Assembly: GCA_014871385.1 (NCBI GenBank)
Contig: CM026427.1
Span: 16,792,362-16,856,361, forward strand
Length of the DNA stretch: 64,000 nt
Reading direction: 5' to 3'
Origin: Ceratodon purpureus
Taxonomy: Eukaryota > Streptophyta > Bryopsida > Pseudoditrichales > Ditrichaceae
The position numbers were made by a program, and so were the translations under genes. This document shows, piece after piece, positions 1 through 64,000 of the stretch (position 1 is the first letter of the stretch; each line of letters starts with the position of its first letter). The notes beneath the pieces were generated by a model. The model was given only the letters and a program-made list of their open reading frames with translations, was not told the DNA's origin and made no database searches.

Positions 1-2120
1 ATCACATGTTCCCATCTGGACGCGACAGATGTGAATTATGTTATTGCGCAGAACAGGCATGGGTCTGTATTTTGTAAAAAATTATAATTTTTATTCATTG
101 CAGGTAACATATTCGAAATTGGGGTAGCTTTTCCCTTATTTCTACCTTATATCTCACTTTTAAATGTTGTGATATGTATGTTCTAAATGAAAGCGTAACA
201 TTTCACTTTCTTTTGCGGCCCTCGAACAAAGTGCTTGTGGACTTCTGTGACCTCTGTGTGGCTTTCGAATATGGTTTAGATTTTTATCCTAAGACGTATG
301 TTCATGGAATGCAGTGAGAATCTCAGCATTCGTGGAGATCACCATTGCTATTTGAGATTGAGCCCAAAATGCAGAAATGGTTGGCACCAGCTCTGGATTG
401 CTAGAATGGGCTGTTATCTCATGCTCACAAGGATAGGACCACTCAAATCACTTCAAGATTCATTTGGCTCCTCTACAAGATGGAGTAATTTTCCTGTGTC
501 ATGGTGAATCAACATCATAGTACCGTTTGAAATATATGAAAGTGGTTTGTATATAATGCAAATTTATGATACTCTCAGCCACACAGGACATTACATGGCT
601 TAGTCATTGTGGTGTCCCTTGAGTTTCAATGCATCACAAGTTACAAGCCATAAGTAATTCTCTCAATTTGTTTAGGCATGGGCGAACTGAGGTATGTAAC
701 GGAGGACCACAGTAATGCCTTGCTATTTTTTTCCAACCCGTAAGTAATCCTCTCAAATTGTCCTGCATCTCCCATGATGGATTGCTGGACATTTTGGTAG
801 ATTCTTCGACGAAAAAGATTATACAGAATACGTTAATATGGACTTACAACCATGTTGAGGATGTCCGAAAGAATATAATGTGTGTGAAATCCACATTCAC
901 TACCTCAAAACACCTGGCCTCATCGAGAGCAATAATCTGTTACTTCCAGCATCATGGATGCACGCTCACGATCGGACTGCTAGTCTCAGTATTGTCATAA
1001 GCTGGCTGGTCATATGAAACACACAAAGTTCAGCTTGGGAAGAAAGCTCTCAGAAGAGTGTTTGAAAAGGGTCTTACGAAAACAATCCTAATGCAATTTT
1101 GTTGTGTGACTTGCATTTACAGCGAAGAGTTGCTGCAAGTAGATTATAGTGGTATGATGGGGATCCAGAAATTCACTAGTGGATGACCTAAGCACATCTT
1201 TGTGGGATCTGTTACCTGCAAGACCCTCCGTACCTTTCAGTGATTCTGGCATGCTGCTGTGGATGGAGTCGAAGCACATCAATCTCACCTTGCCAACTTG
1301 GGATCCGCTATTCGAGACAGAGGTGGGAGGTGTCCAAGATGTGTTGGGTCCTAGTGTTGTCGATCTTGTTCGCAGATTAGTTCAGATTTCATTGCTGGAA
1401 CTGTAGGATGATACAACGATACCAGTGGTGAAAGTTTTGAACTCGCTCTCTTGGAGCTATTTGGACGTCTTTGCAGCATTTTCATGAACTCCTGGCAGTT
1501 CTAATCGTTCAAGACTAGGGCGGATTGTGGCCTCGGTTGATTCTTCAGAGAATAATCTGTAACATGTTGGTGCAGTTTTGTGTAAGTTTCTCATTGAGTT
1601 GTACCCACCTATCTCTTGAGTTGGTCCAGAACATTTTCGATGCACATAAAATGAGCACCAGAATTGATTCAGTTCTGAACAATGGAAGGCTGCATTAAAT
1701 TTGATTTCAAGTACTTATCTCTCCCTCGATTTCTGTCTCTCGTCTCAAGGTCGTTGATCATACATGAATGGTTGGTTTAGGGTTTAGAGTCCCCAACAAT
1801 CAAATGATAGTTCTCATAACCTACGTGGATTGCCCAATGTGCGAGCTGCAGCACTGAACTTTGAACCTCGAATGCTTAGCTCTAGGCATTGCAGTATCCA
1901 CATATTTGCAGCTACCAGGACGTCAATCAGAAACATGCCACAACTGCTAATAATCATCTCAGAAATGAATCATCCAGATTTCAAGCAACACAAAATGCAG
2001 CAGGACAAACTTCCGCACGTGATCCAGAACTCAATATCTTTACAGATTGTATGACTATGGTACATGCTTGCGGCAACGATCATCATCTTCTAAATACATA
2101 CGCACGCAATCGGAACACAA
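1..2120. other. Spacer without a recognisable gene
   Basis: I see no convincing gene here. Short open frames on both strands (for example 1179-1406 plus and 1889-2308 plus) show no family similarity that I recognise and no consistent splice sites. The last 100 bases or so would be the 3' untranslated region of the minus-strand F-box/Kelch gene whose stop codon is at 2121. Confidence 0.5.
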
Positions 2121-3311
2121 TTACACCTCGACGACGCATGAAACATGAGCGACTCCTCGGAATTGCTCATCGACGGGCACCATCTCCCACCTGCCCTTGC
2201 CCCGCACCACTTCATCATCACTGGACCCAGACTCCATGGAAGCCGGCAATCTATACACCAACGTCCGATGGCTACCATCATCCGCATTCGAAGGCCCGGT
2301 CGCAATGATGCTGTTGCCGAACCCCGTCGCAGAGACGGCAGAGGAGATGCCTCTGCCGCCTTCGGGGAGGCTGTCCACCACTTGCCACGAGTTCTCCCTC
2401 GGAGAGTAGCACACGAGCTGGGAGTGGTGGAAGGCGAAGAGCTTGCCAGCTATGGCGACGATGTTGGACGGGGACACAGCTTTGGACCCGACCGCCCACA
2501 TGTTCAAGGTTTGCGTCCATGTGTTGCGAATGGGGTCGAAAATCTCTGCGTCGCGACGAAACTCTCCTTGCGAGGACGTCGTGTAGCCGCTGATCACGAA
2601 GAGCTTGCCGTCGAGGACCGCGCTGGCGCACTCGTCGCGCTCGATGGTCATGTTAGGCAGCGTTTCCCAGATGTCGTGGTGAAGGTTGTACTGGTCCGCG
2701 CTGCGGAGGGCGTTTTTGTTGGAGTCGTGGCCGCCGGCCACGACGATGTTGTTGTCGAGCACGGCGCAGGAGAAGAAGGAGCGCGTTCTGGGCATGTCGG
2801 CGCCGCGGCGCCATGTGTGCGAGGAGAAGCTGAAGATGTAGACGGACTGCAGCTCCGCCATGGTGGCCGGGTGCCAGCCCCCGAGCACGATGAGGTTGCC
2901 GCCCACGGCTGCGAAGCGGGCGAAGAGCGGGAGGACGCAGGAGTCGTGCCCGAAGCCGGGGATCGGCGGCAGCCTCTCCCAGGTCCCCTTCTCGTTTAAG
3001 ATGCTCACGCTGAACAGGGGATGGTGGTCGGGGGAGTTCGCGTCCCGCGAGATGGCTTGCAGCAAGCAGACGCAGTGCCCTGTGGTGCCCTCCTTCCTGC
3101 GGTGCTCGTAGAATTCACTGCTGTTGACGAGATCGCGCCACTTCTTGCAGACTCCCTGGAGCTGCGAGTGCGCTTTCACTGGCACGCGCAGCAGGCATTG
3201 GAGCGCGACGTCGTCGGGCAGAAATGGGACGAGCCCTTCCTCCAGAATACTTCGATGTGTGTCCCTGCCCATTCCACCCCCACTTGTATATCCTCCAGCC
3301 ACCTTCGCCAT
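2121..3311 (-). CDS. F-box/Kelch-repeat protein (KFB type), 396 aa
   Basis: This is probably the substrate-recognition subunit of an SCF (Skp1-Cullin-F-box) E3 ubiquitin ligase. An F-box spans about residues 28-72: it opens LVPFLPDDVALQCLLRVP and closes GVCKKWRDLV. Four or five Kelch blades follow, with signatures such as NLIVLGGW, NNIVVAGGHD and KLFVISGY. The architecture and intron-free structure match the plant KFB01/KFB20/KFB50 group, some of which target phenylalanine ammonia-lyase or cytokinin-response regulators; the substrate here cannot be read from sequence. The frame is also open further upstream, but only from a GTG. The first ATG is at 3311 and the stop is TAA at 2121-2123. The length is slightly above the 350-380 usual for the group because of a glycine-rich leader. 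A long antisense frame at 2145-2999 is a shadow of this GC-rich exon. Confidence 0.9.
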   Translation of the reverse strand: MAKVAGGYTSGGGMGRDTHRSILEEGLVPFLPDDVALQCLLRVPVKAHSQLQGVCKKWRDLVNSSEFYEHRRKEGTTGHCVCLLQAISRDANSPDHHPLFSVSILNEKGTWERLPPIPGFGHDSCVLPLFARFAAVGGNLIVLGGWHPATMAELQSVYIFSFSSHTWRRGADMPRTRSFFSCAVLDNNIVVAGGHDSNKNALRSADQYNLHHDIWETLPNMTIERDECASAVLDGKLFVISGYTTSSQGEFRRDAEIFDPIRNTWTQTLNMWAVGSKAVSPSNIVAIAGKLFAFHHSQLVCYSPRENSWQVVDSLPEGGRGISSAVSATGFGNSIIATGPSNADDGSHRTLVYRLPASMESGSSDDEVVRGKGRWEMVPVDEQFRGVAHVSCVVEV

Positions 3312-6300
3312 TCTTCCCTTCTCGCAATTCACTTCTCAGAGATCCAGGAGAGCAAAACGAGCATGTGCACCTCACAACACAAAATCGAAACCGGCGCACT
3401 CGCAAGCATGTCAAATTCTGATGTCTTCATTCCTGTGTCCTCACGAAATACTCTACCGACAGACACATATCTGGTCAAGCAGCCGATCACCAAATCAGTC
3501 CACTCCCAACAACAAACAAACTCCGTCCCAGAATTCAACTCCCGTGGAACAGGCAGCTCGGAGAGTGATTCAACAGCACTAGAATGATAATCTCCCGCTT
3601 CCGAAGCCACCTCTACACCTTCCGAATCCTACACACCGCAACTCAGTCTTCATCACAACCAATCTGCCTCATTTCCTCACAACCTTCCAGATTTTGACTT
3701 CCCAGCCCACAATTCTCAACATCCGTGGCCACAACCTCTTCTCCGCAGCTAGATCGGCATCAGATCATCGTTCTAGCTGAGCTGAGCACTCTCAACTCTC
3801 AAGCCTAGAAACAAATTCCCATTTTGTTTCCATCCCCTTGGCGTGGACTTCTTATACTGTGATCTTCTTCAAGTGAGTCCACTCATGCGTCTGACCCGGC
3901 AACAGCCATCACATCGCTTGATGAGTCACCTCCACCGAGTTGTCAAATCATCTCATAATCTAGATTTGATGAACTAAGTTTATGAATGAATCCTAAGCTG
4001 CATGATTTATCGCAAAGGAACTCGATCGACGATCCAAACACTGTACAGTGCAGCGCCAGAGTTGCAGGACACGGATTTTTTTTTCTGCAGTGGATCTGAC
4101 CGTATTCCGGGCGCTAGTGACCAGTCGCGGCGAGCGTGGTGTTTACTTTGGCGATGAGCGGGGCCCAACGATGATGCGGAGTGACGGTGGTACTGCTTCG
4201 GAGGACTTTGGGCGGAACATGCACATGATGAGACCAGGTTTTGGCGTGATGGTGGCGAGTTGTTTGACTTGCATGTTGTAAATCATGTAACTACTGTTTT
4301 ATATTCAGGCAAGTTGAAGGAACTCGCTCGCTTGATGGATCCGTTCGGTAATTTTATGCTGGAATTACTGGTTTTGCGGTTGGTGGGTGCTGGATTGCCA
4401 TTAGTTTAACAGTGTTGTTTGAGTTTGCCATATGAAATTGACATGTTTATGTGAATGCATGTGTATTATTGTGTCTATGATTTTGTACCAAGGTACTTCC
4501 AAAACAAGGCTATGTTATTTATATCACTGCAAAAAAAAATATCACTAACTTAAATATATCAAAATACTAAACAACCATGGATTTACACTGTGTGACTCCT
4601 TTTTCCACCCTACTGTACTTTGCAACCATCCTAGTCTATGATTTTGCAGAGTGTTCAAGGTGAGGGCTCTACACGAGGATTTTCTGTAACGGTGCATTAC
4701 CATGACGTCAGGTAAACTACACATCCCACGCCAAAGACAAACCCACTCCACAAGTTGCAATGGGCACAGGATTTCTGTTTGATATTTTAGTGCAAGCAAG
4801 TCAAGTACTACTACTGCTTTCTGATGGTTTTATATTAAACTTTAAAGCATTGCTTACCATGTGAGGTATACCTGTGCATGCCAGCAATTGCGAGACAAGG
4901 CAACCTCGTTGTTCAATCATGCCAGATTTGGAAGCTCTACGCAAACTATTTCTTGCATGATTTTTGAAGCAAGTGTGTCTGATTGCAAGAGAAATCAATC
5001 TGCAGCTAAATTATAATTTATATTCAATAACTACATTGAATGTAGCTATGAGAAAATAGAATCATCTGCAGCTAAATAATGTAGTTATGAGAACGCAGAA
5101 TCATGTGTTTTTCCTGCCTGGTGCTCTAGCTTCATGTCGACTCAGGTTAAAACTCCAAAGCGAAAGTGGGCTCCAGACAAACAATTGGCATGCAATAAGA
5201 AAAGCCTACCGCAGCTCATCTCGGGGACCACTTTGTAGATAAAAGCTAGAAATTCATAATGCATGCGATGTTCAGTGGGTACGACAGATGACCAATAAGA
5301 ACATATAAAAGGATATGTGATATTTGAACAAACTTGAGAGATATTCAAGAATCACCACCAACAACATCTCAATAATAGAACCAGAAAAGAAAAGCCGGGT
5401 CCCCACAACATTGTCCTGAAGCAAACAGTTCTCCGCAAGAGTTGAGTGGTCCTTGGCCCAAAAAGAAACAGAAAACGAAAGAAATTGAAAAAAGGCAAAG
5501 CTGGGGTGATTTGTGTTGCAACTTGATGCTTCATGAGGTCAACGGAGACCTGATCAATGGAGTAGGACATCAATTCAAGTCAAAATGCTGCCTACAAGTC
5601 AATGGATTAAAAAACAAGTAAACAAGAAAATAATATAAACTAATAATTCATTTCTGAATCTGGTGATTCCAGTGCCATTTGCACTGTAGAACCTTACCTG
5701 TAGAGACGGAATGAAAGACAAGAAGCATTTTGGAATCGTACCATTGTGAGCTACAATGTACGTCCCACTTAGAGTACATATTGTTTTCGTGAAGAACGAC
5801 AATGCAGCATTGAAAGGTGAATGTACAATACTGTACATGATGGCCCAAAGTAGTTCTAAGTTGAAGCTCCTCTTGCCGTGCTTTTGCAAGAGGATGTTGT
5901 ACAAGTTAATTCTTGCTGCGTAGTAGCATCATTGTTGGTGTCACAGATTTGATCAATCAGGGGCTTGATGCGTCTGAAATCTCAATTTAGTCATCTTCCA
6001 GTTTCGTTTTAAGTTCGGTAGAGATTTGGGTCATGGTGGTCCTGCTCGCTGGTATGGTTTAAGTGACATGGTGTGCAGGAGCAGAACTCTGTGCTATGCT
6101 GTCTGTGGAATGATCGATCAATTCTTAGATAGATCTTGGCTGTCGGTGCAGAAATTATCTGCAGATTTCCTGTTATGGTGCTTTTACTATGAGGACAGAA
6201 ATTTAACCACCTCCGGGTTTAGAAGATGTCATCTTAGGTGAGCGTCTACATCAGAACCCTAGAAATATGAGCATATCACAATTATCGTATTCACCTCCCG

Positions 6301-8693
6301 ATGCAACGCTGAAGATCAATGGTAGGATACCGAACACTCAATGATGATTGGGAAAAAATTCTTGGCAACAAGCCTAAATAACAACAACGACCAAAGACAA
6401 ACTCAATAATTCTACTCAAAGTATGGCAGCCCTTATTCCTGAATTTGTGAATATGCCGAAATCATTGTTGGCTTGTTACATTTTCCACCTTCAACTTAGC
6501 ATCCCAGGCAGACCACAACAGAATATCCACACTTTGGCATATACATACACTTCAGTTTAGTTCCCTCACTCATCAGCACATGCTGAGTAATCTGCAAGCT
6601 TGAGAAAATCAATGGCGACGCTGGCGCTACACCAACAGCTCCTCTAAATTACAGGAAGTAGATGTGTGGTGCGAATCGTGAACCCTCGTAATGCAGGTCC
6701 AGAAGAGCTGGGGTTAGTTGTGAGCCTGTGAGCAGGAACAGGTATACCCTTGGTAAAGTATATCCTGATGTCATGCCGTAAACTGAGTGACCTAATCTTG
6801 ATGTTCGGAGAGAGACGACAGGTTGAATTCATGAACTTGGTTCAGTTTTGAGCCAATTTCGTTATGATTGATTCTGGTGGCGCGAGGAGGGCATAGGCAC
6901 ACGACATGGATGACTTGGACATGCCGGTCAGGGCCATGGCGTTGTTGTTGCAGCATGCGGCATCTTGGCGACGTGAGGCAAGTGCCGACATGGGCAGTGA
7001 TATTGGGCCGGCTGAGGGCCAAATATGCTCTCTTGAGCCCACAATTGACCCAATTTCAATACATGGTTTAGTTATGGTTCAGATATGGTGCAGATATCAA
7101 GAAGACGAGGATTGAAATGACTAGCGTGAATAGAGAGTATGTTGGGAGCATTGGGTGCAGATACCACTATTATACTTGCTCTTGTGATGCTTATGGATGT
7201 GTCTCTCTAGCTATAGTTTTGAGCCAGTGCGCATTTATGTGACCTTATTCCAAATAACTGACTCAAAACTATTGTTGAGACTAAAAAATACCGTATACAT
7301 TGGAATATCAATTCCCCATGATCCCCTGCATTTGGAGACTGGTACTGGTGCGATTGGAAATTCTCGAAGCAGAGAATGCTTTATAACATTCTTACTATGC
7401 GAAGCCCACAAACGTAAGAACGAATTTTCTATAGAACGAATAATCAAAACATTCTGATAGGCAGAGGATTTTCAGAACGATTAGGGTATGTTTGCAAAAA
7501 TGCCATGACTCCTTGATATTAATTGATATAATCTATAATTTGTGATAGATCATGAATCATGGATAATGGTCATACGTAATTTAAATCAATTGTGCAATGC
7601 TTGTTACATTTGACTGCTGTTAGCAGACTTGAATACTTCTTTACAAATAATCCACACCATGGGTAGCAACAGATATTACAATTAAGTCAAGGAGTGTGCT
7701 TGAAATATGCTTCATAATATTAATTAGAGGATCCGGTAGGACCATGAGTGAGCAGAGAATGAGGACTGCTAGATATTTCCGGAGGATGAGAGTTCTGACC
7801 TTTGAGGAGAAATGAAGAGGCAGCTACTAATCTTGAAGAGTATCGGTGTGACATAGCTGGAAGTTACACATGAAACCAGCCCAGTGCTTGGAATGGACGA
7901 CTTTTCTGCTCCTACCAAGTTAGTTCTGAAGCTAATTTTCAAATTTACTGCAGAATGCATTACAGAGGTTTGCAATCTACAGATCGAGATCAATCGCATC
8001 ACACTCATGATGGCCTCGTTTCGGAACGCAGGACCAGGAGTCTGTCTGCATGCTGTTGAGCTGCAGGTGATCAAGAGCTGTCGACGTTTCCTCATTGCTC
8101 TTCTCTTCGTTATGACCACGATGAATATTGTTGTTGTTCACTGCATTGCTACCGACACCCCTGCCGCTGCTTCACAAACAGCCGCACTTCTCACCACTTC
8201 AACAAAGAAACCATTTAGTGTGGTATTTTAGTATCACATACACTAAAATATATACTGAAAATCTTTAACATTAATTTTAGAAAGCATTAAGTGTAATTCA
8301 TGCAACTGAATAAGATTTGTTTTTTTTAGTGAATGTATAATGACTTGTAGTCAGACTTTCTGTCATGGAATTAGGAAACATTTTACAAGTCAAAAGTTGG
8401 ATTTTTTGAAGTTTTTTGAGGTTTGGACAATCTCATTTGATGAAAGCTATATACCTTTTTTGGATTATACACTCAAATCACATGAGATTTTTTACATTGG
8501 AAAGTGTATTCAGTGTAGTGTTAAAATCTTAGTTGGCACAAGTATCAGCCAGGAGTTGGTCACTGATGAAAAAATAATTACTACTCAAATAGAATGAACA
8601 AGTTCTTACACTTCTGGCCGACCAGAATGCATTTAGGATTTGATTCATTCTATCCCCTACAATAACTCTAGGATTTTGCAATCGAGAGACAAA
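3312..8693. other. Long intergenic region
   Basis: The first few hundred bases would be the leader and promoter of the divergently placed F-box/Kelch gene. Beyond that I see no family-recognisable coding sequence. One open frame at 7884-8231 (plus) encodes a 115-residue peptide with a hydrophobic stretch and an Ala/Thr-rich tail. It has no family match that I know and may be chance. The stretch 8694 upward belongs to the folate-biopterin transporter. Confidence 0.5.
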
Positions 8694-11543
8694 TTACAAA
8701 TGTTCTACTTGAACGGCCCCATTTGCAGGATGCAAGACTGCGAGCCGAACAGTTTCACTGTCTTCTTCATCTTCGGACTCACTTCCCAGGACGTGGGTCG
8801 GAATCTCAGAGCCAAGGAGCTCGAGAGGTAGAAGAGGCTGGTCTGGGTCGGTGTTGGGCACAAGGAAGAGGAACAAAAGAGGAAGCAAGCGCATGGCGTT
8901 TCGTAGCAGAATTGTAAGCCACAGGTACTTGAAATTCGTCCTGGTAATGCCTGTCAGTTTCAGTAAAATGCCACCACCCCATGAAGATGACATTATACCC
9001 AAGTTGTCTACCGACATAAGAAGTGCAAAGAACGTCCCCTCGATACCAGATGGACATAGCTTGGCTGCCAGTACCAAAAGAGGCATCCATTTTATCCGCC
9101 CAATTGCCTGCAAAAGAAGTAATCAAGAGATTATGTGGTGCTGGTCAGTTTAGTGTTGTATCAAGCATAAACCTTGATAATACAGGTTAGAGAAATAATT
9201 TTGAAGTATTTCCATGGAAGTATATGTTGGGAATGCTAAAGAAAAGCTGGAGGAAGTGTAGAGAATTTACCCATGAAACTGCTTCGTCCATAACCGCAAA
9301 TACAGTGTCAGGAATAAGCAGCATCCGGTTGACACGAGTTACCAGAACGAAATCCAACATTCCGGTCAAAGCTAACAGCAACTGACCCCAAAGAACAAGA
9401 ATCCGGAATGTCCAGTGTCGTAAGTATCTATGATAAATTGCAACGCCAAGCAAAGTCCCTACAGCTCCCATAGCATATATCACCCCCACAAACTCCTGCA
9501 TATTTAGATACACAGAGCATAATAAGTTTAACATAAGATGTGGATGTTAAGGGAAAAAAAATACGATAGATAGGGGCGTTGCAGAGCTTCAATACAAGGG
9601 GCCTTTTCTGAAGATAAATGGCAGTACATAGGACCGCAACTCTAGTCTCTTTATAAGACAACAGCAGAGCAATGGCAAATTAGTACTTCTTTAAATGCAA
9701 ATATAAACGCAAGAATTAAAACTAGCAATTCTAGGAAAGGATATAGATGGTGACGATTTTGCACCTGAGAGAAACCAGGGCCAACATCAACATCGTTGAA
9801 CCAAAAGAACATGGCTTCTCCTATATGTGGCGACAATGCCCACGACAAATACATGTACAAAGTGGGCTGCCACACTTGCCTCCTCCTCAGAGTTGCCCAC
9901 ATGGTGAAACAAGCTTGTTTCATCTGCTTCCCCACCTGAATTTTGATCCCACCAGAAGCAAACATAAATGGTAAAGCAGGTTCGGCGCTAACGAAGAGCA
10001 TTTCCAAATGCAAACCAACGACACCTCGTCTATGCTCTCCCATAAGTAGCAATATATTAAAGGTGCACAAGAAGATACCTGGCCAGAGCGCCAAAGGTGA
10101 CGAGGCAGACGAGGCTCATTGATGGTGAAGCCCAGGACTAAGACGAGCACTCCAGGCACAAGCATAAGACCCAGAGCAAACTGCATAAACCAACAATTCC
10201 AACAAATGCTAAATCAGACCACTGAAAAATATATGAACTGTCCTTCAAGTACCCAAACCTTGAGCTCAATGTCCAACCATCACATTTCAATGACTTTGAA
10301 ATGTTCTCTCATGATGGAACATCTTAAAGGGCAGTATGAGTATTGAAGTTTTCTCTATTTCCAATTTAGTTGGTACTGAAAATATTGGCTGCATGTTTGA
10401 CTTACAAGCTGTTCGTTGAGAAAACATAAATTCGGGGAACAACTACAAGAGAAACGAGATGTCCAAGACCTGAACATGCTGGAAAGAAAAAGTTTCATGA
10501 GCTATCAAATACGGAAGGTAGAATTCAATCACAAACCTGTGAACCAAAAGTATGCACTGCAAGCCCACCAAGTAGGTACCCAGACAAGCCTCCGATCGCA
10601 TAACATGAGTTGCACAAGCTCTGAATGTGTGTTGCCAGCTCCGGCTTTTCCCGGCTCTTCATAGCCACCAACGCATCAATGGTTACATCTGTAATCGCTG
10701 AAGCCGTTGCAGCACCCAGAAACATTCCTAGTGCTGTAGCTGCAAGTAACTTCCCGCCAAGTACTAAGACCAGGTACGTTGATAACAATACCACACCTAC
10801 ATGTCGACAAGCCAGACATGTACAGTGGTAAGAATACATCACTTCTAAATCTTACTTGCACCATTTGCTTTGAGCATGACTCTTTCTTCAGAGTGACTGA
10901 GACAAGATGAATAAGATTATCATTATTTTCAGGGTTTTGTGTCAAGACCTGCGAACACGAAGTAAGGCCGACGGTGGTACCCGAAGAATGGGAGCAGATC
11001 GGTGAGGAGGCCGTAGACAGGCTTCAAATCCCAAGGAATCCATGTGATGCCTTTATAGAATTGCACAGTTGATGGCTCCTTCCCTTGCACATCTCTCCAG
11101 TAGTAATCCACCACCACGCGGTTCAAAGCGAACCCCACGCCCTGGCTTACACCATAGACCACCATGACTCCCACTACGAACGTAACGTCCAGCTCCCTTT
11201 TAAGATGGCCATCAAAAATGGTGATCGTTACAAAAACGTATAACATGAGCTTATGATTCACTGTTTTGTCAATGCAGAACGCAGCTAAACCACGCCCTGG
11301 AGAAATGTGGGTAAGTTGGAATGATAAGAGGATCGTGGAAACGATACCCTACCTGCACAGCATGGTTATCCATGTGTAAGGTTGAAGTAGAAACTGCCAT
11401 AGCTGTGAAATCCACGACTCAGCTGCTACTTCATCTACTTCTTCTTTGCCATTCTTTCCTACATATGCATAATTGTCCTCCTTGGTATCTCCAAACTTCG
11501 GCAGAAACATAGTGGCGTCGGACTCCACCGCAAAAGTCCCCAT
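8694..11543 (-). CDS. Folate-biopterin transporter (BT1 family), 536 aa, 7 exons
   Basis: This is a polytopic membrane carrier of the BT1/FBT family (major facilitator superfamily), which moves folates or pterins across plastid or other membranes; the substrate is inferred from the family. Coding exons are 11353-11543, 10949-11196, 10537-10796, 10079-10180, 9765-9935, 9271-9495 and 8694-9107. The 1611 bases close exactly in phase, with introns of about 140-270 bases. Family signatures are GVSQGVGFALNRV, IPWDLKPVYGLLTDLLPFFG and YHRRPYFVFAG in exon 2 and ITDVTIDALV in exon 3. Hydrophobic spans fit about twelve helices. The C-terminus is acidic (GSESEDEEDSE) and probably cytosolic or stromal. 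The start is the ATG at 11541-11543, followed by a hydrophilic stretch of about 40 residues. The closest named group is probably plant FBT4-like proteins, but paralog assignment is uncertain. The exon 1/2 join uses an acceptor at 11197-11198, which restores the motif LCRELDVTFVVG. Confidence 0.88.
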
Positions 11544-12903
11544 CTTGTTGGCGATGGACTTGACTCCACATAACCATCAGATACTCTAGAAGACCGTGGA
11601 AACTCTCATCCTGCATTCGATTGGAACCATTCTGCCTCCAAAATGAAAATCACGTAACCATATCCGTGGACTATAAAGTTGAATTTCAGAAAGGGCGTTG
11701 ATAAACCCTTCTACTGCAATGCAACTACTCTGTTCCGGACACACTTCCTGGACGGGAAAAAAAACTGCAACTCTAGAACTCACAACTCTCTAAATAGGTC
11801 CAAGTTGCTTGTAAAGAGGAGAAAAATCTAAAGCCCCTCATTAGACAAAAACACAACACCTGAAGATCTTAAAAAATCCTCTTCAGTGAAGAACCTGCGC
11901 AAACTAAACCCAGATGACAGAGTACACCATCGCAAAACCCTAGCCCACTTCCATCACAACGCGGCCTAGCAAACCACTGCATTCACTCGCAAGAAAATCA
12001 CAATGCAGACTAGACGCATGGGTCCCGAAAACTGCAAACATAGGCACGTTTTCGCAACGAAACGATCTGCAACAACGCTGTAAACAGCACCCTTGGTAGA
12101 TCGGTCGTAAACAGTACCCATTCAGCTGCAGGAACTCGGAAGTACTCCACAACCAAGTTGCATTTAAGTCAACCAGGTGATCAGCTTCTCTTCATCACAC
12201 CGCGTTGTTTCAAAAGGAGATATTCTCCTTCCATTCTAGTTATATAAAATGGTCCTCCTCAGCTGCTTCCCGTCGACACGGCACACATACATTCCTTGTG
12301 TGTATGCAAGAGAATGCATATCCAAAACCAGCAATCATATGCAATTCTCCTTCAGTTACCGCAAATCAGCTGCAGTATCAGATTAATTGTTATCTAGAGA
12401 TGACAGCATTTCAGGGCCATTTGAAGTTTGTACTGTACAAGCTGAGTACTGTGGATATTCATACTTCATGCTCATCACAACATCAAGCCTCCGTGCACAG
12501 TAGACACAGGAACTTCTGATCTCTCAGCACGCACCTCTAGAGTGAGATTTTGCACTTGACCGGTACACAGTTGTATCCACATCGTGGGTCACACCCGCTA
12601 AATTACGAATAAAAAAAAGAAAAACAACAACAGATATCGACTCAAAGACTCCATCTTTACTGGTCTTATTGATGAAGTCTAGGTACTCACCCACTAGATT
12701 TACAACACTGTTGTAGTAGTGTTCTGGTTTCGGCTGTAAGCCCTGGAATTCTTCCTTGCAATTGAAGTAAAGCTCCATTTTTTCTAGAAAAAAATGACTC
12801 CATCGCAACCGACTGTAAGTAAGTCAGGCCATGGCATTTTCCAAAAATGGAACAGGATACCTCCTCTTATTCCGCCTCAAGACTAAGGCCTTAACTGAAA
12901 GAC
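11544..12903. other. Transporter leader and spacer
   Basis: This should hold the 5' untranslated region and promoter of the folate-biopterin transporter, but I could not fix a TATA box or start site. A small minus-strand frame beginning at the ATG at 12778 encodes a helical-looking segment with no family I recognise and no confident splice sites. It may be a gene fragment. Confidence 0.4.
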
Positions 12904-12985
12904 TCACCAACTCTAATACATATATTAATTGTTAGTTTATATCTGGGAATGCCTTAACAATTAATATATGTACTAGAGTAGGTGA
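12904..12985. repeat. Near-perfect 31-base inverted repeat (hairpin)
   Basis: Arms at 12904-12934 and 12955-12985 are reverse complements at 29 of 31 positions, separated by a 20-base loop. The arms end in TCACC and GGTGA. The size fits a tiny foldback MITE or a small-RNA precursor-like stem. I see no clear target-site duplication. Confidence 0.75.
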
Positions 12986-13308
12986 TTTGTTGCCTGCGCG
13001 CCCAGCATGGAACATGATTCGGAAGTGGATGTGCTCTTCTTCACTGTTGAGACTGGCTTGTTTGGAGTTTTGGCTTATGTCACGTGATGCCGGTGGAGGA
13101 CTTTCTGGTCTTGTGAGTTCTATTGCAGTTTTGCAAATTGAGTTAAGTCTACAGTGGTTGGAGTTGAAATTGGGGCTGTTTGTGCTTGGGACCGCTTCAC
13201 ACTATGACTAAGTTGAGAGGCTGACCGTCATAATTTTAGATCAGAGTTTGAAGTCTTTGAGTTAAAAAAAAAAAAACGTTGCGGTATATAAATTCAGCCT
13301 TTGGCTAG

Positions 13309-14225
13309 TCTTAGGGCCGATCTACATCTAGAGGCCGAGCCAAGTTTCCTTGGGGCCAATTGCTTGAAATTTCAGCCCATTTTTGGGTTGGTGCTCGCTT
13401 CAAGTCCCCATTATATTAAGAATAGAATGGGGGCCGATTTTTCCATACGTAATGGCCTTCGGGCCAAGAAGCCGGGCCGATCCAATAAATCTAAAGAATT
13501 TCAGCCCTTCTCTCTTTCTTTTCATTGCCATTTGTACAAGATGGATGAATGAAAACATAAGATTTTAATGGTTATTATGTTCTTAATGGTTGTGTAAAAT
13601 GTTATGAAAATAATGCTTTATTTTAAGATTTGATTAAAAGTCTAGGAATCACCGCAATCAAACAAGAATATAGCCTCAATGTTGTATATACACTTGCACA
13701 TTTAATACATAAACCAAAAACATAATTAAAAAAGGATTTGGACTTCATTTGGCCTCCAAATGGTGATTGAAATTAAAATTCCAGCAATGATATGGGTACA
13801 AAAATAATGAATAATAGGTAGTAGACATGAAGGAGCATGGAAGGACATTGAGGATGAGATCGTCATGGGCTCCTTCCTCATAGCCGCGAGGTGGTGGGCT
13901 ATATTCCCCGCAGCTTCGGGAATGACTATAATTGGTTGAGGATAAAGGATTTTTTATTGTAAAATAGTATTCCAATCAAAATCTGACATTGGCCCCGAGG
14001 CCAAGAATTGGCCTTCCATTCTTGGTGCACCCAATTCACCGAGCTTTATCCATGTCAGAACTTGCAGTTTCTGATTTAAATATTCATACCACCAAATTGG
14101 TCCGGCCTCTAAGTATAAAGGGGTTGGGGCCAATTTCAGCCTCTTAGCCAATCACAAGGGAGGATTTCAGCCTTCAAACCAGCAAAATTGGCCCGGCCCA
14201 TAGGCATAAATCGGCCCTTAGTGAA
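13309..14225. mobile_element. Putative non-autonomous DNA element with GGCC-rich ends
   Basis: The left edge carries TTAGGGCCGATCT and the right edge carries AAATCGGCCCTTAG, an inverted pair. Both subterminal regions (about 13310-13510 and 13985-14220) are studded with GGCC/GGGCC motifs and share blocks such as TTGGGGCCAATT and TTTCAGCC. The middle is AT-rich and non-coding. Terminal inverted repeats plus subterminal repeats are typical of hAT- or CACTA-derived non-autonomous elements. I found no target-site duplication, so the exact ends are uncertain. Confidence 0.5.
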
Positions 14226-14364
14226 GCCGTAAAGGCTAGGTCCAAATGCCCATGAGCTTGGTATTTGAAGATTAATAGAAATTGATCCAAAAAATAAATT
14301 AAGTGATTAAAATCAAAAAATAATAGAGAAAGGTGTACAAATTAATAGAGAATCTGTGGATATT

Positions 14365-15225
14365 TTTAACCCCTAAAGTTCTGAGGGTATCTTTCATCAA
14401 AACTGCCTCAAAACAGCCCCTCTTCAAAGCAAGGTGGATTTTGCAAACTTGGGGTCTTTTTTAGAACATCTAACCGTAAGATCTTGTAGCTAACTTCTAT
14501 GTCTACATATCCACCAAATCTCACACACTCATTCTTCACCAATTGCAAGATCATAACATTCAAAGTAGAAAAACAAGTTTTTTTTCCCTGCAAAAAAAGG
14601 GGACAGCAGAGTTTTGAAGGCCCAAAAAACCATTTTTTTGCATTATGGATTTTTGGTGGTTTTGGTGCACGTCAAAGAAGAGTGAGTTAGCTAATTTTCC
14701 TAAGAAAACTATATTCAAAAAAGTTGTGGAAAGTTGCCAAAAAATCATTTTCCGCTATAGGGTATACTGAAATTCACAAACAAAGGCCGTTTTTGGACAA
14801 TAAAAATAACATATGAAAAAAAATTGGATTGAAAATCCAAACAATGGGAACATGCTCTACTGCCTTCTCTATACATAGAAATTTTTATTTTTGAAAAATA
14901 TCAAAATTTCAATTTTTGGTGGAATTTCAAAGTTTAGTCTTTGGGCAGTTTTGGGCAGTTTTGGGCAGTTTTGGGCAAAATTTGCTGCATTCACAGTGGC
15001 TTAGAACAATTTAGTAGCTGCCCAACGAGTAGCGTTTGACACTTAAACCTTCATAACTTTTGATCCCGATGTCGGAATTGAAAAATAAGAATACCCACAT
15101 GAAGATCTCTGAATGGCCCACCTTCAATAAAAATTTCAAAAAATCCTGATATAAATTGCATTCATAGGTACCTGCCCAAATTCCAAAAAAGCCCAAATGT
15201 GGCAGATTGTCCTTTAGGGGTTAAA
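14365..15225. mobile_element. Terminal-inverted-repeat element, copy 1
   Basis: The element begins TTTAACCCCTAAAG and ends with the exact complement CTTTAGGGGTTAAA, giving 14-base perfect terminal inverted repeats about 860 bases apart. The interior is AT-rich and has no open frame of note. A diverged second copy lies near 26596-27515. It shares the same ends and, in order, internal blocks such as TAACCGTAAGAT, a GTGGTTTTxxTGCA segment followed by GTTAGCTAATTTT, and ACCTGCCCAAATTC near the right end. It is a non-autonomous DNA transposon of unassigned superfamily. Confidence 0.7.
14941..14977. repeat. Tandem decamer, about 3.7 copies
   Basis: The unit TTGGGCAGTT is repeated three times perfectly, followed by TTGGGCA. 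It lies inside copy 1 of the terminal-inverted-repeat element and is absent from the corresponding part of copy 2, so it probably arose by local slippage after insertion. Confidence 0.85.
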
Positions 15226-18200
15226 CAATATATTTATTGTTATAATAAAGTTCTAAGTGATTGAATTTTGGCTAATTTTGGACAACTATAGGTATAATAT
15301 TAATGATTATCAAAGGCTTAATCAATAAAGAATGACAAGGCTTCTATTGCATGACTAACTATATATTGATGAAGAACATTGTTTTCTTTTTTGGTGTAGT
15401 ATATTTTTAAAATTTTACAAATTCTTGAAAGATGTTTGGGTTGACTAAAAAATTCAACCCAATTTTTGTTCCGAAGACCATATTTTTGGGGCCAAAAATC
15501 TGTAAAAGCCATACCATATAAGCACAATGGATGCAACTGCCTTTGGAATTTGGTCATTACTAGTGAAGGCCAAGACGTCAAACTTTTGACGTTTTTGTAG
15601 TTTGACTCATGGAATTGAACAACTTTTTGACCTTTTGTCATAGTTTGTAACAATCCTTAATTTCCATGCAATGATTTGTGGAAAATCAATAAGCCCTTAG
15701 GACTAATTTCATTGTTGAAAACCATATTCTACATGAATAGAATAAGAGGCCAGGATTGACGAAACATATGAAAACTTGATAAGAATGGATATGATGTCGA
15801 TCACTTGTTCATTAGGAGAAATATGTACTCTGAAAAGGGCCTTTAGCATCCACACGTGCTAAAAAAATTGAGCCCAAAGCGTGCACTTTTGATGGTGGCA
15901 CCAATGGTGCTATGTAGCTAACAGTAGTGCAATTCTATGGGTCCAATGAAGGGTCCGGCCAATCAACCCTGTCAGCGCTACCAATACTGTCAGCATTGCC
16001 AATACTGCCAGTAATGTGGCTTCTGATGCTGTTAGAAGCCAGCGACATGCACCAGTGGGTTTTTATGAAGATGCATGTTTAGGCAGCCGTTCACCTATCA
16101 CAGGCTGTCTTATAGGGCCCCTTTGAGACCCCATTTTTCTCCTAATGCTTGTCATGTAGAACATTGTTTCTACTAGTATTTCTACCAAAAACTAGGAAAA
16201 CAGTTCAAAGAAAGAAGTGGTGTTTTCTTTTAAGGATATGGCATTGCAAGCAACGTACAATTCCTAAAAGAGGGGTACAAATTTGATAAGTTATAAGTGA
16301 GTTGTGGGTCAAAGTTTTGACATAAATTCCAAAAAAACGATTATCATTCATGGTAAAACAATTATAATAATAAAGTCACTAAATTCTAAAAAACCAACTT
16401 ATAATCATAACTAAATAAGTATTAATCATCTATTTTTATTTATGAAAAAAATGTATTTTTACATCCCAAAAATTTTAGAACCAAAGTTTTCCATTTGAAT
16501 TTAACAAATACAAAGTTCTATAATGTTAATATTTCTAATGGATTGAAGGTCAAGGAAAGTATGAACCACTTTACCATGTAATATTCTAGGTAGAGTTTGC
16601 ATTAATGCAAAAAATATACACTCCATCTCAACTATTCTTTGCTATGTAACCAAAAACAAATTATATTAAAGCTATCCAACAATGAAAAGTTTCTCCATTT
16701 TTTTGAACATCAACCAAATATATTTTGGTGTAAAATAGCCTTAAGTCATAAGGTTAAAGAATTTGCAAATTACACTCTTGCAAGAACCTCTTGTATTTTT
16801 TGGTTTTTTATTTTTCCCCCATAAATTCGATAGAATGTTGAATTAAATAATAATTCCATGCATAATCTAGAGGTATGCTAAGTAGCTAAAATTGATGGGA
16901 AGGTCATTTAGACCATGATTGAATAAAATCTGAGTTGCGGGGTATATGGTAGGTCAACAACCTTATCACAATCATAGGCAGGCCTCAGTTCTCCAAACTG
17001 CACACCTATAGGAGGAAGGGATCAAGCCCTTGGCTTGATGTAAGTGGCCTTACACACAAGGAAACTTAGCCCATTTTTGTTCGTTCAAGGAATTAGTAAT
17101 GGACAAGACAAAGAGGATTCTAATGCACTCTAAAATATAATTTTTAGACATCATTTGAATATAGTTTGTTAAGATGTTTGTTATAGGTAGATGCCTAAAT
17201 TTAATCATATACTTTCATGTTAAGCTAATGTACTTCTTTAATAGTATTATCTATTTTATTTTTTTAGTTTACTTAGATTTTGTTGAGGTTTAAATTAGAT
17301 GTTGTTTATGTTTAAATTAGTTATCAGAGTCCTTACACCACAAAAGGAAACCACGATAGTACCATTGTAGGTTTGTCCAAAAATATTTCTAAAAATAAAA
17401 AAACATAAAAAATAGAAAATAATCAAGACATAGAAATAAAAATACAATAAATTAGTTTTTGTAATATTTTGTTATTTCTAAAACATTTAAAATCATTTTT
17501 ACTCTTTTCTTTTGCTATAAAGCAAAAATTCAGAAATTCAGTTTTTGAGAGTCGAACCTTATTTTTTCTTCAAAAAAATTTTTTTTTTTTTTTTTGCGAG
17601 GTGGTGAACATGATATGGTGCTATGGTAGCCAATCCTATAGATTATATCAAACCCAGTACTTGGGTTTAATATAGTCTACAGTATATTAAACTCGAAGTT
17701 TCACACTAGTTTCACACTACTTAGGTCTCTGATATTTGTATGACAAGTCGATTATCTGACCAGAATGCGCAATACATCGTCCTCTAGGAAACAAATGCTT
17801 GTATTCCCTCAAATTGTATGAAAAGGAAGAGAAATGAAGTGGTCTAACAAGCCCACTGTGATTGAGGCTCGTCATGACAGTCTAAAGGTGAGCCGGGGCC
17901 TTGCACATGCAAAAGACGAGGCTCCCCGAGTCAAAATCATATATGTATGTATATATAATGCGCAATTAAAAGACACAATGAAGCAAGTACTTGGGGAAGT
18001 CATCCTTCCATATTATCTACGATGGGAGTCTAACTGAAAATTCACTATAAATTATTAATTAAACTGTAAACATGACCACTTAGCCACTTAGTCAAGTATG
18101 AAATGATGAATGAACTTGCATGCATGCCCACTCGGTCACTCCACTTAATTGTGGAAAAGACAATTAAGAAGTCTGTAATATATCACCAAAATTCGATGTT

Positions 18201-20990
18201 GCCATGATGTTATGTATACCCAGTCTATCACATCTGTACGCCCTTATCAGATAGATGCATAGTCATAGGATTAGTGGGAGTGGGTGATGGAGAGATGCAG
18301 TCATGGGTCCCGGAAAGCAAAATGACGACACATGAACTGTAGTGGAGTGGGTTGTAGAAACACGTACAATGATACGCAGGAAGTTTGCACACAACTTATA
18401 CACAATTTCTATTTCTAGGGTTGATAGAATCACGTCAACGAAGGTTCTAGCAAAATTCCTTCCTTCAACGGTATGGACTAAGAAAGCTTTTGTGGTGATG
18501 CGGTGTACACTTAACTAGGGGCTAGCTAGCAAAATGCCTTCAAGAGTTGAAATGCGGTGAGTGTAGGGTATGACTTGGACAATGATAAGGAGACGCGCCC
18601 CTCAAAGTTGAGCATTGCCATCGCTGACTACAATAAGGTATATTGAATTACATCGGTGTCATGTACTTGATATGCTAATTGTGCAACAATGCTATGGGCT
18701 GACGTTTGTTTCTCTGGATTTTATTGTGAGTTCATTGAGTTTGATGATTAGATCGGTGCATGTGTACGAAGGCAAGTCTTGGTTGAATACCATCCAAATC
18801 AGTGCACTTTGTCTGGCTCTTGATGACAAACGCGCTCTTGACCAAGCTGCCAAAAGCGTCAAGTCTTTGGACGAGCAATGCTGCGATGTGTTGGCCGTGT
18901 TCGGTGACATCCGACACTTTGGAGGTACAAACTAATTTGAGCGCCCCCTTCGTTCCGAATTCACTCAATATTTCTATTGTTGCTTTCAATTGTTGCTTTC
19001 AATTTTCCACATGAATTATAGAAATTTATGTATATATGGCACAAGTGTAAATTTAGCATTTTACGAGATTGTAGCGTTACACATGCTGACAATTCTAGTC
19101 AAATCTTATGTTTTTGCCCAATATCGATTAATGTTTGTAGCTTGGAATTTTAGTTTCAACTCATTTGTTTGTATCTGGGCTAGCAAAATGCCTACATTGA
19201 AAGCTTCCAATGTGGTGCATTTCATGACATATGTCCTATGTTTATAACGGCTTAGACAGAGTAACTTAGTAAGGAGATTTTGTTAGAATTGTTGTATACA
19301 GTAAATCTAAATCTAAATCTAAATTTTAATGTGTTGCAGATTGGAACGTGGTGACTATGGTGATTTTAAAGATTAAGCAGAACTAAAATGCCAAGGATTT
19401 GTTAAAGTTATTCATCTTCTCATTAGGTGAAAAAATTTTAAATTTCAATCTTGTGAAGTGGTGATACATGTATGTTTAGTTATCTGAAAGATGATGTAAG
19501 TTATAATTATCAAAATTATAATGTATGGAATAATATCACGTATGAACTATTAATAAATGTTGAGTTGTTTTCTCTTTAATATGATATTAATATAACACAT
19601 ATGTTGATTTACTTTGATTTTGATTTCTTCAAAGTAAAAGAAACTTTTATGATATAATTTATTTTTTTTATCAATTCAATATAATTAATTTCTAAATAGT
19701 TTGTGTGTATCACCAGAACCATGTCAACTTGGAGTAGGCAAATCGAACGTTGAAAAAAAAAAATTCATAGCAGGATTTGGTCAGAGCTAGTTCTTCTTTT
19801 GCACCTTCAGAGGACCTTGTGAAAGGTAGTTCTTCCTATGCATTGTCACAGATACCTTCCAAGATATTTGGGAAAAAAACAACAGTTGTGTCTTTGGTGC
19901 ACATGTGTATTGCATTTCTCCTCTATCCAAGAAATCAAGTGAGTTCAATCTTCACCAGATTGATATCATTAAGTCTTTTGAAGAGTCTTCAAAAACACCT
20001 TTGTTTTTTAAAAAATAAAAATATTGTTTCATATGTAAAAGAGTTCGTAGCAACTTCTGAAAAAAAAAAAAATGGAACTTCGAGCAGAAATTGAGAAGGT
20101 AAAAGAAGGAAAGCCTCTAAGGAAAAATTTAATGCTATATTTGATGCTTTAAAGGAAGTCATTGATTCTAAAAAGTTTAAAGAAGGGCATAACTATTAGA
20201 CGTGTAGTAAGTGAGTGGAAAAAGTCTAAAAATGAAAAAATGGTGCTCAAAGCAATTAGCAATGCAATCAAGAGCCAATATGATAAAGATGGCATTCTAG
20301 AGCATTGAAAGAACTTCAACAACATACTATCAGAAATCAAAGATGTGATTCAAATGGAGGACATGGAGAAAGCTACACTAATATTGGTTGCTATCAAGAC
20401 AGCCATTTCCACAATGGATGGAGATGATAGCTTGAAAATGATATTTTTTTAAAATGCATCAGATGGTTTGATTAGTCAACCTTGTGAGTGAATATCTGCT
20501 AACCAACAAAAAGGTTCATTGTACCTTGCAGAAAGCAAAATTGGATAAAATAGTTATACATGGCTATGATCTAAGGAACGGAAGAAAGTGGTTGACATTT
20601 TTTGTCAACATTCTGAAGTGTGAGAAAACTTGAACAATTTTGTTTTAAGATTTCAGGGAGGTAAAAAAAAGAAACGAATGCTTTTAGGATCTTTCAGATG
20701 TTCATTGGTATTGTCTCGTTTACTCCAATTTGTTGAGGACTAGGTTCCCTAATTGTCTTTCTAGCTTAATATTGGTCCTTTCATGCCTTTGTATTCAATG
20801 GTCCAAGACATTTGGTACCTATTTTTGCCAATAAACTTGTCTAGTTTAGAATTGATGAGCAAATTCAACAATCCTAGTGCTTGAGAATCATGTGGTTGTT
20901 AAACATGGTCAGTTACATTTAATGTCTTATTAATAGATATAAGTGACTTGTACTGAAGACAATGCTAAATCAAATTGGGTTTAGTGACTT
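15226..20990. other. AT-rich spacer with coding debris
   Basis: This is a strongly AT-rich, gene-free stretch. Around 18600-19240 composition is less AT-rich and short frames exist on both strands, with no family I recognise. A 15-base direct repeat GCTAGCAAAATGCCT occurs near 18526 and 19181. An (AAATCT) run is at 19302-19324. From about 19777 to 20450 the plus strand reads as a lysine-rich, coiled-coil-like protein interrupted by stops and frameshifts, which I take as a decayed coding fragment. Homopolymer runs are common, for example a long T run near 17578-17595. Confidence 0.45.
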
Positions 20991-20991
20991 A

Positions 20992-22243
20992 AAGCATCTG
21001 CACCGCAAGGCATTTTTGCATGGCCAACCCCATTTACCAAGGGTGGTTGGCGTTAAATCACCCCACCCGCCTATAAATAAACCTTGCCAACGCATATGTT
21101 GAAGGCGCCTCGCCCCTGGAAAGCCATCTTCTCTAGATAGTTGAGGAACCTCACGGACCATCTCCCTCCCCTCCAAAGTATGATCTTTATAATTCATTAT
21201 GGTTTCCGGGTCTCCTTTTGGGTCAAAGAATGTTGGTGGTCAGGATAGTCAGAGTTTGGGCAATGGCAAAAAGTTTACAGTGAAGAAAGATGAGCAAGTT
21301 TGTAGATCATTCTTATCAATCAGTCAAGATCCTATTATCGACAATGGATAAAAAAATAATGCTTTCTGGATGAACGTGCAAGGTGATTACAATCAGAGGA
21401 AGCCGATAGAGTGTCTAAGTAGGACTTCAAGGGATTTGGAGTCTAAATAGGGAACAATAAGAACTAATGTAGCAAAATTCTGTGGATGCTATGAGAATTT
21501 GCAAGGTTTGAGAGAGTCAGGCTCAAATGAGAATGATTTTTCAACAAAGCTCATGAGTTGTACTGGCAGAGAACTCCCAATTTTTTTTGTTCATTGTTGG
21601 GAAGTTTTGAAACAGTTTCCTCACGCGATGGACATTTAAAGAGAAACAAAGAAGGCTGCGGGCATTGCAAGACGAGCTCCGGGAGCAACATCTACACCAG
21701 TAGACAAGAGTAAGAGAAATGTTTCTTCGCTTGAGGTTGAAGTTGAGGTTGGTACAGTTGATAACCTACAGATACAAGCAGCAGTGGAGGTTGTTCTTGA
21801 AACGTCCAAAGGGTGTGAAGAAGGCAAAGGCGGCTTTATTCTTTTCAAAGGTCCGAGAGGAGGCAATGAAGGCTTCTGCTGTAGCTACTTCAGAGATGAG
21901 CAATGCAACAAGGAAGAAAACACAAATATTTGCAAATCAACATGCTATGGAAGTGATGACTATGCAAGATAAGTTGATATAAATTGAGGATGCGCGGGAC
22001 CACATGAAGCTGAGATGGCAAGAAGAGCTTGCAAAAATTAGAGAGACAATGGCTCCCAAATCTAAGCCTAATGCCGCCAGGTTTAATGCTGCACAAGCAG
22101 ACACTTCAAAGTTGGGACATGTTTCCTCTTGTAAAAGCGTACGAGTTCACAATACTTCTCCTGAGCTAGCTGTCCAAAGACATTTTAGAGCAAGGTACCC
22201 ATTTGTAATTTTTCAAAGTTATATTGCAGATTTGAATGTTTGA
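20992..22243 (+). pseudogene. PIF/Harbinger-type ORF1 (SANT/NAM-like) pseudogene
   Basis: From the ATG at 21199 the plus frame encodes a protein resembling plant PIF/Harbinger ORF1 and its domesticated relatives, often annotated as NAM-associated or SANT-like. Telling segments are CRSFLSISQDPI, NNAFWMNV, RTSRDLESK, VAKFCGCYENL, ESGSNENDF and FVHCWEVLKQFP. The frame has three nonsense codons (21349 TAA, 21448 TAG, 21637 TAA) without a shift. A +1 frameshift before about 21780 then leads into RPKGVKKAKAALFF, another family hallmark, and a charged tail to about 22243. The upstream edge AAAGCATCTGCACCG near 20993 resembles PIF/Harbinger ends. ORF1 partners the transposase in mobilisation; the DDE transposase itself was not found nearby. 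This copy is dead. Confidence 0.65.
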
Positions 22244-22380
22244 TACGTGGGCACAGTCATTGTTATTGAAAAGAATGTTTGGCTTGTTGTTATATGGTTT
22301 CCGGTGTCTGTATGTGTTAAGACTAATCATTTCTGTATATTTTTTGATATCTTGTTTACTTTGATCTCCCTAGGTGCATA

Positions 22381-23785
22381 ATGGACAAGAGGAATTGGTG
22401 CGTGGTTTGTTGTACCTATGGACATTCGTTGAAGGAGCTTAAAGATTACAACAGGGAAAAAACACAAGGCACAACTAATGGAGAAGAGGCTACTAGAACC
22501 ACATTGTAAGCTTGCTCACAGTGTTGAATATATGCGGATGCTTTTTCTACGTTTCAGAGTTTTTGAAAAACTCCAAACCCATTTCATATGCAGAGCTTTT
22601 ACATAATTTGAAGACAATCAAGAAGTTCCGGGAGTATGGTGTGTCCATACCATCTAAGGTGAGCAATGTTCTACATGTCGATGTTGAACATAGATTCATT
22701 ATGGATGAAGAGTGGAATTATGATTGTTCTGTTGGTGTGAAGAAACTTTCTGAAGTTTATGACTCTATCTTATTAGTGGAAAAAGAAATTATCATTGGGA
22801 TCATTCTATTTCATGAGATTGTGCCTGAAGATTGTTAAATAGTGGAGAAAATTAGTAGGGGCATTTACACTTGCGGAGGAAAAATTTTACAGAGTAAACT
22901 AAAGAAAAATGGTGACATGGTCATGTGTGGAAGCCGGAGGGATATTAGGAAACTAAATGGTTATCCAAATCAATTTGGAAGGTGACTTTAAAACCTTGGA
23001 ATGTTGAATGTTCTTTTTAATTTCTCAACTTTACCCTGCGATTTGCTGCTTTGTTTAATATTACCATAAATTGTTATATTTGAAGGTATTCACACGGATT
23101 GCGGTCTAAATCCATAAAAGAGATAATTTCAGCACATGACCTTGAGGATTGTGCTGATTATCTCATAAGCACTTTTTTATATCCCGTGATCTCTCAATAT
23201 TTTGCTAGTCATGTGCAAAAGGTGGAGAATATGTTAGACGGTGGATTTATACCAATGTGTTTGGATAGGACATGAAGGAAAGGTTTGACAACCTTTGGCA
23301 TCATCTCAAATTACTTTGTTCAACCACATTTGGACCTGCAAAACATAAGATTTACTTTTTTATTCTGGTTTGTGAAAGGTATATACATGATTTGATTTTG
23401 TGTTTGGTTTGTGAAAAATATGTGATTATGTGGTTTATGAGCTTGGATTTCGTAAAAGTCATATTTTATTCACATTAATAAAATTCTGTGGATGATGATG
23501 AATTCCTCTTTTATTCTACCAGACCGCGAAGAAACTAGGTATGTTAGAAGTGAAAAACAATTCATGCTGCCAGTGTATGGCATTTTTTTGTTCCCCAGAG
23601 ACGGCACAACAATGGCTTTTTCCAAAAGCAGAGTCCGATACTACTCACATGTAGCTGATGGATATGACATCATTGGTATGTCCTACTCTAGAAAAAATAA
23701 TGTCCAGCAAATTTCTACGCAGAGTACTCTGAAAATCTTTCGATATTTCAAAGAATGTATGTACAATTATCTCTTCTAATGTCTA
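22381..23785 (+). pseudogene. Degenerate coding remnants of unknown family
   Basis: Several collinear plus-strand frames (22512-22838, about 23088-23272, 23272-23478 and 23492-23779) have protein-like composition but are broken by stops and shifts. The 22512 frame contains segments such as SKPISYAELLHNLKTIKKF. I do not recognise a domain. They directly follow the Harbinger ORF1 remnant and may belong to the same decayed insertion or to a separate lost gene. Confidence 0.35.
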
Positions 23786-26595
23786 AACATATGATTAGGT
23801 CACATCTGATAAAAAGAGAGAGGTCACAGAGGAGTCGAGAGGAGAGGTGAATGAAGAAAGGACAATGGAAAGAGCAATTGAGAACCGCCATGATAGAGAA
23901 AAGAGAGGATTTGACTTGAAGAAAGGTTTCACTTTTGGGGAACAGCTAGAAGTTGAGTAGAAATAGGAAATTGCAATCTTTATTATCTTATTAAAGTTAC
24001 GAAATTCCATATCAATATTTGATTTTATTCCAAAAGCCTTCAAATATTGAAAATTATAAATGGAAAATTAAAAATTAAAAATTGTAAAGTCAAAAATCAT
24101 ACATAGATATGATGTACGAAATATATTTATTGCAAATTTAGACGGCTACAATTTGTATATAAGACTTGAAGTTACATTAGCTACAAATTCTCGCCTAGAC
24201 ATAGTTACTCTACCTGCACACACACATCCCATGCACTACAGCCATTAGATGTCTCATATTTCAAACCATTCAAATCAGCCTTTAGACAGATCAGATGTTT
24301 ATAGACTTTAAAATATAAAAATAGAAAAGTAAAAAATCAAGATCTATGTGAGTGGATAACAAAGGCTTTAGAGATGTCATTTACTCCAAAAAATATTAAA
24401 TCATGCTTTAAGGAGACAAAGATTTGGCCACTTTGGCTAGGACTGCAACTCCTGTAGTCCTTCCAGCTTGTACCCCACTCTCATCATAATTTCATATATG
24501 TGAGGGTGGGCATTTGAAAGTATTACATATATCGTCCAAGTTTTGGTAAAGAATAGCTACTGTAGATGAGCATAAACCCTTTGCTCTTGCAACTTTTAGT
24601 GGTCAACTTTTTTTAGATGCTACTTCAAGATGTTTATTCTTAAAATTTCTCCAACCAATTCATATATGGGACTCCTACATCACTCCAAGAAGTTTCCCTA
24701 ACTTGTGTAACTTAGGCCACCTTAAACCTCAATTGCAATGGGATCAAAGGATGTCCAAAATCTTACATTTTGAATAAATACTCTACTAATTTTCTCTCCT
24801 CTTTATCTTCCAATATGGATTTGTCACAGACTTTTCATCCCTAACGTCTTTCCATACAATTGGTTTCTACGTGAAGTTGCAAGAAATCCATATGTACAGG
24901 CTGCAATCTTCAATTTGACCTCCTCATCTGTAATTGCATCCATGGCGTTCGTAAGTTGTGCATTCGTCTAATTGGCATTCTTTCTTTTTGTTTCTCTCCT
25001 TGTTGTAGTGCAAGTGCCCTCTTGAGTTTCTATAGAAGATCGTAACAACATTCTTAGGCCTCTTTAAGTAGTGTGTAACCCCTTTCTCTCTGCTCAAATC
25101 AACTAAAGAGGTGCATTGATGCATCAAAGGTGATGAACTCTTCAAACTTAATCTCCTCCCCCTCTCAATCTCCTTTACTTACATGTTTTTGCTAATTTGC
25201 AACTCTAGAAAAATTCACATGTAATGTAGGTGTTGAATTTTGGTACCTTCTTCTTGTTCCATGCTCATTTTGTGCCATATCCTCTTCAAATCTCAATTCC
25301 TCCTTCATCTCTATAGCCATAATGATGTGAAGACATAAGTGGTTGGATCGCTTCCACTATATCTTCATCACTTATGAAACCCTCACCCCCTTGCTGTAAT
25401 GTTTCTATCATTGCGCTCAATCACCAAAAAAAACTAATGTTGTACCTATCTTCTTGCATGTCTTAAATTGCCCCCTCAATCCACTAAAATAGTCTACAAT
25501 GCCACAAAATCCAAACTCCTCAAGCTTGCAAAAGAAAACTCACTTTAACCATGAACCATGCTCATGAGGTGCCAAGTACTATAAATTGTATTGCAAAATT
25601 TGTTCAAATTGTGGACAATTTTTTTAGTGTTAATGCAAATAATTATGCACTTTTGGAAACGTCATTCTATCCCTTAACAATCAATATCTCATCCAAGTTC
25701 ATCCTCTAAACCATTCAGCACTGCACCATAGACCGTCCGATTTACCATAAATACTTTTTTCCGCCTATTTTTACGAACTGCAGTGGACAGTTGTATGACC
25801 CCTACCCCTTAGCCTAAAGGTTTATTAAGACGGGTCAATTTTCAGACCCCTAACCTTAAGGGGGATGCTTGCAAAGTATGTTCATTGTCTGTTTTAGAAA
25901 TGTAAAACATTGGAATAGTTGAAAAAAATAATTTTTACTTGTACTAAGATCTTCGTTGTTCTTGTTTACTAGTGTGGGATTTGTTTGGAGGATAGAAGAA
26001 AACTTATTCATCTCTTGCCTAACATGTTGAGATGTTTCAAATTGGTTCATCTTGCTTTTTAATGGAAAGAAGTTTGGATATTGAATCATCACCTAGGAAG
26101 ATATCTATGTTTGTGAAGTGTCAGAAAGAATCAGACATATTAAGAAGGTGTCAGACAAAAAATAATTTCCACATTGCAAGAGATGGAAGGCATGAAAACA
26201 TTGTGAGGCTGGATTCCAAAAAATATGCAATGGTGTTTTAGAACCATATTGGTACATTGCTTTGCATTTTTCAACATTCAAAACAATGTAGTATGTTGGC
26301 ATGAAATTCATTTAGAATGTACCATGGAGTAGTGGCGTGTGGGCTATACTACTTGTCTGAGCAAAAAGTCTATTGAAGTGCCTAAGACATACTCAAGTTA
26401 AATACATCTACTGTTGAAAATTTAATTCCAATAATCAATGCTAGTTTTGAGTAGTCTTGTAGCTTTGCTCAATGAATAAAAACTAGTTATAATATATGAT
26501 AATAATATCATTAATGGTATTTTAAAAATGCTATTAAATAAAATTTATTAAATTTCTGGTTTATTATATGTTGAAGTCACATGGATTTTTATATC
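23786..26595. other. AT-rich spacer
   Basis: I see no gene or structured RNA here. Short frames on both strands have no family match and the sequence is low-complexity and AT-rich. Confidence 0.5.
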
Positions 26596-27515
26596 TTAAC
26601 CCCTAAAGTTCTTTGAGTATGTTTCACCGAAAAACGCTCCAAAACTGTCATTTCTAATGTAAAAATCATGAATGGCTAAGAAATCATTATTTTCTAATTT
26701 TAACCGTAAGATAGCCAACTAGATTATTGTAATAGAGAGCTCAAGAAATTTTAATATAATCGTACGTAGAGATTAGAAGATTATAGCAATTGAAATTTAA
26801 AAAACAAACTTTTTTGAACTAGGTTGACACACTCTAACTTTTTTTTTCCTTAGGTTTTTTGCTTTTTGGATTTTGTGGTTTTAATGCATGCTAAAGAAGA
26901 CTAAGTTAGCTAATTTTTAAAAAAAAATTACACCAAAATGTCAAGTGTAGAATGTTGAAATCAATATTTTCATTAAGTTGAATACATAAGAATGCTAAAT
27001 CTTATTTCTTTCCTTGAAATTCCATTATTCAATAAAGTTCCATTCCAAACCATCAAAGTAAAGATTGATGTCCATATTTTCACTTGAAAAAATAGAAAAA
27101 ATCTAAAATAATATTTTTTCTAACTTTTATGAAGGAAAGAAGAAGTTTTTTTAGTACATTGCTCGAATCAGTGAGAGAATTTTGATATTTTGTGGAGTGA
27201 ACCTTATGCACTCAAAGTCGTTTTTTTTAAACATCAAAGATGACATTATGGAATATTTATAGAAATATTTTTAGAGGTAATTGATGTACTTAGCATGGCT
27301 GTCCGAATTGCCTATTGAACAACTTTTTCCACTTCGGGTACCATAACTATTTTTATAAATGTCCAATTGAAAAAAAAAATTAGATTCCCTCAAAGTTCTT
27401 GTTATGGCCTACATTCACAAAAAGTTTCAAAAAAGCTCGACTTCAATTGAAGTCACAGGTACATGCCCAAATTCTAAGAAAGCCCATTCTAGGACAATGG
27501 TCCTTTAAGGATTAA
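26596..27515. mobile_element. Terminal-inverted-repeat element, copy 2 (diverged)
   Basis: The left end CTTAACCCCTAAAG matches copy 1 at 14365. The right end CCTTTAAGGATTAA is a mutated form of the copy 1 right end. Internal blocks align with copy 1 in the same order and orientation over the whole length, with many substitutions and small indels. The interior is non-coding. The divergence implies an older insertion or a different subfamily. Confidence 0.6.
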
Positions 27516-28179
27516 ATCTTCAAAAACTAAACATTTTTCATTAAACATATTATATGGTATGGTACTTTAACTTGTAAATGTATATTTCTATAGATCAACC
27601 TTTTACCTTTTGGATAGTATTTACCATAATAAATGTGAAATTATTTAATATCTTGAGTTTTAGAATTTGCCACATGCCAATAATACTTGTTTATCATGTT
27701 GTAATACATATAATATTATATTTCATTTTTTATGTTTTGAATGTATGATATTTTGTTACAGATCAATAGTCAGTACTTCCATGTAAAGTTACAATAATCT
27801 CATCATCTTCGGTTTTTCTTATTTGAGCATTGGCCCATCAACCTCGATAAACACTCACTAGGTCAAGTGACCCCCTTCAAACTAGAAACTAAAATCTTCT
27901 TTTTACATATGATATATATTCATAGATTAGAATGATATAAACATAACATAAGTCCAATGACATCAGAACAAGTTAAAAACAACAACAAAACTACATTTCA
28001 CGTTGTTTTGAAGTCATTATCTTCAGTCATTTCAATGCCATTTTCATACGATTTTGATATCATTTGAATCTACATCATTCTAAGTTCAATCTTATGTCAT
28101 TTCAATGCTATTTCAATACACCTTTGAACACCAAGATAACATCAAAGCAATATAAAATCCACAAATCCTTAACCTGTCA
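27516..28179. other. AT-rich spacer
   Basis: No gene is seen. This closes the AT-rich island; composition changes sharply at about 28180. Confidence 0.5.
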
Positions 28180-31100
28180 GTCCGACGTCGGACCCAATGT
28201 CAGACTGACACACGGGAAGAGGAGAGTACAAATGAAGATCCAGGGGCCCCACCAACGTCCTTTGCCAAAAACGATACAACTTGCAAGCAGTCCCAAAAGG
28301 GGAGCGATAACCATCACCACAGCTCCCATTACAAGAGCATTTCTAATAAAACCACATCCCGTCTCCATATTTGCCACCCCCGCCCTCAAGCCCCTCACAT
28401 GCGCCCCCCATCACCGCCCCAAACCCGGAGCCCACGTCCAAAACGGGTAACCCCGTATCAATGGCCTGCGCCTTTACAGATGGCCCCCCCAAAACCCCGG
28501 GAACGCCTCGTTCCCCCGACACCCTAAAGCCCCCCCCCCGTTCCCACCCTTTCAAACAGCGTTCCCCACATCACAAAATCCATAACCTGTTGATACTTAT
28601 GTGATACTCGAGCTATATCAATACGATACCATGGTATACTATTCAGGGTGTCCACAGGACTAGATATCAGAAGTTCGGGGACAAGGGAGACGAGGACGAC
28701 GTCAAGATCGAACTTCGTCATCTCGAAGAGTTGTTCGGAAAGGCGAGAACATCTACCGGTTTTGAACTGTACAGGGTGAAAGGTCTAGGGGAGGTGTAGA
28801 TAGTGGTGGTTTTGGGGGATGGTGACGGGTTTGGGTGGGCATGGCGTAGGCCTGGTTTTTGAGAGGAACAAGGAAGAATTGCGGAGGAATTGCGAGACGA
28901 CGAGCGTTGCGATGATTGCAGCGATGGTTGGCGGATCAGTGGAGGTTGTTGCGAATGTTGCGCAATAATGGCGCCGCGGAGAGGGAGAGCGGAGCGACTG
29001 GTTGACTCCGCCTCATGATGCTCCTTTTGGTTTCGCGCTCAGGGAGGAATTATTGAGGCGCCGAGAGGGACAGCGCTGTTCGAGCGCACCAGGTGAAGGG
29101 GGAGGGAGCGGAGCGTCATGGATTTGGGAATACGGTGATCGTGCGGGAGGCGCTGGGGCAGACGGCGAGGTTTGCATGCCGGGCGAGCGAGCGGGACGGG
29201 CGGGACGAGGAGGCGGATTCGTGGAGAGTCGGGAGTCGGAATTTGGTTTCGGGCGGCAGAGGCTGGCATTGATGCGAGGTACGTGTTTTCGTAGCGAGTG
29301 TGTCGTGGTTGAGCTTTCTGTCCGGTTTGGATAGGTTTGGTGATGCGTTTTCTTGCTTGAGGTCGCCATTTCTGTTTTTAGCTTCAGTGACAGTTTAGGA
29401 GGGAGGCTCGAGGATCGGGTTGGATTGTCGTCGGGTAGTTTCTGGAATCGGGAGTGCGTGCGGAGGTTGGATTCAAGTGTAGAGCGTGTGGATTCGATTC
29501 GGAGATGGAACTGGCGTTTGTTCTTCTTGAAGGCGCTCTGGTTGCTGTTTCTGCGTAGAGGATGAGAATGCATGTGCTATCTTTTCGTGAGTGCTGAAAT
29601 TGAGACCCGTGCGTGGCTAATCGCTGGCGGTGTTGGTTGCAACCCTGTGATGTGTGCGAAATAGTAGAATGAGGAGTATTCGGTGACTTATTCGTTCAGG
29701 AATTTTAATCCAGGTGGAGTTCGTCCTAGGTTGCAGTTTGTGCTTATTTTTGTAATCAAGCCAGGGAGCAAGATCGTGATGATTTTTTTCCACATGCTAT
29801 GCTCGTCCTAGATGCGAGGAATCTCATGGTCGTTGCGGTGTAGAGAATGACAGGTGAACCTGCTTTTTGTAGTTGTGTAGGGGGGGGCTATGGTTGACGC
29901 CTCTCGCTGTCCCTACCTCTGTATTGCGTCAGTTAGAGACAGGGGTAGGTAGCTTTCGCGTGTTCTTGGGAATACGCTCAAGCGGAGAAATGGTCAAGCA
30001 ATCGCCACGGCGGTTTAGAGGCTTTGTCATACCTTGTAAATGATCCTTAGTTGAATCGTGCGCTACAACGTTGCTTACTCCGATATCAAGATTACGGTCA
30101 TGGATGTCGCCCAAGCATCGTGCTCACAGGAATGATGGTCGTGTTGTTTTCGTCTTCCTTTCACCCATCGCGTTGGACAATATCCACCAGGCAGTCATCA
30201 GTCTGGAGGTGGCTGTGAATTTTGTTCTACTTTTTGAACGGACTTTCAAAATCCACACAAAGTTGCAGGATTCAGCATATTTTTTCACCTGGTTGTTGGC
30301 GGTGAACGATGGCTTGCTTCTGGATTAGCAAGGTACAGGATCTGTAAGACGTAGAGGGTTGACAGACACGTGAATTTTCTCTTCAGGCCAGTGTACATGC
30401 GAGAAAGAACCGAAGGATGCACGCTGTCATTTCTTTGAATTTTAGGTGTTCGTATTTGCGCACGTCGAAGAGTACGAGATGCTTGGAATCTAACAACGAG
30501 TGCATAGCGCTGTTTTTGACCGTTTTCAGTGCTGTAATGGAGGTGTTGATAGATCAGATTGCGCTCTCTAGAAGTTGTTTGATGTTGACCTTGGGATCTG
30601 TTTAGACTTAGGTTGAAACGTTCAGGGAAATATATTGATGTTGGAACCGGGCAGGTCAATCAGTGACTATGGCTTCCCATTAGACATAAGGTGCAGAATT
30701 CCTTGGGAAAGTACTCAGGAGATTGTAATCCGTGCGCCTCTCGAACTTATGTCGATAGATCTGCTCAGAATGGACAATCTGGATGCACTTCTTAAATCTA
30801 CTAGCTGGAACCTGATGGTTAGAGTTTCTTTACGGTTTTCTTATGGTTTCTTGATGTGCTGTGAATTGTTGCTGCAGACATTAGAGAACGAAGAAAATCT
30901 ACAAGGAAATCAAGAATCAAGACACAGCGGCACCTCCAGTTCTACTCTACTATATGAGTCTTTTATCATCAGTTTCTGCTGTGACCGCGTGGACTTAGGT
31001 GCAACATGTGGGTTACCCAAACATCAATGGGCGTGGAATTGGAAGTTCAGTCAACTGTTCCTTAGCACTGTATTTTAGCGCAGAATTCCCAGGACTTTGG

Positions 31101-31521
31101 GGTTATGTTTTATGTACAACTTTGGACTGCAGGATTATGTTCATGATACTGTAGATAGAGGGATGAAGGATCTCCTTCTATTGATATTTGGCGACGGAAG
31201 GTGGCCTTGGATGCAATGGATTTAAGTGTTTAGAAACCTTATCTGTTTTCTGCGAGCTGAGAAGATGAGAGTGAAACTCAAAGATGCAGCCACGTGCTTT
31301 ATTCATTTTCTTACTTACATAGGTTCTCATTGAAGTTCGACTAAAAGACCCAGGAGTTTTTCACCTCGACGTCTACAGATTCCTGGGGTCCGGTGTTACC
31401 CTGAGCCTATAGTGAGTGCACTAGCAAGGAATGAAAGGCGATTAGCTCAGGTAGAGAGAGATTTTAGTAGCCTTCACTGGGCTACTCTTTTCAGCATTCA
31501 TGTGTTTAGGCGTTAGTCACA
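28180..31521. other. GC-rich patch, then leader/promoter of the receptor kinase
   Basis: At 28180-28193 there is a perfect 14-base palindrome, GTCCGACGTCGGAC, flanked by GTCAGTC and GACTGAC arms. From 28330 to 28560 the plus strand is very C-rich and starts with AAGAGCATTTCTAATAAAA, a MITE-end-like sequence with no matching right end. About 28900-29570 is GC- and CpG-rich with long overlapping frames on both strands that look compositional (Arg/Gly/Pro/Ser) rather than coding. I read this as a likely promoter and first untranslated exon for the receptor kinase at 31522, which implies a leader of up to about 2.5 kb, possibly spliced. No gene is called. Confidence 0.4.
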
Positions 31522-34500
31522 ATGCGCAGCAATCTCTGCAGTTTTGCAGGGTTGCTGCCTGTATTACTGCTGGCAGCAACTCTTGGGAGCTTCGGGTATG
31601 GTGAGTTCTTTCTTTGAGACGTTTATATTTGTCTACCATGACAGATAACGAAATGAGATTCTTTCAAATTCAATCTGAATTACAACATTTTCAGAAGACA
31701 TTTAGACTTTTAGAATGTCTAGATGGAGTATTTCCGTTTATGTCTCTCTGCTCAAATGTAATTTTTGGCAAGCTTCTGTGTAAAATGTGTGCATCTGTGA
31801 TATAGATGTGCCGGAGGAAGGAACAGGGTGCCTATTAGGATCACAATGCGAAAACCAGGACAGATTAGTGGTAGCTTCTTCTCGCAGAACTTTATGGGCA
31901 AGAAGGCTTTCCCTTGGAGATCCCTCCCTACTTCATTTTGCTAAAAGACGGCCTGCTACAGTTACTGGAGGAACTTATGGACAAAATTTTGCTTCTGGAC
32001 CCCTCCCTTCAACAGTTCTGTCTGCTACAGATGGATCTACGACTGTGTCTCCATCGGCTACTCCTTTCTCAGGTGACACATGTTTAGGAAGTTCTTATGC
32101 TGGAACTTGAATATCAACTTTTTCCAGCTCCGTGACAGCTTGAACTGTAGCTTTTCCTCATGTATGCGTTGTGTTCAGTTGCTTCTTTAATGCTTTTTTA
32201 ATAAGAGAAACCACAGTTCATTCTTCCTAGCCGGCCTTTTTGATGTTTCCCAAGGGTTACTTCCAATGTTGAACAATTGCTTGTGTGTTATGGGTCCTAG
32301 TGTTCACATCGTGTTATTTTTCTCATCAGCCTTCTGTCGATCACTTTTCTAGCTTCCTGACGCTGTCACGTTCGCCTACGTGTGCAGAGACTACTTCGCT
32401 CGATCCTGTCGTCTCTCCATCACCATTGAACTTCACCTTTCCTGCAGGTGAAACATTTGCATTGCCAGTTGCTTTTTACTCGACTTCTTTACTGCTGACC
32501 CCTTCGTGTTGCACTTTCAACTTCTCTTCGGCTTGTCCTGGATTTGGAACGTTTGAATCTCGAAGCCTCGTTGCGAAGACAACTCTGTAAGGATTTGCGA
32601 AGAATAACAAAATTTTACTAACGGTTTGTGTATTTTTTACAGATTGCCGTCGAGACTGTCCAAGTGGTTACACGTACACGCCACCAGGTGCTCCATCATG
32701 TGGTTGTGTTATCCCTATGCACATACAACTTCGACTAGGGGTCAAGTTAGAAAAACTTTTTCCACTAGTGTCTGAGCTAGCTTCTGAGCTGGCTGATGGT
32801 CTGTTTTTACAAACCAGTCAGGTTCGCATTGTAGGGGCCAACGCTGTTGAATCTAACCAGGATTTGACAGACGTGAGTGCTGACTTTGTGCCGTTGTCCT
32901 CCAAGTTCGACGACACTACATCCCATCTTCTTGCCTCACGCTTGTGGAGTGATCAAGTTCCATTTAACAAGGCTTTTTTTGGAAGCGTTTCCGTCCTTTC
33001 TGTTATTTACCCAGGTACTAATCTACTGTACATACTCCACAGTAACGTTTTCAAACAATCCAACTCTCATGGTGGTTTATGTATAGATTTCTAGTCATAA
33101 ATGGTCATGTGAATACCTTGATGAATAATTACTTTTTGATGCGGCTAAGCCTTATCAACCTTTGGTCTTGTAGGTCTTCCTCCGCCTCCACCTACTCAGG
33201 GTCCGGGAAGTACTGTTTCATCGCCAGGTTCTGACAACCATGGAGCGGATTCTCAAGATAATAAGTACAGCTCCGGGCTAATCACTGTGATTGCCTTGGC
33301 ATCGGCTATGGGCATATTGTTGTTTGTCGGTTTTATTTGGCTCATTCTCTTACGCCGCAGTTTTAACAAGAAATCTCCACCTTCAGTTGTTGGTTATTTC
33401 AACCCTAAACTTGATGGTGTGCAACCGATTCAATTGAGAATGAATGCCTATTTCAACTCTAAACCTGAAGGTATGTATGCCATCCACTTGAAAGTATAGC
33501 ATGTCTTATTTCTTTTTGGCTGCATTATGAGATTGCAATATTCCTATAACTTATCTTTTTCTGAAATTTTCAACTACTTGTGCTGCTCTTAAATCGATCC
33601 ATCAACTAGCATCAGTTCTCGTATGGTTTTCATATTTTTGAGTCGGATAGTCTGAACACGTTCCATGTTTACTTGCTGCAGGATCATTATTATCAGAAAG
33701 TATGGCAAACTCTACAACAATGTCTTATGATTCTAGCATGGAAACCTACACCGGCACTGCCAAGACGTTCAGTTTATCTGAAATAGAAAGAGCTACAGAC
33801 CACTTCAGACCCGATAATGTAGTTGGCGAAGGTGGATTTGGACGAGTTTACCAAGGGGTGCTGGATAGTGGTCTTGAAGTAGCTGTCAAGGTATTGACAA
33901 GAGACGATCATCAAGGTGGTCGTGAATTTATTGCGGAGGTAGAAATGTTGAGCAGATTACACCATCGCAATCTTGTGAAGCTAATCGGCATTTGTACTGA
34001 AGAAATTCGATGTTTGATTTATGAGCTTATCACGAATGGCAGTGTGGAATCTCATTTGCATGGTATGTACCTCTTCGCACAGTTGAAACATCATGTCCGT
34101 CGTCCTTTAGATGATGATAATTGAAATTAGATTTGACTTGTATGTCGAGATCTTAAGTACTGCATAGTGAGGTACAATTCTTTTTTATTGTTGATCTTCG
34201 TACCTTTGCATAGCCATATCTTCTACTTTTTTGCGTTTCTCTAGGTCTATGTGCTAATGTGGTCTAATTTTAATTATGTTAATTTTGTAATCTGCAGGTC
34301 TTGATAAATATACTGCCCCTCTCAACTGGGATGCACGTGTAAAAATTGCTCTAGGATCTGCTCGTGGGCTTGCATACCTTCATGAAGACTCTCAACCCAG
34401 GGTGATTCATAGGGACTTTAAAGGAAGCAATATTTTGCTTGAGGATGACTTTACTCCAAAAGTATCTGATTTTGGTCTGGCGAAATCGGCAGCTGAGGAA

Positions 34501-35550
34501 GGCAAGGAGCATATATCTACTCGAGTCATGGGCACGTTTGGGTAAGCCTACTATACTGCTTACATTTCTATCTTATTTGCAGCATCATAGATATGGCCTG
34601 AGACAAACGATTCGAGCTATCTGCTCCTGAATATTGTTGGAAACGTCATGTTTCTAAAACAAATATTCATCTATTGGTTCTGCGATCTAAGTTTAGTCTG
34701 TAAATGTAGCTCCAGGATCGTCCAGGACGTGCACAACTTGGATCAAATCTATTACTTCCATGCTAGGCACTACCGATCACTGATCACCAATTTGGTCAGA
34801 ATGTCTGATTTTACCCTTTGATTCAACTGCAGGTACGTGGCCCCTGAGTACGCCATGACAGGACATCTGCTTGTGAAGAGTGATGTTTACAGTTATGGAG
34901 TGGTGCTTTTAGAGCTCCTCTCTGGGCGGAAACCCGTGGACATGTCTCAACCGCCTGGGCAAGAAAATCTGGTAACATGGGCACGCCCACTTCTTACGAG
35001 CAAGGATGGAATTGAGCGAATCGTTGACCCTTGTCTTGGAGACAACTTGCAATTTGACAGCTTTGCTAGGGTAGCTGCAATAGCTTCTATGTGTGTACAA
35101 CCAGAAGTTTCTCATCGACCATTTATGGGTGAGGTCGTGCAGGCTCTGAAACTTGTGTACCATGAATTAGAAGCTAGTCATCCTGGGCATGTAAGAGGGA
35201 CTGTCTCTCCAATGCTTGAATTGGTCGAGACCAAAAACCCACAGTTTCTTAATGACGCTTCCTTCATAAGTATTGATTATGACTCAGGACCCCTGGAGTC
35301 CTTGGACTTTGAACAGCGTCAGCCTCTCTCTGCTTCAGCTGTTGTACCTAGCTCTGGACGGTTTTTTCGACAACTTTCGGGCTCATTTAGACGCTTCAGC
35401 GCGTCTGCTCCACCACCCAAGGCTTCCTCACTACCAAGAGGATCATGGTGTTCAAAGGCGAATCCAAAAAACGCGGGAAGCAGGAGTGAGCACAGAGCTG
35501 CTAGTTACTTACATCCTGGATGCCGGAGATTTTACGGTCTTTCGCCTTAG
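31522..35550 (+). CDS. ALE2-like receptor serine/threonine kinase, 805 aa, 8 exons
   Basis: This is a single-pass plasma-membrane receptor kinase. Coding exons are 31522-31600, 31806-32072, 32388-32447, 32643-33014, 33174-33470, 33682-34062, 34298-34541 and 34833-35550, totalling 2418 bases in phase; the first six introns are all phase 1. Residues 1-27 form a signal peptide ([17 protein letters not shown]). The ectodomain is Ser/Thr/Pro-rich, then has the cysteine motif [17 protein letters not shown] and an ALE2-type domain ending [11 protein letters not shown] transmembrane helix lies at about 295-319. The kinase shows GEGGFGRV at about 408-415, VAVK lysine near 428, HRDFKGSN at about 523 and DFG at about 543, so it looks active. 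ALE2 in flowering plants acts in epidermal specification; here the role is inferred only by family. The Ser-rich C-terminal tail is unconserved. Confidence 0.88.
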
Positions 35551-36477
35551 TTTACAAGAATCCGTTGTTAAAACAACACTTTCTACAACATACTAATTCT
35601 TGGCCCCTGTGGTGCCAGGTTGTAAATTGGACGATCATTTTTACATCTATGAGTCTCGAATCACATGATTATCGTGATTCTGTATCATTCCCATTTTTTG
35701 TGTATTTGCCCATTCGTGTGCTCAGGTGCATGTGTGAAGTGCTTTGGATCCTACTTCCTCGAATTTCGTATTGCAGAAACGTTGTGTCTATCGTATTCAG
35801 CGTGACTTCAAAGAGACGGGAGGGCAGGCGGGTGGGATATTCCGGTGAGACACTCTTGGTGCTGGTTAGTAGTCCCTCAGCAATGAGATTTTCTAGCATT
35901 TCTAGTATTCAACTTCTTGTAATGAAATGTCTTTTAAAAATGGTCACTAAAACTTTAGAACTTGATCAGTAGCTATGGAATTCATACACTTTGCTGCTCT
36001 GCTCCTTCCTCTATCTTGGAGGTGTTGAATGAGCATTTCTGATTCCAAAGGTCTCTTTCAAGTCCTTCCGTATTCATCCTGTTTTTGGTGAATCATAAAG
36101 CAACTAAAGAAGTATGAAGTTACTAAAGAAGTATCTGGGGTGGTAGTTGCCACCTTATACTCTCGTTTCGGGCGTTTACAAGGTGTGATCGGGTGCCGTT
36201 TGTGTTCATATGTTTAAAGGGGATGATTTTTGACGCAACTAGATACAGTAGTTCACGATTATTGAGTTGTGTTTTCTTTATAACCACGCAGCATTGAGAG
36301 TACAAATCTGGGTGATTCAAGTATTGACAAGTTTCTGAGATAACTAGTTAGCATTGATGTCATGGTATAAAATCATCAACAGTCTTAAACCCTACATTTT
36401 CTCCTCTTGAGTTTGAAACTCCTAGGTACCCATTCTACACACTTCAATGCGAGAAACTCAATAACATCCCCAGATTC

Positions 36478-36562
36478 CGCATATCATGTGCCTCAAACCT
36501 CCTCCCCTGTGACAGAGTTGCTTGTTTGCTGGTTTGTGCACTAAATTCTGAGTGTGGAGACT
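36478..36562. repeat. Direct repeat, copy A
   Basis: This is similar (by eye about three quarters identical) to 37919-38000 in the same orientation. Shared blocks include CCGCAT, CCTCCCCTGT, CTTGTTTGCT or its variant, and TTGTGCACTAA. Copy B sits just beyond the stop codon of the minus-strand unknown gene, in its likely 3' untranslated region. Copy A may therefore mark a partial duplication of that gene's tail. Confidence 0.55.
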
Positions 36563-37918
36563 CTGAACCTGAGGTTTATATGTTACTGTACTGGGGTAAC
36601 ACATGTGCACGCATCCGGCAGATGAAAGTAGTGGACTTGTCAGGTACCTGGAAGATGGTACACAGATCAAGCGAGTCGGAAAAAAATTCTGCACTCAGTG
36701 GGAGCATAGTCAGGGGCACAGAGAGCGGAGAATGCAATGATTGGAACTATTAGCTTCTCGAGCGTTCCAAGTCGCTGACGAAGTGACCGAAGTGAGGAAC
36801 GTGCAAGTGTTCAAGGCAGAGCTCTTTCATGCCCAGATCAAGTGGCGAATTCCAGAGTATAACATGAGTTGGATGTATAGGAAAGCATTTAGTTGGGCTG
36901 AAGGTCTTCAAGAAGGGGGCTTTCGTGCACCGTTTGCAATCCCAATGGCTCCAAGGATTGTTGCTGTTTTATGTCCAATAAGTGGAAAGTTTGAAGTCCC
37001 TTACATCTTACAGCTAGGTGTTTTTGTTATTGTACTATAGTGAATGGTAGGTTTGCATTTCCAATGCAAAAGGAACATGGTGATCTACATGGTTTGGTTG
37101 AGCCCAAAATGAAGTTGAAAAGTTCAAAGATTGTGACACTTAATGAATCTCACGGTTGAGTCTGAACGTTTACGGTTATTCAAGTTTTGGTGAGTTTCTG
37201 ACCTGAACAAGAGTAAATGATTCTCCTTCTATGTGTCTTCTAAGGATCCTAATTCCCTCATTCCATGCAGTCAGCAAAGATTCCTGAGTAAGCAGGCACA
37301 ATCTGAACTTTCTGTTTAGAACCTGAAACTGGCATTTGAAATAGTGACGGACTTGTCCCAAAAAGTGTCAATTTGCCACTGAATAAGTGGCGTCCGAAGG
37401 ATGCCGAATTTGAATGCTTCACCAGCAAGCGTCCTGTCAATCCGAAGCAGTTCACAGGATGGATTGCAAGCGTAGCGAATACATGGTAAAAACCTCTGAA
37501 TTCAGCCACCTTGGAATGCCCGACAAAACAGAAATAATAAGCATTAATAGGTAACCAATCGGATGAGAGGTCCCTTCAAATGCCATAATGGAGAAGCGAA
37601 GGTAGCGTTCCCCTCTGCTCCCTTATGCCTCCACTCTTCCGCGTTGGACTTGACAACTTGCTTGAGGTGTCTGGATCATTAGCGCTGAGTTAGTACCTTG
37701 AAGTTGAATACCATGACTCCAGATCACGTCTGCTGTACTACAGTAATATAGTCCTACATGTTACACCTCTCGCATTTTTTGCAGCCGCTCAAACAGTAAG
37801 GATGTGAGGATGACAACACTCTTAAGACCTTTGATCTAACTTTGAGTTCGAATTGCAGACCTACCCTTTGTATCCATGCCGCAACTTCGGCCTCAAAGTG
37901 ACTTCGGTTATCCTAAAT

Positions 37919-38000
37919 GCCGCATTTCAGAGCCTTAAACCACCTCCCCTGTAAGAAACTGCTTGCTTGCTGCCTTGTGCACTAAGATCGTGGAGATTCG
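37919..38000. repeat. Direct repeat, copy B
   Basis: Partner of the copy at 36478-36562. It lies about 120-200 bases downstream of the stop codon of the 501-residue unknown protein. Confidence 0.55.
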
Positions 38001-38120
38001 GTGCGTGAACTCAGATGCACCCATGTCTGTTCCCATAAAGATCATTTTGACCCCATGATTTTTGGTGCCTCCTGGGGTTCCTCCGTCCGTGGGGGGCATA
38101 CGAATGCCTCTCAAAATGTT

Positions 38121-40155
38121 TCACACAGCGCTGGAGAAGCCAAGAGTGGATAAAATTGAGACAAGTAAATGGCGGAGCCCAGGCTGATTTCCTCGACCAA
38201 CAATGTGAAGCAACCCATCCGACTTCCCAAACTGCTCTCGGTGGTAGCGGTAGATTGCCAGAACTTCCTTGCCGTTTCCCTTCACAAAGCACTTGTAGTA
38301 GACGCTGTTTTCATCCTTCATTCCAGTGATGGAAAGTCTCTGTAAGTCTGGGTCAATTCTACTCCATCCCACAATGTGAATGCTAGTTCGATAAAGTTGA
38401 GTTTTTACAAAAAACTTCTTATGGTCTTCAGCGTGCTTGCAGTTATAGGTGAGCAGTGTGCCTGATCTGGAAGCAACATTGGCCACTACGAGATTTTGGT
38501 ATGTGATTTGCACCGTGTGTTGTGCTTCATCCCAGCCCCAGCTCCCTTTCTTGTGCTTCACACGCTCAGCCTGTAGCACGAGTTACAGTGAGTGGTGGAG
38601 TAATGTTAGGCGTATTTCATGGTTGATTCTCATACTACACTATTTGGCATAACATTAATGCTACTAACCAGGACATTTTAATGCAATTTAGAGACGGGTT
38701 GATTGTATATCACAGCAAGACGAGACCAAAGACAGTCTAATGCGCGGTGCTACGATAGTGCAATTGCGATAGTAGCATATTGCTACGATAGTCCAATATT
38801 ACCTGCAATATTTGTGAGTATCCACGATCACAGCTCTCAATTTTTGAACTCACTGCCACACGCTTTGACCACCATGTGCGAGGGTAGGAGAGCTCCACAT
38901 TATATCCAGAATTCCCTTCCAGCTCTGTCAAAGGAATGATGACATGTTTCTTCTTGTACAGGCTTTTAGCAATGTTGTAGACGGGGACCAGGTAGGTCGT
39001 TACACCAAAAGACAGCCTCTTTTTCGTCGGTGAGAGAAACTGTAGATTATTTGTGCTCTGTGAACGGTCACGACTAACCTCAACGTTAGAGACAAAACAA
39101 TATATTCAGTGTCACCAAGAAACTTTATGCAAGAAAAATTAAGCTGACTTTGCTATCCATAAAAAGGAGCACGGAAATTCTCACCCTCTCGTACTCTTCA
39201 CACAATTTGGCTTTCTGGTTGAAGAATCGGTTTGCAAAGTCATTGAGCTTCGCCTGCACCTTGCACTGGGCTGGCAACCGAAGTGTAGTGTCCATCTTCT
39301 TGAAGCAAAGCTTTTCTACATAGGCATATGCTTTAGACGAGTACAGCTGAATTTCTAGAAGGACCTCCATGTACCTATTCAGACAAGTACTCCCCTGCGC
39401 GCAAGTTACCCGAATCAAAACTATCGAAACGTTTCAAATGCCAACACTAAGGTCAAGTTCTCAGCACTTCAATCAATGTACGAAATCTAAGTTCTTTCTG
39501 GTGCACATTACCTGTATAGCTTGGAGAACCTCGTGTAGGCTTTCAAGTGTGGCTACAAGCTCAGTGCACTCTTCCCTGTGCATTAACGAGGCACTGTGAA
39601 ACAACTTGCACCTCTCTATCAACGACTCAATCATCTTTGCAGCTGTGCAATCAACGGCCAATGCATACCCTAGAGGTGAACCCGGGCGTTGATTCCTGAA
39701 GCCTGTCCAATAATCTCCCTCCTCCTCAGCATGTAAGACACTCTCCTGCATTAGCATTACGTTTTGCAAGGTTCTAGCTTGCTCTCTGAGTTGGAACTGA
39801 CGGCTCGAACGACTGCACAGGTATTCAAACAATTCATCAAGTGAGCTCACATAGCCAGCTAATTTGTTGAAATCTGTGTGTAATACTACACTCTCAGAAC
39901 ATGACCGAACCTCCATCTTTGAGCAGTTTTCAAATCTGTCGCACAAGCTTAGGTTAAGCAACTGATATGGCATATGACCCACCTTAACAAGGAAACCATT
40001 CCTGCCAATTCGGATCAATAAGTGGGCAGCACGTACCTGGCTGATTCATGGATGGCAGTACTGTTACCGCAGTCAACGGCCTGCTGTTTAGAACTCTTAT
40101 CGACCCCAGTGATGCAGATGAACAGCTGCTGAATCTTCACATTGCTAAACCTCAT
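38121..40155 (-). CDS. Protein of unknown function, 501 aa, 5 exons
   Basis: I do not recognise this family. Five exons (40037-40155, 39512-40001, 39185-39394, 38803-39039, 38121-38570) join through canonical GT-AG introns into 1506 bases with every phase closing, which strongly supports a real gene. Exon 1 begins MRFSNVKIQQLFICITGVDK. Residues of about 60-280 are mostly helical and rich in Glu, Leu and Cys. The C-terminal 230 or so residues look beta-rich, with YNVELSYPRTWWSKRV, the segment GSWGWDEAQHTVQITYQNLV, and NSVYYKCFVKGNGKEVLAIY. No transmembrane helix or obvious transit peptide is seen. A helical N-terminus with a beta-sandwich-like C-terminus could suit a lipid- or carbohydrate-binding or oligomer-forming protein, but that is only an impression. 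It may be lineage-specific. Confidence 0.7.
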
Positions 40156-41527
40156 CTTCAAACCTAAAGTCTCCAACTAGTCTGAGCATTAGCAGGTAGG
40201 ATCACTCTCCAAGTCCCAGAATCTCTTACAAGGCCGATCCTTCGATTATGCTAGTCACCTCTCACGTGCTCATGGGCCATGGCCATGGAGCTGTGAGCTT
40301 ATGTATCAGCTTGAAAAGGCCTGCGACAAGCCTCCACTCAGCAGCTCAGCGGCCGGCAAGACCACTGAGGGGTCCAACCATGAGGTGCGAGTCCGTACTA
40401 CGCGTGTACTCAGAATTATGTGCCCAATTGGATGCAGTTCGCTGCAGCTTCGTTACAGACACGAAGATTCAGCTCGTACAAAATGGGCTGTGAGCTGCCA
40501 TTCCAGCGTGGCTTACCCTAAGTTTGATCTTACTTTACATCTTCCTTTTAAGTTTTCCAGTTTTCAATTCTCCGTGAGACAGTGAGAACAGGTTGATCAC
40601 ACAAGTTATTTTGGAATTATTCTCTAAATTGACTTTGCAAAAAATTGTCAGATTGGAGCTAGCATGCAAATATTAGCTTTGCTTGTTTACCTCATGACTC
40701 TTACCCTGGTGTGTCCAGCTCTGCTCACGCAATTATTAATTGAGTGAGTACGTACCTGTGAGAGAGCACTGTCTGTGGAGAGTACAATTGACGTCACGTC
40801 ACGGTTCAGTACTATTATGACATCAGGGTTCGCCGTAGAGCTCGTGTCTGCAATTCTGCATTATTGGATGCATTGTAGCATCTGTAACTAAGACCACCTT
40901 ATGTCTCGGTCGCCTACCAGTACATGCCTTCTTATTCACTTGTTGTAGGTAATGAATTTTCATCACTCACTCTACCTACTTCAAGTATTTCGAGATGTCG
41001 TCCAGATGTTATGTAGAGGTTTTACACTTTCTGGTATCGATGAAATACAGTGGCGTTGAACGTTGCATGTATAATTGCAGTACGTCTGTGAGTAGGAGAG
41101 TTGTGCTACCCAAGTGACACATACTCTTCCGATGGTCATGTAACGAGTCTGAGTCGCAAGGTACCTACATCTACTAATATACGTCGTTTCGGAGTCAGAG
41201 AAAATATTCCTTGATACCTATACGAACTCTCGGATGTCAAAGGAATAGGGTATCATGCTTGCTGCGGTATGCATATAATTTATCAGCAGAAACAAATTAC
41301 AAAAGGCGGACTCAATTCAGAGGAATCTAAAATTATTTCAGCTTACACCATACTCTACAGTAAATCTACCTACGCCTTAATCCCTAAATCCTTGAACAAA
41401 TTGTATGAATCTAACCTTCAAGAATATATATAGTTAATCTACTAGCCTAACTAGCTTCTTCATTGCTACTAAACTTAAATTTAAGTATAATCTCTACCAT
41501 CTCAAAGAAAATTCAGTAACATACTGG
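40156..41527. other. Spacer between unknown gene and CAS
   Basis: This would include the promoter of the unknown gene (minus strand) and the 3' end of CAS. No further gene is recognised. The frames at 40248-40585 (plus) overlap each other and look accidental. Confidence 0.45.
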
Positions 41528-44095
41528 TCAATCCCTTCCGGCGGTTAAGAATGTTGTACCTGCAGGGATGATGCGAGAAGGAGAGAGGATTTCAGAAAAG
41601 GACGAGTTTGAAGACTCTGTACCAAGCTTGCTTTGGACCCAGCCCCTTCCTCCATTGAACCCATCGGTGATCACCCAAGTGTTGCTGAACCCTAATCCAG
41701 ATAAGGATCTCGCGATGACTTTGGCAACATCTCCGTTCCTGAAGAGAAACATCTCAGAGTCAGTGAACGTGAAACAATATATCACAGTGCGACTGCCTGA
41801 ATGTGCCACAGTCGAAGGAGAAGAGACTACAGCGTCTATTCCCCACACTAGTTTGAAGAGCAAAGTATACAAAGCCGAGATGTAAATGGCCTTACGAGTC
41901 AATGATAATGAGCCTGGAGCCCTTGTTGATTCTCTTCAATGCTGCAATTTTGAGGGCTGTGATCTCAGCTTCAACTTTGCGAATATTGCGTAATTGTCCC
42001 CTCAGTTTCCCTGACACCTCCTCAACCCTGTTTCCAGTGGAAAACTCTGTATGTCAGAAAGAGTATTTTGCATATCTGTGAAACCTTCGTGAAGTTGACA
42101 TGACCAACTATAACTAATCCTAAATATCAACGATAATCTAAAAGAAGTATGCTTGAAATTGGTGGAACAGGCAACTCACGGGATGGGTAAGAACTTGTTC
42201 TTGGCGTTTCTGGGCAGACTCGGCACGCCAGACTTAGACTTCTCCTTTTCACTCCTCACGTCGAGGAGAACGTAGTCTTCCTTTGACAGAAGATCCAGTG
42301 CCTTCAAAGCAGTAAGTTCACCTGCATGAACCACCCACATATCAAAGGTATGTCCAACCTAAACAATGCCACCCATAGCAGTCAAATTGTCCAGAACACA
42401 CACTCTCTAAGTGCCTTTTTATATGTTATCCAAGTCATCTTCTAGAGTCATGTGTATCAGAAAATATGTACTTCTATGTAAACATCTAGAATTCAGTGTC
42501 AATACCAAACTTTTAATTATACAAACCCCAACACAAACAAGGGTTCACAGCCAAATCACAGATTTCGAATGACGTCGATGCTCTTGAGTATTTACCCTTG
42601 AATCCCCGAACGGCGTAGGACACGCTCGAGAATAGAGGAGGAGCCAAGAAATATAGAACCAGCAAGGCTCCGGCTCCAGTGGCTAAAACGAGAGGGTCCG
42701 ATGACAAAACATTTTCAACAGTACTTGAAATCGATGGCTGAGCACCTTCAATGTACTTCTCCGCCTGTCCAGCTGCGTCACCTGCTACAGAGACGGCAGC
42801 CTGCGAGCAATCATTTGGTTTAGGTCAGTGTTTCAAACCCTTAGACCACCTTGGATGAAGTAAAAATGGGTACACCAGTCTAGGTGTCGAAAAGAAGATC
42901 AAGAAACGCACCTCTAAATGCAAGAGACAATTATCTAAACTGCGATTGTCATTAGATGTGGAATATTTAGGAGCGCCAAAAGAAAATGATTTCACTTGAG
43001 AAACCTTTAAACATAATAATTGCAACAAGCGCTAGGACCATACTAGATTGGGTGCTCTGCATTACCTTGGCAGCATCCAGAACAGGCTTGGTGTTCAAAC
43101 CATTACTCTGGAGAGCCTTCTCCGCCTGCTGCTCAAGATCGGTTGCGAAAGGGACCACGGATTTGATTGCGTAGTCTGCAGACTTCTGGACGTATGGAGT
43201 AGCCACATCTACAGCGGGTTTTACAGTCGTGAAAACTTGTTGAAAGACATCCTTCGCTACGTCAAACACATTCCCTGCTGATTGTGTCACTTGAGAGGCG
43301 ACAGATTGCACCTGTTGGAGGAGGAAATGTGCAAAATGGAATGAGAAATCCTTACAAGAAAACACTGTGCACCATTGTATGAACTCATCCGCCTACTATG
43401 CATTGGCTGATTTCAGACACCGACCGTTGGTACAAGAGAACAATAAAAGAAACCAGATCACCGTCAAAATCTCGCAAGGTAGATGTATAATTTAAGGCAA
43501 AAGCATGTTCCACAGAAACGATGGGAAAAATCCAAGATAGGCCGCGAAGGATAAGAGAAGCCTAAACAGGACCACTCCTTATTCATGACCCTCTATTGTA
43601 CTCGTAAGATCTCTGCAAAAATTAGAGCTGATTGAGGCAACCACAACTCTATTATCGTAACGATTACGAAACCCTAGAACCAAGAATGTTTGGTCATTTC
43701 TTCACAATGCAACAATCAAAGACATCTAAAAGTGCTCCATCATCTAATCTATTAATTCGGTCAGGAAGCTCCGATTAATGAGAAAAAGGCGAAGCTGAAC
43801 AATTACAGAGAATATATCTAACCTTTGTGTATGTCCCGGTGACGTCTTCGGCCGTGAGGGCGTTCGCAGCACCAGCATTAGCCAACACAACGACAGAGGC
43901 AATGGCAGCAGGCGCCACAACAGCACGAACCTCCTGCTCCTCCTTCATGGAAGCTCTCAAGCTCAACCCTGCTCGCCTGGCTCTCGGAACTCTCCTAGAA
44001 CCTCTCAGCAACACAGAAGTGTCAACATCCACCAAAGAACCTGCCAATGCGCCATTCATGGCAGTCACCTGCATAGCTCTCATCGCTTGCGCCAT
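41528..44095 (-). CDS. CAS: Chloroplast calcium-sensing receptor CAS, 402 aa, 6 exons
   Basis: CAS is a thylakoid-membrane protein that links calcium to stomatal and photosynthetic acclimation in plants. Exons 43823-44095, 43066-43311, 42596-42800, 42180-42321, 41896-42027 and 41528-41738 join into 1209 bases in phase. The N-terminus is Arg/Ala/Ser-rich and suits a plastid transit peptide. Exon 2 encodes the amphipathic Ala/Lys/Val repeats of CAS (KPAVDVATPYVQKSADYAIK). One transmembrane segment lies at about 208-230 (DPLVLATGAGALLVLYFLAP). Exons 4-6 encode the rhodanese-like domain, with DYVLLDVRSEKEKSKSGVP, RLIIIDSNGDVAKVIAR and DGFNGGRGWVQSKLGT. The usual rhodanese cysteine is not present at the IIIDS loop, so sulfurtransferase activity is unlikely. 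The tail FSEILSPSRIIPAGT is a CAS hallmark. The length is close to the 387 residues of the Arabidopsis protein. The frame extends upstream only from a non-ATG codon, so the ATG at 44095 is chosen. Confidence 0.92.
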
Positions 44096-44938
44096 TCCCG
44101 CCTCTTCCTCCCTGTGACACCACCCCCTCACAAGAGAGGAAGAGAATCTCCAAAGAACTTCAAACCGCTACTCGTATTCACCAAAACCACTTCAAGCTCT
44201 GCACCAGAACACGCACATTCACAGAAAATTCCATCAGAAAAAACGAACACATCACTCCATCAGAAACACAGCACTGCACCTGAATTCTCACTCACGAAGC
44301 CTAGATTACGAAGCCTAAATCACTCGCTAAACAGTCACTGCAAACTGAACGAAGCAACGGTCATGGAAAGAATGCATCGTCAATTGGAACTTAATGTGAA
44401 TCTCCCTGTACTGCCAATCCATACACAAGCCTAGGAAAGAAGAAGTCTAGTAGTAGTAGTTCAGCTGGAGCATGGAAAGAAGTTAGGTACAAATGTCCGC
44501 ATAATTCACAATCTCAGTGAAGAAAGTAGAAAGTAGAAGACATGAGACGATAGCGAAATGTGTGCATGAGAGAAATGTGAAGTCGTTGTATAAGATGTGA
44601 GACGAGGTCGACCAGTGTGAAGATTGTCGTGTGGATTGTGAGAGAGGAGGAGGGAGGGAGAGTGTGGGGGATGGTGTTGGTACCTGGCTGTGCAGATTGT
44701 GTGATGTGGTGTATGAGTCGGAGTGGGGGAATGGAGTGAACTCGTGTGGAATTGGGCGTGTGTGTGTGTGTTTGGGAATGAAGGGGAGGGTCATGTGACA
44801 TGTGGTGGGAGAGGCAGGCGGGGCTGCTGTCTGTGGAGCAAACTCCAGGGCCTGTCTGTGGGAACCCAACTTCACTCTGAGATTTGGACGGCCTATGGGA
44901 TGGCGCCGCGTGGCACACTGTATCCAAATCGTGGGTTC
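44096..44938. promoter_or_regulatory. CAS leader and promoter region
   Basis: This region lies upstream of CAS on the minus strand. It includes a short GT dinucleotide run at about 44758-44771 and purine-rich sequence near 44640-44670. I could not assign a TATA box or transcription start. The MITE at 44939 begins about 840 bases upstream of the CAS start codon. Confidence 0.4.
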
Positions 44939-45257
44939 ACCCCGTCTCTAAATCCCCGGTGGTCTTAATGACGGGGCGGGCTCCCATTGGAGGGGGCAAA
45001 AAGCCCCCTGTATTTTGCATGTTAATGAAAAAAAAAAATTAATTTAAAAAAAATTAAAATTACATAAACTAACTAAAAATAATCGAGTGGGTACTCCAGA
45101 CTAATTCGGGGTCCTAGATTCCATTAAAAATATAAAATTTACTAAAAGAGGGTAAGAGACCCATTAAAAATTTAAAAAAAGGAAGGGAGGAGAAAGGGGA
45201 GGATGAGGGTTGGGGCCCGCCCCGTCGTTAAGACCACCGGGGATTTAGAGACGGGGT
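44939..45257. mobile_element. MITE with 43-base terminal inverted repeats
   Basis: The left arm 44939-44981 and right arm 45215-45257 are reverse complements with one mismatch in 43. They begin ACCCCGTCTCTAAATCCCCG and continue GTGGTCTTAA. The 230-base core is non-coding and very AT-rich in the middle (long A runs near 45029-45060). The sequence GTTCAC occurs just outside both ends, offset by two or three bases, so a target-site duplication is possible but not proven. High arm identity implies recent insertion. Confidence 0.85.
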
Positions 45258-47636
45258 AAGTTCACGGGCCGCTGGGCCAGAGAGAAGGGGCTGTCATTCC
45301 ACACTACGCTGGGAAAAGTGCGAGAAATAGCAGAACAATGTAGCTCTTCAAATTTATTTCTTTATTTGATTATTTATTTGATCATTTACCTTAATTCATG
45401 ATTTTACTTTTTGCATAAGTTTTATTAATTTTATGATAAAATATTACATAGGAAAATATATCAATGAAGACTTAAAAGAATAAGATTTTACTATAAGTAT
45501 TACATTGTCTCATGTTGTGGTGAAGTCAATATCAAAATTGTATGACCACAGTAGAAAGTGACCTTGTGTTTTTTGAAAGCTACTGTGATTTTTTGTATCA
45601 CATTATTATTTTGTATTCCAAATAATTAAGAGGCATGGAAGAATTTACTGATCATTCTCCATTTGTAGTACTTGGTGGTGCTTGAATCAAGGTAAAGTAA
45701 ATTAACCTCGATTTTAAATACTAGTAAACTCTTGTACATCAAACATGTCAAACTACCAATTTTTAAAAATATATATGAGTTATTTAGACCGAGCAAAAAG
45801 GATCATGTCAAATCAAAATCAATGTATGTAAATCAAATACTCAATGCCTTTACAAATAACTTTAAAAAAGTCATAACTTTTTTGAAATTCTCCATATATG
45901 AGAACAAACAGTTGCCCGAGGGCTAATACATGCAACAAGAGGGAAGGCGAGGAAGATAGGGAAGGTAGGGAAATGGAAGAGCATAGATTCACGTCAAAGC
46001 ATGTTCGTCCAAAAAACCATTTTAAAAATAAAAAACATAAATAATAGAAATTTACGAAAATCAAAAATCAAAAGCAGAATAAAATATTTTTTGTAATATT
46101 TTGTTATTTCTAAGCCATGTAAGGTCATTTTCACTGATTTTCTTTACTTTTAAAAAGAAATTGCGGAATTCAATGATTGATTCAAACATATTTTTTCAAA
46201 AAGAATAATTTTTTTATGCTACAGTGGTAAAAAAGTAGCAAGCATAGGCCATGTCAGTCGGCGATGTGGACAGGAGGAGGACGTGATAAATTATGGCAAT
46301 TGTTGTTGACCCAACACAAGAGAGCTCAGAGCATCAAGGCAGCCTTCAACCTTGGATGGTGGATGGCAGTCCAGCTACATTAGACGTGTGTACTTCACAT
46401 TGCCATTTCTTATTCGCATAACATTTTACAAATGACTGAAATTATCGTCACATAATCAGATATGCTCATTTCATGTGTCGCAGTTGATTGGAACATTCCA
46501 TTTGGAATTGTTGAAGAATTTTTTACCTTGCGAAAGCTCAGATCAAGCTGTAGAACGTCCAGTAATTGCCCAAACAAAGCCTACAATCTTCCCAGTCTGA
46601 GCACAGAATAATATGTGTGCATACAAAAGCTCGTGACATTTCAGTTGATCGTTCTCTTTCCAACAATAGCCTGCAAATTGGAAACGCTGCAAATCCTACT
46701 AACTGAGAAATGTAGCATTAGTCAGCCGAAATAATCAAGCTGCGCCTTTCCGACTGAAAAGCCCTTGAGCTCTGAATTCCACTCCCTCGAGCAAGGGACT
46801 GCTGCCTCTGGCCTTCACCTGCAGCGCAACTCAACTTGCTAGAAGCTGCCATGACCTGATTTGCTCTGTAACTGAGAATAGTTTGAACTAAGGTTGAAAA
46901 CCAACCGATCGATGTCTGAAACAGAGATAAGCTGTGGTTTACGAAGATGACAACACTGTACAAATTGAATGATAGACTTCACTAGACTGCTGGACTGAAT
47001 ATTGAAAGCAGTTCCTGAGGATTACATATATCCCTGCATTTACCCTTCCCAAGGTGACATTTTGAATGACGATTAGTTTGAGATCATGCCAACACGAGAG
47101 TAGAGGAGCTCACATGTCATTACTATCAAGAATTTATTGCTTCAACAAGATTGAATCACAAGATTGTAGGATCAGAGTCAATGATCATTATACTACTGCT
47201 CAAACTTTGCATAAATCCTCAGTGATTGTTATAAATAAGTCAGTGTTAAATCCTCTTGAAAACTGTCAAGTGGATTTTCCTAGGCTGCGAAGTTTCATAC
47301 CTTTGATTTATTCAAAATTTCTATATTTCCCTGGCTCATCCTGACTGATGACTCAGTTATTGTGAGATTCTGGAAATTTGGGACCATCTGTATCCCACAT
47401 TTGATGCGGCTTTCACGGGCGTGCTTGGTTACACTCAAAGTGAGTCTAAAGAACTCTACGACAAGTAGGGACAGCAGATAAGTTAAGTCAGATTCACCAG
47501 CTGCAATGGGACCACTTAGATTTGTCAAGTTCAGATGCTCGTTTCTTCTTTGGTTTGTAGAGCGTCGACTGTAAAGATGGCCAACTACCATATTTCTGGC
47601 AAAAAGTACACGGCCACCGATTTCTTTGGTGCTTGC
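45258..47636. other. AT-rich spacer between CAS and argininosuccinate synthase
   Basis: The stretch 45330-46250 is AT-rich with no gene. From 46500 to 47636 composition is normal. A minus-strand frame from the ATG at about 46852 to 46718 encodes 44 residues rich in Ser, Ala and Arg, which I cannot place. The last few hundred bases are the 3' untranslated region of the synthase. Confidence 0.45.
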
Positions 47637-50582
47637 TTAAAGACCGTGCTTATGCATGGCGCGCACACGGGTTGGCAATCCATACAGACGGATAAAACCA
47701 GCTGCGTCAGCTTGGTTGTAAATCCCACTGCCTTCTTCAAACGATGAGATGTCTTGTCTGTAGAGGCTGTTCGGACTGGATCTGCTGGCTACAGTGACGG
47801 AGCCCTTGAAAAGCTTCAGGGTAACTTCTCCCGTGCTTGTCTCGGTCATCTTCTCCATGAACGCATCCATAGATTCGCGGAGAGGATCAAACCAGCGGCC
47901 TGCATACACGAGTTCAGCGTACTTCAATGCTAGCGTGTCTTTCATCTGCATGCTCTCCCTGTCCAGAGTGAGGGCCTCGAGTTCACGGCAGGCAGCTGCC
48001 AAGATGGTGCCTCCGGGAGTCTCGTAAACCCCCCTTGATTTCATCCCGACAAGACGATTCTCGATCATGTCGATACGGCCAACGCCGTGCTTGCCACCAA
48101 CCTCGTTCAGCTGCTCCAGAAGAGTGACAGGTGAGAGCTTGTTGCCATTGTATCCAACAGGTAGGCCCTTTTCTATCTGAATCGTAACATACCTGTTGAA
48201 GTTTGACAGAATAGTCAGGAACAAGTTTAATGCAATCCTAGAAACCAGAACTCATCAGAATGCATTCCACAGATTTTCAAAATTTTCCAATTTTGTTGAT
48301 CAAGTACAACCTGGAAAGATCACTGCACACCAACATAAATATTTCTCACAATTGTCCATACATGTCGAAGCAGAAATGAGCTAAAGAAACCTATCATAAT
48401 TCAATAAACACCCAGGAATGTGTGCGTTATTAAACACTTACTCGGGGGTATCTGGAGCATCCTCAGGGTCTACACTCATTACAAACATATCCTTCACTGG
48501 TTCGTTGGCAGGGTCTTCCAAGATGTCACCCTGAAGCATTCCGTTAAGGAGTTTATTTTGTGATCCAAAAAATATGCATCATATTATTTTTCTAACAATA
48601 GCCAAGAGACAGTAGACGAGAGCCTCACTAAGAAGATATAAGAAGCAGAACAAAGGAATTAGTGTTTTCAAGGATGGTTATTTCAGTGTAAATCTACCTC
48701 ATGGCTGATGTGCCACAGGTTACGATCCTGACTGTAGATTTTTTTCTTTGTGGCTTTTACTGGGACGTTGTGCTTCTTGGCATATTCAATGGCATCCTCC
48801 CGTCCTTTGATGTCCCACTCTCTCCATGGTGCAACAACCGCCAGCTTTGGGTTTAGAGCAAAGAACGACAGCTCAAAGCGCACCTGCTCACGGTAATACA
48901 CAATACCAGAATGTCAGATATGTGCCTACACGCAATATTTCTAATGCCAAAAAACTGAAAGGGATGGCAGGACCACTTTTACTGAATGCTTCTTTTAGTG
49001 CTACAGAAAGCCACTCCACCTTAAGGGAATATATAATTAATGTACAGAATCACCTCTACATGAATATGAAGATAAATATGTGTACTAACCTGGTCATTAC
49101 CCTTCCCAGTGCACCCATGTGAAACGGCATCTGCACCATATTCCTTTGCGACATCTACCATGGCCTGTTAAGTGATAGACAACAACCACCAAGCTGTTCA
49201 CATGAGTTTAATTGCAAAATGAAGTACAGAAATTTCAATAGTACTCAACAGCTGAAATAAATTCTGATGTTCAGAGAGTATTCAGGGCATGACCTTGGCG
49301 ATAATAGGGCGAGCCATGGACGTTCCGAGCAAATACTTGCGCTCATAGACAGCGCCGGCTCTCAAGCAGGGGAAGATGTAGTCTTTCACAAACTCTTCCC
49401 TTAAGTCTTTAACGATAAACTTACTAGCTCCACTTGCTATGGCTTTGTCTTTTAAACCTTCGGTTTCTCCAACACCCTGCGCATGTCAGTGTTAACACAA
49501 CATACGAAGAATAACTCAAGCCACAATTCTCTTTCAATTTGCCTTCATGTCATCTCTCGTCCTCACTATAACTGTTGCAGTAGGGGGTTTCGTTTTTACA
49601 AGCACATTACATCCTAGCCCCCTGTGATATGCCATTGATCAGAGTGAGAAGCGTATTACCTGACCCACGTCAGCAAGAAAGCACACAACCTCAGAGCCAT
49701 AGTTTTCCCTGCAACAGCATAAAAGAGAGACTGAGTAATTGCGCAACAAAGATTCACAAACCTGTTTATTGGGAGTCGGTTTTACAATCGAGGCAAGACA
49801 TTTTAATATACAGTCGTTGCCCTTACACCTCTCATTATCTTCAATGGTGAACTGCTCATTCATGACCCCACAACATTATAAGGGAAACGCAAGAAGATGT
49901 CAGTCAACGTTGCACCCGAATCCTCACCTCAGCCATGGCACACTGATTGATGTATCTAAACCACCACTATACGCCAGCAAAACTTTCCTCAAAGTCCCAC
50001 GAATCCCTCCTTTGTGTTCTCCTGGCACCTCCACATCTCCAGTCCCAATATCTGCACGGACTCCTGCAGTACAAGATTATCTCTTCAATAGTTAAATTCT
50101 AATTACTGTTTCCCCTCCTGTGAAAGTAATTGACGTGATACTGCTGTGCGTTGTCAAAATTAAGGTGAGAACGTGTACCTCGGATTTGAGAAACTTTACG
50201 GTGGCCACTGTCTGCGCAAGTTTTTGAAAGCGACTCTCCCCACATGTGGCTTGTGGAACCCCCCCACATTGCCTGCAAGTAGAAGTTCCTGATTAATTCA
50301 CTGACAGACAATAGACTACGTGGTGCCACATTGTTTAATCGTAGCTTCATCACTTGTTTTATACTATTTGGCATAAACCCTCCTGCTGTGCTCAATATAC
50401 AGATTTCTGATTAATACTCATAAGAACGGGATTGCGCAAGATCACCCAGAGATCGAGTAGAGCAGACAGAGAAGGGTGGATAATAAACACAAGATTCTTG
50501 CATAGAGAATACTTACGCTCGTGCATCTCGATTCGGGAAGGGAAACGGCCGCTTGCATCACCGCTGCTTTGGAGCACGCCAT
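47637..50582 (-). CDS. Argininosuccinate synthase, plastid type, 477 aa, 9 exons
   Basis: The enzyme joins citrulline and aspartate using ATP to make argininosuccinate, the penultimate step of arginine synthesis, in the plastid in plants. Exons 50517-50582, 50179-50272, 49928-50063, 49660-49708, 49294-49476, 49090-49164, 48698-48883, 48442-48530 and 47637-48192 join into 1434 bases in phase. The first 70 or so residues ([19 protein letters not shown] onward) look like a plastid transit peptide. The ATP-binding P-loop AYSGGLDTS is at about 84-92. Further family motifs are [56 protein letters not shown] and [15 protein letters not shown]. All catalytic blocks appear intact and the length is normal. 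The translation start is the first ATG of exon 1. Its promoter lies directly against the CACTA-like element. Confidence 0.95.
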
Positions 50583-51432
50583 ATTTCACTACTAGCGAAG
50601 TGGTCGTTTCTCACTCCGGACTGTAAGGGCTGGGTCGCGGCTTAGGCGCTCCTCCGGCGGTTTCTGTCTTTCCCTGCGTGGTCGCCGGTGTGGGCGGTGT
50701 GGGCCACTCCTTGGAAGGCTGAACATCGAATCAGGATGCGCGATGGTACTGGATTTATCCTGGGTGGAACCACCTCGGACAGGGTAATAAGCAAGCGCGA
50801 GCCACGTATGAATTACGACCCTCCCTCGACATAGCTACGAGATTACTGGTCCAAGACGCCGGGAATTTTAGGTCCCACGATTTCGAGGTCGTCCTCGTTG
50901 GGGTGACTCGGGTGCCGGTTGATGCCCGGTGCTTCATGTGGGAGAATGACCTCAATGTGTACAGTACGCTTTTTTTCCTGATGATATTACTGTTGATCCA
51001 CATTACGGTAGTTGTACCGCGTCGTCACTTAGATTCAAATAGACGTCTGAGGGATGCAATTTTTTTCCTAATACTTTGAACGACCACATCCAGTCCAGTA
51101 CATGACAAGCACGCCATTTCACAGAAAAAGCAGTGGAATTCATGGGCCTGTAGTAATACGAAGATAGAAACGAAATTCAATTATCCATTATAGAAGTATG
51201 TAACGAGTGCACCACATAGCGGATACGCTCAGTCCGGTGCAATCACGCACATGATACCCGAGTGAGTTCAAAGAAAATGTTAAGCTCACACCTAATTTCC
51301 GATCACACCTACTTTACGATCACACTAACTCTCCGGCAGTCGTCAAGTTCATTTTAAAGCTCTATATCAGCCCGTCCGGATGTGCATCAAAATGATTTAT
51401 GTACAGACCAAAACCCCCCAGTACTCATACTA
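50583..51432. promoter_or_regulatory. Synthase promoter and probable left edge of the CACTA-like element
   Basis: This short spacer separates the synthase start codon from the 3' end of the first transposon gene. It must contain the synthase promoter and, if the element is intact, its left terminus. Two CACTA pentamers lie in the right orientation, CACTACTAGCGAAGTGG at 50587 and CACTAACTCTCCGG at 51323. Neither can be confirmed because the right terminus is outside the window. Short repeats CGATCACAC occur at about 51299 and 51317. Confidence 0.35.
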
Positions 51433-53617
51433 TTACTGAAGCCCTCCAATTCTGAACACATCAGTCGCTATCGGTGTCCCCGATATTGATGCTCCCCATA
51501 TTCCTTCCAACATTCGCATCGTAATCTCCCGATCCCGAACCAGAAGCCGCAACCTCTGCGTCAAATTCACACACGTAGTACAGAGATATTCTATAAGTGT
51601 AACTGCTGTTACAGGAGACATGGCTACGACTATCAGCACTCACAAAAAGTGATACGTTATATATATTCATGAGTACGTAAGCAACTCAGCAGTAGAGATT
51701 ATCCTTATGTAAGTGAAAGGTGATAGATCGCTCACCGCGAGGGAGTAATAGTGGACGTCGCTGGAACCTCAGCGGTGAGAACTTCACAGAAACGTTGGAA
51801 TCCGCCACATACTTGTCCACTACGATGTTGCAATCCGGCACCTGCGACGCCTCATTCCCCTCAGGTGGAAAAGCCATGTCAATTGTTTTCCATCTCATCT
51901 TCGTAAGCCACCCTTCCTGTGCCTCCTCCTCCGCCTTCCGCTTCTTCGACTCTCTCTTGAACTCCGTCTCCTTCTCTTGGAGGAAGGTCAACTGTGCTTC
52001 GGGTTCGATTGTGTAGAATCCAGCCTCCACGGCCCAGTGATCCACTGCAAAATTCAGAGGTACAGTAAGCCCACGTCGTCGCATGAGATTAAAAAAAAAA
52101 TCAAGACGGGTTGTGGTTCTGAAGTCGAATAGGTTCAGTAAGGTTTAGGTGTCTCACTTCTCGACTACAATTTCAGGATGAGACAATGACAGGGGAACTC
52201 TTGAAAACTCACATTCGGCGTGAACACGGTCGGAGATGTCTACTCCGAGGACATCCTCATCGCTAACAATGTCCTCGAGGTCGCGCTCCACGCCGGCGGA
52301 TGGGTGGATACTCGTTTCAGTCCTATGCCTGTCGGACGGCTCGTAATCAGAGTCCGATGTGGATCGTCCAACCTGGCGACCACCGACAGGAGAAACTGCT
52401 GACGGCCACCCATTAGCAAGTTAAAAAGTGCTTCTATTCGACTAAACACTTAAGTGTTATATCTTCAAATCTACTAACAAGCTAAACCGAGGCTATTTCT
52501 GGAGTACATAATAGTACCTGGTCCTGGTGACACGGGGCAGCTGTCCCACTCGTTGCCTCCTTCTACGATTGGTGATCCTTGTGTTGCAATAGGTGGTACT
52601 TCCGCGGATTGGACCTCTTCAACCGAGAGTGGAGCTGTACCTGCACGAATTGGACCACACGCCTCGATACATTCTAATGATTGGCAGACGTAGTGGATTC
52701 CACCAAGCACAATGTCCTCCAATTGTAGGATTATTTAACTAACACTGGATTGAACATCAGCGTACATAATGGATGACAGGAGACTCACCGTGGTTATTAA
52801 CTATCTTCTCCGACGAGTCACTCCCAGAGCTTGCAGTATCACTGTCTGCATGCGACGACACTATGTACAAACAGCCAGCATCTATTTCAGTACAGAACAA
52901 TGTAATTTCATGTCAGAGTAGCGGAGTAGAATTCATATTCAAGGTACTTGAAGGGAAACGGTAGGGGGGCTGACCTCCGATATGAACCACTCGCCCGTAC
53001 AGTGGTGGGGAGACGACGGTGTCCGGCCTCGTTGGCAAGGCATCCTTCAAGTCGTAGCCGTTGATGAGCCTCATGTTCATCTGCCGAGGATGCCTATTAA
53101 CCTCCCAGTCATCCGGAGCCCCCTCCAAGTCATTCGCGTTCAGCTCCGACGCCTCAATCCGTGGCCACCAACCGGACTCCCGTCTTGTTTTGCTTCTCAG
53201 CTCTTCTAAGGATATGAACGGACGCCCCCCCCGCTGACACTGCTTGGCGGCAAAGGAGGCCCAATCCACTGCGTGCCCGAGCTTCTCTGCAATCAGTCCC
53301 CGTGCAAAGGCGAGTCCAATGCAGCGCTGCTTCCCCATTGGGCGCTGGTGGGTAACCTCGTACAGACTCTCAATCCTCTGTATCATTCTCGGACTCTCGC
53401 TCGAACCTGGCCGCGCGTACCAGAATTTGCCGTGTTGCTTTGGTCCCCATCGCTTCGCACACTTCTCCTCGTTCACGACTATGTCTGGAAGTGCGTCCCG
53501 GTCGCGTCTCGGGGCTCCCGGCAAGTATCCGTAGTTATTCAGTTTCTTGTCCACGAAAAACCATCGTGGCGATCCCCGATGAGGGTTCCGTGGAATGTCA
53601 TGGCTGTCGATGGCCAT
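51433..53617 (-). CDS. Unknown CACTA-associated protein, 514 aa, 6 exons
   Basis: I do not recognise the family. Exons 52975-53617, 52789-52881, 52518-52673, 52213-52398, 51736-52044 and 51433-51590 join into 1545 bases; every internal intron is phase 1 and the frame closes exactly. The N-terminal exon encodes a compact 214-residue module with many Trp, Arg and Gly residues (RGSPRWFFVDKKLNNYGYLP, EKCAKRWGPKQHGKFWYARP, VDWASFAAKQCQRGG). The middle exons are acidic and Ser/Asp-rich. The fifth exon has a lysine/glutamate coiled-coil or nuclear-localisation-like run (KRESKKRKAEEEAQ). It lies downstream of TNP2 on the same strand. It could be an accessory or regulatory protein of the transposon. 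A further upstream exon (to about 54067) reads openly but its phase does not fit, so it may be leader. Confidence 0.6.
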
Positions 53618-54977
53618 GTCTGCGAAGACATACAGAAGACATCATATTGATTAAGTCTTCCATAGCCGAGACAGCAAGGGTTAAATTCTATTCCATTGTA
53701 AATAAAAAAAAGGCGCACTAACTACACAACTCCAGCAAAGAGGAACGAGAACCCAACAAATTCGGAGGATGAAATGGTTACGAGTCATTCAAACACACAC
53801 AATATGGAGGAGAAGGGCGTCTGGACCGTCGACAAGATATGGAGAAGTCAGCATGGTACAAGCACATGGAAATACTATTCGGAACATAATATCATAGATG
53901 GAAGCGCGTACCTGGTTCAGTAATGAAGCCCGTGATTCTGCTTCGCACGCACCGGGGAAGGAGTGGATTAGCACACAGACGCCAGAAAGCATCAGTCGAC
54001 GGGTTCGCACTCTGGAGGCTCCGCCCACCTGTGCGATGGAAGCATTGAGGAGCATCCGCCTCTCCATCTCTCAGGCGACTCGCTTTATTCTGAGGAAATT
54101 AGGGTTCTAGAAGACAGCCGACAATTGATTGGGGCTGGTAGTCACCTCACATCTATTGCTCCCTGTCATAATATGATGCTGAAATCCAATGCGTGACGGG
54201 TGTGGATACGCCACGATGGTCATTGTGTCACTAACCTGTCAATTCTCCACAACACCTTCCACTCATTGACGATACAGCGAGGCAGACTGCTGCTAATTAC
54301 AGCCCAGAGGTGACAGAATAATGACATGTGAAACTAGAAGGAGCCGCCTCGCTGATGGGATGCTATGCGTTCTACTCATGTCTACTTCAGTGCCCCATGA
54401 CGGCATGACCTACGCCTACTTTGATGGAATGGACTCGAAACGGCTGGAACTGACATGCGTATGTACTCGTCCTCTGGATTATGATTGATTAGATGGACTT
54501 CCTGAATAGACAAACAGGCTAAGATTTTGTGACAGGTGAAAGAGGCTCCGCCTACTCAGTGTCCGGTGCTGGTGACATGACCGTCCTCCGTCAGAACCTT
54601 GGCTCGTACGTGAAGCAAGTTCTGACAAGTCAGTACATGGGACGAGCCTCTGACTCAGTTTGGACGTGTGAACATATTACCTAAGAGGGATGTGGATATA
54701 CTAAACCGTGGACCTACTGATGCCCCATGGCCAGAGAAGCACACGGTATTTCTCTGAACAGAACCTAGAATATAGAGGTTGCGGAAAAACTTTTGGGGAG
54801 TTATTCAGTTACTGACCTCAGAGAGTAACCTCAACTGATCAGTTTGCAGAATGCTGTGAGAGACTGTAATGAAGGATTCATTCGCTGAATTGACGTACCA
54901 ATGTCTTAGGGAATGCCGTAGTAACACCGAGTTCAAGCTCTGCGTGAAGGGCTGATGGCATTTCAAACTCGTTAGAG
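53618..54977. other. Spacer inside the element
   Basis: This lies between the unknown protein gene and the 3' end of TNP2. A minus-strand ATG frame at 53926-54067 ends in a good donor (CCAG/GTACG) but is out of phase with the next exon. It may be a leader exon. Nothing else is recognised. Confidence 0.4.
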
Positions 54978-57900
54978 TTATGCATCGTCAATCGCATTAG
55001 GTACGGGAATCACTGGAACTGCTGCCTCGTCGTTGGGGATGTCGTCCTCTGAATCGGAATGGATGTGGTCCGTTTGCATGTAAGCTGCTTCTTCGTCGAC
55101 CTCTTCGTGTGCCATGACATGCACCACGTCGGCCTCTAGTACTGGCTGCCTCTGAGGCTCAGCTGCAGCCTCGCCTTGTCCTCTAGCAATGTTAAGCTCG
55201 GTGGCAGTGGTCCGACCTGGTGCGCTAAGAGAAGCGTCTGGTAGCCCATCAGTGACCCGCCGTGATCTCGGCTCCTTGTACCTCACAACCTTCCATTCTT
55301 CATTGTATGGATCATCGACAAAATAAACCTGTTCGGCATTGGGTAGTCCATAATGACGACTGTGATAAGTGATACGATGCTCATGATGCAATTCAGAGGT
55401 TCAGCTTAGACCGGAATGCAAACATTGGGAGACTGTACGAATGAAAGGGAATTGCGTCGATTAACTGACCTGACGGGCATGTGCGGCCATGAGATACGGC
55501 TCGACGTCTGCACTCTGTCGAGCAGCGTGTTTTACGAGCCAAAAACCGTCTTGGTCTACTTTGATTGTCGGCTCCCCTGCGAGATCAGGCTTGATCCATG
55601 AACACCTCAATACGTTGAACTTCAAATGTCCGTAGTCAACGCGCAGTATGTCCTTAATAATTCCTACATAAAGGAGCTCCGACTCAATTTGGTTCACATC
55701 CGACACTGAAGAACGGCAGGTTTGGTTTATGATGGCTGCCACTCCAGCGTCGAAGGTTACGTGTTGTTTCCCGTCCTCTTCGTCAGTTCTGAAGTGGTAG
55801 CCGAAAGCCCACATCGAGTTATGATGCTTTACGTACGGAGACGGAAGTCTGGACATAGTCACCAGATCTGGAGAGGGGTTATGACCATCGATTCCCATTT
55901 GACGCACTCTCTCTTCGATCCAGTCTGCGAATGGAACGAGTCTCCTTGGATTGCGACCCCTAAGCGATCTTCTTTCCTCTGAGAAAATACTGCAACAGAA
56001 ACGGCTGTAGAGTTAAACAGTACTCTACGTACTCGTTTTAATAACAGTTAGAGCACTCTTTATTTAGTCACCAATGCGATGACACTGACCCAAACAGTAC
56101 GCATGAGGGTAGCATACCTATAGAGGTCCTCCGTGTGGACGCAGTGACGCAAAACATGTTCGTGAAGTTTCTTCAATTCAATGTCGTCCCAGAATTGCTC
56201 ACGACCCTGCCCCTCCATCACCTCCCCTGCGTCCTGTTCGTCTTCTTCCATGTCCCAGAGTAGTCTCGCAACTCCTGGATACATTTGGAAATGCTCTGTG
56301 ACGAATCCGATGGCTTCCGTATACATATAACCCTGGGCAATGGATCCTTCGGGTCTGGCCTTATTACGCACGAGGCTCTTCAAGTGACCTAAGTACCTTT
56401 CCACGCTATACATCCAGCGGGCATGAACGGGCCCGCACCAGTAAAGCTCCCTTGGCAAGTGAAGTACGAGATGGGGCATTATATTCCAATACGCCAGTGG
56501 GAAGTATATCTCCAGCAGAGAGCAAGTTTCGGCAATGTAGTTCAATAAGTTCGGGAGCTCACTCACGGTTACTTGTTTCTCGCAAATCTTCTTGAAGCAG
56601 TGCCCTAGTCGAATAACAGCTACCCGAGGTCCATCTGCGAGCGACCCTCTCAAGGCGGCAGGTAACACCTCCTCTAGAACAACATGCCAGTCGTGGCTTT
56701 TCATGAACTGGAACTTCCCTTTATCCAAGTTAACTACCTTCGACAAGTTCGAACAGTGACCAGTCGGTGTTTGAACATTCTTGATCGTCTGTAGGACTCG
56801 TCGTTTCTCACCGGGGCTAAGAACGTAGGGTGCCTGCGGCATCAGGTAGCTATCGGTTAACTCATCCCGCACAAGATGCAGACTAGGCATGACCCCTTGA
56901 TCCTGTAGGTCCTTTCGCACGGCTATCGTGTCTTCTTCACCGAGTAAAAATCCAGTAATTGTAACCGCTATATTCTTTTCCACATGCATGACGTCGAGTG
57001 TGTGCCTAACTGGAAGTTCCTATTCACAGCACCATGAAGAAAGTTGTGAGACTTCAGCTGAAAATATAAGAATGGGGGATCAGCAAGCACGACTGACCAT
57101 TGCACCGAGAAACATAGTCTGCTACATATTCATCTGGTCACACAGTACCAGATCATGCGCAGGTGAGCATCGACATGTGCAATTCATGTCGTCGAACAGC
57201 ATGATCATATAATCCAATTCCAGCAGTCATTATACGCTATCTAAGAGAACAACATACGCTAAATGAATGGTTAGAAGTCCCGGTGGACAGAGCCTGGTAG
57301 TTCGAACCCCATTCACCAGCAAGTTTATCGACACCGAAAAAAAAGGCTGGGCTAAACTTCAATGACATATGTTAAGACAGCTACATCACCCCGACGTCTA
57401 GACATAGAGTCCCAAGTGATCATGACATGAAGCCACTGGAGCCACACAATATCGAGACGTCGAAGACAACATGTGCAGACTGTAAACAAGGATCAGGGGC
57501 GGCTCAGTGGCACTCTTACCTTCCAGTAAGGAAGCCTATATAGTGAGGAAACTCGCTTGATGCCGTGCCTTCTGACGGGGTCATTTTCCTTCGGTCTTCC
57601 ATACTCTCTAAGCCACCTGACACGCTCCTCTCCCCTCTGCAATGCTTCACTTCCGGTAACGGGAGTAGGGGCCACTCGGTGCTCCTCATCTATGAAGTTT
57701 GAACTGTCGCCCCTGAAGGGATGGTCTGCCCTAACAAGGAACCTGCGGGCACATCCACAGAAGACGTTCTTGTGTAAAACCTTAGAACGCCGTGATCTAA
57801 AGCCCTCCCCGCACACTGGGCAGCCAACGAACCCATTGGTTGTGCAACCAGCTAAAACGCCGTAGGCTGGGAAGTCGCCAATTGTCCAGATGATCATCGC

Positions 57901-59658
57901 CTTCAATATGAAATGAGACGACTCCTTATAACGGGCGACATCCATGCAGTACACCCCTTCTTCCCAAAGATGTAAGAGTTCTTCAATCAGTGGCTCCATA
58001 TAGATATCGAAGTAATCAGCTGTTACGGATTTAGGACCCGGGATTAGGATCCCCAACATAATAAAATAATTCTTCGTCGTAAGCCACGGTGCAATGTTGT
58101 AGTTCATGAGGAGAATAGGCCATATAGAGTAAGTACTCCTCTTGTCTGCGTGGGGGTTGAATCCATCTGTAACAAGAGCCATTCGCACGTTTCTATCGTC
58201 ATGGCCAAACTCTGCATGAAATCTCTCCGAGATCCACTTCCATTGCGCTGAGTGAGAGACATGAGACATCACACCGTCCGTGACTGCGAGGGTCGCCCAC
58301 CATGTCATTGCAGCTGCCTGAAGAGCACTTCGAAACATCCGTTTGAGTCGCGGAGTAAGAGGGAAGGCCCTCGTAACCTTGAACGGCACTTCTGATCTCC
58401 CTGCTCTTCTTTTTCTCGGAGCCCTGCAATGTGGACAAACACGAGCGTCCTTCAGGTCCTTCCGATACAGGCAACAATTGTTGGGGCAGGAGTCGATTGA
58501 CTTGTAAGTGTGGCCCAACTTCCTCAAGTACTCGGATGCCTCTCTGTAAGTCTTGGGTAAGGTATTCGGCTTAGGAAGAATGGTAGTGCTTAAGGTCCGG
58601 AATAGCTCATCCAGGTAGACGTCGGAACAGCCGTGCAGCTTTCCACTACTTAGAAGCACATACGTCGTTCCCATGCTAGAGTATTCTGATCCTGGGAACA
58701 AGGGAGTAGTCGCTGCCTCCTCTAGGGCCGCGATGGAAGCGTCTGTCTCGTCGTCAGAGTCTCCCCACTGGTGCGCCCCCTCGTCTCCAGAGCTATCATC
58801 AGAAACGTCGACTGACGGTGCATCGGAGATGTCACGGCCGTCTTCACCTGCTGCATTACCTTCCTCGCGTAAGGGGATTGCCGAGTCACTGCTTCTCTCC
58901 GGACTAGGAATCCCCCCACCCCGACCTGCTCCTACGGGTGATGCTCTGTTCTCCTGCCCTAAGTCGTCGCTGACTCCATTCGGAAATCTCTGTTGGTGCG
59001 GATCTCCTCTCGGATGCTCTCCAGCATGAACCTGGTCCACCATCACCTCTTCATGAATTCTGTCCACGATATCATGAGCTTCGACTACCATCTGCGTCAC
59101 ATCAATCCCCGGGTCTAAATCCCTCCGCCGTAGTGCGTTTGGACGCATTCTCGCCTGCGCTCCATAGTACCACGTAATGTGGTCCTCCCACTCGACGTCG
59201 GAGTCGTCGTCCTCGTATCCCTGGTACAACAGAACATCTTCGACTGTTAGGCAGGAGGTGCTTCATGACATGCGATATCCCAATTCATAGCATCAACCAA
59301 TCGGTATTGTGTTCTTCTACTGTGCATGGAAGGTGAAGGCTCTAAGTGAATTTTCAGAATTCGAGTTCCTGAGTTGTCGTGGTTAATCTTACATATGAGC
59401 ACCACATCAACACACGAAGGAAAATATGAGACATACCTCTGTCCTTCCATAGAACCACACATGCCTTCCATTATCCCTCAGGCATCTCCGGTATGAGTCG
59501 AGAGTGAGTTCCGCCTCCCGCATGTGGATTTGACATGGACATGGCAGTTTCGTCCAACTCATCCGCCTCGCGTACGCCAACTCCCGCCTGAGTAATTTCG
59601 CTCTCCGAGACAGGATGCGAGCCTCCCCCGGTGGATTCCTTCGAATGCCCTCTTCCAT
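54978..59658 (-). CDS. CACTA (En/Spm) transposase, TNP2-like, 1231 aa, 5 exons, intact
   Basis: This is the cut-and-paste transposase of a CACTA element. Exons 59437-59658, 57520-59220, 56118-57019, 55470-55989 and 54978-55328 join into 3696 bases with no stop. Exon 1 begins MEEGIRRNPPGEA. Exon 2 has an acidic insert, then Transposase_21: the cysteine motif DSCPNNCCLYRKDL with CPHC (about 317-339), ALVTDGFNPHADKRSTYSIW (about 422), IPGPKSVTADYFDIYMEPLI and GFVGCPVCGEG. The exon 2/3 join restores the hallmark LPYWKELPVRHTLDVMHVEK. Exon 3 carries DUF4218 (FPLAYWNIMPHLVLHLPREL, CGPVHARWMYSVERYLGHLK). Exons 4-5 carry DUF4216 and end QVYFVDDPYNEEWKVVRYKE plus an acidic tail. The intact frame suggests recent activity or selection. 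The 500-base second intron has a SINE-like B box. Confidence 0.88.
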
Positions 59659-59906
59659 TCTAAGAACATGAAGAACGACGACAGCGGTTCTTCAGACTCA
59701 CGCACTGTCAATGAACAGCCATGTACATCACGGTAACTACGTAATTAAGCACTTTCTACCCACCGAAAACTCCTTAATCACAATTGGTGCCCAACGGGTC
59801 AAGGAATGGCAGCATACCTAAATGCTTCACCTCGCAAACCCAACAAATGTAAGCGTCTGAGCGAAATCCCCTTTTCTGTGCAGAACTATTCTGACCAGCA
59901 TTGGTC

Positions 59907-60784
59907 CTATCCAAGGCGATACACCTCCTCCAAGCCGTCGAATTCAATCCGAACCAAGTCCGCTGGAAAATCAGAGCTAGAGACTTCTGCAGAAGGCTCT
60001 TCGTATTCTTCGGGACGTGTACTACCTTCCGACGGATTGTATTCCTGCGTAGGGAGTAGTAAAAGACACTTGCAGAATAGAGAGGCCGACGTCGCCAATG
60101 ACGAGAGTGTATTGCACCTGCAACGCAACCACTTCACCCGCATCGCTCCATCCAAGGTGAAATACTTTCCCCACATTTTCCCGAGAGCGCAGTTGCATTT
60201 CGGATTATTAAACCACCTAAGTTTCCTACACGAACTGCAATCGCAGAACTCAATGCAGACGTGACGAGGACCGAGCACTCCTAACTCATACACCCGGATT
60301 GCGCTCTCTAACAGACTTGGTGCCCCACCAAATCGGTCAACGCGTAACGAATCTGTTCCGTAATCAGAGCTATATTCCAAATCCTCTCGATGCATCCTCT
60401 CAGTACTCTCTATCCACTTCAACCACACCACGATCAGAGTAAGCACCTCAGAAATTGTCCGTTACTCTGTAAACCCTAATTAGGAGTGTTGGGTGTGCGT
60501 CTGCAGTACACTCTTCCGGAACGCAACAGCGCAACAAGGAAAGCAGAGTACATCGGTGAGCGGGAACGCATGTGCTCTCTTGAAGGGAACGTCCCCACCT
60601 GAACAGCGTTGCAATAGAAATATTCTATGTCTTCCCATGCACCTATAGACCATTCCAAACCTCCCGTAGTGCGTAACCAGAGTACCTTAGTCTCTTGGTG
60701 CCATCGTCCGAGGATGACCTTCAGCGACGAGGCTCCTTCAATCCCCGACCCTCGGCCCATCCAACCAATGATAGGCGCCGTCAT
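59907..60784 (-). CDS. CACTA-associated cysteine-cluster protein, 241 aa, 2 exons
   Basis: Exons 60599-60784 and 59907-60446 join in phase 0 across a 152-base GT-AG intron, from MTAPIIGWMGRGSGIEGASS to the TAG at 59907. The family is unknown to me. A cluster of eight cysteines at about residues 126-173 has spacing C-x3-C-x-C-x2-C-x10-C-x-C-x22-C-x-C, including CDCSSCRKLRWFNNPKCNC and WLRCRC. This is the kind of pattern that binds zinc. The C-terminal third is acidic (Glu/Ser-rich), ending DGLEEVYRLG. It lies upstream of TNP2 on the same strand, 250 bases from its start, and head-to-head with the F-box-like gene. A DNA-binding or protein-binding accessory role is only inferred. Confidence 0.6.
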
Positions 60785-61461
60785 CTGAGGGATTCTCGCG
60801 AAAGCTGCTTTTGATCTATATTATCTATTTCTAAGTGGGGAAGTTCGGTTTGTACCTGGTCGGCCTTGTCAGGTAAACAACCGGGTATATTGGTTAGTTT
60901 CTAGTAATCATCGACACGGCGTCACTTCGGAAACCCATCCACGACGTCCATGAGTGAGGACTTCCACCATTAAACCTAGGATAGCTATGATGCTGAAGAT
61001 ACCTCCTCTGAGACGGAGTTCCCACTCTCCACCACATGCACCACGATGGCGGACAGTATGGTGATATTTAGCATACCGTCCCGTTTTTATCTGATTTGCA
61101 GACCAGCAGCAGTAATGGTTCAGAGCGCCGTGATCGGGAGAGTTGTGGGCGCTCTTGTCTTACTCATCGGGGGGGATTTCCACTTTCTTGCAAGGCTCTA
61201 GGGTTTAGGGATGAGATGTCGTCGCCCATGGCTCACGTCGACGGCGGCTGCCCCTGGGGTTCTCAACTGTGTCACAATGTTATTGAGAGACATTTAATCG
61301 GCCTCTGTCAATCGCATTGCTGCGCTCTCTTCCAACCTCAGGTCCACTCCCTAACCCAATGTTCGTTGTCTGCACTCGTTTGTTTCGTTAGATTCTCTGT
61401 TTCTTTTTGGACACTGTTCCATCTGTTAAGTCGCGCACGGAGATCCCCAACCCGCCGTTTA
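60785..61461. promoter_or_regulatory. Divergent intergenic region of the element
   Basis: About 680 bases separate the ATG at 60784 (minus) from the ATG at 61462 (plus). It probably serves both gene groups as a bidirectional promoter. The plus frame stays open from 61096, so some of this could be coding if an upstream start were used, but the composition upstream of 61462 is unlike the rest of the protein. Confidence 0.4.
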
Positions 61462-62013
61462 ATGGCGATGGACTCACGAGTACCGTCACCGAGCCGCATG
61501 TCCGCAAGAAGGATTGCCGAAGGACCGGGAGGCTTACACCACACCATGTTAGATGTAGTCGAGTTAGCCATCTTCCGCTTGGACAGGTACCTGAAGAGAC
61601 ATCGCATGCCGGTGAAACCGTGGGTGATGGATTGGAAGCGCCCTCGTAGTGGCCCAGAGTCGGATTGCGATCCCGCTCATGTCCCCGCGGAGACTTTCTT
61701 GGACTCCCTGCCCCGAGAGATAGTGAAGGACAAAATATGGCCATTGCTAATGAATGGAGAAACACCAGTCGATAAATTCAGAATGTTGTGTCATATTAGA
61801 TGCGTGTGCGTCGGGTGGATGGTATACGCTGAAGGTAGCAAGGAGTGGCCTTTAGGATTAGAAGCGTGGATTCAGGGTGATCATCGGGTTGTTGCCGCAA
61901 CAGGGGAAAATCCGTTCCATGACACAGACTCCGAATCCGACCCGGACTGGGCTAACGCAGATTGGGACTGGGACGAAGAGAGGTCCACAAGCGGCACTGA
62001 CGATGAGGAATAG
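61462..62013 (+). CDS. F-box-like protein carried by the CACTA element, 183 aa
   Basis: This is a single exon beginning MAMDSRVPSPSRMSARRIAE. Residues about 79-122 resemble an F-box: FLDSLPREIVKDKIWPLL, a short loop, then MLCHIRCVCVGWMVYA, matching the Leu-Pro start, the Ile-Trp-Leu-Leu helix and the Val-Cys-x-x-Trp end of F-boxes. A helical segment with basic residues precedes it, and an acidic Asp/Glu/Trp-rich tail follows (ANADWDWDEERSTSGTDDEE). F-box proteins dock to Skp1 in SCF ubiquitin ligases. No repeat-type substrate domain is present. It is transcribed divergently from TNP2 and next to the Transposase_24 gene. The frame is open upstream, so the start could be earlier; 61462 is chosen as the first ATG after which the composition is protein-like. 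The F-box call is by eye. Confidence 0.6.
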   Translation: MAMDSRVPSPSRMSARRIAEGPGGLHHTMLDVVELAIFRLDRYLKRHRMPVKPWVMDWKRPRSGPESDCDPAHVPAETFLDSLPREIVKDKIWPLLMNGETPVDKFRMLCHIRCVCVGWMVYAEGSKEWPLGLEAWIQGDHRVVAATGENPFHDTDSESDPDWANADWDWDEERSTSGTDDEE

Positions 62014-62379
62014 ATACACATTCTGTAGAATGAGAGGCAAGAGCGGCTGCGGCTAACGTCATTGTCGTAATCATCTTAGTGGATTTCGGAGTTTGATCCT
62101 GTCCTCCTCCCTGTACCGGGTTATGCCCATTGTATTTCGATAATCATATGTCGCACTGCATAGTGTGACACTTCCACCGATATTGGCTCATTGTCACGTT
62201 GTATATGTTCTATACTTTTCTGTTGTGGAATTCCTCATTTTTCGTTTCCACTTTCTATTTCACGTGTCATTGAATTAACCTTGTACAGTGGGGTTTGTTA
62301 TGGCTAACAGAATTTTATCCCGGTGTTATCATCCTCTGGTGGAGCTCAACATTTCGGACCTCCACATCTTTCCCAGAAA
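62014..62379. other. Short spacer
   Basis: This lies between the F-box-like gene and the Transposase_24 gene, in tandem on the plus strand. It would contain the terminator of the first and the promoter of the second. I see no distinct signal. Confidence 0.4.
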
Positions 62380-63828
62380 ATGACGTCCACTTCCTCCGGT
62401 CAATCGAACATCCCGACACAGGTAACACACTTACGCATTAGTATATCAGATCCGTCCTAAGTTCATTTTTCTCAGTCCGTGGTGGATAAGCACGTCGCAG
62501 CTGCATTTACATTTTTATATACCTGATTCTAAAACAATGTTATCGGGGTCTTGAACTTGAAGAGTACATCCTCGGGACAGATGCCAGTGAACTCAAATTA
62601 CCCTCAACGACCTCCGTACTTGCACCCGTGGGCGTCGCAGATGATGTACTCCGGGGCAGTTCCTCCTTCGATTGACTCTTCTTCGCAGTTGCAATATCTT
62701 TACCAAGGATGTCAGCATCCATCACTCCAGAACAATTCAGTTCCCGTGCCTCACGTCCGCAACTCCATGTCCCAATTTGCTCCCACGGGCGCCATGGAGA
62801 ATTACCGACGACTATCGCTAAGTCACAGTCGCGCTATTCAGCAGAACTCCAGTCAATCACATTCTCTAAGCTCTCCTATTTCCAGCCAGCTGCCGAGGTC
62901 CCGTGGCGGAGATGGGAGTGCGAGCAAAGACACCGCTAGTGGAAGTAAGGGCCAGGGTAGCGGTCACACAGCTCGCACTGAGGGATCCGACTCCAGGATG
63001 CATAACAGCAATCACTCCGACCTTCCGCCAATACCGCAAGCCCCATATCTCCCAGGCAGTACCGTCCCTTGGCCTGGATGGCGTGGTGCCTCAGTGCTAT
63101 CTCCATTCGACTTCCCACCTCCGGACATGACCTCCCCAAATGTTAGCCAGCAGCAGGTGGTGTTCGAAGCATTGCCCATCGTACCTCACAATCCAGTGGA
63201 CGTGACGAGAGAGGAGGACCAGGGCATTCGGTACGAAGAATCCAAGAGGACAGCTCAGAGAAGAGCTCAACGAGCCCGGAAAGCTTCTTTTATAGAGAAA
63301 TCTCAGCAGTGGCCCATGACGATCCAATGCACTGCAGAGGGAGGAATTCCGAAGGACGTCCGACCATTCGTCCACCGGCAATTCAGGGCATCTGCCCGAA
63401 GGTTTCTGAAAATGTCCACTATACATTTCAGAGACCATCCGGACTCTGACATCAAAGTGGTAGTAGAAGACATCGATCGCAGATTTGTATTCAACCCACC
63501 CTTGCGAGCGGGATATATCATGTGGTTTATAGAAAACTCCTTACGTACATCACGGTATTTATGGCGTAAACATTGGGTTAAAACAGGACGCGGGGAGAAG
63601 CATAAGTGGTGTCCCCAGAAGTATTTTCCAGCCCTTGTTAAGTATTGGAAATCTGCCGAGGCCGAGGAAGAGAGTAAGCGCATGAAGGAGGCCCGTAACG
63701 CAGCGAAAGAGAAGAAGAGACTACTCCTCGAGAGGAAGGACCACAGTAATATTGCAATTGACGATGCGTGGGATGTAAGAGTATTTTCTAACCCTCATTT
63801 ACTGGTGAACTTCATTGAAGTTTGGTAG
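62380..63828 (+). CDS. CACTA second ORF, Transposase_24 (TNPA-type) protein, 435 aa, 2 exons
   Basis: Plant En/Spm elements encode a DNA-binding protein alongside TNP2, often carrying the Transposase_24 domain; it binds subterminal repeats and helps excision. A likely first exon is 62380-62421 (MTSTSSGQSNIPTQ), joined in phase 0 to 62563-63828, 1308 bases in total. The first 230 residues are Ser/Pro/Gln-rich and disordered. A basic stretch (RRAQRARKASFIEK) precedes the domain. The domain shows VRPFVHRQFRASARRFLK, VVVEDIDRRFVFNPPL, YLWRKHWVKTGRG, FPALVKYWKSAEAEEESKRM and a Lys/Arg-rich helix (ARNAAKEKKRLLLERK). The end is the TAG at 63826. If the first intron is not used, translation would start at the ATG at 62581. 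It is transcribed opposite to TNP2, unlike the classic single-direction En/Spm layout. Confidence 0.78.
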
Positions 63829-64000
63829 AGACTTCGTTCTTCAATGCTTTGCACAGATGTCTTTGATTTCAGTAATGGACATCTTCTGCTTGAAATCCGT
63901 GATGATTGGAAAAGATGGACAGTAATGTCTTGGCCGCGTGTTGTTCCTCCATCGAAACACCTATTCATCAGAGAGAATCCCCACCTTTTTTTGCCTCACC
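63829..64000. other. Right edge of the window
   Basis: This is downstream sequence of the Transposase_24 gene. No TAGTG-type terminus or subterminal repeat is seen, so the element most likely continues past the window. Confidence 0.4.

Follow-up and report, generated by a model that had tools for sequence, protein, structure and literature searches.

The usual account of a CACTA element is of a machine with two genes. Both En/Spm of maize and Antirrhinum Tam1 share with the element described here, from the moss Ceratodon purpureus, the CACTA termini, a 3-bp target duplication, a tnp2-type transposase and a second long, multi-exon gene; compared with them, the moss element has three further genes (two of these have no Pfam match), a partner gene that is divergently transcribed, and apparently weak short subterminal repeats. 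Tam1 is given as 17 kb, similar in length to the moss element (PMC2613891), and a full-length CACTA element has been described with two ORFs (PMC4158355). Tgmt* of soybean, a 20.5 kb CACTA, is likewise large and apparently autonomous, and its insertion into a host gene duplicated 3 bp of target; it differs in that both functions come from one large gene that is alternatively spliced, and separate accessory genes are not described in the part of that account drawn on here (PMC2613891). Among other plant DNA transposons, VANDAL elements of the MULE superfamily carry genes beyond the transposase, the VANC genes, which are described as countering silencing (PMC10398659, PMC13317346), a likeness by description across a difference of superfamily. 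Pack-CACTA elements resemble the moss element in being CACTA with sequence besides transposase genes, but as described that sequence is captured from the genome (PMC13317346), whereas the moss genes keep their order across diverged elements.

The window, the whole 64,000-nucleotide stretch analysed, contains the left part of what is very probably an apparently autonomous CACTA (En/Spm) transposon of a five-gene lineage with a fixed gene order and a 3-bp target duplication, in which the extra genes are not captured cargo. The initial annotation had proposed such an element with more than the textbook two genes, and the genes do sit where it described them, within CACTA/TAGTG termini. The borders are as follows.

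50587-64000: window part of the CACTA element, its left 13,414 bases; the right end lies past the window
50587..50615, + strand: left terminus, CACTACTAGC followed by 19 bp, with 64 exact matches in the genome
50584..50586, no strand: predicted left copy of the target-site duplication (TTT), the flank adjoining the window element
50580..50582, - strand: predicted start codon of the host argininosuccinate synthase gene, read from the sequence

The element begins at 50587 and not at 51433, where it had been thought to start. A full-length copy (C2), almost identical to the window copy when the two are compared, measures 17,616 bp and has CACTACTAGC and GCTAGTAGTG as its termini, the CACTA start and TAGTG end that define the superfamily. 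The first 10 bp of the terminal inverted repeat are perfect, and 25 of 29 positions are equal between the left and the inverted right terminus. As the C2 termini enclose all five genes, the extra genes are not excluded from the element by its ends. A perfect 3-bp target duplication, also anticipated by the initial annotation, is present in four of the five testable copies, a set that lies outside the window copy: in three of four young copies (ACA in C2, AAT in C6, ATG in C3) and in the diverged relative B (ATG), the flanks of the remaining copy, C9, being unlike (CTC/TGT). Four occurrences of the motif A[CT]CCGG lie in the final 1,200 bp of the element and none in the first 1,200 bp, and no 8-mer reached four copies in the subterminal scan. 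Insertion occurred 4 bp upstream of the argininosuccinate synthase start codon, in a gene whose exon at 47640-48251 matches Arginosuc_syn_C in Pfam with 219.6 bits. The unoccupied site is represented by the gene's tandem duplicate, which is identical over the 437 bp that end at 50586 and runs on from there without the element.

Within the element, the transposase and its partner are annotated as follows.

54978..59658, - strand: TNP2 transposase, 1,231 aa; exons 59658-59437, 59220-57520, 57019-56118, 55989-55470 and 55328-54978
62380..64000, + strand: window part of the Transposase_24-like (T24-like) gene; exon 1 62380-62421, exon 2 62563-63774, six more exons past the window

Every phase closes in the TNP2 splice model of 1,231 aa. 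The protein matches Transposase_21 with 195 bits (cut-off 28.6), as is expected of the tnp2-type transposase of the CACTA superfamily, together with DUF4218 (95.7 bits) and DUF4216 (38.7 bits); the latter passes its cut-off of 30.6 only once exons 4 and 5 are spliced, the unspliced exons scoring 20.5 and 16.6. A fusion of TNP2 with the neighbouring Cys gene was considered, but the sole candidate splice, assessed by eye, would not keep the reading frame, and each gene has its own start. The five genes had been reported as all intact, which does not hold in the window for the T24-like gene; it splices at 63774 and continues past the window, where six additional exons take it to element position 15972, with 886 aa encoded in C2. 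Its assignment to the Transposase_24 family likewise falls short, the match to PF03004 lying at 13.3-15.2 bits, below the curated 28.7, with the same 27 profile positions every time. From family resemblance, TNP2 would be the transposase responsible for cutting and pasting the element, and the long T24-like protein, at the place of the TNPA-type partner of En/Spm, probably binds the element ends.

The three additional genes are less familiar.

51461..53617, - strand: gene D, 472 aa; exons 53617-52975, 52860-52789, 52634-52518, 52395-52213, 52044-51736 and 51555-51461
59907..60395, - strand: Cys gene, 162 aa, one predicted exon, dN/dS 0.23
61468..62013, + strand: F-box-like gene, 181 aa, one predicted exon, dN/dS 0.10

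Gene D is the gene after TNP2 that had been read as 514 residues; it is present and its six exons close, with a predicted size of 472 aa instead. Its protein consists of a conserved N-terminal domain, a loose acidic linker and a charged C-terminal part. The conserved domain found no match in a Pfam search, the best hit of D against PDB profiles had an E-value of 1.2, and a single-sequence AlphaFold model of exon 1 was unusable (mean pLDDT 31.8). A MATH domain at the C-terminus scored 18.3 and 15.6 bits, below the cut-off of 21.2, and was not used. In the Cys protein ten cysteines are invariant between the window copy's protein and six relatives, a pattern from which it is likely zinc-binding; searches of Pfam and of PDB profiles returned no match. 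Five of nine F-box-like members scanned match PF00646 (F-box) weakly, with E-values up to 1, while the window protein has no match to this profile. The curated score is not reached, the best E-value (0.0079) falling far short of what a true F-box gives, a match of 35 bits, and against PDB profiles E-values are 0.19 or worse.

The initial annotation had taken the closure of splicing in all multi-exon genes as a sign of selection. Closure does hold for TNP2 and D, and most splice positions, judged by eye, are retained in two diverged copies; the T24-like gene is incomplete in the window, and Cys and F-box-like are single-exon in the predicted models, so that splice closure is uninformative for them and codon-level selection is their evidence. 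The ratio of dN to dS was calculated for D exon 1, Cys, F-box-like, the first 300 codons of T24 exon 2 and TNP2 exon 2, alongside seven control frames (six antisense, one intergenic). Against copy B, the five exons give 0.08-0.23 with no new stops, compared with 0.32-2.34 in the controls, six of seven of which gain stops in B. Copy C is more distant, and against it the ratio is a poorer separator: two controls reach 0.21 and 0.28, and real exons stand at 0.15 and 0.20 where it is computable, but stops are gained in all seven controls and in none of the five real exons. Individual values against B are 0.10 for TNP2 and, within D, 0.08 for exon 1 and 0.36 for exon 5 (0.88 and 1.51 in the other two frames); constraint is not seen in D exons 2-4 (0.75-1.02). 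Relative B carries a frameshift in T24 exon 2, which distorts the values for the whole gene (0.42) and for exon 2 (0.32), the first 300 codons of that exon giving 0.16. The codon comparisons indicate that all five genes are under purifying selection, in line with the proposal that the cassette was kept by selection and not captured at random.

The gene order points the same way. In the element it is T24(+), F-box-like(+), Cys(-), TNP2(-), D(-). Diverged matches, with proteins 32-72% identical, were picked, and for each the closest partner listed no more than 20 kb away was recorded; among the matches listed, a single orientation was found for Cys-D (22/22), Cys-F-box (21/21), F-box-D (23/23) and F-box-T24 (15/15). 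Chance would give a Cys-D partner to 0.45 of 62 Cys matches; 40 of the 62 have no D partner, and many diverged matches are partnerless among those listed, each list running to about 150 places. Since diverged relatives keep the same genes in the same order and orientation, the supposed passengers appear to be long-standing parts of a CACTA lineage, and because all five genes are kept together by natural selection they seem to be functional components of it. That they are instead host genes captured by chance, a recent Pack-CACTA-like cargo riding on the burst of copies, is very improbable: capture of gene pieces is reported for CACTA elements (PMC13317346), and the near-identity of some 60 copies is by itself no proof of selection, but the dN/dS contrast with the control frames and the shared order at such protein distances are hard to square with it. 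TNP2 copies without these neighbours, named at the outset as a refutation, are partly borne out for other lineages: none of the best 150 PF02992 places lies within 20 kb of a place listed for a diverged D, Cys, F-box-like or T24 gene; the module thus seems to mark one CACTA lineage, within which relatives keep the order, and not CACTA generally.

Could the locus combine a standard TNP2/T24 CACTA with a second mobile unit bearing Cys and F-box-like, nested or fused? Transcription does diverge between these two genes, and a sister lineage (L059) has TNP2 and Cys with no D match within 3.2 kb beyond the TNP2 end. Such a composite is nevertheless very improbable, as all genes lie between a single pair of termini at a near-constant 17.6 kb (24 of 30 end-paired copies measure 17,593-17,622 bp), the order is kept in diverged copies, and the element part of the window holds no CACTA/TAGTG pair with equal 3-bp flanks and at least 10 of 14 matching end bases. 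The sole pair of this kind, at 12706-38760, is in another part of the window.

The family is young: its spread to some 60 near-identical copies is very recent. The genome has 56 TNP2 exons that are 100% identical, and the window copy differs from C2 over 13.4 kb by three single-base indels and no substitutions. Small contigs hold 22 of the 64 exact left ends, and the host locus is itself tandem-duplicated at about 100% identity in the samples read, as would fit copies that are false duplicates of the assembly; this is very improbable given that 42 left ends lie on 13 large contigs, that the left flanks of all seven copies compared are different, and that four of five copies have their own target duplication. 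With three extra protein families retained as a set and a recent spread in a haploid plant, this moss lineage makes a direct test of accessory transposon protein function possible, since a single genome holds intact copies as well as diverged relatives.

For the five-gene CACTA lineage, Cys, F-box-like and D would probably be accessory factors that serve either transposition or the evasion of silencing. A variant compatible with it, in which they act solely in the transposition complex (end binding, pairing) and leave host silencing unaffected, has a little short of an even chance. A cysteine-rich protein could plausibly bind DNA or protein, the C-terminal part of D is charged, and in some CACTA families the ORF2 protein is described as aiding excision and transposition (PMC4158355); an F-box-like protein would be odd as an architectural factor, given the PF00646 matches noted above. 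That weak similarity is the one hint of the host-interaction role suggested at the outset. A counter-silencing module of the element's own, in which the F-box-like protein would turn a ubiquitin ligase of the host on a factor of silencing or repair, Cys and D would serve in targeting or assembly, and the whole would underlie the burst in the haploid moss, is rather unlikely.

One further conserved feature separates the Cys and F-box-like genes, which are transcribed away from each other.

61035..61265, + strand: conserved block, 69.5% identical in DNA to copy C across 233 columns

It may be a promoter, a leader or a short upstream exon.

The borders of the CACTA element emerged when the window copy was set against nine further near-identical copies in the same genome (a 362.5-Mb assembly of 151 contigs). 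The left border at 50587 is sharp in the window and in six other copies with the left end in view, and the start at 51433 proposed in the initial annotation is therefore not borne out. The window copy is flanked on its left by TTT and its right end is expected near 68202, beyond the window; thus only 13,414 element bases lie in the window, and the remainder was taken from other copies. In the near-identical full copy on contig C2 the element measures 17,616 bp, running from CACTACTAGC to GCTAGTAGTG, with terminal inverted repeats that match at 25 of 29 positions. The CACTA/TAGTG termini and 3-bp target duplication expected for such a transposon are accordingly present, the duplication being perfect in four of the five testable copies.

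Flanking triplets (left/right) of the five testable copies
C2 copy: ACA/ACA, match
C6 copy: AAT/AAT, match
C3 copy: ATG/ATG, match
diverged copy B on C1: ATG/ATG, match
C9 copy: CTC/TGT, unlike

Gene models of the element, with splice positions set by eye on a three-copy alignment
T24-like (Transposase_24-like), plus strand: eight exons, 886 aa in the C2 copy; exons 1-2 only inside the window
F-box-like, plus strand: 181 aa
Cys, minus strand: 162 aa
TNP2, minus strand: five exons, 1,231 aa; Transposase_21, DUF4218 and DUF4216 each above the Pfam cut-off
D, minus strand: six exons, 472 aa

Five intact genes had been claimed in the window; this holds for TNP2, D, Cys and F-box-like, which were modelled whole, but not for T24-like, of which two of eight exons are in the window, and the supposed 514-residue gene next to TNP2 gives way to the shorter D model. 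Cys and F-box-like are transcribed divergently, and between them lies a conserved block (61035-61265) in which a possible short upstream exon ends at a conserved CAG/GT. PF00646 is weakly matched by five of nine F-box-like members (the window protein and eight relatives; best E 0.0079), the window protein itself giving no match. Ten cysteines are invariant across Cys from the window and six relatives, with no match to Cys in Pfam or the PDB; the conserved domain of D likewise has no match in Pfam, and structure modelling of the extra proteins yielded a single, unusable model.

Selection was assessed between the young family of near-identical copies, represented by the C2 copy, and B, which is complete at 18,193 bp with a spliced TNP2 92% identical; B carries a frameshift in T24 and is therefore not fully intact. 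As the initial annotation had supposed, constraint extends to all five genes: dN/dS is 0.10 in both TNP2 and F-box-like, 0.23 in Cys, 0.29 in D, and 0.01 in the last exon of T24 and 0.16 across the first 300 codons of its exon 2. The exception lies within D, where exon 1 (0.08) and exon 5 (0.36) flank exons 2-4 in which no constraint was found (0.75-1.02). Seven control frames gave 0.32-2.34, with stops gained in six. Against the more distant copy C, where several genes have saturated synonymous sites, pN is well under pS in five real exons and stops were gained in none of these versus all seven controls; the dN/dS of two controls (0.21 and 0.28) is near that of real exons (0.15 and 0.20).

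The gene set also recurs in more distant relatives. Diverged matches at no more than 72% identity (58% for Cys) were chosen for D (71), Cys (62), F-box-like (54) and T24 (16), leaving out more similar matches, second fragments of one place and broken pieces resembling the young family (such as C64, C77, C11:8716779 and C3:9584122). A partner was the nearest one within 20 kb among the best ~150 places of each search, so that partnerless matches are not evidence of absence. Among the matches listed, 22 of 62 Cys matches have a D partner, always downstream on the same strand (0.45 of 62 expected under random placement), and 21 have an F-box-like partner, always upstream on the opposite strand; F-box-like pairs with D in 23 of 54 and T24 with F-box-like in 15 of 16, each in a single orientation. 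Order and orientation are thus constant wherever partners occur, but the arrangement does not seem general to TNP2: among the matches listed, none of the best 150 PF02992 places has a diverged D, Cys, F-box-like or T24 match within 20 kb, so other CACTA lineages appear to be without this set. In a sister lineage (L059), TNP2 (58% in exon 2) adjoins Cys (51%); D had no match in the 3.2 kb past the TNP2 end, where D in the window begins 1.4 kb away, and this element may be truncated.

In the proposed mechanism, TNP2 would cut the CACTA ends and paste the element via 3-bp staggered cuts, T24 would stand in for the TNPA-type partner, and Cys, F-box-like and D may support transposition or evade silencing. 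Activation of Spm with DNA demethylation has been reported for TnpA of En/Spm, and VANC proteins oppose silencing of VANDAL elements (PMC10398659); these roles serve as analogies only. Plant CACTA elements can carry additional coding sequences according to a review (PMC9033089), and in a Sphagnum genome the CACTA share is 6.8% (PMC9946827). Among the open-access papers listed, most of them as titles and abstract openings, no description of such an element was found.

The family is abundant and nearly uniform. A genome search with the main TNP2 exon scored 75 matches, 56 of them at 100% across all 589 residues, and the window differs from the C2 copy by three single-base indels and zero substitutions over 13.4 kb. 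The 29-base left end has 64 exact matches in the genome; the right end has 62, and these include one or more diverged copies. Thirty left ends have a right end within 40 kb, giving 24 copies of 17,593-17,622 bp, one of 15,097 bp, three of 24.6-26.9 kb and two short deletion derivatives; the other 34 are likely explained by contig ends, masked stretches or changed ends. Giant open frames of 3,479-3,740 aa surround some matches (G000:C5:2623558, C9:8677241, C9:15075575 and C9:2443794), and these frames, like the three long copies, probably reflect nested insertions by another sequence that carries a giant frame. The two deletion derivatives retain both exact termini (G000:C92:23870-26141, 2,272 bp; C111:14691-20350, 5,660 bp) and are candidate non-autonomous members.

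The element starts 4 bp upstream of the putative start codon of an argininosuccinate synthase gene, one exon of which scores 219.6 bits in Pfam and has four genome matches, its own included. The match 40.9 kb to the right shares 437 identical bp that stop precisely at 50586, beyond which it continues without the element; it is an unoccupied site within the same genome. The duplicated stretch extends leftward to at least 33080, with 98.45% identity over 3.7 kb and 100% in samples of 801 and 1,001 bp. Insertion would therefore postdate a recent tandem duplication, unless the duplicate is a product of assembly. The pair (window about 33080-50586 and G000:C7:16866362-16883836) contains a protein kinase gene besides argininosuccinate synthase; the element is at this site in the left copy only, and the duplicate could also be an assembly product. 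At 2121-3335, on the minus strand, lies an ordinary host gene with an F-box and kelch repeats.

Contig C6 (110,524,308 bp) was taken as the U sex chromosome, for which the published size in Ceratodon purpureus is 110.5 Mb and which is reported as more repeat-rich (PMC9273592). Large contigs carry 42 exact left ends, of which C6 holds only four, where its length, masked stretches included, predicts 13.0 (binomial P 0.001); the shortage may point to preferential insertion in autosomes or gene-rich DNA.
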